Below, in pieces: positions 1 through 32,399 of a DNA stretch of 32,399 bases. The position numbers and the translations under genes are program-made. The stretch covers positions 1 to 32,399 of the IMG/VR virus record IMGVR_UViG_3300029319_000256; one strand, 5' to 3'. This stretch comes from a virus. Below the pieces are notes generated by a model. The model did no database searches and was not told where the DNA came from. It was given only the letters and a program-made list of their open reading frames with translations. Each line of letters starts with the position of its first letter. Positions within the stretch are counted from its first letter, which is position 1.

Positions 1-114
1 GGTGTTATATCATTTGAAGTTAAAGCTTCATGGGTAGACTTATTACAATTAGTATTAATAACAGTGATCGGTGCTTACTTCGGTGGTAGATCGCTAGAAA
101 AAGTAAAAAAATAA
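1..114 (+). CDS. C-terminal end of small membrane protein (holin-like), partial
   Basis: The open frame enters from the window edge and ends with TAA at 112-114, giving 37 visible residues. They contain one hydrophobic segment (LLQLVLITVIGAYFGG) followed by a charged tail RSLEKVKK. A last transmembrane helix ending in a Gly/Tyr/Phe-rich turn and then a short basic cytoplasmic tail is common in small phage holins and holin-like proteins. The position just before the packaging genes is compatible with that. The N-terminus is missing, so helix number and class cannot be judged. The role is inference; the membrane segment is seen directly. Confidence 0.5.
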   Translation, partial: GVISFEVKASWVDLLQLVLITVIGAYFGGRSLEKVKK

Positions 115-115
115 A

Positions 116-913
116 ATGAGCGCAAAATTTTTTCAAAAACAAATTAGACCAGACATAATAAACGGAGATGTGTCAGGTGTTATACAGTCAAACGCAGCAG
201 ATAAACCTTTTTCGACAGGAGATGTAGTTTTTGATTGGCAAGCATTAGATCTTCCAAAAGGAACTGATGCTATAGTAAACGGATCGATACACATGTACGG
301 AGAAGACGGTGGCCCTTCTACATCTAAAGACTTTTATTTGTTGATTGCAAAATCTAACAATGGAGTGGCTCCAACTAGTTTAGGTGATACAAATGCAGCT
401 GTAACTGGATGTTATGAATTAGGCGATATATTACTAGGTGTTATAAAATTTGAAGGTAATACACACGGTCAAGGTATTATAAATTTAAACAAAGAATCTA
501 TATATTATTATAACATTGGCTCTAGTTCTGGTCAATCAGGTGTTACTGTTATAGAGACAGGAGTTAATCCTAGTGGAGTAACTAGAGGAACTTCTACGCA
601 AAGAATATATGTAGCTGGTATAGCTGGAGGCGCTCATGATTTCTCGACTGGAGTGTTGTTAAACGATGCTTCAGATGTTGCTGATGACTCTGCAACTACT
701 TTAACGGTTGATGGTGTAGATCCAAGAAAAGCTTTTAGAGCAGGAGATACTGTTTATATACACGACTCAGACACTCCTATTGGAACAGTTGCTTCACTAA
801 CAGCTAACAGTATAGTTTTAACATCAAATAATGTAGGAGCTATAGCTGATGACGATGAGTTTATGAACGCTGCACCAATGACAATTAAATTAGGATTTAG
901 AAATCCAAGATAA
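116..913 (+). CDS. Probable virion surface/decoration protein, beta-rich
   Basis: This is a 265-aa protein starting one base after the previous stop, with no Shine-Dalgarno sequence. It is rich in Gly, Thr, Ser, Asp and Val, with alternating hydrophobic residues that predict beta structure; there is no signal peptide or membrane segment. Residues 207-249 (AFRAGDTVYI... to DDDEF) form a compact beta module that also appears in the major capsid protein and in tail proteins of this window. The C-terminus TIKLGFRNPR is basic. I recognise no enzyme motif. Composition, the shared module and the location suggest a capsid decoration or fibre-type structural protein. Function is inferred only. Confidence 0.5.
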   Translation: MSAKFFQKQIRPDIINGDVSGVIQSNAADKPFSTGDVVFDWQALDLPKGTDAIVNGSIHMYGEDGGPSTSKDFYLLIAKSNNGVAPTSLGDTNAAVTGCYELGDILLGVIKFEGNTHGQGIINLNKESIYYYNIGSSSGQSGVTVIETGVNPSGVTRGTSTQRIYVAGIAGGAHDFSTGVLLNDASDVADDSATTLTVDGVDPRKAFRAGDTVYIHDSDTPIGTVASLTANSIVLTSNNVGAIADDDEFMNAAPMTIKLGFRNPR

Positions 914-938
914 AACAAATTAAATTAAATTAAATAAA
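914..938 (+). promoter_or_regulatory. A/T-only translation leader with TTAAA repeats
   Basis: The 25 bases between two genes consist almost only of A and T, with three tandem TTAAA units directly before ATG 939. There is no purine-rich anti-16S sequence. Such SD-less A/T leaders are typical of translation initiation in Bacteroidetes, where ribosomes make little use of Shine-Dalgarno pairing. No convincing -7 TAnnTTTG promoter element is present. Confidence 0.45.
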
Positions 939-1196
939 ATGGCAAAAACAAAAAAGGCTAGTAAGCCTACAAAAATTACAAACGAAGAATTAAATAAATT
1001 ACAAGATACAGTAAATATAATAAATAAAGCTCAAATGCAGATAGGTATGTTACAGAGCAATATACATCAATTGCTACATCATATAGCTGGTAAAAATGAT
1101 GAGCTAGCTTTAATGCAGTCTAACTTTAAAGAAAGTTACGGTACTGATGATATTAATATTTCTGATGGAACAATAAAATATAATGAAAATAATTAG
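939..1196 (+). CDS. Small conserved phage protein, coiled coil
   Basis: An 85-aa protein with a Lys/Thr-rich N-terminus (MAKTKKASKPTK). Residues about 17-65 show heptad-like spacing of Leu/Ile/Met (ELNKLQDTVNIINKAQMQIG), predicting a helical coiled coil. The C-terminus YGTDDINISDGTIKY ends the helix with a short Asn/Asp/Gly segment. This helix plus YG..-I(N)-DG tail layout resembles small proteins often found beside structural genes of marine phages; I know no tested function. The last 14 bases overlap the next gene, suggesting translational coupling. Confidence 0.6.
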   Translation: MAKTKKASKPTKITNEELNKLQDTVNIINKAQMQIGMLQSNIHQLLHHIAGKNDELALMQSNFKESYGTDDINISDGTIKYNENN

Positions 1197-1401
1197 AAAA
1201 ATTACTGTAGGTAAAGACTACAAGGAAAATGCTATGCACTACGCTGTGGGTCAAGATGTTTATGGTGGACATACTATATGTAATATATTAGAAGAAAAAG
1301 ATAAATATTCTATTTATATTAAAAAAGATAAAGATGTTTTACCGTGGAAAGACTTTAACAAAAACATGGCGGTATCTGTAGAATATAATCTAGAATACTA
1401 A
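1183..1401 (+). CDS. Small conserved phage hypothetical protein
   Basis: A 72-aa protein whose ATG lies 14 nt inside the preceding gene in another frame. The sequence begins MKIIRKITVGKDYKENAMHY and contains a VGQDVYGGHTI segment, then a lysine-rich beta-like stretch. It looks like a small single-domain beta protein with no membrane segment. I do not recognise a characterised family; the sharp frame and tight packing on both sides support it as a real gene. Confidence 0.55.
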   Translation: MKIIRKITVGKDYKENAMHYAVGQDVYGGHTICNILEEKDKYSIYIKKDKDVLPWKDFNKNMAVSVEYNLEY

Positions 1402-1402
1402 T

Positions 1403-1735
1403 ATGACTAGAAGAAAAAGAATATACGGTAAAAGAAGAAAAAAGTCTGCTTTTAAACAAGAGCCAAAAGAGAGACAAGGAAATGTTTATGTTGGTGACAA
1501 GAAGTTTTCAGATAAACCAATGTATGAAGATCAAAAACCTTCTACTCACTTAATGGCTTATGGTGAGTCTGACGGTAAATACGTAGCTTATCCTACTTTG
1601 TTTCAAGATGACGATGGTATGTGGTACCAACCAGATGATCCTTTTAGAGAAGCTATAAAAAAGAAAGAGATATATCAGTTTGGTACAGAAGAAGAAGCAG
1701 CAGAGTTTGCTGGTGGTAGTTGGAAGAACAAATGA
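1403..1735 (+). CDS. Conserved phage protein with HLMAYGESDGKYVAYPTLF-type domain
   Basis: A 110-aa protein with a very basic N-terminal 20 residues (MTRRKRIYGKRRKKS) and a compact C-terminal domain. The domain contains GESDGKYVAYPTLFQDDDG, then alternating charged helices and the ending FGTEEEAAEFAGGSWKNK. A similar short domain (G-E-x-D-G-K-Y-x-A-x-P-T-x-F ... EEEAxxFAxGSWK) occurs alone or at the end of larger virion proteins in many phages, without a tested function that I know of. The basic tail could bind nucleic acid. The stop codon overlaps the next ATG in an ATGA at 1732-1735. Confidence 0.55.
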   Translation: MTRRKRIYGKRRKKSAFKQEPKERQGNVYVGDKKFSDKPMYEDQKPSTHLMAYGESDGKYVAYPTLFQDDDGMWYQPDDPFREAIKKKEIYQFGTEEEAAEFAGGSWKNK

Positions 1736-2322
1736 AAGCGCCGTTTGATTTTGTTATAGAACCAAAAGGTAATAGATATAATAATACTAAAAAAGTTGGT
1801 GATAAAGATCTTATATTAAATACACAGATATACAATCATCAGTTTGTTAATAGAGAAGCTATTATTAAGTCTGTACCTACGGCTTATGAAACTAAAATAA
1901 AACCAGGAGATACTATTATAACACATCATAACGTTTTTAGACGCTGGCACGATATAAAAGGTAGAGAAAAAAATAGTAGAAGTTATTTTAATGAAAATAC
2001 TTATCTTGTAAAACTAGATCAAATATTTTTATATAAAAGAAATAATAATTGGCGAGCTACAGATGGCTATTGTTTTGTACAACCAATAAAGCAAAGAGAC
2101 AAACTAAAACCAGGAGAAGAAGAAGAGTGTATAGGTATAGTTAAATATACTGATGGTGTGTATAGCAAAAACGAATTAGTTGGTTTTACACCTTTTTCAA
2201 CCTACGAGTTTGTTATAGATGGTCAACGTCTGTATAGAGTTATGAATAAATTTATTACAATTAAATATGAATATCAAGGAGACGAAGAAGCTTATAATCC
2301 AAGCTGGGCACAGAGCTGTTGA
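1732..2322 (+). CDS. Putative double GroES-like co-chaperonin
   Basis: The ATG at 1732 gives 196 aa. A TTG 12 bases upstream is in frame but the ATGA overlap with the previous stop favours the ATG. Two segments have the beta pattern of a chaperonin-10 barrel. In the C-terminal copy (about 112-180), YCFVQPIKQ is followed by GIVKYT and then VGFTPFSTYEFVIDGQRLYRVM ending ITIKYE; this parallels the GroES segment in which a loop precedes -KIDGEEYLIL- and a final Ile-rich strand. The N-terminal copy (about 5-101) has FVIEPKGNR, AIIKSVP, IKPGDTIITH and YLVKLDQIFLYK. A phage GroES replacement is known in T4 (gp31), where it helps capsid protein folding; the same job here is inference. An RR-W-H-D-I-K-G-R loop (70-78) is an insertion whose role is unknown. 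Confidence 0.5.
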   Translation: MKAPFDFVIEPKGNRYNNTKKVGDKDLILNTQIYNHQFVNREAIIKSVPTAYETKIKPGDTIITHHNVFRRWHDIKGREKNSRSYFNENTYLVKLDQIFLYKRNNNWRATDGYCFVQPIKQRDKLKPGEEEECIGIVKYTDGVYSKNELVGFTPFSTYEFVIDGQRLYRVMNKFITIKYEYQGDEEAYNPSWAQSC

Positions 2323-2542
2323 AGAATTAATTAATGTTGCTAAAGAAAAGATTATTACAAATACAGATGATGACGTTAGTGCTGATAGATTAAAGAACGC
2401 AGCTGCTACTAAAAAGCTAGCTATTTTTGATGCGTTTGAAATATTAAACAGAATACAAGAAGAAGAAAGTTTATTAAATAACAAAGCTATAAATAAACAA
2501 GAAACTAGTTTTAAAGGCTTTGCAGAAGGTAGGTCTAAATAA
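2267..2542 (+). CDS. terS: Probable terminase small subunit
   Basis: A 91-aa helical protein directly upstream of the large terminase; its last base is the first base of the terL ATG (TAATG at 2540-2544). The central run SADRLKNAAATKKLAIFDAF followed by EILNRIQEEESLLN matches the helical style of small terminase subunits from Bacteroidetes phages, which recognise DNA and regulate the packaging motor. The start lies 56 nt inside the upstream gene and no other ATG is available before the conserved core. The call rests mainly on position, size and helical composition; a different small packaging helper is possible. Confidence 0.6.
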   Translation: MNIKETKKLIIQAGHRAVEELINVAKEKIITNTDDDVSADRLKNAAATKKLAIFDAFEILNRIQEEESLLNNKAINKQETSFKGFAEGRSK

Positions 2543-4752
2543 TGTACAAGCAAGATTTAGTAAAGGTTGTAGAGCCTGTAAAGAAAACAACAATCACACG
2601 AATGAATCGTGGTAAAAAATGGAAATATGGATATGATAAAGAACATGATATTGTCGTTATATCAAAAACTGGTAAAATTGGTGAAATACTTGAAATCCAA
2701 AACTTGCGAATTGCTTTACCACTTGTGCCCGTGCAAGTACATAAACTGCAAAAAAATAAGTGGCAAAGAATAAACCAACCAGAAGAATTATCTAGGTTAA
2801 AAAATATTTTTGATTGGAGAAACTATCCTGAAGAACTTAAACCTAAATGGTACGATTATATAGACGAAGAGTTCAGGCGTAGAGAAGACGGTTTCTGGTT
2901 TATGAATAATAATAAACCAACTTACATAACTGGTAGCCACTATATGTATTTACAATGGAGTAAAATAGATGTAGGTGCGCCTGACTTTAGAGAAGCAAAT
3001 AGATTGTTCTTTATATTTTGGGAAGCTTGTAAAGCTGATAATAGGTGCTACGGTATGTGTTATCTTAAAAACCGTAGATCTGGTTTTAGTTTCATGTCTT
3101 CGGCAGAGACAGTTAATTTAGCAACCTTAGCAAGTGATAGTAGGTACGGTATATTATCTAAAACTGGTAATGATGCTAAGAAAATGTTTACAGATAAGGT
3201 TGTTCCAATATCAGTTAACTATCCGTTCTTTTTTAAACCGATACAAGACGGTATGGACAGGCCTAAGTCTGAACTTGCTTATAGGGTTCCTGCTAGTAAG
3301 TTTACGCGTAAAAAAATTACTTCTAACGAAAAGCAGGAAGACTTGGTTGGACTTGATACTACTATTGACTGGAAAAACACTGGTGATAATAGTTATGACG
3401 GTGAAAAATTAAGTTTATTAGTTCACGATGAAAGTGGTAAATGGGAAAAGCCTGATAATATATTAAACAACTGGAGAGTTACAAAAACTTGTTTAAGGTT
3501 AGGAGCTAAAATAGTTGGAAAGTGTATGATGGGTAGTACTTCAAACGCTTTAGAAAAAGGAGGTAATAACTTTAAAAAATTATACCATGCATCAGATGTT
3601 ACTAAACGAAATCGTAATGGACAGACAAAGTCTGGTTTATATTCTCTCTTTATCCCAATGGAGTGGAACTACGAAGGATTTATTGATGAATACGGAAGTC
3701 CAGTCTTTAATAGTCCAGATGCAAATGTGGTCGGACCAGATGGTGAATTAATAGACATAGGCATAATAGAACATTGGCAAAACGAAGCTGATGGATTAAA
3801 AGATGATCAAGATGCTTTAAACGAGTTTTACAGGCAGTTTCCAAGAACTGAAGAACATGCGTTTAGAGACGAGACAAGAAATAGTATATTTAACCTTGTT
3901 AGAATATACGATCAAATAGATTACAATGAAGGTACAAGACCTGGTATAAGCAAAGGTAATTTTCAATGGGTAAACGGTATAAAAGACACACAAGTAATAT
4001 TTTATCCAGATACCAACGGTAGATTCAATATTAGTTGGACACCACCCTTGCACCTACAAAATAAGATAATAACTAAAAATGGTATAAAATATCCTGGTAA
4101 CGAGCACATGGGTGCTTTTGGTTGTGATAGTTATGATATATCAGGAACTGTAGATGGTAGAGGTTCTAATGGTGCTTTGCATGGATTAACTAAGTTTAGC
4201 ATGGAAGACGCTCCACCTAATCAATTCTTTTTAGAGTATATAGCTAGACCACAAACAGCAGAAATATTTTTTGAAGATGTTTTAATGGCGCTAGTGTTTT
4301 ACGGTATGCCAATACTAGCAGAGAATAATAAACCTAGATTACTTTATTATTTAAGACGTAGAGGTTACAGAGGTTATAGTATGAACAGACCTGATAAAGT
4401 TTGGAATAAATTATCTACAACAGAAAAGGAAATAGGTGGTATACCTAACTCAAGTGAAGATATAAAGCAGGCTCATGCAGCAGCTATTGAAATGTATATA
4501 CAACAACACGTAGGAGACATCGGTGGTGGTAATTGGGGTAATATGTATTTTAATAGAACTCTAAATGATTGGGCTAAATTTGATATAAACAAAAGAACAA
4601 AGTTTGACGCTAGTATTAGTAGTGGGTTAGCGGTTATGGCGTGTAATAGAAATCTATACGCACCTAACGCTAAAATTGAAAAACAGAAAATAAGTTTAAA
4701 TTTTGGAAGATACAGAAACGGTGGAGCTTCGTCTAAATTAATTAAAAATTAA
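2542..4752 (+). CDS. terL: Terminase large subunit (packaging ATPase/nuclease)
   Basis: A 736-aa motor protein that drives DNA into the procapsid and cuts the concatemer. In the ATPase half, the Walker A position reads LKNRRSGFSF (K176-F184); it lacks the usual GK[S/T] but matches the deviant lambda gpA style, where the Lys/Arg sits before the loop. Walker B is LSLLVHDE with D296 and E297. In the RNase H-like nuclease half, D529 lies in FGCDSYDISG, a second acidic site is E594 in LAENNKP, and the last Asp is D689 in KFDASISSG. Length is at the upper end for terminases. Neighbours terS and portal agree. The start is fixed by the TAATG overlap with terS. Confidence 0.95.
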   Translation: MYKQDLVKVVEPVKKTTITRMNRGKKWKYGYDKEHDIVVISKTGKIGEILEIQNLRIALPLVPVQVHKLQKNKWQRINQPEELSRLKNIFDWRNYPEELKPKWYDYIDEEFRRREDGFWFMNNNKPTYITGSHYMYLQWSKIDVGAPDFREANRLFFIFWEACKADNRCYGMCYLKNRRSGFSFMSSAETVNLATLASDSRYGILSKTGNDAKKMFTDKVVPISVNYPFFFKPIQDGMDRPKSELAYRVPASKFTRKKITSNEKQEDLVGLDTTIDWKNTGDNSYDGEKLSLLVHDESGKWEKPDNILNNWRVTKTCLRLGAKIVGKCMMGSTSNALEKGGNNFKKLYHASDVTKRNRNGQTKSGLYSLFIPMEWNYEGFIDEYGSPVFNSPDANVVGPDGELIDIGIIEHWQNEADGLKDDQDALNEFYRQFPRTEEHAFRDETRNSIFNLVRIYDQIDYNEGTRPGISKGNFQWVNGIKDTQVIFYPDTNGRFNISWTPPLHLQNKIITKNGIKYPGNEHMGAFGCDSYDISGTVDGRGSNGALHGLTKFSMEDAPPNQFFLEYIARPQTAEIFFEDVLMALVFYGMPILAENNKPRLLYYLRRRGYRGYSMNRPDKVWNKLSTTEKEIGGIPNSSEDIKQAHAAAIEMYIQQHVGDIGGGNWGNMYFNRTLNDWAKFDINKRTKFDASISSGLAVMACNRNLYAPNAKIEKQKISLNFGRYRNGGASSKLIKN

Positions 4753-4753
4753 A

Positions 4754-7174
4754 ATGATAAGAACAAGTGTAACAAATAATTTCCCTAGCCAAGTAGTAAG
4801 TGATATTGAAAAGTCTAGCTCTGAATACGGTATGAAGGTTGCTAAAGCTATAGAACACGAGTGGTTTAATACAGACTATGCTATGAGTAGGTATTTAACC
4901 AATATGAATAATTTTCACAGGTTAAGGCTTTACGCTAGAGGAGAACAATCGATACAAAAATACAAAGACGAGTTATCTATAAATGGTGATTTATCTTACT
5001 TAAATTTAGACTGGAGACCAGTACCTATAATACCAAAGTTTGTTGATATTGTAGTTAACGGTATAGCAGATAGAGTTTATGATGTAAAAGCTTTTTCACA
5101 AGATCCTTTTGGTGTAGACAAAAGAACGAAGTACATGCAGTCTATATTAAACGATATGAGAGCTAAAGAAGTTAATGATTTTGCACAAGATAAGTTTGGC
5201 ATGTCATTAAGAGAAAGTAACATTGAGGAGCTTCCTAGTTCTGAAGAAGAATTAGCACTGCACATGCAATTAACCTATAAGCAAGCTGTGGAACTAGCAG
5301 AAGAACAAGCTATAAATGTTTTGTTAGAAGGTAATAATTTTGATTTAATAAAAAGAAGATTTTATTATGATCTAACTGTTTGTGGTATAGGAGCCGTTAA
5401 AACAACTTTTAACGAGTCTGAAGGGGTTAAGATAGATTATGTTGATCCAGCAAATCTAGTGTACTCTTATAGTGAATCTCCGTACTTTGAAGACTTATAT
5501 TATGTTGGAGAGGTAAAGTATATATCTGTTAACGAACTTATAAAGCAGTTTCCACATTTAACAACAGAAGAATTAAAAGAGTTAACTGAAAAAAGCTACT
5601 CGGTTAATAGAGGTAATTATAACAAGCCTTATTCTACTAGAGAACAAAAAGACAAAAACAAAGTACAAATACTTTATTTTAATTATAAAACTTTTAATAC
5701 AGAAGTTTATAAAATAAAAAACACTAACACTGGAGGTTTAAGAGCTATAGAAAAAGATGATACTTTTATGGCTGAAAGTACAGAGTATTTTACTGTTGAA
5801 TCTAGAAAAATAGAAGTACTTTACGAAGGTGCTATGATACTAGGTAGTGATAGATTACTAAAATGGGAAATGTGTAAAAATATGATGCGTCCTAAAAGTG
5901 ATCACACTAAAGTAAAGATGAACTACGCTATGTGCGCGCCTAGAATGTATAATGGTAAAATTGAAAGTTTAGTTAGTAGAATAACTGGTTTTGCTGATAT
6001 GATACAGTTGACGCATTTAAAGTTACAACAAGTAATGTCTCGTATGGTACCAGATGGTATATATTTAGACGCTGATGGTTTAGCTGAAATAGATTTAGGT
6101 AATGGAACCAACTACAATCCACAAGAAGCTTTAAATATGTTCTTCCAAACTGGTAGTGTTATAGGTAGAAGCTTTACATCTGATGGTGATATGAACCCAG
6201 GTAAAGTACCTATACAAGAAATACAGTCTGGTGGTGGTGGCGCTAAAATGCAAAGTCTTATAGGTACATACAACTACTACTTGCAAATGATTAGAGATAC
6301 TACAGGGTTAAACGAAGCTAGAGATGCTACTTCACCAGATCCTAAGGCTTTAGTTGGTGTACAAAAAATGGCAGCTGCAAATAGTAACACAGCTACAAGA
6401 CATATACTACAGTCAGGTTTGTATTTAACGTCTGAGGTTTGTGATAATTTATCTATGAGAATATCTGATATATTAGAGTATTCTCCAGCTAGAAATGCTT
6501 TTATACAAAAAATAGGTAGACATAACGTTGGTACTTTAGAAGATATTAAAGACCTACACTTGTATGACTTTGGTATATTCTTAGAGTTATCTCCAGATGA
6601 AGAAGAAAAAGCAATGCTAGAGAATAACATACAAGTAGCTTTATCACAACAAACGATAGACTTAGAAGACGCTATAGATCTTAGAAATATAAAAAGTTTA
6701 AAACTAGCTAATCAGTTGTTAAAAGTTAGAAGAAAAAAGAAAATACAAAACGATCAAGCTAGAGCTCAACAAAACATGCAGGCTCAAGCACAAGCCAATG
6801 CTCAACAACAAGCAGCTGCTGCTCAAGCAGAAGTACAAAAGCAACAAGCGTTAACACAAACAAACATACAGTTAGAGCAAGCTAAAGCTAATTTGAAAAA
6901 AGACTCTATGATGCACGAGGCTGAAATTAAAAAACAATTAATGGACCATGAGTTTCAAATCAACATGAGGCTAAGACAAATGGAAGTTGAGGCTAACAAA
7001 GGTAGAGAAAAAGAAAAAGAAGATCGTAAAGATAAGAGAACTAAGATACAAGCTTCGCAACAAAGTGAGCTTATAGATCAAAGAAAAAATGAAAAACCGC
7101 CTAAAAACTTTGAATCATCAGGTAATGATATATTAGGAGGCGGAATGGGATTAGAAGCATTTAATCCAAGATAA
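4754..7174 (+). CDS. Portal protein
   Basis: An 806-aa protein beginning two bases after terL stops. The core has the portal style: YLNLDWRPVPIIPKFVDIVV near residues 75-95, a long helical middle, an aromatic-rich region (IDYVDPANLVYSYSESPYFEDLYYVGEV), and the GTYNYYLQMIRDTTGLNEARD segment near 510-530 that is typical of portals of large podoviruses. From about residue 660 the sequence turns into a Gln/Ala-rich then Lys/Glu-rich coiled coil (MQAQAQANAQQQAAAAQAEV...), a likely barrel or tunnel extension. The order terL-portal-scaffold-MCP is canonical. The portal forms the dodecameric DNA entry ring at one vertex. Confidence 0.92.
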   Translation: MIRTSVTNNFPSQVVSDIEKSSSEYGMKVAKAIEHEWFNTDYAMSRYLTNMNNFHRLRLYARGEQSIQKYKDELSINGDLSYLNLDWRPVPIIPKFVDIVVNGIADRVYDVKAFSQDPFGVDKRTKYMQSILNDMRAKEVNDFAQDKFGMSLRESNIEELPSSEEELALHMQLTYKQAVELAEEQAINVLLEGNNFDLIKRRFYYDLTVCGIGAVKTTFNESEGVKIDYVDPANLVYSYSESPYFEDLYYVGEVKYISVNELIKQFPHLTTEELKELTEKSYSVNRGNYNKPYSTREQKDKNKVQILYFNYKTFNTEVYKIKNTNTGGLRAIEKDDTFMAESTEYFTVESRKIEVLYEGAMILGSDRLLKWEMCKNMMRPKSDHTKVKMNYAMCAPRMYNGKIESLVSRITGFADMIQLTHLKLQQVMSRMVPDGIYLDADGLAEIDLGNGTNYNPQEALNMFFQTGSVIGRSFTSDGDMNPGKVPIQEIQSGGGGAKMQSLIGTYNYYLQMIRDTTGLNEARDATSPDPKALVGVQKMAAANSNTATRHILQSGLYLTSEVCDNLSMRISDILEYSPARNAFIQKIGRHNVGTLEDIKDLHLYDFGIFLELSPDEEEKAMLENNIQVALSQQTIDLEDAIDLRNIKSLKLANQLLKVRRKKKIQNDQARAQQNMQAQAQANAQQQAAAAQAEVQKQQALTQTNIQLEQAKANLKKDSMMHEAEIKKQLMDHEFQINMRLRQMEVEANKGREKEKEDRKDKRTKIQASQQSELIDQRKNEKPPKNFESSGNDILGGGMGLEAFNPR

Positions 7175-7203
7175 ACAATTAATTAATTATATAATATTTT
7201 ATT

Positions 7204-8403
7204 ATGGCTAAAAAAAATGAAGCAACAGAACCTACTGTTGAACAACCAAAAGTTGACAACGAAGTAGAAAAAATTAAAGTAAAAAAGAAGTTAAAGAAAA
7301 CCAAACCGCAAGAAGACACTGTTAAAGTTGATTTGAAAGAATTGGCTAAAAAAGCAGAGGACATTGTAAAGGTAGATTTAAAACAACCAGCTGAAGACAT
7401 TAAGGCTCCAGAAGCAGAAGTTAAAGAAGAAGAAAAGCAAAAGGTTGAAGAGCCTAAAGCAGAGGTTGAAGAAACACCGGTAATAGAGTTAGAAGAAATA
7501 AAAGAAGAACCTAAGGTAGAAGAACCAGTTAAAGTTGAAGAACCTATAGTAGCACCTGAAAAACCTACTATAGATTTACCAGAAAACGTTAACAAGCTTT
7601 TAGACTTCATGAAGGACACTGGTGGAGATATAAACGATTACGTAAGATTAAATATGGATTATTCTGAATTAGATAACCATACCTTACTTAAAGAGTATTA
7701 CAAAACAACTAAACCACATCTAAACTCAGAAGAAGTAGATTTTTTAATGGAAGATACTTTTTCTTTTGACGAAGAGTTAGATGATGAGAAAGATATTAGA
7801 AGAAAAAAACTAGCGCTAAAAGAGCAAGTTGCTAACGCTAGAAACCACTTAGACGGGTTAAAGTCTAAATACTATGAAGATATTAAAGCTGGAAGCAAAT
7901 TAACAAACGAACAGCAGAAGGCAATTGATTTCTTCAATAGATACAACAAAGAGTCTGAGGCTGAACAAAAAGCATTAGAAAGATCTAGGTCTGCATTTCA
8001 ACAAAAAACAGACAGTGTTTTTAACGACGATTTCAAAGGTTTTGAATATAATGTCGGTGATAAAAGATTTAGGTTTAATGTTAAAGATGTAAACAAAGTA
8101 AAGGAATCACAAAGTGACATTAACAATTTTGTCAAGAAGTTCTTGAACAATGAAAATTTAATGGAAGACGGTGTTGGTTACCACAAGTCTATGTTTACAG
8201 CTATGAACGCTGATGCTGTAGCTAAGCATTTTTACGAACAAGGTAAGGCTGATGCTTTGAAAGAAAGTATTGCTAAATCCAAAAACGTTAGTATGGACCC
8301 TAGACAATCTCACTCAGGTGAAATACAAGCTGGGGGAATAAAAGTAAGGGCGCTTGGAGAAGATGTTAATGACTTTAAGTTTAAAATTAAAAGAAAACAA
8401 TAA
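7204..8403 (+). CDS. Capsid scaffolding protein
   Basis: A 399-aa protein between portal and major capsid protein. Residues 1-125 are low complexity: Lys/Glu/Val/Pro with repeated KVEEP/KVDLK units, likely disordered. Residues about 135-190 hold an acidic helical part (GGDINDYVRLNMDY ... SEEVDFLMEDTF), followed by long charged helices. The C-terminal tail GGIKVRALGEDVNDFKFKIKRKQ is basic; scaffold proteins use such a C-terminal basic helix/strand to contact coat protein. No protease motif is visible, so a separate maturation protease is not supported. Function is inferred from position and composition, which is strong evidence in this gene order. Confidence 0.8.
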   Translation: MAKKNEATEPTVEQPKVDNEVEKIKVKKKLKKTKPQEDTVKVDLKELAKKAEDIVKVDLKQPAEDIKAPEAEVKEEEKQKVEEPKAEVEETPVIELEEIKEEPKVEEPVKVEEPIVAPEKPTIDLPENVNKLLDFMKDTGGDINDYVRLNMDYSELDNHTLLKEYYKTTKPHLNSEEVDFLMEDTFSFDEELDDEKDIRRKKLALKEQVANARNHLDGLKSKYYEDIKAGSKLTNEQQKAIDFFNRYNKESEAEQKALERSRSAFQQKTDSVFNDDFKGFEYNVGDKRFRFNVKDVNKVKESQSDINNFVKKFLNNENLMEDGVGYHKSMFTAMNADAVAKHFYEQGKADALKESIAKSKNVSMDPRQSHSGEIQAGGIKVRALGEDVNDFKFKIKRKQ

Positions 8404-8424
8404 CTAAATTAAAAATTAAAAATT
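8404..8424 (+). promoter_or_regulatory. A/T-only leader of the major capsid gene
   Basis: The leader contains a direct repeat of TTAAAAA and no Shine-Dalgarno sequence before ATG 8425. Since the following gene must be the most highly translated in the genome, an SD-free A/T leader here is the clearest sign that the host ribosome does not depend on SD pairing, as in Bacteroidetes. Confidence 0.5.
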
Positions 8425-9888
8425 ATGGCAATTAATCCTGGTAATAATTTGAACAGTGTGCCTGCTCCAGTAAAGCAGACATTATCTGGAAATTATATCG
8501 ATTTTACAGCGTCCGGTACAAATGGATGGGCGCAACAATACCTGCCTGACTTGATGGAAAAAGAAGCTGAGGTTTTTGGAAACAGAACTATCTCAGGATT
8601 TTTATCTCAAGTTGGAGCAGAAGAGTCTATGACTTCTGACCAAGTTATTTGGTCTGAGCAAGGTAGACTACACTTATCTTACAAAGGTACAGTAAACAAC
8701 ACTACTTCGGTAGTAACAATTACATCTGATATTGACGGTGACACTAGTGTTACTAGTGGTAACCACGGTGTTAGATTAAATGATCAAGTTATAGTAGCTA
8801 CTGCTGAAGGAGCTATTAAATGTTTCGTTACAGCTATTTCAACTGACAATGTTACTTGTAAGCCTTACGAGGTTCAAAACATTGATGACGACGCTGCTTT
8901 TGGAACTGGTACTTCTGATGCTTGTACTTTACTTGTTTTTGGTTCTGAGTACGCTAAAGGAACTGATGGTCAAGGTGGTCACGCTTCTGGTGCTAAGGCT
9001 ATAACTCCTACGTTCAAGTCTTTCTCTAACAAACCAGTTATCATGAAAGATTACTACGAAATTTCTGGATCTGACGCATCTGCAATTGGTTGGGTTGAAA
9101 TTTCTGGTGAAGATGGACAATCAGGTTACTTATGGTACTTAAAAGCTGAGGGTGATACTAGACAAAGATTTACTGACTACTTAGAAATGACTATGATGGA
9201 AGCTGTTAAAGGTGTTTCTGGTTCTTCTGATGTAGATGGTACTGATGGTATAGGAACTGAGTTTGGTACTCAAGGTTTATTTGACGCTATTGAAGATAGA
9301 GGTAATATAACTACTGGTGTAACTGGTGTAAACGCTGCTACTGACTTAGCTGAGTTCGATGCTATATTAGCTGAATTTGACAATCAAGGTGCTATCGAAG
9401 AAAACATGTTATTCATAAATAGAGCTACATCTCTTGCTTTTGACGATATGTTAGCTTCAATGAACTCTTACGGAGCTGGAGGTACTTCTTACGGAGTATT
9501 CGACAACGAAGAAGATATGGCACTTAACTTAGGTTTCTCTGGATTTAGAAGAGGTTCTTATGATTTCTATAAGTCTGACTTTAAATACCTAAATGACAAA
9601 GCTACTAGAGGTAGTATTAATGACAGAAATGTTATATCTCCAGTTAGAGGTGTTATTATACCAGCTGGTGTATCATCTGTGTACGACCAAACTTTAGGTA
9701 AAAACTTAAAGAGACCATTCTTACACGTTAGATATAGAGCTTCTCAAACTGATGACAGAAGATTAAAAACTTGGGTTACTGGTTCTGTTGGAGCTGTTAC
9801 ATCTGACTTAGATGCAATGCAAGTTCACTACTTATCTGAAAGATGTTTAGTTACTCAAGGTGCTAACAACTTTATGATAATGAAGTAA
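8425..9888 (+). CDS. Major capsid protein
   Basis: A 487-aa protein directly after the scaffold and before a strong terminator, the usual setting for the major coat protein. The N-terminal part has WAQQYLPDLMEKEAEVFGNR and GAEESMTSDQVIWSEQGRLH. Residues 116-172 form an inserted beta module (VRLNDQVIVAT... to LLVFG) that may project from the capsid surface. The middle part has helical EAVKGVSG and an acidic DLAEFDAILAEFDNQGAIEE spine-like region; the end contains LKTWVTGSVGA. This agrees with an HK97-type fold in the broad sense. Codon use is noticeably smoother and slightly more GC-rich than the neighbours, as expected for a highly expressed gene. Confidence 0.9.
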   Translation: MAINPGNNLNSVPAPVKQTLSGNYIDFTASGTNGWAQQYLPDLMEKEAEVFGNRTISGFLSQVGAEESMTSDQVIWSEQGRLHLSYKGTVNNTTSVVTITSDIDGDTSVTSGNHGVRLNDQVIVATAEGAIKCFVTAISTDNVTCKPYEVQNIDDDAAFGTGTSDACTLLVFGSEYAKGTDGQGGHASGAKAITPTFKSFSNKPVIMKDYYEISGSDASAIGWVEISGEDGQSGYLWYLKAEGDTRQRFTDYLEMTMMEAVKGVSGSSDVDGTDGIGTEFGTQGLFDAIEDRGNITTGVTGVNAATDLAEFDAILAEFDNQGAIEENMLFINRATSLAFDDMLASMNSYGAGGTSYGVFDNEEDMALNLGFSGFRRGSYDFYKSDFKYLNDKATRGSINDRNVISPVRGVIIPAGVSSVYDQTLGKNLKRPFLHVRYRASQTDDRRLKTWVTGSVGAVTSDLDAMQVHYLSERCLVTQGANNFMIMK

Positions 9889-9900
9889 ACACTTTATATT

Positions 9901-9930
9901 AAAAGACCGGGGCTTCGGCCTCGGCCTTTT
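9901..9930 (+). terminator. Intrinsic terminator after major capsid gene
   Basis: A 13-bp stem (left arm 9901-9913, right arm 9918-9930) has one A-C mismatch and one G-T wobble, closed by a C(TTCG)G loop, the very stable UUCG tetraloop. The right arm ends in TTTT and is followed by ATTTTATTAATTTTATT. The GC-rich stem stands out in the A/T-rich surroundings. It sits 12 bases after the coat protein stop, so it likely ends or attenuates the head operon and protects the 3' end of the capsid message. Confidence 0.9.
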
Positions 9931-9959
9931 ATTTTATTAATTTTATTATATATTATATT

Positions 9960-10763
9960 ATGGCAAAAAAGAAACAAACTAAAAAGGTAGAGGTACCTGT
10001 TGTTGAAACACCAATTGTTGAAACACCAAAACCTAAAAAAGATACTTGGGAAATAAAAGATAGAAATTATTATTTAGTTGGCGGTAAAGAACCTTTGTCT
10101 TATCAAATAAGATCTTCTAATATTTATTGGTTTGACGAAGAAAAAGGTTATGAAAGAGAGTTAAAATATACTTCTAACCAAAGAACTCCATTTGTTGACG
10201 AAATGAAAGGTGAACACAGATTAGAACATATTGTTTTTAGAAGTGGTGCACTGTTCGTTCCTAGAGAAAAAACTGTTTTACAAAAACTACTATCTTTATA
10301 TCACCCACATAGAGACAAAATATTTAAAGAGCATAAACCTGCAAAAATAGCTGAGACACAATTAGATTGGTTAGAATTTGAAGTTGCTGCAATGAACGCG
10401 GCTAATAACCTAGATATTGATATGGCAGAAGCTGTTATGCGTGTAGAATTAGGTTCTGAAGTATCTAAGATGAGTTCTAAGGAACTTAAACGTGATTTAC
10501 TACTATTTGCTAAGAAAAAGCCTAAACTATTCTTAGAATTAGTTACTGATGAAAACGTGCAGCTTAGAAACTTTGGTATTAGAGCTACAGAAAGTAATAT
10601 AATTAATCTATCACAAGATCAAAGAACATTTACTTGGACTTCTACTGGTAGAAAATTATTTACAGTTCCTTTTGATGAGCATCCATATTCAGCATTAGCT
10701 GCTTGGTTTAGAACTGACGAAGGGATGGAAATATACAACAATATAGAGAAAAGATTAAAATAA
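9960..10763 (+). CDS. Conserved phage structural protein, helical C-terminus
   Basis: A 267-aa protein between the coat gene and the ring proteins. The first 28 residues are Lys/Val/Pro/Thr-rich with a VETP repeat and look disordered. The next part includes YELKYTSNQRTPFVDEM-like beta segments and FRSGALFVPREKTVLQKLLSLYHPH. The C-terminal third (about 175-267) is helical with SKELKRDLLLFAKKKPKLFLELV then a small beta hairpin (TFTWTSTGRKLFTVP) and a final helix. A similar winged-helix-like tail (KxFLELLxDxxxxxRxxIxxA...) is found in conserved proteins of several large phages. The exact role is unknown; a head-completion or structural role is inferred from position. Confidence 0.5.
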   Translation: MAKKKQTKKVEVPVVETPIVETPKPKKDTWEIKDRNYYLVGGKEPLSYQIRSSNIYWFDEEKGYERELKYTSNQRTPFVDEMKGEHRLEHIVFRSGALFVPREKTVLQKLLSLYHPHRDKIFKEHKPAKIAETQLDWLEFEVAAMNAANNLDIDMAEAVMRVELGSEVSKMSSKELKRDLLLFAKKKPKLFLELVTDENVQLRNFGIRATESNIINLSQDQRTFTWTSTGRKLFTVPFDEHPYSALAAWFRTDEGMEIYNNIEKRLK

Positions 10764-10769
10764 TCAAAC

Positions 10770-10806
10770 TGTAGAGCGGTCGCCCTGCGGGGCGATCGTA
10801 ACTACA
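10770..10806 (+). other. GC-rich hairpin just before the ring-protein gene
   Basis: The arms CGGTCGCCC (10777-10785) and GGGCGATCG (10790-10798) pair through 9 bp with one G-T wobble around a TGCG loop. Outer arms TGTAG (10770-10774) and CTACA (10802-10806) add 5 bp beyond small internal bulges. It is followed by AATAAAAAAATATT, not a T tract, so it is not a standard intrinsic terminator on this strand. The hairpin ends 13 bases before ATG 10820 and could control message stability, processing or translation. Confidence 0.65.
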
Positions 10807-10819
10807 ATAAAAAAATATT

Positions 10820-11539
10820 ATGGCGATAAGTATAGATACGGTACATCAAAGAGTTTTGGCTTTAGCCAACAAAGAACAAAGAGGTTATATAACACCTCAA
10901 GAATTTAACTTATTTGCTAATCAAGCGCAAAGAGAAATATTTGAACAATATTTTTATGAATTAAATCAATTTGCTAGATTACAACAAAACAGCTATGAAT
11001 ATTCTAATATACCAGATATATTAAAAGAAAAAATAGCTGTATTTGAAAAGTTCCATATAGACATGTCTGCGGTATCAGGTTCTACCTGTACATTACCTAC
11101 AGACGTTTATAGATTAGGAACAGTTTTTTACAACAATGGTACTGATAGCTTAATAGTAGAAAAAGTAGAAAAGAAAGAACTACAGAGAATGAACCAAGCT
11201 GCCCTGTACAAGCCTAGACAAGCAAGACCTTTGTACGTAAGAAAAAATGCTACGCAGATAGTAATATACCCTGAATCTGCAACTCCTTCATTTTCCACAT
11301 CAAACATAAATTGTCATTACGTAGCTAAGCCATCTACCGTTAAATGGGGCTCTGTAATCGTAAATGAAAAAGCTTTATACAATTCAACTACTAGTACAAA
11401 CTTTGAGCTACACGAAAGCGAAGAGAATACTCTAGTAATAAAAATATTAGAACTAGCAGGTGTAATTATAAAACAACAGGATTTAACTACGTTTGCTACA
11501 AACAAAGACACTATAACAGAAACTAAAGAAAAACAATAA
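10820..11539 (+). CDS. Probable head-tail connector / ring protein
   Basis: A 239-aa protein with helical N-terminus VHQRVLALANKEQRGYITPQEF then NLFANQAQREIFEQYFYELN, followed by beta segments (STCTLPTDVYRLGTVFYNNG, YVRKNATQIVIYPESA) and a helical end. The style (a helix bundle with Tyr/Phe/Gln and a beta sandwich) is that of the connector ring proteins placed between portal and tail in podoviruses. Small proteins starting with almost the same VLALANKEQRGYITPQEFN motif are frequent in marine phage genomes, from memory. No enzyme motif is present. The next gene is a second adaptor, so a two-ring neck is likely. Confidence 0.6.
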   Translation: MAISIDTVHQRVLALANKEQRGYITPQEFNLFANQAQREIFEQYFYELNQFARLQQNSYEYSNIPDILKEKIAVFEKFHIDMSAVSGSTCTLPTDVYRLGTVFYNNGTDSLIVEKVEKKELQRMNQAALYKPRQARPLYVRKNATQIVIYPESATPSFSTSNINCHYVAKPSTVKWGSVIVNEKALYNSTTSTNFELHESEENTLVIKILELAGVIIKQQDLTTFATNKDTITETKEKQ

Positions 11540-11542
11540 AGC

Positions 11543-12439
11543 ATGCCTACTAATTATTTATTAAACGAAACACAAGAAAATTACTATGACAACGTAAGTG
11601 ACGATTATGGTAATTATCAGTTTACATCTTTAACAGATATTATAAATCAATTTATGCTAGCTTATGTTGGTGAAGAAAAAATAATTCCTAGAGCTAAAAG
11701 AGCTGATGTAGCTTTTCACGCACAAAGAGCTATGCAGGAGTTGTCGTTTGATACTTTTAAATCTGTTAAATCACAAGAAATAGAAATACCACCATCTTTA
11801 ACAATGACACTTCCTCAGGACTATGTTAATTACGTTAAGATTACTTTTTCAGATAGTTCTGGTATAGAACATGTTATTTATCCAGCTATCAAAACTTCTA
11901 ATCCATTTGCAATATCACAAGCAGCAGATGGTAGTTATAATCATGATGGTACTAATTTAACAGAACAAGATGCTACTGATCACTTGTCAGATACATGGAC
12001 TAAGTACAAAGCACAAACGCCTTCAGAAAATAATCAAGATGATTACGAAGACGATATGTATTGGCCTAATGAAGGTGGTAGACTTGGGTTAGATCCAGCT
12101 CACGCACAAGTAAACGGTAGTTTTTACATTGATGAGTTACAAGGTAAGATACACTTTAGTTCAAACATAAGTGGTAAGACGGTTATATTAAAATACATAA
12201 GTGATGGGTTGGGAACTGAAGAAGAATTAAAAGTACATAAGTTTGCGGAAGAAGCTATGTATAAGCATATAGCCTATGGAGTGCTTTCTACTAGAGCTAA
12301 CACGCCAGAGGTTTTAGTAGCAAGATTTAAAAAAGAAAGGTTTGCTGAAACTAGAAAAGCTAAACTTAGGTTATCTAACATTAAAATAGAAGAAATTACA
12401 CAGATACTACGAGGTAAATCTAAACATATAAAACACTAA
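11543..12439 (+). CDS. Probable head-tail adaptor / neck protein
   Basis: A 298-aa protein starting three bases after the previous stop. It contains FTSLTDIINQFMLAYVGEEK, then IIPRAKRADVAFHAQRAMQELSFDT, then QEIEIPPSLTMTLPQDYVNYVKITFSD, and finally a helical part (HKFAEEAMYKHIAYGVLSTR) and a basic C-terminus. The combination of helical bundle, proline-bearing beta strand IEIPPSLTM(T)LPQDYVNYV and helical tail resembles tail-tube/neck adaptors of Bacteroidetes podoviruses. It is located between the ring protein and the giant tail hub, supporting a neck role. Molecular detail is inferred. Confidence 0.6.
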   Translation: MPTNYLLNETQENYYDNVSDDYGNYQFTSLTDIINQFMLAYVGEEKIIPRAKRADVAFHAQRAMQELSFDTFKSVKSQEIEIPPSLTMTLPQDYVNYVKITFSDSSGIEHVIYPAIKTSNPFAISQAADGSYNHDGTNLTEQDATDHLSDTWTKYKAQTPSENNQDDYEDDMYWPNEGGRLGLDPAHAQVNGSFYIDELQGKIHFSSNISGKTVILKYISDGLGTEEELKVHKFAEEAMYKHIAYGVLSTRANTPEVLVARFKKERFAETRKAKLRLSNIKIEEITQILRGKSKHIKH

Positions 12440-12443
12440 TTAA

Positions 12444-15400
12444 ATGCCAGAGTTAAAAAGAAGTTTTAGTAAAGGTCAAATGAATAAAGACCTTGATGAA
12501 AGACTAATTCAAGACGGTACATATAGAGATGCTTTAAACATAGAAGTTTCTACCTCAGAAGGTTCTAACGTTGGAGCTATAGAAACTTTAAAGGGTAACA
12601 CCGCTTTAACAACAGCGGTAGAATCAGGAAGTACTTGTGTAGGTTCTATAGCTGACGAGCAAAACGATAAAATATATTGGTTAGTAGCTGGAAGCTCAAG
12701 TGGTGTTAGTAGTGGAACTGGTGATACCGCTGTAACTGTTTTTAGAGATTATATATTAGAACACGACGTGTCTAACGCTACTACTAAATACGTTTTTGTT
12801 GACGTGTATAAATCTACAGCTGTAACAACAGCTTCAGTTTCTAACGCTACAACAATACCTGTTGGAGACGCTACTTATATAAGAAGAGGTATGCAAGTAT
12901 CAGGAGTGGCAGGTATGAACTTGGTCACGGTTACGGCTGTAAGTGGTTTAAACATAACTGTTTCAGAAAGTGTTACTATACCGGACGCATCTGCTGTTGT
13001 TTTTGAAACACCAACAACTAACGATAATGACCCTGGAAAACCAGGTGGAAGAACTTTAAACTACGATGAATTTAGAATAATAACAGGACTAAACGTAGTA
13101 GATGGTATGTTAATTTGGACAGATAATCACTCTGAGCCTAAAAAAATAAACATACAAAGAAGTTTGTTAGGTACTGGTTTAAATGATTTAACACTGGCTG
13201 ATGGTGGTTCTTCTACATATCATACTAGATTAGTAATTACAGATGAACAAGATGAAAACATAATAGTTACAGATACTGGTAGCTATCCTGTTTATATGGA
13301 AGAGCAATATATCACAGTTATAAAAAGAGCTCCTTTATTAGCACCTTTCTTATCAATGTCTGATACTTTAGAAGCTAGAGGAGAAACATTAGGTGTAACA
13401 ACTACACAAACTAGATTTTACGTTTCTAATGTTATATTAGAATCTGGAGACTCTGCAACAATATCGCTGGGTAGTATATTAGGAACTGGTTTACCAGACT
13501 ATAGGGAGGGAGATATAATACTATTAAGTAACGCTGGTAGCTCTAGTTTTACGGAGCATCAAGTTAGAGCACAGATAGACGTAGGTGGAACACCTTCACA
13601 AAACGGAACTCAAAACGATTATAATATAACTATATTATCTATAAGCCAAGATGTTCCAGATGCTGATGAAACTTGGAACTCTGTTTTAGAATTAACACCT
13701 CCTTTGTTTGAGAAAAAGTTTGTTAGATTTGCTAGTAGATTTAAGTACGAAGATGGAGAGTATTCTGCGTTTTCACCTTTTAGTGAAGTAGCTTTTTTAC
13801 CAGGTAACTTTGAATATTACGCTAGTGAAGGATATAACCTAGGTATGTCTAATAATTTACGTAGTTTAAAAATACAAGATTTTGTTCCTGAAAAATCTAT
13901 ATTACCTCAAGACGTAGTTGCTGTAGATATACTATATAAAGAAGATGGATCTCCAAACGTTTATACCGTAAGAACTGTAGAAAGAAACAGTACTGAATGG
14001 ACAGCTGCTGGTTCTGGTAATGGTTTAAATAATGGCGAACTGTTAATAGAGTCAGACGTTATACACGCTGTGCTTCCATCCAATCAATTATTAAGACCTT
14101 TCGATGAGGTACCTAGAAAAGCCTTAGCACAAGACATAACAGGTGGTAGAATAGTTTATGGTAACTATTTACACAAATACAAAATGGATGGCTTTGCTTT
14201 TAAAGACAAAAATATAAACGTTAACTTAAACGCTGCTTTAGATTTTACAAGCATTACTACCGTTGGTACTCCTGAAAAAAGTTTAAAATCTTTAAGAAAT
14301 TATCAAATAGGTATTGTATATAGAGATATATACGGTAGAGAAACACCAGTCTTTACATCTGAAAACACCTCTACACAAAGTAGTGTGTTACAAATAGATA
14401 AGCCACAATGCGTGACTTCAAACAAAATACATGTAGACATAAATAGCGTTGCGCCTAAGTTTGCTGATTCGTTTAAGTTTTTTGTAAAAGAAACTTCTAA
14501 TGAGTATTACAACTTAGCTATGGACAGATGGTACAACGCTGAAGACGGTAATATATGGTTAAGCTTTCCTTCTTCTGAAAGAAATAAAGTAGACGAAGAA
14601 ACATTTTTAATACTTAAAAAAGAACATGATGGCTCCGCTGCTGTAACAGAAAATTATAAATATAAAATATTATCTATAGTAGGTGAAGCACCTACGTTTG
14701 TAAAAACTATATCTAGGTTTGTGGCCACCTTAACTAACACTTCCGTAGGTAATGTTTCAGACGGTTTGTTTGGACAAATAGTAGGTAACACTATATTAGA
14801 AGGTTATCCTCTGCCAAACTTAGATTCTTTTATGATAGACACAGCTACATATCAAAACTCTGCGTTAGCAGATGCTTTTGAGGCTAAACAAACTTTCGTA
14901 AGATTTAGATCCGCTACAGCAGCCTCTAACTATTATAAAATATTAAATGTTACTACTGGTGACGCTAGTTCTGGTACAGCAACTAAACTTACTATAGAGG
15001 GTAGATTTGGTTCTGATTTAGATTTTACTTCTACTTCAGGTAGTGTTTCTACTAGAATATCTGGTTTGATAGCTGATTTTAAAACAGAAAGTGTAGAAGA
15101 TAAACCAGAGTTTGAAGGTAGGTTTTTTGCTAAGATATATAAGGATTTAGGTGTAAGACAGTACATAACAAAAGAAACATCAGAAGAAGTAGATAACTTA
15201 ATAGTATCAAAAGCCCTACCAGTTAGATGGGTTAAAACCGACGGTGTAGATATGAACAACGCTTTATCTGATGATACCTCTGCTATTAACTCGCCTACAC
15301 ATCAATTTTCAAGCCCACTTAGTTTTACAGAGTGGGGTGCTGTTGATATTAAAGGTGGTGCTTCTTCAGCTTGGCATAACGTTTCTAGTGGTGACTTTGA

Positions 15401-17807
15401 TAATGATGGTGATCTTGGAGGTTTTGGTTTAGATCCAGATCAAATTGGTAGTAACGCTTACGGAAGTCAAGGGGCTGAATATTGGAGAGATTTTGCTAGA
15501 GTTTACGGTGGTGCTACTAGCGGTAGTGGAGACAACAACCACTTTTTTATAGACGAAGCTTTTTATAGACAAGAGTTAGATACTGATGGAACCGGTATAA
15601 GTGGAACGAAAGCTGGACGTGGAGAAGGTATAAGGCCTAACACTAACCCTTCTGTAAATATAACTATTGACCAAGATTTGATAGATATATCATGGGCTAA
15701 CATACATCCTAAAGGAGACACAGCCGCTTTTTCTTCCGCAGAATATCCTATAGCTTATGATTTTATTTACGATCTTTATAGAGCTGGTACTAGGTTTAGA
15801 TTTAGAGACGATCCAGACCAAATAGTTTACACAGTAGAGTCTTTAGAAGGTCACACGCAAAGAATACAAAACTATCGTGTATTTTCTTCATCTAATCAAA
15901 ACGACGCGGAAAATAAGAGAGAGACTTGGACTATGTCAGTTTCGCCTAGGTTTGGTAACGGTCCTACTGGTTACCACCCATTAAAACCAAATACACATTT
16001 TGAGGTTTCAAGTGGTAATGGTTTAGGTCAGATAGCAGTTGATCGTTTTCATAATAATGTAGGTTCTACAGCTGGTACAGCAACTGGTACTGCTAGAGCG
16101 GGTTCTAGAATGCAGCCTCACGGTAACTCACCTGGTCATGTTATAGAGATATTACAAACCGTAACGTCTACAAATTCACCAGATGATTCGTTTACAGATA
16201 ACCCTGGTTTATGGGAAACAGAGCCTAAAGAAGATGTAGGTTTAGATATATACTACGAAGTAGGTAGAACATACCCTGTAAGTTTTGATTTTAGAACTAA
16301 CGAGCAATTAATACCTGTTGGTTCTACAGTTAGCTTGGTTTCTGGTACAGCAACTGGTTTAACAACACAAACAGTTACAGCTTGTAATGACAATACAGTT
16401 ACTCTTAGTTCTGCTATAACAAACTCTTCTGGTGGTGGTGATAGACTAAAGTTTACTTTTCCAAAAGAATATGATACAGATTTACCAGGTTCTATTATTA
16501 TGTCAGTAGATCAAAATTCTGCAACAGCGGGTAGTTCTAATGCTGTGGTAACATTGTCTTCAAACGTACATGATAACGCTGAGTTTATATTGCCTTATTT
16601 CAATTGTTATAACTTTGGTAATGGTAACGAATCTAATAGAATAAGAGATGATTTTAATGCTCCAACTATAGACAAAGGTGTTAAGGTTTCTACAGTAACA
16701 ACAGAACCTTATACAGAAGAAAGAAGAGCTAGTAGTTTAATTTTTAGTGGTGTATATAACTCTAGAAACGGTATAAATAACTTAAATCAATTTGTAGGTT
16801 CTGATGGTATAACAAAAGACTTAAATCCAAAATACGGTTCTATACAAAAATTACACTCTAGAGACGGTGACGTTGTAACGTTTATGGAAGATAAAATATT
16901 TAAAGTACAGGCTAATAAGGATTCTTTATTTAATGTTGACGGTGGAACTAATTTAATATCTACGAGTAAAGTATTAGGTTTTCCAACACCAGTAAAAGGA
17001 GAGTATGGTATATCTAAAAATCCAGAATCTTTTGCTTTCCAAGGCTACCAAGCATATTTTACAGATAAGTCAAGAGGAGCAGTCTTACGTATGTCTATGG
17101 ATGGATTAACTGTTATATCGAATGTAGGTATGAAAGATTATTTTTCTGATACATTTAAAACAACTAATACTAGTATCATAGGTACTTATGACGATAAGAA
17201 AAGTCAATACAATTTAACTTTTTCAAATAATACAACTGTTAGTTGGAACGAAGGCACTAAGGCTTGGGTTAGCTTTAAATCTTTTTTACCAGAATCAGGT
17301 GTTAGTTTTAACAATACTTATTACACTTTCTTTGATGGAGAGCTTTATGAACATCATAGCAACGAAACAAGAAATAATTTTTATGGCACGCAGTACACTT
17401 CTGATTTTACTTTGATAATGAATGATATGCCTGGTAGTGTAAAGAATTTTAAAACTTTAAACTACGAAGGAACACAAGCTAAAGTTACTCAGTTTCAAAC
17501 TTCAGTAGTTGATAGCGTAGCTGATGATTTAGACGGCACATACAACGATGGAGAGTATTATAATTTAAACGCTAAAACAGGTTGGTTCGTAGAGAGTATA
17601 ACTACAGATATGCAAGAAGGTTTAATTAGCGAGTTTAAAGAAAAAGAAAAAAAGTGGTTTAACTACATTAGAGGAGCAGCAACAACATTAAGTAACCTTG
17701 ATACTTCAGAGTTCTCTGTTCAAGGATTAGGAAAGGCGTCTGCTATTAGTAGATCAGACACAGAGAGAACAGTATTTAAATTAACAGTAAAAGAAAATAA
17801 CGATTAA
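12444..17807 (+). CDS. Large tail hub / DNA stabilisation-type protein
   Basis: A 1787-aa protein beginning MPELKRSFSKGQMNKDLDER LIQDGTYRDALNIEVSTSEGSN, an N-terminal signature I associate with podovirus stabilisation or tail-hub proteins (P22 gp10-like, beta-propeller fold). The C-terminal third has propeller-like repeats: KIFKVQANKDSLF, SFAFQGYQAYFTDKSRGAVL, ISNVGMKDYF, SIIGTYDDKKSQYNLTF. The middle of more than 900 residues carries inserted beta modules, including two copies of the small shared module (138-187 and 1290-1337) and an Asp-rich loop DFDNDGDLG from D984. Its size is several times that of ordinary gp10 proteins, so part of it may form the tail nozzle or fibre attachment. No catalytic motif was identified. 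Confidence 0.65.
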   Translation: MPELKRSFSKGQMNKDLDERLIQDGTYRDALNIEVSTSEGSNVGAIETLKGNTALTTAVESGSTCVGSIADEQNDKIYWLVAGSSSGVSSGTGDTAVTVFRDYILEHDVSNATTKYVFVDVYKSTAVTTASVSNATTIPVGDATYIRRGMQVSGVAGMNLVTVTAVSGLNITVSESVTIPDASAVVFETPTTNDNDPGKPGGRTLNYDEFRIITGLNVVDGMLIWTDNHSEPKKINIQRSLLGTGLNDLTLADGGSSTYHTRLVITDEQDENIIVTDTGSYPVYMEEQYITVIKRAPLLAPFLSMSDTLEARGETLGVTTTQTRFYVSNVILESGDSATISLGSILGTGLPDYREGDIILLSNAGSSSFTEHQVRAQIDVGGTPSQNGTQNDYNITILSISQDVPDADETWNSVLELTPPLFEKKFVRFASRFKYEDGEYSAFSPFSEVAFLPGNFEYYASEGYNLGMSNNLRSLKIQDFVPEKSILPQDVVAVDILYKEDGSPNVYTVRTVERNSTEWTAAGSGNGLNNGELLIESDVIHAVLPSNQLLRPFDEVPRKALAQDITGGRIVYGNYLHKYKMDGFAFKDKNINVNLNAALDFTSITTVGTPEKSLKSLRNYQIGIVYRDIYGRETPVFTSENTSTQSSVLQIDKPQCVTSNKIHVDINSVAPKFADSFKFFVKETSNEYYNLAMDRWYNAEDGNIWLSFPSSERNKVDEETFLILKKEHDGSAAVTENYKYKILSIVGEAPTFVKTISRFVATLTNTSVGNVSDGLFGQIVGNTILEGYPLPNLDSFMIDTATYQNSALADAFEAKQTFVRFRSATAASNYYKILNVTTGDASSGTATKLTIEGRFGSDLDFTSTSGSVSTRISGLIADFKTESVEDKPEFEGRFFAKIYKDLGVRQYITKETSEEVDNLIVSKALPVRWVKTDGVDMNNALSDDTSAINSPTHQFSSPLSFTEWGAVDIKGGASSAWHNVSSGDFDNDGDLGGFGLDPDQIGSNAYGSQGAEYWRDFARVYGGATSGSGDNNHFFIDEAFYRQELDTDGTGISGTKAGRGEGIRPNTNPSVNITIDQDLIDISWANIHPKGDTAAFSSAEYPIAYDFIYDLYRAGTRFRFRDDPDQIVYTVESLEGHTQRIQNYRVFSSSNQNDAENKRETWTMSVSPRFGNGPTGYHPLKPNTHFEVSSGNGLGQIAVDRFHNNVGSTAGTATGTARAGSRMQPHGNSPGHVIEILQTVTSTNSPDDSFTDNPGLWETEPKEDVGLDIYYEVGRTYPVSFDFRTNEQLIPVGSTVSLVSGTATGLTTQTVTACNDNTVTLSSAITNSSGGGDRLKFTFPKEYDTDLPGSIIMSVDQNSATAGSSNAVVTLSSNVHDNAEFILPYFNCYNFGNGNESNRIRDDFNAPTIDKGVKVSTVTTEPYTEERRASSLIFSGVYNSRNGINNLNQFVGSDGITKDLNPKYGSIQKLHSRDGDVVTFMEDKIFKVQANKDSLFNVDGGTNLISTSKVLGFPTPVKGEYGISKNPESFAFQGYQAYFTDKSRGAVLRMSMDGLTVISNVGMKDYFSDTFKTTNTSIIGTYDDKKSQYNLTFSNNTTVSWNEGTKAWVSFKSFLPESGVSFNNTYYTFFDGELYEHHSNETRNNFYGTQYTSDFTLIMNDMPGSVKNFKTLNYEGTQAKVTQFQTSVVDSVADDLDGTYNDGEYYNLNAKTGWFVESITTDMQEGLISEFKEKEKKWFNYIRGAATTLSNLDTSEFSVQGLGKASAISRSDTERTVFKLTVKENND

Positions 17808-17808
17808 T

Positions 17809-19461
17809 ATGGCAATAACAAACTGTACATTAGCTAACGCAACAGGTGGTACCGACGTAGTTTTTGCAAACGTTGGTGGTGCAGCTATAGGTAGTGACGT
17901 CGCAGAGTTTTTTATAACTGCAGACACTGGCTTTACTGTAAGAGCAGCTAACTTTGTTGATAATACGGGTAGCCAACCTTGGTTAACTAGTATAACATTG
18001 ACAGACACTGATACTAATCTAACTGGATTAACTGGTTACAGCTCTAACTCAGATGTGTTATTTCCACACGCAACAACAGCTAATACAGTTAAAATAACGG
18101 TAACTTTAAATACTAGCTACACCATGCCATCATCTGACACTACTTTAACATTTGATATTGATGACGCCGCTGGTGATAATGGTGGAGCTCAAGAAGGTAG
18201 TTTGTCTGATTTAGTTCTTAACGTTGTTTACGATGTAGTTTCTAATCAAACTGTAACAACTACAGCAGCAACAGGTTTCACAGAAAACTCAGTAGTAGGT
18301 AGTGATATTATTACAGATGTTTATACTGACAGCGTTTTAATTGATACTGATGTTAGTGTTTTTACAGCTACATTTGCAGCAGACGGTGGTAGATATTACA
18401 TAAACCCACCTATCCCTGTTGTTTCAGCTAAAGGGTTAGAAAGTAGATACGATTTAACAAAAACAGACACAACTAATTCAGATGGTCAAATAACACAAAG
18501 AGTTTGGACGTGTGTATATAATGGAAACACAGATGTTACAGTGAACGATAATCATAAAATAACGTTTCAAGGATCTGGAGGTGAAGCAGTAACTATATCT
18601 AATAATGTTCCTTTTGGTAAGGGTAATACTTTAGATCAAATGTTTATAAGACCTCAAAACACTTTATTAAATAAAGATGGTGATTCTAGAACTATATTTG
18701 TTCAAGGAACACCTGGTGCAGACTACATTTTAACAGTTACTAAGTATGGTGAAATATCTGCTACAAGCGTTACTAATACTACTTATAATTTTTCTAACAA
18801 CACATTTACTTCTGCTTCTACAAACTCAGGATCTATAACATTAGGAGCTTTAGGTGAACAAACTCATAATATTGTTATTCCATCAGTTAGTGCTAACGAT
18901 AGTTACGGTGTGACGATAGATGGTGGTGATGGAATTACTATAGCGGGAACTATGCCTAGCGCTACTAGTTACTCAGGTGATAGTCCTAGAATAATAATGA
19001 AACAGTTTGCATCTAACGTAACAGTTACTTTAGGTGTTTCATCACCAACGTATGGGCCTGGTGGTAGTGGTGAAACAAGATTAGACACCCTTCCAAGCGA
19101 CGTAACTTTACAAGACGTACCTAGAACAGATCAAAAGCAGTTTGAAAACGTAGAAGGAGCCGGTAGAGACAAAGTTAAAACTTCTGCTAATAGTGTAGAC
19201 TTTTCTTTTGTTGTTGACACTATATCTGATTTTGTTTACCCAGATCAAGAAGTTCAATTAACAGGGGTAAATATTGGTTTGGCCTCAACTAGAGATCCGG
19301 AACAAAATGGAGGTACAACTATTAGATTTAGTAAATTAAGAGCCGTTAGAACTAGTAGTACTAGAATGACATACACAGGAACTATGGACGTTGTAAACTT
19401 TGGAGACGCTAACGTAGATTTAGATATACATTTAGAAACAATAATAACACCAGATAACTAA
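17809..19461 (+). CDS. Beta-rich tail/virion protein
   Basis: A 550-aa protein starting two bases after the tail hub gene. It is dominated by Thr, Val, Ser, Gly, Asp and Asn with repeated strand patterns (NTVKITVTLNTSYTMPSSDT, TIFVQGTPGADYILTVTKYG, ASNVTVTLGVSS), suggesting several immunoglobulin-like or jelly-roll domains. The C-terminal part is SFVVDTISDFVYPDQEVQLTGV then TMDVVNFGDANVDLDIHLETI. No cysteine-rich, catalytic or collagen-like parts are seen. Location next to the hub suggests a tail fibre, appendage or decoration protein. The following gene starts inside its stop codon (TAATG), indicating coupled translation and perhaps a joint complex. Confidence 0.55.
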   Translation: MAITNCTLANATGGTDVVFANVGGAAIGSDVAEFFITADTGFTVRAANFVDNTGSQPWLTSITLTDTDTNLTGLTGYSSNSDVLFPHATTANTVKITVTLNTSYTMPSSDTTLTFDIDDAAGDNGGAQEGSLSDLVLNVVYDVVSNQTVTTTAATGFTENSVVGSDIITDVYTDSVLIDTDVSVFTATFAADGGRYYINPPIPVVSAKGLESRYDLTKTDTTNSDGQITQRVWTCVYNGNTDVTVNDNHKITFQGSGGEAVTISNNVPFGKGNTLDQMFIRPQNTLLNKDGDSRTIFVQGTPGADYILTVTKYGEISATSVTNTTYNFSNNTFTSASTNSGSITLGALGEQTHNIVIPSVSANDSYGVTIDGGDGITIAGTMPSATSYSGDSPRIIMKQFASNVTVTLGVSSPTYGPGGSGETRLDTLPSDVTLQDVPRTDQKQFENVEGAGRDKVKTSANSVDFSFVVDTISDFVYPDQEVQLTGVNIGLASTRDPEQNGGTTIRFSKLRAVRTSSTRMTYTGTMDVVNFGDANVDLDIHLETIITPDN

Positions 19462-19823
19462 TGCCAACAATAACTTTAACATTTGCAGCAACGGGAGACG
19501 CAGGATTAAACACATCAGTTCAAGTTGGTGACGTAGGTTACTACGTTCCTACTACAGCGGTAGCTGGTTTTGATACTGCTACACAAGCAGCTATAGTAGA
19601 GATAGGTGTAGTAACGGCTGTTACCACTAACTCGGTAACTTGTGATATATCTACTAGCACACCTAGCCCTACAACTAACGATTTTATATTTTTCAGTAAA
19701 GACAATCAATCTAACGCTAGCGGATTGATAGGTTATTTTGCTGAGATTAAGTTTAAAAATGATTCAACAACAGAGGCTGAATTATTTTCTGTAGGATCTG
19801 AAGTTTTTGAAAGTAGTAAATAA
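19461..19823 (+). CDS. Small beta-module virion protein
   Basis: A 120-aa protein whose ATG overlaps the upstream stop by one base. Residues 20-78 (VQVGDVGYYV ... VTAVTTNSVTCDIS ... DFIFFSK) form the same type of beta module seen in the coat protein, the protein at 116-913 and twice in the tail hub. The remainder (GLIGYFAEIKFKNDSTTEAELFSVGSEVFESSK) forms another short beta unit ending in a statement-like Phe/Glu/Ser tail. No membrane segment or enzyme motif is present. It may be a tail or capsid decoration partner of the preceding protein; this is inferred from coupling and shared fold. Confidence 0.55.
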   Translation: MPTITLTFAATGDAGLNTSVQVGDVGYYVPTTAVAGFDTATQAAIVEIGVVTAVTTNSVTCDISTSTPSPTTNDFIFFSKDNQSNASGLIGYFAEIKFKNDSTTEAELFSVGSEVFESSK

Positions 19824-19866
19824 GAGAGAAAAAGTGTAATAATAATATAACAAAATATAAAAAAAC

Positions 19867-20748
19867 ATGTACAAGCAAAAAGGATCAACATTTTACAACG
19901 ATTTAAAAGCACCATTTAAAGCAAAGGGTGGCGTAAGTCCAATGAAGAGTTTAGGCCAAGGTATTGGACAAATCATAGGGGCTTATGGCGCTAAGAAAAG
20001 AGCTAAAAGCGAATTGGTTGGAGCGAAAGCAGAAGAAGAGCAAGCAAGACAAGCTTATATGGATATGGATTTTTCTAATCCTTATGCTAACATGGAGAAC
20101 ACTGCGGAGGACTTAACTGTTAATCAACAGGCAGCTAATTTAGCTAAACAACAGTTTCAACAATCGCAAGCTAACATTTTAGGCTCAATGCAACAGACTG
20201 GTGGAGGTTTTAATGCTGGTAATATACAAGCTCTAGTTGGAGCTGGTCAACAAGCAGCAGCGGCTACAGCGGCAGACATAGGAAAACAAGAACAAGCTAA
20301 TCAACAAGCAGCGGCACGGCAAGCAGCTCAAAACCAAGCTGCTGCAAGAAAAGGAGCGGCACAAGCTCAAGAAGCAAAAAGAGGTCAAACAGAAACGTTG
20401 TTTGGTATGGCTACGCAAAGATTAGGAGCGGCGGAAGCAGCAGATGCAGAAGCTAGAGCTGCTATGAGTGAGGGTATAGGTAACGTTGTAGGTGGAACGG
20501 TAGATATAGCAGCTAAAGCAGCTATGTCAGATGTTAGATTAAAAGAAAACATTAAGCACACTGGATATTCTAAGTCTGGAATACCTATGTATGAGTTTAA
20601 ATACAAGGGATGTGATACAGTTTGGTCAGGTGCAATGGCTCAAGATTTAATTAATTTAGGTAGACATGACGCTGTTGAATTGATGGACAATGGTTACTAT
20701 GCTGTTGACTACAATGCAATAGATGTTAACATGCTACTTTGTAAATAA
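19867..20748 (+). CDS. T7 gp14-like internal protein with S74 chaperone domain
   Basis: A 293-aa protein. Residues 25-215 are Gln/Ala-rich helix (NQQAANLAKQQFQQSQANIL, GNIQALVGAGQQAAAATAAD) with a GGGFNAGN break, the composition of T7 gp14-like ejection proteins. From S221 the sequence is SDVRLKENIKHTGYSKSGIP then MYEFKYKG, GAMAQDLINLGRHDAVEL and YYAVDYNAIDV. This is a short S74 intramolecular chaperone/auto-peptidase domain. S221 and K226 have the Ser-x4-Lys spacing of the known catalytic dyad of endosialidase-type S74 domains, so cleavage would release a 73-aa piece. The neighbours are two further ejection-type genes. The ejection role is inferred; the S74 signature is seen directly. Confidence 0.7.
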   Translation: MYKQKGSTFYNDLKAPFKAKGGVSPMKSLGQGIGQIIGAYGAKKRAKSELVGAKAEEEQARQAYMDMDFSNPYANMENTAEDLTVNQQAANLAKQQFQQSQANILGSMQQTGGGFNAGNIQALVGAGQQAAAATAADIGKQEQANQQAAARQAAQNQAAARKGAAQAQEAKRGQTETLFGMATQRLGAAEAADAEARAAMSEGIGNVVGGTVDIAAKAAMSDVRLKENIKHTGYSKSGIPMYEFKYKGCDTVWSGAMAQDLINLGRHDAVELMDNGYYAVDYNAIDVNMLLCK

Positions 20749-20754
20749 AATAAT

Positions 20755-22338
20755 ATGGCGGTAAATAAAGAACTATTAGAAATAGCTAGCGCAAGAGCTT
20801 CAGCTCGTAAACCAAATATGAAGTTTGAGGGACTTCAAAGAGCTGACGATACTTTAAATGATTACTTTGATTATAAGATACAAAAGAAAAGAGAACAACA
20901 AGATCATGAAGATAAGCTTAGAAGACAAAAAGAATTAAGAGAAGATGACTCTGAATATCAAGACTATTTAAAGACACAAGAAACTTTAGAAGAAGTAAAA
21001 AATCCTAATAACTCTCCTTTGGCTTATAACGCTGGGCTAGTGGCTGCTGCTAAAGATCTTTATCAACAAAGAAGATATGGTAACAAAAAACTAGGTGAAG
21101 CGCTAGGAAAAGCAGGTGAAGCTATAGATGGTAGTATAGAGGATTATTTTAACGAAAAAGAACTAGCAAAAGAAACTGCTGAAGAAGAAGCTAGATTAGC
21201 AGAAGAAAAAGCACAAAAAGAAAAAGATAGACAGACGCAAGTTTTAGATTCTTATATAATAAAGTCTGGAGAAAACAATATAAGTCAACACGGTACAGAC
21301 ATGTACAATAGTGTTCAAGATCAAATGTATGATTTAAAAAATCAATACTTAGAAGCTTATAATATGGAAGACGGGCCTGAGAAAAATAGGCTTATGAATG
21401 ACATAAAAATAAAAATGCAAGGATTAGACCAAAACCTTACGTTGCATAGTACTCATTTACAGGCTTATAAAAACAGTATAGAGAACGATGCTTATTCTAG
21501 TGTAATGGAAGGCACGGACACTAAAAATTTAATGGACGCTTATTTTACACAGGGATCAACAGTTCAATACCAAGGTAAAGAATACAACTTTGAAAAAGCT
21601 GTAGATGCTAGTGGTGTAAAAATGGTTTTAACAGACCCTGTTACAAACGAGCAAATATTGATAGATCCAAAAGAACAGTTTGCTAGCACTAACATGTTTG
21701 CTAAAACAAATGGTAAGGCTATGAATAATGTTTTAGATTCTTTACGAAAAACAGCTGCTAAAGGCGGTAGTGAAACGTTGAGTCAAGTAACAAATGTAAT
21801 GAGCACTTTGTTGAAAGATAAAAATGAATTAGTATCTTACGCTAATGATGCTATACCTGGAAGAGGTAAAAGCATGCGTGATGATTTTAACGAGATGTTT
21901 CCTAATGGTATAGAAGACAAGGATGGTAATATGATACCTGTTGCAGACGTGTTTAACCCAAACTCTGCTTGGTTTAAACAAAACAAAGGTGAAGATATAC
22001 TTAGAGATTTAACTGTGGATTATTATACTCGTATAGCGATAAATGGTTTTAACAGTTACGCTACTAAAAATGCTAAAATAGTAGGTATAGAAGGTTCTGA
22101 CAATTTAGGTATAAACAATTACAGCGAAACTACTTTGGGTATTAGCAAAGAAGAGGGTAACAAGTTTAGAAAATGGGTTAATACTAATTATCCTGAATAT
22201 GCTAAAGAAATAAATTTAGATGAAGAAGGTCCAATGAATAATTCATACATACAAACAGCTTGGCAAAAGTACGGGCAAGAATACCAGATGATGGTACAGT
22301 ATGATGAGTACGAAGACATGATAAATAAATATCTATAA
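20755..22338 (+). CDS. Probable internal virion (gp15-like) protein
   Basis: A 527-aa, highly charged, mostly helical protein without cysteine or membrane segment. Residues about 30-75 and 125-165 have coiled-coil composition (KIQKKREQQDHEDKLRRQKE; AKETAEEEARLAEEKAQKEK). The C-terminal half has LRDLTVDYYTRIAINGFNSY and GISKEEGNKFRKWVNTNYPE. It lies 6 bases after the gp14-like gene and 8 bases before the giant gene, occupying the gp15 slot of a T7-like gp14-gp15-gp16 ejection cassette. By analogy it would be packed in the capsid core and form part of the trans-envelope channel. I see no sequence-level proof of homology. Confidence 0.5.
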   Translation: MAVNKELLEIASARASARKPNMKFEGLQRADDTLNDYFDYKIQKKREQQDHEDKLRRQKELREDDSEYQDYLKTQETLEEVKNPNNSPLAYNAGLVAAAKDLYQQRRYGNKKLGEALGKAGEAIDGSIEDYFNEKELAKETAEEEARLAEEKAQKEKDRQTQVLDSYIIKSGENNISQHGTDMYNSVQDQMYDLKNQYLEAYNMEDGPEKNRLMNDIKIKMQGLDQNLTLHSTHLQAYKNSIENDAYSSVMEGTDTKNLMDAYFTQGSTVQYQGKEYNFEKAVDASGVKMVLTDPVTNEQILIDPKEQFASTNMFAKTNGKAMNNVLDSLRKTAAKGGSETLSQVTNVMSTLLKDKNELVSYANDAIPGRGKSMRDDFNEMFPNGIEDKDGNMIPVADVFNPNSAWFKQNKGEDILRDLTVDYYTRIAINGFNSYATKNAKIVGIEGSDNLGINNYSETTLGISKEEGNKFRKWVNTNYPEYAKEINLDEEGPMNNSYIQTAWQKYGQEYQMMVQYDEYEDMINKYL

Positions 22339-22346
22339 AATAAAAT

Positions 22347-25300
22347 ATGAATAAAGAGCAGTTAAAAAAAGTTGTTAAAAAAATGATGGCAGCAGGCGAA
22401 CCTGATGCTAAGATAAAGCGTTTTATTAAAAGCTCTGCTTTTAAACAACGTGTAGACGGAATTAGTGGGGCAGATGTGTCTCCAACATATTCTAGCGAAA
22501 GAGATAACTTTGCTGCTAATGAAGAATATAATTACTACGAACAAAAAGAAAAAGAAAGAGATGCGATACGAGAAAATTATCCACAAACTTTAGGTAATGT
22601 TATTACTTTTGGCGTAGGTAGTAGTGAAATGGTTGGTAGTATATACAAAAAAGCAAAAGATGTTGTTGGGTCTAAAAGTGTTAGTGGTGCAATGACTTCA
22701 TTGAAAAAAGACAATGAATATCTTGACAGAAAAAGAAACCAAGATACCTTTAAACTTGTTAACAAGCTTGACGATGGAGAAATTACTCAAGAGCAATATG
22801 ACTTAGAGATAGAAAAAATAAATTATATTTACGACAATGCTACTGGACCTAGAGATCATTATCATTGGTTACAAAAAGCAAACAATTTATTTAATACAGA
22901 AATAAGTGATGAAACAAAAAAAGTTAGAGATGATGCGTTAAACGCAAGCGATAAAGAATATAAGCAGAAAAATAAAGAATCGTTTGCCTCTGCCGATACT
23001 AATAAAGATGGAGACATAGATGAACAAGAGCAGTTTTATTATAACGCTAGAGAAGAAGCTACAGTTTTTCTTAATGAAGGTATAGATAGTTATTTAAAAA
23101 GAGATATTGATGCTGAGATCGAGGCTGAATCTAAAAAACGATTAATGGATCCAACGGGTTATCTTGAAACTAGAAAACCACTATATGAAACGGATGCTAC
23201 TTCTACTTATATAGATCCAATGTATAGTGATGAAGAAGATTATGAAGAAGAGGAATATGAAGAGGAAGAGCCTATAATAAATATTGACAGTAATAGTATT
23301 TCTCCAGTTTTAACTCAGCTGTTAATACAAAAATATGCTGGTGAAAACGGAGTAAGCATGAAAGACGCTTACAACACTTATGTAGAAGCGGGTGAAGAAG
23401 ATTACGAAGGAGAAGATCCTTTTGCAAGTGTTAGGCATCTTATGACTGACACAAGTGGTAACTCACCTTCTGGAGATGGAGCTCTTATAGATTATTTAAA
23501 CGATATAAAATTAAATGATCCTGAATTTTTTAAACGTTTTAATGAGGCTTATATATCTTCTTCTTCAGACAATTATGCTAGACAAGAGATGTCACAGAAA
23601 CTTGGTATTGAATTAACTGAGAAGGCTGGATTTTTTCTTGGAGAGGGTACAACGACTTTATTTGGAGATCCAGATGAAGTAAAAGATACCGAGAAAAAAA
23701 TTAGAGAGTTTGAAAGAGATCAAGAAAAAGCAGAGGCAGAAACTAGTGAAATAAATGAAATGCTTGAATCTTCTATTGAAACTACAAACAGTTTGCTTGA
23801 AGATTTAGAAAACACAACAGAAGGTACTGTCACTGTTAATGGTAAGGTGTTAGAAGACGAAAATGGAAACGAAATTATGTTTCCTAACAACGCGAGAATA
23901 CAAAACCTTTTAGACGAAAACGAAAAAATATTAAAAGGTAAATACAAAACTCAAGAAGAGGTTGACGAGGCCAATAAAAAAATAAATGAAAACAATGCTG
24001 AGGTTGATAATATATTATCTAGTTATAAAAACAAAGTAGAAAACTACAATACCAGTAGAGAAACTTCTTTAAAGTTATCTAACACATTAAGAAAAAATAC
24101 AGAAGAACAGCTTTCTGCTGCAAGAAACTGGAATGATTATAAAGCCATATATGAAATGCAGGATCAAAGGTACACTACTTTTGGACAATTTGGTGCCGCA
24201 ACTACAGGATCGGTTTTAAATTTAGTTTCTGCTGCTGACGAAATTATTGTTGGCGGTAACCATGACATACTACAGGCTGCTGGTATCGTAGAGGGTCCTT
24301 ATGATCCATGGGTTGGTAGACAGTGGGTAGACCAATACAGAGATAAGTTTAGAAACATGGCTGATCCTGGCACTAATTATTATAGTTACAAAACAGGTGA
24401 TTTTAATAGTTTCGCGTTTGAACGTAGTAATAGGACAATGAGAATGATAGGTGACATGGTACCTATGTTAGCAGCTACATATCTTAGTGGAGGTTCTGCT
24501 ACACCTACGCTTATGGGTATGACAATACCAACTGTGGCCGTAATAGGTACACAATCAATAGGCGGTGATTTAGAAAGAACTAGATTAGAAATGAAAAATA
24601 ATCCACTTGTTCATTACGCTGGATGGCAAAGATATACCTCTGCTATTGTACATGGAGCTACAGAAATACTTTCAGAAAGATTACTTGTTGGTCAAGTAGG
24701 TAGAGTAGCTGATAATTTAATGGTAGATGATTTTGCTAAAGAAGGTGTAAAGTCTTGGGTAAGAAGTACTTTAAACTTAGGTACTAGAGGGGTATTGGAT
24801 GCTGTTCAAGAGGGTTTTGGTGAAGGTGTAAACACTTACACTCAAAACTTAAGTGATAAGTGGTTGCTAGGTAAAGACGTAGATTTAATGGACGGTGTAA
24901 GCGAATCTTTTATAGATGGTTTTTTAGTTTCCGGTGCTATAACTACACCAATGTTACTTAAAAACACTACTAATCACTTAATACCTAATACGTTACAAAA
25001 CAAATTAAATGATAATACCACGGAGTTATTACAGTTAGAAAAAGAACTTTTAGATAATAGATATAAATATAACGAAGATGGTAGTGTAAAACAAAATGTA
25101 AAGTCAACTTTAAGCTCAGAAAGGATAGCGCAAATAGAATCTAGAATGAACGAGCTTGTAAATGAAAACACAGATCTTTTTGAAACTCAACTCAAAGGAA
25201 GTGTTGGCATGACTCAGGCAGAAAAGAGAGAGCTGTTAAACATTAGAACTCAACAACATAGGTTAAAATCAGAAGCAAACACTATAAACAAAGAAACTGG

Positions 25301-28300
25301 TTATACTAAAAAAGAAAAGAAAGAAAAACTAGATGAAATAAAATATAGATACAGTAAGTTAGAAAAGCAAAAAAATGATATATTACAATCTGACAAACGT
25401 ACTGATGAGGAAAAAATAGCTGATTACGAAAAATACAAACTAAGTGTAAAAAATAAAATAGATAGTTATAGAAATAGAAAAGACCGAGAAAGAGATGTAG
25501 AGAGTATAGAATTTGAAACCACAGAAGCGGTTGAGGAATATATGAACGAGCAAAATCTTTATGAAGACGCTTATATTCAAGCTGAAGTTGATGCTGCAAA
25601 ACGCCAGTTGCAACAAAACAAAGATTTTCGTAGCAGTGATACACAGACTAGACAGCACTCTGAACTTTCTCCAGAAAGAAGAGCTCAGTTAGAAAATATA
25701 GTAAGACAAGGAGAATCTATATTAGAAAATAATTTAAAACAATCTAAAGAAGGTGCTGGACAATTTGGTTTTATACACACAAAACAAAATGGTGATTTAG
25801 TATTTGGTATTAACAAACAGAGTAGTTTATCTGCAACAGGTAGGGTAACAACCGCTGCTCATGAATTTTTACACAGTGTTTTATTTAAAACAATAGGTGG
25901 TGATACTAAAATACAAAACGCGTTAGGAAACGCTCTGCAAGAATATGTAGGTGATAAAAAAGGTGTTACTGGTATGGAAACATTTCGTCAAAGAATGGAG
26001 CCGTATATATATAGAGGAAAACAAGGAGAAGTACTAGGTGTAGAACAAAACTATTCAGAAGAACTTATAACTATCATGTCTGAGTCTATATTAGATGGTA
26101 GTTTAAAATTTAACGAAGGGTTTTTTACTAAAGTAGGAGATGGATTAAGAAGATTTTTTCAAAGAAGATTTCCTAATACTTTAGGTAAAATAAAGTTTGA
26201 TAGTGGTAGAGATGTATATAATTTTATAAAAGACTATAATGACAGTATAGAAAAAAATTATACTAACAAAGCTATTGAAGATGTAATGGTCAGAGGTGCC
26301 GATGGTAAACTAATACCAGGTGTTGATCCTTTGTTAAAGCAAAAGTCTGGTTACACTTACTCAAGAGCCAACCAGTTAGATATGATGCTTAACAAGTATG
26401 GCGATAAAATTAGTTTAGTACAAAATGCTATAGCACAAAATGAAAATGGTGATTTAGTTGAAGACCTACAACAGTCTGAGCTAGGCCAAGGTATGGGTGG
26501 TATAATAGAGAGTATAACTAAAAGACTTTATGATGGTATACCTAAATCAGAGGTAAACAAAATAGATCTTACTAGAAAAGATTACAAAGACGCTTTGTTA
26601 ACCGAAGCTGTAGAAATGATAACCAAAGAGTACGATCCTGCTAAACAAAAACTTGATAAATTTGTGAGTAGTAGATTAAACCTTAGAGCAAACGATCTAG
26701 CGCAAAGACTAGGTGTTCCACAAGAGTTTACTACAGAACTAGGTGCTGCTAAAGACGTAACAACAGCAGAAGATAAAGTGCAGCAAGAAACTATTGATAC
26801 TAAAAAACTAGAAGACAGATTAACTAAAGTAGACCCTGAACTTAAAAAAGAACTAGCTGTTATAAAAAATAATATTATAAAACAAATAGAAGCTAACCCT
26901 AATTTATACAAAGATAAAAACTACAAGTCTTTAAAAAATTTAGTTAGCAATGAAGTTCAAAGAATGTTTGGTATAGCCCCTAAAGTAGGTAACTTAACTA
27001 AGGGTGATGTTAGAAACGCTCAAATGTTTATTAATAAACATGCTGATGCTTTGGTCGCTATGCTTCCTCAAGGCTTTACTTCAGATCAAACTTCTACTGG
27101 TGTACAAAATGTTTTATTAAAAGAATTTTATAACAAACGTTCTGTAAGAGCTAAGACAGGACCAGGTTTACAAGTACAAGTTAAAAAACCTAATTTAAAC
27201 GTTAACGATTTTACTAGCGTGTTTGGTATAACAGAAAGAGGTAAACCTAATCTTTATAAAAAAGAAAGTAACACTAGCGCTAGAATAAAAGCTTTAGTTG
27301 AGCAAACAGGTAAGACTATAACTAACCAAACTATTAGAGAACACTTACAAGAAACTAATCAACCTGTAGATTTAATAGCAAGACTAGGAGACGGTAAAAG
27401 TAAATTCATGTTTTCAAAAGGTAAGGCTTTAAACGAAATGTTACAGAAAGACGGTGCTAAAGCTGCTGGTGTAATAGAAAGTTTATTTGATCTTACTAAC
27501 AACGATATACATTATTACGGTGGTAACATGACTGCTTTAGCTAATAATCAGTTGGCTGGGTTGTTGCCTCAAAACGAAATAAATAAAATAGCTAAAGACT
27601 TACAATCTTTATACGATTTAACAGTACCTAGTTATTTAGAAAGCTCTAACTTGTTTACGTCACCTACGCCACTAGGTTCGTTTGTAATAGATAAATATTT
27701 ACAATTAAACATTGAAGGTAGAGAGGGTTATGCTAGCTTGTTGAGTTTAACTGGTGAAAACTTTGTAGCGTTAAAAGGAAATAAAACAGCTCAAGAGTCG
27801 GCTAGAGCATCTATTAAATCTCTAGCTACTGAATTAGATAGAATACATGGTAAGGGTTTTGCGTTAAGAACTTTATATAGAACTATATCTGCTCCTTCAA
27901 AAATACAAGATGGAGAGTTTATACCTGTTGAACCTGGCGGTAATAAATTAAAGAAAAATCCTAATTGGAACCCAAGAAAAAAAGATGGAAAGCCTCAAGA
28001 CAATAGGTTAGGTTTAGCTACAAATGCAGTAGATGCTGCGTTATTGTTAGGGGCAGAGTTAGACGCCAATGGAAAACCTATAGGTTTACCAGAGTCTCCA
28101 AAAGGCACTAGTGATTACATGAAGGGTAGTTTAAATAGAATACCAGAAGCAAGTAAAAGACCTGGGTTTATAGAACGTCAACAACAAAATAACCAAGACA
28201 TAAGAAAAGTTATGGATGTTGTTAGAGATCTTTATCAAAATAAATTTATAAATGGTAACCAGGTTGTTTCTTTAATGGCAAACTTTAATGCTAACCAAGA

Positions 28301-31300
28301 AGGTATTACGAGAGCCTCTGCTATACTAGATTTTATTCCTGTAGATGATATAAACTACTCAAACAATAAGTTAAGGTTAGAGCACATGACACCTGCTTTA
28401 ACTACAAATTTATATGCTTTAAAATATATATTTGCAGATAAGACAACTTCTGAAGCAGCTAGAAAAGATTACAACGATATTATGGATAATTATCGTTTAG
28501 CTTATTTACCTGATGTTTATGATAAAATGGTAAACAAGTTTTACAAATCAACAATGCCTTTTTATTGGACTCCTGACGCTAGTGCTTTGTTAAGGTACTA
28601 TAATGCTGAGATGGCTGGTACTTTTGATTTACAAATGGAACAGTTGTCTACAGGAATAATTGTAGGACCAGAGTTAGCTACAGATAAAAAATTAATCAAG
28701 CAAGTTGAGAAAGGAAAACTAAATGCTATTAGCAAGTTATTAAACACTACTTTAACACAAGCCGCTTTAGATAAAGCAGGTATAGATTTAAATGAAGGTG
28801 CTAGAACAGCTGGGAAAGTATTTATGAATTCTAGAGCTATTAATGAGTCTACACCAAGTAGAGGTATGTCTGCTTTTGATTTTGACGAGACGTTAATTGA
28901 CAAAGGTGATAATACTATTATAGCTACCAAAGGTGACGATGTAGTAACTATAACATCTGGACAGTGGCCTTTACAAGGTCCTAAATATGCTGAGTTAGGT
29001 TATGAGTTTGATTTCAGTGACTTTATAAATGTTAGAGGTGGTGTTGAGGGCCCTCTAATGCAGAAGTTTAGAAACAGAATACAAAAGTATGGTATAGAAA
29101 ATAACTATATACTTACAGCTAGACCAGCAGAAGCAGCACCAGCAATTAAGGCTTGGTTAAAAACCCAAGGTATAGACATGCCTATAGAAAATATAACTGG
29201 TTTAGGTAATAGTACTGGTGAAGCAAAAGCTATGTGGATAGCTAATAAATTTGCAGAGGGTTACAACGATATATATTTTGTGGACGATGCCTTACCTAAT
29301 GTTGAAGCTGTTGCAGATATGATAGATCAGTTAGACATTAAAGGTAAGTCTGTTCAAGCTAAATTTAAGTTTAGTAGACAACTTAATCCAGAGATAAACA
29401 AAATAATAGAATCTACTAGACAGCAAAGTTTAGATTTGAATAGAATAATAGAGCAAACAAAAGGTGTTAAAGCAGAAGCTAGATATTCTGATGCTCAAGC
29501 TAGAATAAGAGGTAGCCAAAAAGATAGGTTTAGTATGTTTAAATTCTTTGTACCGCCTTCTGCAGAAGACTTTAAAGGTTTACTATATAGATTACTTTCA
29601 CCTGGTAAGTTAGGAGAACAACAAATGGCGTTTTTTAAGAAAGCACTATTTGATCCTTTTGCAAAAGGGTACACTTCTTTAAATAAAGCTAAACAAAACT
29701 TAGACGCTGGTTATAGAAATATATTAAAAGTTTTTCCTAGTGTAAAAAAATCTTTATCACAAACAGTCGAGGATACTAATTTTACTAATGATCAAGCTGT
29801 AAGAGTTTATTTATGGGATAAAAACAATGTAGAGGTACCCGGTTTATCTAAAAGAGATCAACAAACTTTAGTTAATCACGTTAAGAGTAATACTGATTTA
29901 TTATCTTTTGCCCAATCATTAGAAGGTTTGGTTAACTTAGATACTGGTTATCTAATACCTAATGAATATTGGTTAGTTGAAAGTACTAGCAGTGATATAC
30001 AAACTATAAACGCAGAGCTTAGTAGAGCAGACCACTTGTCAGAGTTTGTAAACAATAGAAAAGAAATGTTTGGTGAGTGGAAAGGACAAAGTTTAGATGG
30101 TGACATCATGAATAAACTTCAAGCAATATACGGTAATAATTATAGAGACGCTTTAGAAGATATACTTTGGCGTATGGAGTTTGGAACAAAGAGGGAAAAA
30201 GGAACTAATAAATTAGTAAATAAATTTAACAATTGGGCTAACCAATCAGTTGGTGCTATAATGTTCTTTAATATGAGATCTGCGTTGTTACAGACTATAT
30301 CTTCTGTTAACTTTATAAACTGGTCTGACAATAATCCGTTAAAAGCAGCGGCTGCATTTGCTAACCAAAAACAATTCTGGAAAGACTTCGGTATGATATT
30401 TAATTCTGACATGTTAAAGCAAAGGCGTGCTGGTAACCAAAGAGGTATCAATGAAGCTGAACTTGCTCAAGCAATTGCTGGTTCTAAAAACAAAGCTAAA
30501 GCAGCTTTAAACTGGTTGTTAACAAAAGGATTTTTACCTACACAAATAGCAGATAGTTTTGCTATTGCTTCTGGTGGCGCTACGTTTTATAGAAACAGAG
30601 TTAAATCATATTTAAAACAAGGATTAACACAACAGCAAGCAGAGTCACAAGCTTTTCAAGATTTCCAAGAAGTAACAGAGGAATCACAGCAGTCTTCAAG
30701 ACCTGATTTAATATCACAACAACAAGCTTCGCCACTAGGTAGATATATACTGGCTTTTAAAAACACACCTATGCAGTATGCTAGACTTATGAAAAAAGCC
30801 GTGTTAGATTTAGCTAACAATAGAGGTGATTTTAAAACTAACGTTAGTAAGATTATATATTATGGTATGGTTCAAAACTTAATATTTAACGGACTACAAG
30901 CTGCGTTAGGCGCTTTGATAGGTGATGACGACGAAGACAAAGACACTGAAACAAACAAAAGGATTATCAACGGTATGATTGATTCTGTTCTTGGTGGATT
31001 AGGATTTGGTGGTAATGTTATTATGACTGTAAAAAACTCTTTATTAGAATACTTAAAACAAAGAGAAAGAGGTTGGAACGCAGATCATACTTATACTATT
31101 TTGAAAATAATAGGTTTGTCTCCTACAATAGGTAGTAAACTAAGAAAAATATATTCAGGTATACAAACAGAAAAATTTAATAGCGAAGTAATAAATGAAA
31201 TGAGTTACTTTGACATTGACAACCCTGTTTACGAGGCTATAGCTAATGTTATATCTGGTGGTACTAATATACCTTTAGACAGACTTGTTAAAAAAGTAAA

Positions 31301-31733
31301 CAATGTTGATGCTGCTCTTACAGAAGAAATATCTACTATAGAAAGACTTGCCTTGTTAATGGGTTGGAATACTTGGGACTTAGGTATTGAAGACCAAGAT
31401 ATAATAGCTGTTGAAGAAGAAATAAAAGAAAGAAAAGACAAAGAGAGAAAAGAGAAAAACGAAAAGAAAAAAATAGAAAAGAAACAGCAACAACAAAAAG
31501 AAAACGAAGTAAAAGAAAAAGAAAATAAAGAAAAAGATGATGGTCGTTGTATAGCTATAACTAGTAGCGGTAGCAGATGTAAAAGAGAGGCTATATCAGA
31601 TGGTTATTGTACTGTGCACGCTAAAGTAGAGCAAGGAACTAAAGAGGTTCAGTGTAGTAAAATTAAATCTAATGGCGAAAGATGTAAGATGAAAACTATG
31701 GCTAAAAGTGGATTATGTTTTTATCATGATTAA
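22347..31733 (+). CDS. Giant polyvalent internal virion / DNA ejection protein
   Basis: A single uninterrupted 3128-aa frame. Visible parts in order: EF-hand loop DTNKDGDIDEQE (217-228); acidic tract (295-308); coiled coil (about 450-590); hydrophobic stretch from M700 (MIGDMVPMLAATYLSGGSAT), a likely membrane insert; long charged helices (960-1110); HEFLH zincin centre (1172-1176) with E1238/E1239 as candidate third ligand; a segment near 1425-1455 faintly like sigma region 2; HAD centre with D2178/D2180, T2257, K2294, D2313/D2314; a conserved helical block (about 2625-2870) with MFFNMRSALLQTISSVNFIN and ILAFKNTPMQYARLMKKA; Lys/Glu/Gln linker (3022-3065); two Cys3His motifs (3068-3091, 3103-3127). 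It sits in the gp16 slot of an ejection cassette. A polyvalent protein injected with DNA is the inference; individual activities are untested. Confidence 0.75.
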   Translation: MNKEQLKKVVKKMMAAGEPDAKIKRFIKSSAFKQRVDGISGADVSPTYSSERDNFAANEEYNYYEQKEKERDAIRENYPQTLGNVITFGVGSSEMVGSIYKKAKDVVGSKSVSGAMTSLKKDNEYLDRKRNQDTFKLVNKLDDGEITQEQYDLEIEKINYIYDNATGPRDHYHWLQKANNLFNTEISDETKKVRDDALNASDKEYKQKNKESFASADTNKDGDIDEQEQFYYNAREEATVFLNEGIDSYLKRDIDAEIEAESKKRLMDPTGYLETRKPLYETDATSTYIDPMYSDEEDYEEEEYEEEEPIINIDSNSISPVLTQLLIQKYAGENGVSMKDAYNTYVEAGEEDYEGEDPFASVRHLMTDTSGNSPSGDGALIDYLNDIKLNDPEFFKRFNEAYISSSSDNYARQEMSQKLGIELTEKAGFFLGEGTTTLFGDPDEVKDTEKKIREFERDQEKAEAETSEINEMLESSIETTNSLLEDLENTTEGTVTVNGKVLEDENGNEIMFPNNARIQNLLDENEKILKGKYKTQEEVDEANKKINENNAEVDNILSSYKNKVENYNTSRETSLKLSNTLRKNTEEQLSAARNWNDYKAIYEMQDQRYTTFGQFGAATTGSVLNLVSAADEIIVGGNHDILQAAGIVEGPYDPWVGRQWVDQYRDKFRNMADPGTNYYSYKTGDFNSFAFERSNRTMRMIGDMVPMLAATYLSGGSATPTLMGMTIPTVAVIGTQSIGGDLERTRLEMKNNPLVHYAGWQRYTSAIVHGATEILSERLLVGQVGRVADNLMVDDFAKEGVKSWVRSTLNLGTRGVLDAVQEGFGEGVNTYTQNLSDKWLLGKDVDLMDGVSESFIDGFLVSGAITTPMLLKNTTNHLIPNTLQNKLNDNTTELLQLEKELLDNRYKYNEDGSVKQNVKSTLSSERIAQIESRMNELVNENTDLFETQLKGSVGMTQAEKRELLNIRTQQHRLKSEANTINKETGYTKKEKKEKLDEIKYRYSKLEKQKNDILQSDKRTDEEKIADYEKYKLSVKNKIDSYRNRKDRERDVESIEFETTEAVEEYMNEQNLYEDAYIQAEVDAAKRQLQQNKDFRSSDTQTRQHSELSPERRAQLENIVRQGESILENNLKQSKEGAGQFGFIHTKQNGDLVFGINKQSSLSATGRVTTAAHEFLHSVLFKTIGGDTKIQNALGNALQEYVGDKKGVTGMETFRQRMEPYIYRGKQGEVLGVEQNYSEELITIMSESILDGSLKFNEGFFTKVGDGLRRFFQRRFPNTLGKIKFDSGRDVYNFIKDYNDSIEKNYTNKAIEDVMVRGADGKLIPGVDPLLKQKSGYTYSRANQLDMMLNKYGDKISLVQNAIAQNENGDLVEDLQQSELGQGMGGIIESITKRLYDGIPKSEVNKIDLTRKDYKDALLTEAVEMITKEYDPAKQKLDKFVSSRLNLRANDLAQRLGVPQEFTTELGAAKDVTTAEDKVQQETIDTKKLEDRLTKVDPELKKELAVIKNNIIKQIEANPNLYKDKNYKSLKNLVSNEVQRMFGIAPKVGNLTKGDVRNAQMFINKHADALVAMLPQGFTSDQTSTGVQNVLLKEFYNKRSVRAKTGPGLQVQVKKPNLNVNDFTSVFGITERGKPNLYKKESNTSARIKALVEQTGKTITNQTIREHLQETNQPVDLIARLGDGKSKFMFSKGKALNEMLQKDGAKAAGVIESLFDLTNNDIHYYGGNMTALANNQLAGLLPQNEINKIAKDLQSLYDLTVPSYLESSNLFTSPTPLGSFVIDKYLQLNIEGREGYASLLSLTGENFVALKGNKTAQESARASIKSLATELDRIHGKGFALRTLYRTISAPSKIQDGEFIPVEPGGNKLKKNPNWNPRKKDGKPQDNRLGLATNAVDAALLLGAELDANGKPIGLPESPKGTSDYMKGSLNRIPEASKRPGFIERQQQNNQDIRKVMDVVRDLYQNKFINGNQVVSLMANFNANQEGITRASAILDFIPVDDINYSNNKLRLEHMTPALTTNLYALKYIFADKTTSEAARKDYNDIMDNYRLAYLPDVYDKMVNKFYKSTMPFYWTPDASALLRYYNAEMAGTFDLQMEQLSTGIIVGPELATDKKLIKQVEKGKLNAISKLLNTTLTQAALDKAGIDLNEGARTAGKVFMNSRAINESTPSRGMSAFDFDETLIDKGDNTIIATKGDDVVTITSGQWPLQGPKYAELGYEFDFSDFINVRGGVEGPLMQKFRNRIQKYGIENNYILTARPAEAAPAIKAWLKTQGIDMPIENITGLGNSTGEAKAMWIANKFAEGYNDIYFVDDALPNVEAVADMIDQLDIKGKSVQAKFKFSRQLNPEINKIIESTRQQSLDLNRIIEQTKGVKAEARYSDAQARIRGSQKDRFSMFKFFVPPSAEDFKGLLYRLLSPGKLGEQQMAFFKKALFDPFAKGYTSLNKAKQNLDAGYRNILKVFPSVKKSLSQTVEDTNFTNDQAVRVYLWDKNNVEVPGLSKRDQQTLVNHVKSNTDLLSFAQSLEGLVNLDTGYLIPNEYWLVESTSSDIQTINAELSRADHLSEFVNNRKEMFGEWKGQSLDGDIMNKLQAIYGNNYRDALEDILWRMEFGTKREKGTNKLVNKFNNWANQSVGAIMFFNMRSALLQTISSVNFINWSDNNPLKAAAAFANQKQFWKDFGMIFNSDMLKQRRAGNQRGINEAELAQAIAGSKNKAKAALNWLLTKGFLPTQIADSFAIASGGATFYRNRVKSYLKQGLTQQQAESQAFQDFQEVTEESQQSSRPDLISQQQASPLGRYILAFKNTPMQYARLMKKAVLDLANNRGDFKTNVSKIIYYGMVQNLIFNGLQAALGALIGDDDEDKDTETNKRIINGMIDSVLGGLGFGGNVIMTVKNSLLEYLKQRERGWNADHTYTILKIIGLSPTIGSKLRKIYSGIQTEKFNSEVINEMSYFDIDNPVYEAIANVISGGTNIPLDRLVKKVNNVDAALTEEISTIERLALLMGWNTWDLGIEDQDIIAVEEEIKERKDKERKEKNEKKKIEKKQQQQKENEVKEKENKEKDDGRCIAITSSGSRCKREAISDGYCTVHAKVEQGTKEVQCSKIKSNGERCKMKTMAKSGLCFYHD

Positions 31734-31783
31734 AAATAGCGAAAAACAAGTAATATTATAATAATAAAGTAAACTATAAAAAT

Positions 31784-32329
31784 ATGGCATTCAAAATGAA
31801 AGGTAATCCTATGAAAAGAAACTTTGGAATAGGAGACTCACCAACAAAACAACATAATATGGAACCAGAATCAACAGCATCAGAAGGTGCATTAGCAAAA
31901 GATGTTGAAACTGAATCTGAAAAAATATTTAGAGGTCTTTCAGAGTTAGGTGATGTTACAGACGTTTTAAGAAAAAGAAAGTTTAGAAGAGATAAATTAA
32001 ACCTAGATAAAGATGGTAGGAAGTTAACTCCTGGAACAGCTAAAAAATCTACAAGTGGAGCTATAAGTAAATTAGCTAAAAAAGCTGCGAAAGCTAACAC
32101 TAAGAAAGTAGCTACAAAAGCGTCTCCAAATAAACTTGGTAGAGTTGGAGTTAGTGGTATGGGTAGCGGTGAAGATTACACACCTAAAATTGTAAAGAAG
32201 TTTTACAAAAAATTAGGGGACAAAGCAGAAAAAGTTGCGAAAGGAGCATACAAAGCTGTTACAGGTAAAAAATATCCAGAAAAAAAGAAAAAGAAAAAGG
32301 GCGGAGTAACTTATCTTGGAAAATTCTAA
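31784..32329 (+). CDS. Small lysine-rich phage protein
   Basis: A 181-aa very basic protein starting MAFKMKGNPMKRNFGIGDSP, a start style (MAFKMKG-P--RNFG--DSP) that I associate with small proteins in marine Bacteroidetes phages. Residues 68-120 are Lys/Ala/Ser/Thr-rich (AKKSTSGAISKLAKKAAKAN) and resemble histone-like or nucleic-acid-binding tails. The C-terminus has an amphipathic helix (VKKFYKKLGDKAEKVAKGAY) then six consecutive lysines and VTYLGKF. No known family was identified. A DNA-condensing or capsid-internal role is possible because of charge and position after ejection genes, but is a guess. The leader before its ATG is A/T-rich and SD-less. Confidence 0.55.
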   Translation: MAFKMKGNPMKRNFGIGDSPTKQHNMEPESTASEGALAKDVETESEKIFRGLSELGDVTDVLRKRKFRRDKLNLDKDGRKLTPGTAKKSTSGAISKLAKKAAKANTKKVATKASPNKLGRVGVSGMGSGEDYTPKIVKKFYKKLGDKAEKVAKGAYKAVTGKKYPEKKKKKKGGVTYLGKF

Positions 32330-32343
32330 TAAAATTATTGACA

Positions 32344-32399
32344 ATGGCAAAAGAATTAAATGAAGATACTAGCTTTCAAATAAGTATTAAGACACTAGG
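32344..32399 (+). CDS. Start of a small protein, truncated by window end
   Basis: The ATG at 32344 opens a frame MAKELNEDTSFQISIKTL that runs off the window. This start resembles that of small phage proteins with a single transmembrane helix after about 20 residues, often encoded near holin genes, but only 18 residues can be read. The frame and start are clear; the product is a tentative recollection. Confidence 0.45.
   Translation, partial: MAKELNEDTSFQISIKTL

Follow-up and report, generated by a model that had tools for sequence, protein, structure and literature searches.

The locus examined here raises the question of what role a virus might assign to a single protein of 3128 residues, whose gene takes up 29% of the available sequence, and whether such a protein stays with the particle or enters the host. 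The stretch of DNA analysed, referred to throughout as the window, is an IMG/VR record in full, comprising 32,399 bases with a GC content of 34%. The gene in question (positions 22347-31733, + strand) is an uninterrupted open reading frame with an ATG start, as proposed in the initial annotation, and all of the motifs listed there for its product, hereafter the giant, were located within the frame.

Genomic context and gene order

The terminase, portal, capsid and tail genes of the window match PHROGs of virion proteins. The portal protein shares 53% identity with that of the podovirus ctfjg026, 45% with that of Maribacter phage Panino, 42% with those of the Flavobacterium elemo phages and 36% with those of Cellulophaga phages phi38:1 and phi40:1. 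On the strength of these identities to podoviruses the window phage, a marine virus, is classed as a podovirus with relatives among the cultured phages of Flavobacteriaceae, and its host most likely belongs to the Bacteroidetes. Start codons of the structural genes are preceded by A-rich leaders in which the Shine-Dalgarno motif is absent, a pattern that fits Bacteroidetes hosts. Elsewhere in the window, a protein encoded at positions 1720-2322 matches the PHROG for the co-chaperonin GroES (9e-17), and genes for GroES/GroEL are also present in the related cultured phages.

The giant is encoded downstream of the tail genes, behind gp14- and gp15-type genes, which is the position occupied by podovirus genes of the gp16 type. 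The gp14-slot gene (19867-20748, + strand) matches the PHROG DNA ejection protein phrog_4287 (E = 6e-12), in keeping with its earlier description as gp14-like, whereas the gp15-slot gene (20755-22338, + strand), encoding a 527-residue protein devoid of cysteine, has no family match. The assignment of the giant to the gp16 slot is borne out by the order of the last structural genes, which equals that of gp99-gp100-gp101 in phi40:1 and of gp20-19-18 in the elemo phages. Each of the three phi40:1 proteins is annotated from virion MS/MS and, by analogy with gp101, the giant is expected to be present in the virion.

The C-terminal end of the gp14-slot protein (residues ~218-293) resembles an S74-type intramolecular chaperone (SDVRLKENI...). 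The only two cysteines of this protein (residues 249 and 292) are inside the S74-like stretch, and a mature form minus the stretch would therefore be cysteine-free.

Relatives of the giant and the conserved C-terminal block

A scan of IMG/VR recovered 48 relatives of the giant, the complete ones ranging from ~2000 to 4134 residues. Pfam matched only DUF5763 at the C terminus and, weakly, an EF-hand, leaving the polyvalent-protein families unmatched. With residues 801-3128 as a tblastn query, nothing was found among named phages at 1e-3. The most constant part of the family is the conserved helical block that had been recognised previously, here delimited to residues 2363-3020 (29433-31406, + strand) and termed the C-block. 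All 48 relatives share it, mostly with 38-77% identity; in 47 it is part of the giant frame, and in one (L041) it is encoded by a separate frame downstream. The coding sequence of the L041 giant (5910-11926) breaks immediately upstream of the C-block into two frames that overlap; a natural fission was considered and rejected, since the sole cysteines of this giant fall at the junction, which points to a frameshift or an error in sequencing.

Conversely, the region N-terminal to the C-block is highly variable. BLAST pieces of the variable regions (n=997) are nevertheless collinear save for one change of order, which concerns a single cassette; wholesale domain shuffling was accordingly discarded, and the family appears to evolve mainly by insertion and loss along a fixed domain order. 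Domain content thus varies over a shared core, with a kinase or another cassette inserted in some relatives and the HAD domain missing from others. In the giant of ctfjg026 (L055:741-12320), the closest named relative by portal, two HExxH motifs are present, but profile searches found no HAD domain and no C-block.

When a structural model of the HAD domain plus C-block was compared with the viral proteins of BFVD, 58 structure matches were obtained at E up to 0.001. Four close relatives ranked first, followed by proteins mostly of 10-15% identity with query TM-scores of ~0.35-0.56, several of which are annotated as polyvalent proteins, in agreement with the class suggested in the initial annotation. 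The C-block is also present in Gundel1_74 of Tenacibaculum phage Gundel_1, which is annotated as structural (profile E = 7e-12 in a 7-sequence search). The C-block sequence was not detectable by profile in phi40:1 gp101 or phi19:3 gp129, despite their occupying the same slot.

N-terminal and central regions

Among the N-terminal features, an EF-hand-like loop (DTNKDGDIDEQE) is present by motif match at residues 217-228 (22995-23030, + strand), where 0.025 such loops are expected per shuffled protein; the Pfam EF-hand_5 match is weak (E 0.26). A comparable loop exists at this place only in the two closest relatives (L001 and L002), and so the loop stands as a property of the giant while its standing as a feature of the whole family was rejected. 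The acidic tract was confirmed at residues 296-308 (23232-23270, + strand). What had been described as a hydrophobic stretch corresponds to a helical region at residues 700-900 (24444-25046, + strand), common to some relatives, which is mildly hydrophobic but, with 19-residue Kyte-Doolittle peaks of only ~1.1, is not a clear transmembrane segment.

Between the two putative enzyme domains, residues 1330-1700 (26334-27446) comprise two conserved and fairly well predicted domains, namely a helical domain at residues 1330-1480 (26334-26786, + strand) and a second at residues 1500-1700 (26844-27446, + strand). Neither belongs to a known family, a convincing Pfam or PDB match not being found for this region, and a profile search of the 1330-1480 alignment against PDB sequences gave chance matches only. 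A sigma-factor-like reading of residues 1330-1480, prompted by a YDP...R pattern that recalls sigma region 2, was dropped as neither Pfam nor PDB supported it.

The zincin-like domain

The zincin-like domain was assigned by alignment and modelling to residues 1135-1310 (25749-26276, + strand), with HEFLH at residues 1172-1176 and a third ligand, E1239, positioned 63 residues past the second histidine of that motif. H1172, E1173, H1176 and E1239 are invariant among 23 aligned sequences, and exactly one HExxH is found in 44 of the 48 relatives, against an expectation of 0.009 per shuffled protein. The peptidase domains found in polyvalent proteins are described with the same ligands, an HExxH followed by a glutamate (PMC5512222). 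In a model of residues 690-1700, HEFLH and E1239 are placed on helices behind a strand pair, an order of elements that is plausible in a model of mediocre quality (mean pLDDT 68). A structure search with this region against the PDB yielded no match, and the hits of a profile search with the zincin alignment against PDB sequences were at chance level. The zincin centre that was originally proposed is upheld with regard to its ligand pattern, the zincin fold being a tentative assignment. The giant of the cultured Flavobacterium phage elemoE (gp18), which occupies the same slot, also has a zincin-like domain (profile E = 6e-8 in a 12-sequence search).

In polyvalent proteins, the peptidase domain has been proposed either to process its own chain, before or after delivery, or to attack host proteins (PMC5512222). 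For the domain described here, a candidate peptidase judging from its conserved residues, self-processing or release is probably the role.

The HAD-type domain and the kinase in its cap in relatives

A second catalytic centre, of the HAD phosphatase type, was assigned by alignment and modelling to residues 2173-2345 (28863-29381, + strand). Its four motifs, comprising the DxDxT residues of DFDET (2178-2182), T2257, K2294 and the aspartates D2313-D2314, are invariant in 27 aligned sequences, so that the giant has two unrelated predicted enzyme centres with invariant catalytic residues in one chain. Modelling of residues 2160-3025 (mean pLDDT 74) surrounded the motifs with strands and helices that follow a HAD-like order, in keeping with the HAD centre of the initial annotation. 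The highest-ranking PDB matches to this model include HAD structures (Ceg4, prob 0.94; MDP-1, 0.84; also BT2542, Lem4 and Eya2), although individually these are weak and none is significant alone, the best having an E of 0.22 (prob 0.94). Profile searching of the HAD alignment against PDB sequences produced chance matches only. Pfam DUF2608 matches 23 of the HAD members (best 4e-5), and the PHROG polynucleotide kinase phrog_415 matches 20 of the 27 (best 8e-7), with a further polynucleotide kinase group, PHROG 505, being matched also.

In seven relatives (L013, L014, L021, L024, L028, L036 and L043) a P-loop kinase of ~180 residues is nested within the HAD domain. The insertion point is ~35 residues past HAD motif I, where HAD enzymes carry their cap, and corresponds to residues 2193-2217 of the giant (28923-28997, + strand). 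The nested kinase is matched by Pfam AAA_33 (down to 1.5e-14) and Zeta_toxin (1.8e-10), with the HAD family PF00702 aligning weakly over the same stretch, and small kinases of a similar kind occur as free-standing proteins in marine T4-like phages. The giant of the window has a plain HAD domain, in which the P-loop kinase motif is absent. A different cassette is present at the same place in the cap in L027, and a related one follows the HAD domain in L016; a GNAT reading of this cassette was abandoned, only PHROGs of unknown function being matched.

The HAD domain may tentatively be regarded as a cytoplasmic phosphatase acting on nucleotides or nucleic-acid ends, a substrate class that is favoured because the domain has a kinase partner in relatives. 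Another reading, that it is a protein phosphatase effector directed at host proteins, takes its support from the structural matches, the best of which is the Legionella effector Ceg4 and which include MDP-1, a named phosphotyrosine phosphatase, as well as Eya2 and Lem4. However, folds do not fix substrates, and these matches are weak, whereas phrog_415 and the nested AAA_33 kinase indicate nucleotides or ends; we regard the protein phosphatase reading as unlikely.

A more specific version of the nucleic-acid reading would have the HAD domain, together with the kinase in relatives, form an end-healing unit that is delivered at entry to counter host nucleases cutting tRNA or DNA. The two PHROG polynucleotide kinase matches are consistent with this, as is the pairing of HAD with AAA_33, since T4 Pnkp is itself a HAD phosphatase and an AAA_33 kinase with the domains side by side. 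Set against these points, the RNA ligase PF09414 was not found in 24 related records (which are fragments), weakening a role in RNA repair; Zeta_toxin matches the nested kinase as well; and the giant itself has no kinase. End healing is hence a doubtful proposition, slightly less probable than the protein phosphatase role, and the broader assignment to nucleotides or nucleic-acid ends is retained below. In crAss001, a small protein annotated as a phosphoheptose isomerase, with HAD-like motifs, is encoded beside a P-loop polynucleotide kinase (gp60-gp61; L069:27579-28450), and the two may represent a phosphatase-kinase pair as separate genes.

Exclusion of cysteine

The giant ends in the two Cys3His motifs initially described, which are of the zinc type. 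The first, at residues 3068-3091 (31548-31619, + strand), is matched by Pfam DUF5763 above the cut-off (E = 1e-7), and the second, at residues 3103-3127 (31653-31727, + strand), was recognised by its motif. All six cysteines of the protein are in these motifs. Residues 1-3067 (22347-31547, + strand) contain none, despite ~70 cysteines being predicted for the gene from its base composition. Similarly, in 42 non-redundant family members, counted with the last 80 residues left out, 9 of 117,397 residues are cysteine, as against 473 predicted at the rate of the window's other proteins; as the members are related, these counts are not independent. The product of the gene just upstream has 6 cysteines in 23,732 residues across the family. 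The slot proteins of phi40:1, elemoE, Gundel_1, Panino and phi19:3 have none, and that of ctfjg026 has one.

The same pattern was evident beyond this family. Ejection proteins of T7, P22, K1E, P-SSP7 and N4 contain 1 cysteine in 12,270 residues, as opposed to 83 in 13,353 residues for the other virion proteins of these five phages (Fisher p = 1e-22), a small sample picked by hand. In the RNA polymerase giants of crAss001, 5 cysteines occur in 6102 residues. Proteins injected by contractile-tailed phages, on the other hand, do contain cysteine (P1 DarB, 9; T4 Alt, 3; P1 DdrB, 2), as do other large virion proteins (the 1787-residue tail protein of the window, 4; elemo gp22, 4; N4 gp65, 11).

The absence of cysteine could feasibly reflect base composition, shared descent or the long exposure of virions to oxygen, in which case it would be uninformative with respect to ejection. 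The genome is indeed AT-rich, the remaining virion proteins of the window are also lowish in cysteine (0.40%), and common ancestry links the family members. However, the number of cysteines predicted from base composition is far from zero, other virion proteins of the same genomes do have cysteine, and the unrelated ejection proteins of the five control phages behave alike where P1 DarB and T4 Alt do not, making such an explanation improbable. Cysteine exclusion thus supports ejection of the podovirus type for the giant, and does so independently of gene order. The use of cysteine absence as a criterion for ejection is proposed here and has not been published; in a narrow literature search, the absence was unmentioned in a review of ejection proteins and in a 2025 preprint on the N4 polymerase structure.

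The cysteine pattern also bears upon the possibility that the giant is a structural or head-scaffold protein retained in the particle, with its enzymes serving assembly only (the peptidase in maturation, the HAD domain in an assembly step). The gene slot and the structural annotation of relatives would fit this, and some polyvalent peptidase domains act prior to packaging, as proposed for P1 DdrB (PMC5512222). Nevertheless, near-complete exclusion of cysteine is common to ejected proteins and not to the other large virion proteins that these genomes encode, and swappable enzymes at the HAD cap suit host-directed roles better. We therefore consider an assembly-only protein to be improbable.

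Proposed role and significance

Taken together, the giant is likely to be the third and largest ejection protein, in the gp16 slot, of a Bacteroidetes podovirus, and a polyvalent one in which a C-block for delivery is combined with carried enzymes. The gene order shared with phi40:1, where the three products are annotated from virion MS/MS, and the structural annotation of elemo gp18 and Gundel1_74 lend support to the delivered-protein reading, and the giant is very probably ejected into the host with the viral DNA. The C-block, along with the gp14- and gp15-slot partners, would be responsible for delivery, from packaging inside the head to release through the tail and transit of the envelope, and the remainder of the chain would carry enzymes into the host. 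The zincin-like domain would probably act first, on its own chain or on a partner, after which the HAD domain would function in the cytoplasm, joined in the seven relatives by the kinase in its cap to give a kinase-phosphatase pair. The lack of cysteine may be explained by the passage of the chain through the oxidising periplasm and by its need to unfold and refold; the six cysteines that remain are confined to the terminal motifs, in which they would be shielded by bound metal.

Phage proteins that enter the host are usually recognised only through hard experiments, and the all but complete absence of cysteine from thousands of residues would provide a cheap marker of podovirus ejection proteins, including giants without known relatives. 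In the small sample considered here, it separates ejected proteins of podoviruses from those injected by contractile tails. We lean, if only somewhat, towards the view that the exclusion is general for podovirus proteins ejected through the periplasm, sufficiently so for new ones to be found from sequence, and that the HAD cap is a site for the insertion of enzymes, as with the kinase nested in the phosphatase, which leaves the delivery block untouched. In this group of marine phages, enzymes would then be swapped at a set position adjoining a delivery module that stays the same, and a HAD phosphatase-like domain can be added to the enzymes that polyvalent ejection proteins may carry.

Comparison with known systems

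The giant resembles the polyvalent proteins (Iyer et al. 2017, PMC5512222) in being a very large multidomain chain with a zincin-like hub and swappable enzymes, in its predicted delivery with DNA, and in the matches of its modelled HAD domain and C-block to annotated members. Giant polyvalent proteins, their zincin hubs and the zeta-like kinases within them have thus been described already (PMC5512222). It differs in matching no Pfam polyvalent-protein family and in the family having a HAD domain, with a kinase inside its cap in relatives. The main text of the 2017 survey mentions neither HAD nor haloacid dehalogenase, in line with the earlier suggestion that the combination of HAD, HExxH and tandem Cys/His ends may be undescribed; descriptions of the HAD domain, the cap-nested kinase and the cysteine rule were likewise not found. 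Cysteine exclusion, the cap insertion in relatives and the confinement of the EF-hand loop to the closest relatives had not been noted in the initial annotation.

In seven relatives, the presence of a HAD phosphatase and an AAA_33-type kinase in one chain, together with the PHROG polynucleotide kinase matches, recalls T4 Pnkp, the difference being that the kinase is inside the HAD cap as opposed to side by side with the phosphatase, and that the window's protein has no kinase. The products of phi40:1 gp101 and elemo gp18 share with the giant its slot, the lack of cysteine and a structural annotation (from MS/MS in the case of gp101), and elemo gp18 shares the zincin-like domain also, although the HAD domain and C-block are not detectable by profile in either.

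The gp16 proteins of T7 and P22 likewise follow gp14- and gp15-type genes and have no cysteine, but are 2.4 to 5 times shorter, and no sequence similarity is claimed. T7 gp16 has a lytic transglycosylase domain, which was not found in the giant; it is largely helical and is thought to refold on passage (PMC8954989). In N4, the virion RNA polymerase gp50 is packed and ejected with gp51 and gp52, smaller partners encoded alongside (PMC12633501), and contains a zincin-like domain (PMC5512222). Whereas N4 infects a different host phylum, and the giant has a HAD-type domain in place of the RNA polymerase domain, which was not found, the likeness extends to size (~3500 residues for gp50), to the two smaller neighbours and to the absence of cysteine from gp50, gp51 and gp52.

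Follow-up and report, generated by a model that had tools for sequence, protein, structure and literature searches.

A single HExxH motif in a very large phage protein raises the question of whether it marks a working metallopeptidase and, if it does, whether such an enzyme would cut the polypeptide that carries it or a protein of the host. The protein is encoded in a 32,399-nucleotide stretch of viral DNA, positions 1 to 32,399 of the IMG/VR virus record IMGVR_UViG_3300029319_000256, and this whole stretch is referred to here as the window. Our main reading, to which we assign a probability of about 0.48, is that an active gluzincin-like zinc peptidase resides in an ejected virion protein and acts mainly in cis; that the domain is an active metallopeptidase, whatever its substrate, is considered very probable.

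The window and its giant protein

The gene order of the window (terminase, portal and other structural genes) resembles that of Flavobacteriia phages in Elemovirus, Pervagoviridae and Pachyviridae, the groups to which the relatives of its terminase also belong. The source would be a marine podovirus, with Bacteroidota as its probable hosts. A 1787-aa protein (12444-17807) ends in a crassvirus muzzle C-terminal domain (PF25729, E 2.3e-7), unlike the affinities of the terminase, and the C-terminus of the product of 19867-20748 faintly resembles an endosialidase chaperone (Peptidase_S74, E 0.052, below the cut-off).

Several unrelated domains are combined in the one giant polypeptide, namely the zincin, HAD-like motifs, DUF5763 and a conserved C-terminal module, as shown in Table 1. 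Module A is shared with cultured relatives, with residues 698-1013 matching elemoF gp18 (blastp, E 1e-16) and residues 685-894 matching Cellulophaga phi38:1 gp101 (blastp, E 5e-4). The HAD-like segment gave a weak PHROG match to polynucleotide kinase (E 0.026), and in 90 of 130 loci a DxDxT was found at most 350 aa before the C-terminal module, typically ~165 residues ahead of it, with a DD motif after it in 89. The C-terminal module has at least 578 relatives in IMG/VR and no clear match in Pfam, PDB or PHROG, including no meaningful sequence match among PDB chains, and on sequence similarity it is a large unannotated phage protein family. DUF5763 (E 1e-7) was detected at the extreme C-terminus of the giant protein (31548-31650), and a further Cys/His stretch, resembling a repeat of the domain, comes after it. 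Nothing recognisable as an RNA polymerase was found in the giant protein. A hydropathy scan of the same protein returned one weak candidate membrane helix, and equally many were returned for the terminase and the muzzle-like protein used as controls, so the scan is uninformative on membrane insertion.

Table 1. Coordinates of the giant protein, its parts and the residues of its HExxH centre in the window.
Feature	Position (nt)	Strand	Basis or remark
Giant multidomain protein, 3128 aa	22347-31733	+	ORF; last of the large genes in the virion-structure block
Module A, residues ~685-1013	24399-25385	+	blastp to cultured relatives elemoF gp18 and phi38:1 gp101
Zincin-like metallopeptidase domain, residues ~1050-1316	25494-26294	+	Conservation and AlphaFold model
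HEFLH, residues 1172-1176	25860-25874	+	HExxH kept in 80/80 loci and 75/75 distinct sequences
H1172	25860-25862	+	Proposed metal ligand
E1173	25863-25865	+	Proposed general base
H1176	25872-25874	+	Proposed metal ligand
Y1220	26004-26006	+	Invariant (75/75); possible active-site Tyr
E1238	26058-26060	+	Invariant (75/75)
E1239	26061-26063	+	Invariant (75/75); column ≥90% kept across 18 divergent domains
HAD-phosphatase-like segment	28872-29300	+	Motif I AFDFDETL at 2176, motif IV FVDD at 2311
Conserved C-terminal module, residues 2357-2856	29415-30914	+	Served as independent query

Conservation and predicted fold of the HExxH centre

The original prediction had located HEFLH and a downstream Glu pair in the giant protein, and its placement, sequence and spacing are exact in the ORF translation and coordinates, with 67 residues from H1172 to E1239. 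A scan of 19 genes of the window gave HEFLH as the sole HExxH, and 0.010 HExxH is expected per shuffle of the giant protein. The viral contigs were scanned with a 180-residue query and six peptide patterns, all of them without HEFLH, and 80 loci were obtained, every one of which has an HExxH at the aligned place (80/80). Together with the window these gave 81 sequences, 75 of them distinct, with identities to the window of 24-75% over ~310 residues (lowest listed value 23%). None of the 75 departs from the window at H1172, E1173, H1176, Y1220, E1238, E1239 or S1245. The conservation of residues 1291-1298 was discounted because the peptide YNFIKDYN had served as a search pattern. Loss of HEFLH in close homologues, which the original prediction had named as evidence against itself, was looked for in these loci and none was seen. 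The gluzincin-like centre that it had proposed is thus supported, with the HExxH and the downstream Glu invariant down to ~24% identity.

The window's own zincin domain has no match in Pfam; among the 75 members, 17 match Peptidase_M78 (PF06114) weakly, with a best E of 2.2e-4, and other weak zincin matches were obtained to M61 in three, SprT-like in two and DUF3267 in two. A profile of the domain searched against PDB sequences (hmmsearch) gave matches at E > 1 only, and residues 852-1551 gave nothing at E ≤ 1 in 50,697 phage records (tblastn), with one weak place found in the same annotated records for the C-terminal third. A scan of genome contigs gave two relatives, one in a Flavobacteriaceae MAG and one in an Aliivibrio MAG.

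Over residues 1041-1350 AlphaFold2 predicted the domain with confidence (mean pLDDT 82.8), with strands at local positions 101-105 and 111-116 followed by the HExxH helix (129-143), and E1238/E1239 in a helix at 196-209. Foldseek searches of this 310-residue model against PDB and BFVD returned nothing at E ≤ 0.001, the long N-terminal helices dominating the comparison as they did in a second look with VIA-align, and a model trimmed to residues 1129-1316, with a lower mean pLDDT of 74.9, again gave no significant structure match. The one zincin-related chain in the results was that of anthrax lethal factor (1pwp_A), aligned over residues 98-259, a zincin-like part of the protein, at Z 3.8 with 136 aligned residues and an rmsd of 5.5, which is below a trustworthy level. 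The order of elements in the model fits the zincin core described by Iyer et al. (PMC5512222).

These fold searches would agree with a structural zinc site or a non-peptidase HExxH fold, in which folding or some other chemistry would preserve the motif, and in the discussion of the HExxH of the N4 vRNAP C1 domain radical SAM enzymes are mentioned beside zincin metalloproteases and work on alphaKG-HExxH proteins is cited (PMC12633501). We regard such a site as unlikely, because a structural site has no need of a general base and E1173 is invariant in 75/75 sequences and in the 18 divergent domains considered below; the weak profile matches, moreover, repeatedly go to peptidase families.

The zincin slot among independently sampled relatives

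The C-terminal module (residues 2357-2856) was used as the query for a further sampling that avoids selecting on the zincin. One of the 79 loci from the first module search, L002, had been obtained before, and a second search with an alignment of 21 modules gave 80 loci among the matches listed, 65 of them new. From the resulting 143 loci (L081-L158 and L170-L234), 13 with fewer than 1000 residues upstream of the module and two duplicates were dropped, leaving 128 giant proteins. An HExxH was found upstream of the module in 126 of these 128 among the matches listed, and exactly one in 125, against 1.93 expected from shuffled upstream sequences. The distance from HExxH to the module has a median of 1184 residues, with a 5th-95th percentile range of 994-1571. 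The two exceptions both retain the C-terminal module. L120 is an apparent degenerate copy, because EELSH stands where a relative has HELAH (in an alignment of 24% identity), and in L143 the stretch that holds the zincin appears to be absent relative to L028. The excluded locus L144, which is too short, comprises two split ORFs without an HExxH.

Substantial divergence was observed in the contents of this slot. In the first module set (78 loci, of which four are too short), the window's zincin profile matches 32 loci, which carry HExxH, and fails to match 42; even so, an HExxH is present in 39 of the 42, in all cases upstream of the module. When 18 divergent domains were aligned (10-16% identity to the first sequence, with one at 32%), H, E and H alone were invariant and one Glu was kept at ≥90%; this Glu aligns with E1239 and not with E1238. 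The original prediction had named both Glu residues as the possible third ligand, and E1239 is likelier on the strength of this column. One group reads HExxHxxD, its Asp invariant in 7/7 members, and resembles a variant reported in phage polyvalent proteins by Iyer et al. (PMC5512222).

The main family was compared by hhalign with elemoF, with the HExxHxxD group and with a third group, at probabilities of 95.5, 89.7 and 92.4, respectively. Outside the main family, the top score among 48 random control segments (2.7) was exceeded by 23 of 27 HExxH-centred segments, and four were no better than the controls. With H, E and H masked, 12 of 24 segments still beat the controls; the similarity therefore rests on the motif for about half, and homology beyond the motif is supported for about half of the segments outside the main family.

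HExxH is a short motif and is common in general. Its chance occurrence in a helical protein is hardly credible here and was rejected, being refuted both by conservation (80/80 loci, 75/75 sequences and 18 divergent domains) and by the shuffle expectations (126/128 against 1.93, and 0.010 per shuffle).

Exchange of the slot contents was observed between close relatives. The window and L083 are 77% identical over the C-terminal 980 residues, with a 34% stretch at 1559-1696, and no similarity was detectable between their zincins; the last 810 residues of L012 and L097 are 91% identical and their zincins barely similar. In pair counts that take in zincin-selected loci, zincin similarity was undetectable in 64 of 153 pairs with 65-75% C-terminal identity, in 5 of 51 at 75-85% and in 1 of 44 at ≥85%. 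The window and L001 are 38% identical over the N-terminal 680 residues, 76% in the zincin and 90% in the C-terminal part.

Own chain or host target, and known systems

In the proposed mechanism, H1172, H1176 and E1239 would hold the zinc and E1173 would activate water. The giant protein would be carried in the particle and delivered together with the DNA, and the zincin would cut its own polypeptide at sites that lie in the N-terminal two thirds and are passed on along with the enzyme. While the phage enters or afterwards, this cleavage would release the C-terminal part (HAD-like segment and C-terminal module) or other portions of the chain.

The ejection role is one that we infer from gene order and from relatives annotated as structural. 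The elemoF gp18 protein stands in the same position after the terminase, portal and structural genes and is annotated 'structural protein', an annotation that several cultured or named relatives carry. It has one HExxH, as does Gundel_1 gp074, and the giant proteins phi38:1 gp101 and phi19:3 gp129 of Cellulophaga phages have none. A relative in MW202828.1 (L162, 741-12320) is a 3859-aa giant protein with two HExxH motifs that was deposited as 'reticulocyte binding/rhoptry protein', which is probably a misannotation.

Cutting of the own chain is slightly favoured over cutting of a host target. The zincin swaps together with the surrounding N-terminal sequence against a C-terminal stretch of 980 residues that remains 77% identical; the enzyme could in this way be passed on with its cut site, and predicted processing in cis has a precedent in DdrB of phage P1 (PMC5512222). 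A fixed slot with a peptidase motif, exchanged with its N-terminal neighbours, fits an enzyme acting in cis and also fits a host-directed protease in an arms race. The same active enzyme might be a trans effector that cleaves a host defence, envelope or housekeeping protein after ejection, with its sequence tracking its targets, and we hold this to be a serious possibility at clearly less than even odds. The slot contents diverge and are swapped between close relatives, as in the 64/153 pairs above; the rare natural losses (2/128) indicate that the zincin is not strictly required; and host-directed zincins are discussed by Iyer et al. (PMC5512222) and in a jumbo-phage review. Against a payload of this kind, an arms race might swap in other enzyme classes, yet HExxH is found in the slot region of 126/128 listed proteins. 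Cleavage in cis has points against it as well: L120 and L143 keep the C-terminal module without an HExxH, the two Cellulophaga giant proteins lack the motif, the searches of solved structures gave no significant match, and N4 vRNAP, which contains a zincin domain, is packaged without processing (PMC5512222), which shows that the presence of a zincin does not imply cutting of the carrier.

The retention of HExxH at about the same place despite swapped sequence suggests that protein cutting matters at the start of infection. It is quite possible, though somewhat short of an even chance, that in a large lineage of marine phages an entry protease, nearly obligatory yet interchangeable, accompanies a constant C-terminal module, with the enzyme class fixed and the specificity not. 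This would amount to a polymorphic entry-protease system, in an abundant family, whose cut site or host target changes by recombination. The natural swaps, the likely degenerate L120, the likely deletion in L143 and the cultured relatives whose hosts are named (elemoF gp18 and Gundel_1 gp074) make it testable whether injected zincins cut their carrier or the host.

A search of titles and the beginnings of abstracts in the open-access literature returned no prior description of the giant family. The Crassvirales (PMC10172136) resemble the window in being podovirus-type and in the muzzle C-terminal domain of its 1787-aa protein, and differ in that the terminase relatives of the window belong to the three other groups named above; the words 'protease' and 'zinc' are absent from the main text of that account of the cargo system. 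N4 vRNAP is an ejected virion protein of ~3500 residues, and its C1 domain, which has the HExxH, likewise precedes a large C-terminal domain that is mostly helical (PMC12633501). Unlike it, the window protein has no recognised RNA polymerase, and its C-terminal module has no meaningful PDB match. The gp18 of the cultured Flavobacterium phage elemoF (NC_055853.1) shares the gene position, module A and a homologous zincin with HEIFH at 1543, and the C-terminal module of the window has no significant match there.

Zincin-like MPTase domains were predicted in phage polyvalent proteins in 2017 (Iyer et al., PMC5512222), and the window shares with these the HExxH helix and Glu helix, a variable insert between the two, and a giant multidomain phage protein in which other enzymatic domains accompany the MPTase. 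In contrast to them, the window has one zincin at a near-fixed distance from one conserved C-terminal module, its domain has no Pfam match, and 'crAss' does not occur in the main text of that paper. By the features that could be compared, the domain would thus be a phage polyvalent zincin MPTase, a kind already known, and what appears to be new is the unannotated marine family with its near-fixed zincin slot and exchangeable contents.

What the first reader, a model, noticed from the sequence alone, without database searches (positions are those of the whole stretch)
28878..29288. HAD-type phosphatase centre embedded in the giant protein
All four HAD motifs appear in order and at usual spacing: FDFDETL (D2178, D2180), YILTARP (T2257), K2294 in EAKAMWIANKF, and YFVDDALPNVEAV (D2313, D2314). 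Every catalytic residue is present, so the centre is probably active. A phosphatase delivered by the phage could act on nucleotides, DNA/RNA ends or a defence signalling molecule.
Basis: partly seen in the sequence, partly recalled or inferred. Interest (0 to 1): 0.7.

Follow-up and report, generated by a model that had tools for sequence, protein, structure and literature searches.

The report
Phosphatase domain in giant phage protein
A giant protein, probably packed in the particle of an uncultured aquatic phage, contains a complete and strictly conserved HAD phosphatase centre; its closest solved folds are enzymes that trim broken DNA/RNA ends, and sister proteins carry a polynucleotide-kinase-like domain nested inside the same fold, so it may repair nucleic acids at the start of infection.

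Summary
Residues about 2173-2338 of the 3128-aa ORF (22347-31733) form a HAD domain with all catalytic residues. D2178, D2180, T2257, K2294, D2313 and D2314, plus R2259, are invariant in 120 distinct relatives. In relatives found through the C-terminal module alone, 44 of 55 carry the domain and all 44 keep DxDxT. With the C-terminal module it is the most constrained part of the protein (HAD dN/dS 0.06-0.11).
The AlphaFold model's best PDB matches are polynucleotide 3'-phosphatases (Pnkp1, T4 Pnkp; Z about 11), only slightly above other HADs. New finding: at least 21 relatives carry a ~205-aa P-loop kinase nested in the HAD's beta-hairpin. Its nearest solved folds are polynucleotide kinases, and it aligns with the T4 Pnkp kinase. 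Kinase presence changes at least five times on the tree; the window's clade lacks it.
The N-terminal part of the giant is homologous to Cellulophaga phage phi40:1 gp101, a virion protein by MS/MS. Best reading: a virion-delivered nucleic-acid end-healing phosphatase. Catalytic competence is well supported by sequence; substrate and delivery are inferred. This is a new variant of a known kind.

The parts
22347..31733 (+). giant protein ORF, 3128 aa, last large gene of the virion module
   Evidence: same position as the giant or last virion genes of phi40:1 (gp101), elemo (gp18) and MW202828
28863..29360 (+). HAD phosphatase domain, about residues 2173-2338
28875..28895 (+). HAD motif I FDFDETL (nucleophile D2178, general acid/base D2180)
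28926..28940 (+). turn of the beta-hairpin after motif I; at least 21 relatives carry a ~205-aa P-loop kinase nested here (absent in the window)
29106..29126 (+). HAD motif II YILTARP (T2257, invariant R2259)
29220..29252 (+). HAD motif III (K2294)
29274..29312 (+). HAD motif IV YFVDDALPNVEAV (D2313, D2314, invariant N2318)
29544..31496 (+). conserved C-terminal module of the giant protein (residues 2400-3050), which follows the HAD in relatives
24399..25028 (+). N-terminal part (residues 685-894) homologous to phi40:1 gp101, annotated as a virion protein by MS/MS
25857..25877 (+). HExxH zincin-type motif (AHEFLHS), candidate metallopeptidase domain
   Evidence: sequence; region aligned in 38-44 relatives
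31548..31652 (+). C-terminal DUF5763 Cys/His motif, residues 3068-3102

Best explanation
The domain is a catalytically competent HAD phosphatase of the nucleic-acid end-processing type (Pnkp- or Swiss-army-knife-like). It is built into a giant virion protein that enters the cell with the phage DNA. D2178 attacks the substrate phosphate, D2180 is the general acid/base, T2257, R2259 and K2294 hold the phosphate, and D2313/D2314 bind Mg2+. Once inside, the domain removes 3'-terminal phosphates from nicked or cleaved DNA, or from RNA such as tRNA cut by host defence nucleases. Ligation follows, possibly by the ATP-dependent DNA ligase that near-full-length relatives encode. In sister phages a nested kinase would also re-phosphorylate 5'-OH ends; the window's copy lacks it. 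Shown by sequence: complete conserved active site, HAD fold (predicted), nested kinase in relatives, homology to a virion protein. Inferred: activity, substrate, delivery, partner ligase; residue roles follow from the HAD superfamily. Step confidences: active phosphatase 0.9, virion-carried 0.7, nucleic-acid-end substrate 0.5.
For: All catalytic residues invariant. dN/dS 0.06-0.11 in the HAD against 0.34-0.47 in N-terminal residues 1-1150. AF2 model: top matches Pnkp1 4xru Z 11.1 and T4 Pnkp 5uj0/1ltq Z 11.0/10.7; viral fold matches include Pnkp-phosphatase and Swiss-army-knife RNA-repair HADs. PHROG 415 'polynucleotide kinase' hit by 45 of 65 members, best 2e-8. At least 21 relatives nest a P-loop kinase in the HAD hairpin; its top folds are C. 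thermocellum Pnkp kinase Z 16.8 and Pnkp1/Rnl/Hen1 E 1e-8, and it aligns to T4 Pnkp kinase at 7.5e-7. DNA ligase in 11 of 12 relatives of 62.9 kb or more. Virion homologue with MS/MS evidence.
Against: Z 11 is barely above other HADs (10.5 and below), so the fold alone does not fix the substrate. No sequence-level match to the T4 phosphatase or to any HAD chain in the PDB. The window's copy has no kinase, and no ligase is seen in the 32-kb fragment. The ligase of relatives is a separate gene, and DNA ligases are common in phages. The nested kinase lacks the Arg of T4 Pnkp's D-x-x-R (Leu here) and scores similarly with zeta toxins. phi40:1 gp101 itself shows no HAD motif.
Confidence: 0.45

Rival explanations
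1. A HAD nucleotidase or signal-phosphatase: it strips phosphate from mononucleotides or nucleotide second messengers to blunt host alarm signalling or feed the nucleotide pool.
For: HAD active site complete; nucleotidase-like and HAD-IA profiles give weak hits; AphA-type acid phosphatases are among the structural matches. Signal-degrading enzymes in injected phage proteins were proposed by others (PMC7824862).
Against: Best solved-structure matches are Pnkp phosphatases, and the nested kinase of relatives is nearest to polynucleotide kinases.
Confidence: 0.25
2. A cell-wall or sugar-phosphate enzyme: the nested kinase of relatives is zeta-toxin-like (UDP-GlcNAc kinase) and the HAD acts on a related sugar phosphate during DNA entry.
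For: Pfam Zeta_toxin hits all 16 nested kinases, best 9e-14; a UniProt relative is named UDP-N-acetylglucosamine kinase; zeta-like kinases are reported in polyvalent proteins (PMC5512222).
Against: AAA_33 scores equally; structure puts polynucleotide kinases (Z 16.8) above zeta (13.7); the pairing with a Pnkp-like HAD fits end healing better.
Confidence: 0.1
3. The giant protein is made late and acts inside the cell during assembly, not delivered with the genome; the HAD works on intracellular nucleic acids or precursors.
For: No virion proteomics exists for this phage; the N-terminal part is very variable.
Against: Homologous, syntenic phi40:1 gp101 is a virion protein by MS/MS, and the gene lies in the virion module.
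Confidence: 0.12
4. The HAD is a catalytically dead structural or regulatory fold.
For: No activity data exist.
Against: Complete invariant active site over 120 divergent relatives, down to about 40% identity.
Confidence: 0.04

Closest known systems
T4 polynucleotide kinase-phosphatase (Pnkp, PseT) and bacterial Pnkp1 of the Pnkp1/Rnl/Hen1 complex
   Same: HAD fold with DxD, S/T-x-R, K and DD motifs; top structural matches; partner P-loop kinase in relatives aligns to the T4 kinase
   Different: In T4 the kinase precedes the phosphatase in a 301-aa protein; here the kinase, where present, is nested inside the HAD hairpin, within a giant protein of about 2,500-4,500 aa; no sequence-level match of the phosphatase; the window copy has no kinase
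Swiss-army-knife (SAK) RNA-repair HAD family
   Same: Phage HAD phosphatases linked to RNA repair (PMC7824862); one SAK-named viral fold match at 5.5e-4
   Different: Tends to occur as a standalone domain (PMC7824862); no SAK Pfam match for the window copy
Polyvalent proteins of phages and conjugative elements (PMC5512222)
   Same: Giant multidomain protein in the virion module, HExxH motif, exchangeable enzymatic domains, N-terminal homology to a virion protein
   Different: No HAD phosphatase or polynucleotide kinase is mentioned in the text searched; no named LPD domain was matched
Giant or last virion proteins of Flavobacteriia podoviruses (phi40:1 gp101; Elemovirus gp18)
   Same: Same position at the end of the virion genes, homologous N-terminal segment
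   Different: HAD and C-terminal module not found in these cultured phages

Membership tests
HAD superfamily phosphatase | motif I DxDx[TV] | tested here: met
   DFDET; 44/44 in an independently gathered sample
HAD superfamily phosphatase | motif II Thr/Ser, motif III Lys, motif IV acidic pair | tested here: met
   T2257, K2294, D2313/D2314 invariant in 120 sequences
HAD superfamily phosphatase | Rossmannoid core with HAD topology | tested here: met
   AF2 mean pLDDT 77, C-terminal two thirds of the core above 80; 132 PDB chains at Z 8 or more, HADs on top
HAD superfamily phosphatase | phosphatase activity | not testable with these tools
   needs an assay
Pnkp-type 3'-phosphatase | closest structural match is a Pnkp phosphatase | tested here: inconclusive
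   Pnkp1 and T4 Pnkp rank first (Z 11.1, 11.0, 10.7) but within 1 of other HADs
Pnkp-type 3'-phosphatase | detectable sequence homology to T4 Pnkp phosphatase | tested here: not met
   hhalign found no alignment of the core
Pnkp-type 3'-phosphatase | fused polynucleotide kinase domain | tested here: not met
   absent in the window copy; present, nested, in at least 21 relatives
Polynucleotide kinase (nested domain of relatives) | P-loop, general-base Asp, LID arginines | tested here: met
   GxGK[SG], D81, R174/R178/R181 invariant; the Asp and RNxxR align with T4 Pnkp
Polynucleotide kinase (nested domain of relatives) | Arg three residues after the general-base Asp (T4 R38; role from memory) | tested here: not met
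   Leu at that position in the alignment
Swiss-army-knife RNA-repair HAD | match to the SAK HAD profiles | tested here: inconclusive
   no SAK Pfam hit for the window copy, but one SAK-named viral fold match
Polyvalent protein | many unrelated domains in one polypeptide encoded with virion genes | tested here: met
   HAD, HExxH motif, C-terminal module, DUF5763; mosaic N-terminus
Polyvalent protein | packaged and injected | tested here: inconclusive
   homologue gp101 of phi40:1 is in virions by MS/MS; injection not testable here

The most novel reading that the evidence does not exclude
Aquatic podoviruses, probably of Bacteroidota, carry inside the virion a nucleic-acid end-healing enzyme built into a giant ejected protein. 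Its HAD phosphatase serves as a dock into which a polynucleotide kinase is repeatedly inserted or lost, so 3'-dephosphorylation, with or without 5'-phosphorylation, is available at time zero of infection, before any phage gene is expressed. The nested kinase-in-phosphatase order differs from the tandem order of T4 Pnkp.
Probability: 0.35. Interest if true: 0.75.

Novelty: new variant of a known kind. Interest (0 to 1): 0.55.

Why it matters
Known phage end-healing enzymes such as T4 Pnkp are made after infection. A virion-borne version would act before phage genes are expressed, when defence nucleases cut DNA or tRNA. The family is abundant in viral metagenomes (more than 100 loci here) but was not found by tblastn in 50,697 phage records, so it is largely unstudied. 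The nested kinase offers a clean natural experiment in domain insertion and gives directly testable substrates.

Tried and rejected
Pfam on the window copy: no meaningful HAD hit, only chance families such as F-protein. PDB sequence search with the HAD profile: only unrelated weak hits. tblastn of the HAD in cultured phages: none. One apparent loss of the motif-I Asp (L077) was an alignment artefact of the nested kinase, and the other (L069) is a contig truncated before motif I. An intein in L066/L067 was considered and rejected: the insert has a P-loop and is kinase-like. RNA ligase partner: PF09414 hits are weaker readings of the same DNA-ligase ORF. The FS[KR] motif as a general linker signal: enriched, but largely one homologous site after the HAD, so not independent. 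Kinase-nested forms as a single clade: rejected, at least 5 changes. A paper search found no description of a P-loop kinase nested in a HAD cap, in an open-access library only. Two papers of interest (Holmfeldt 2013; Burroughs and Aravind 2016) are not held.

Full report
WHAT IS THERE. The ORF 22347-31733 encodes 3128 aa without interruption. The window is a 32.4-kb linear virus fragment holding a virion module: terminase, portal, capsid, several structural genes, then the giant gene. Its terminase and portal are nearest to a Florida spring podovirus (65% and 53%) and, more distantly, to Flavobacterium, Cellulophaga, Maribacter and Tenacibaculum phages (about 25-47%), which suggests a Bacteroidota host (inference).

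CONSERVATION. A scan of viral contigs gave 79 loci with the HAD. It lies inside a giant ORF throughout, and where the ORF's 3' end is held it is usually about 660-870 aa from the C-terminus. In a first alignment of 76, D2178 and D2180 were each matched in 74; the two exceptions were nested-kinase forms, one misaligned and one truncated before motif I. Because the scan patterns included HAD motifs, I gathered a second sample with the C-terminal module only. There 44 of 55 informative proteins carry the HAD (36 plain, 8 with the kinase) and 11 do not; all 44 keep DxDxT. Some contigs overlap the first sample, but the sampling rule did not use the HAD. Over 120 distinct cores every catalytic residue is invariant (motif I was required for extraction there). 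The HAD is under strong purifying selection, dN/dS 0.06-0.11, against 0.34-0.47 for residues 1-1150. The HAD and C-terminal module are the constant part of the giant; the N-terminus is mosaic.

FOLD. AlphaFold on 65 sequences gave mean pLDDT 77 with a confident core and a disordered tail. Foldseek found only weak PDB matches, some of them HADs. The VIA-align second look ranked Pnkp1 (4xru, Z 11.1, 3.0 A over 132) and T4 Pnkp phosphatase (5uj0 Z 11.0; 1ltq Z 10.7) first. Other HADs follow within 1 Z unit, so this is a lead and not a proof of substrate. Against viral models the best matches are uncharacterised giant proteins of uncultured viruses, then phage proteins, including Swiss-army-knife RNA-repair and Pnkp-phosphatase HADs. 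PHROG 415 ('polynucleotide kinase') matches 45 of 65 members.

THE NESTED KINASE. In L066, L067, L072, L077 and others the HAD is interrupted about 24 residues after the nucleophile by about 205 aa with a P-loop. Further scans brought the distinct cases on the tree to 21. The nearest plain and nested forms (L126/L154 against L145) show the insert replacing the turn of a beta-hairpin. Pfam gives AAA_33 and Zeta_toxin equally. The AF2 model of the nested form (pLDDT 86) matches C. thermocellum polynucleotide kinase best (Z 16.8; zeta 13.7), and Foldseek ranks Pnkp1/Rnl/Hen1 first. Profile alignment with the T4 Pnkp kinase has E 7.5e-7; the general-base Asp and LID RNxxR align, but T4's R38 is Leu here. 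On the HAD tree the kinase label needs at least five changes; the large clade that holds the window's closest relatives (67 rows) has none. The root is uncertain, so gain and loss cannot be told apart.

SETTING. Cellulophaga phage phi40:1 gp101, the last gene of the syntenic module, is annotated as a structural protein from MS/MS proteomics. The window giant matches it over residues 685-894 (E 3e-4), and relatives match it over about 160-560 residues at up to 2e-18. So the giant is homologous to a virion protein. Near-full-length relatives encode an ATP-dependent DNA ligase: 11 of 12 contigs of 62.9 kb or more, none of the 8 shorter ones. That is compatible with DNA end healing, but such ligases are common in phages.

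READING. A conserved, probably active HAD phosphatase in a virion-type giant protein is well supported. Nucleic-acid ends are the favoured substrate because of the fold ranking and above all the nested polynucleotide-kinase-like domain in relatives. Published surveys describe Pnkp-HAD and Swiss-army-knife HADs in phage RNA repair (PMC7824862) and injected polyvalent proteins (PMC5512222); a HAD phosphatase in a polyvalent protein, and a kinase nested in a HAD, were not found in the passages searched. Activity, substrate and injection remain inferred.

Noticed in passing
L128 residues ~2355-2480; L146 residues ~1409-1541; Atu_ph07 gp053 (L178): A ~110-aa mobile domain occurs after the HAD in L128, nested inside the HAD in L146, and beside a related kinase in Agrobacterium phage Atu_ph07; possibly acetyltransferase-like, not tested.
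   Followed up: partly
L143, L153, L159, L161, L164, L167, L169 upstream of the C-terminal module: The HAD slot is filled by other, unidentified sequence in these giants; the junction motif (FNxIIExxTGV ... KGRF.F..PP) is mostly kept.
   Followed up: partly
giant proteins of the related loci; window 29370-29405: FS[KR] is 2.5 times enriched in giant proteins (248 against 98 expected), often at one site just after the HAD (AKxxFSK); a processing site is possible.
   Followed up: partly
22989-23024: EF-hand-like DTNKDGDIDE loop near the N-terminus of the giant protein (weak Pfam hit, E 0.26).
   Followed up: no
31548-31730: Two tandem Cys/His repeats at the extreme C-terminus; the first matches DUF5763.
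   Followed up: no
L083, L085, L086, L087, L090: Nested kinases with GSGKG in place of GSGKS in the P-loop, as in adenylate kinases.
   Followed up: no
L076 10257-10640: The giant ORF is split by a frame change inside the HAD in this contig; sequencing error or real, not examined.
   Followed up: no
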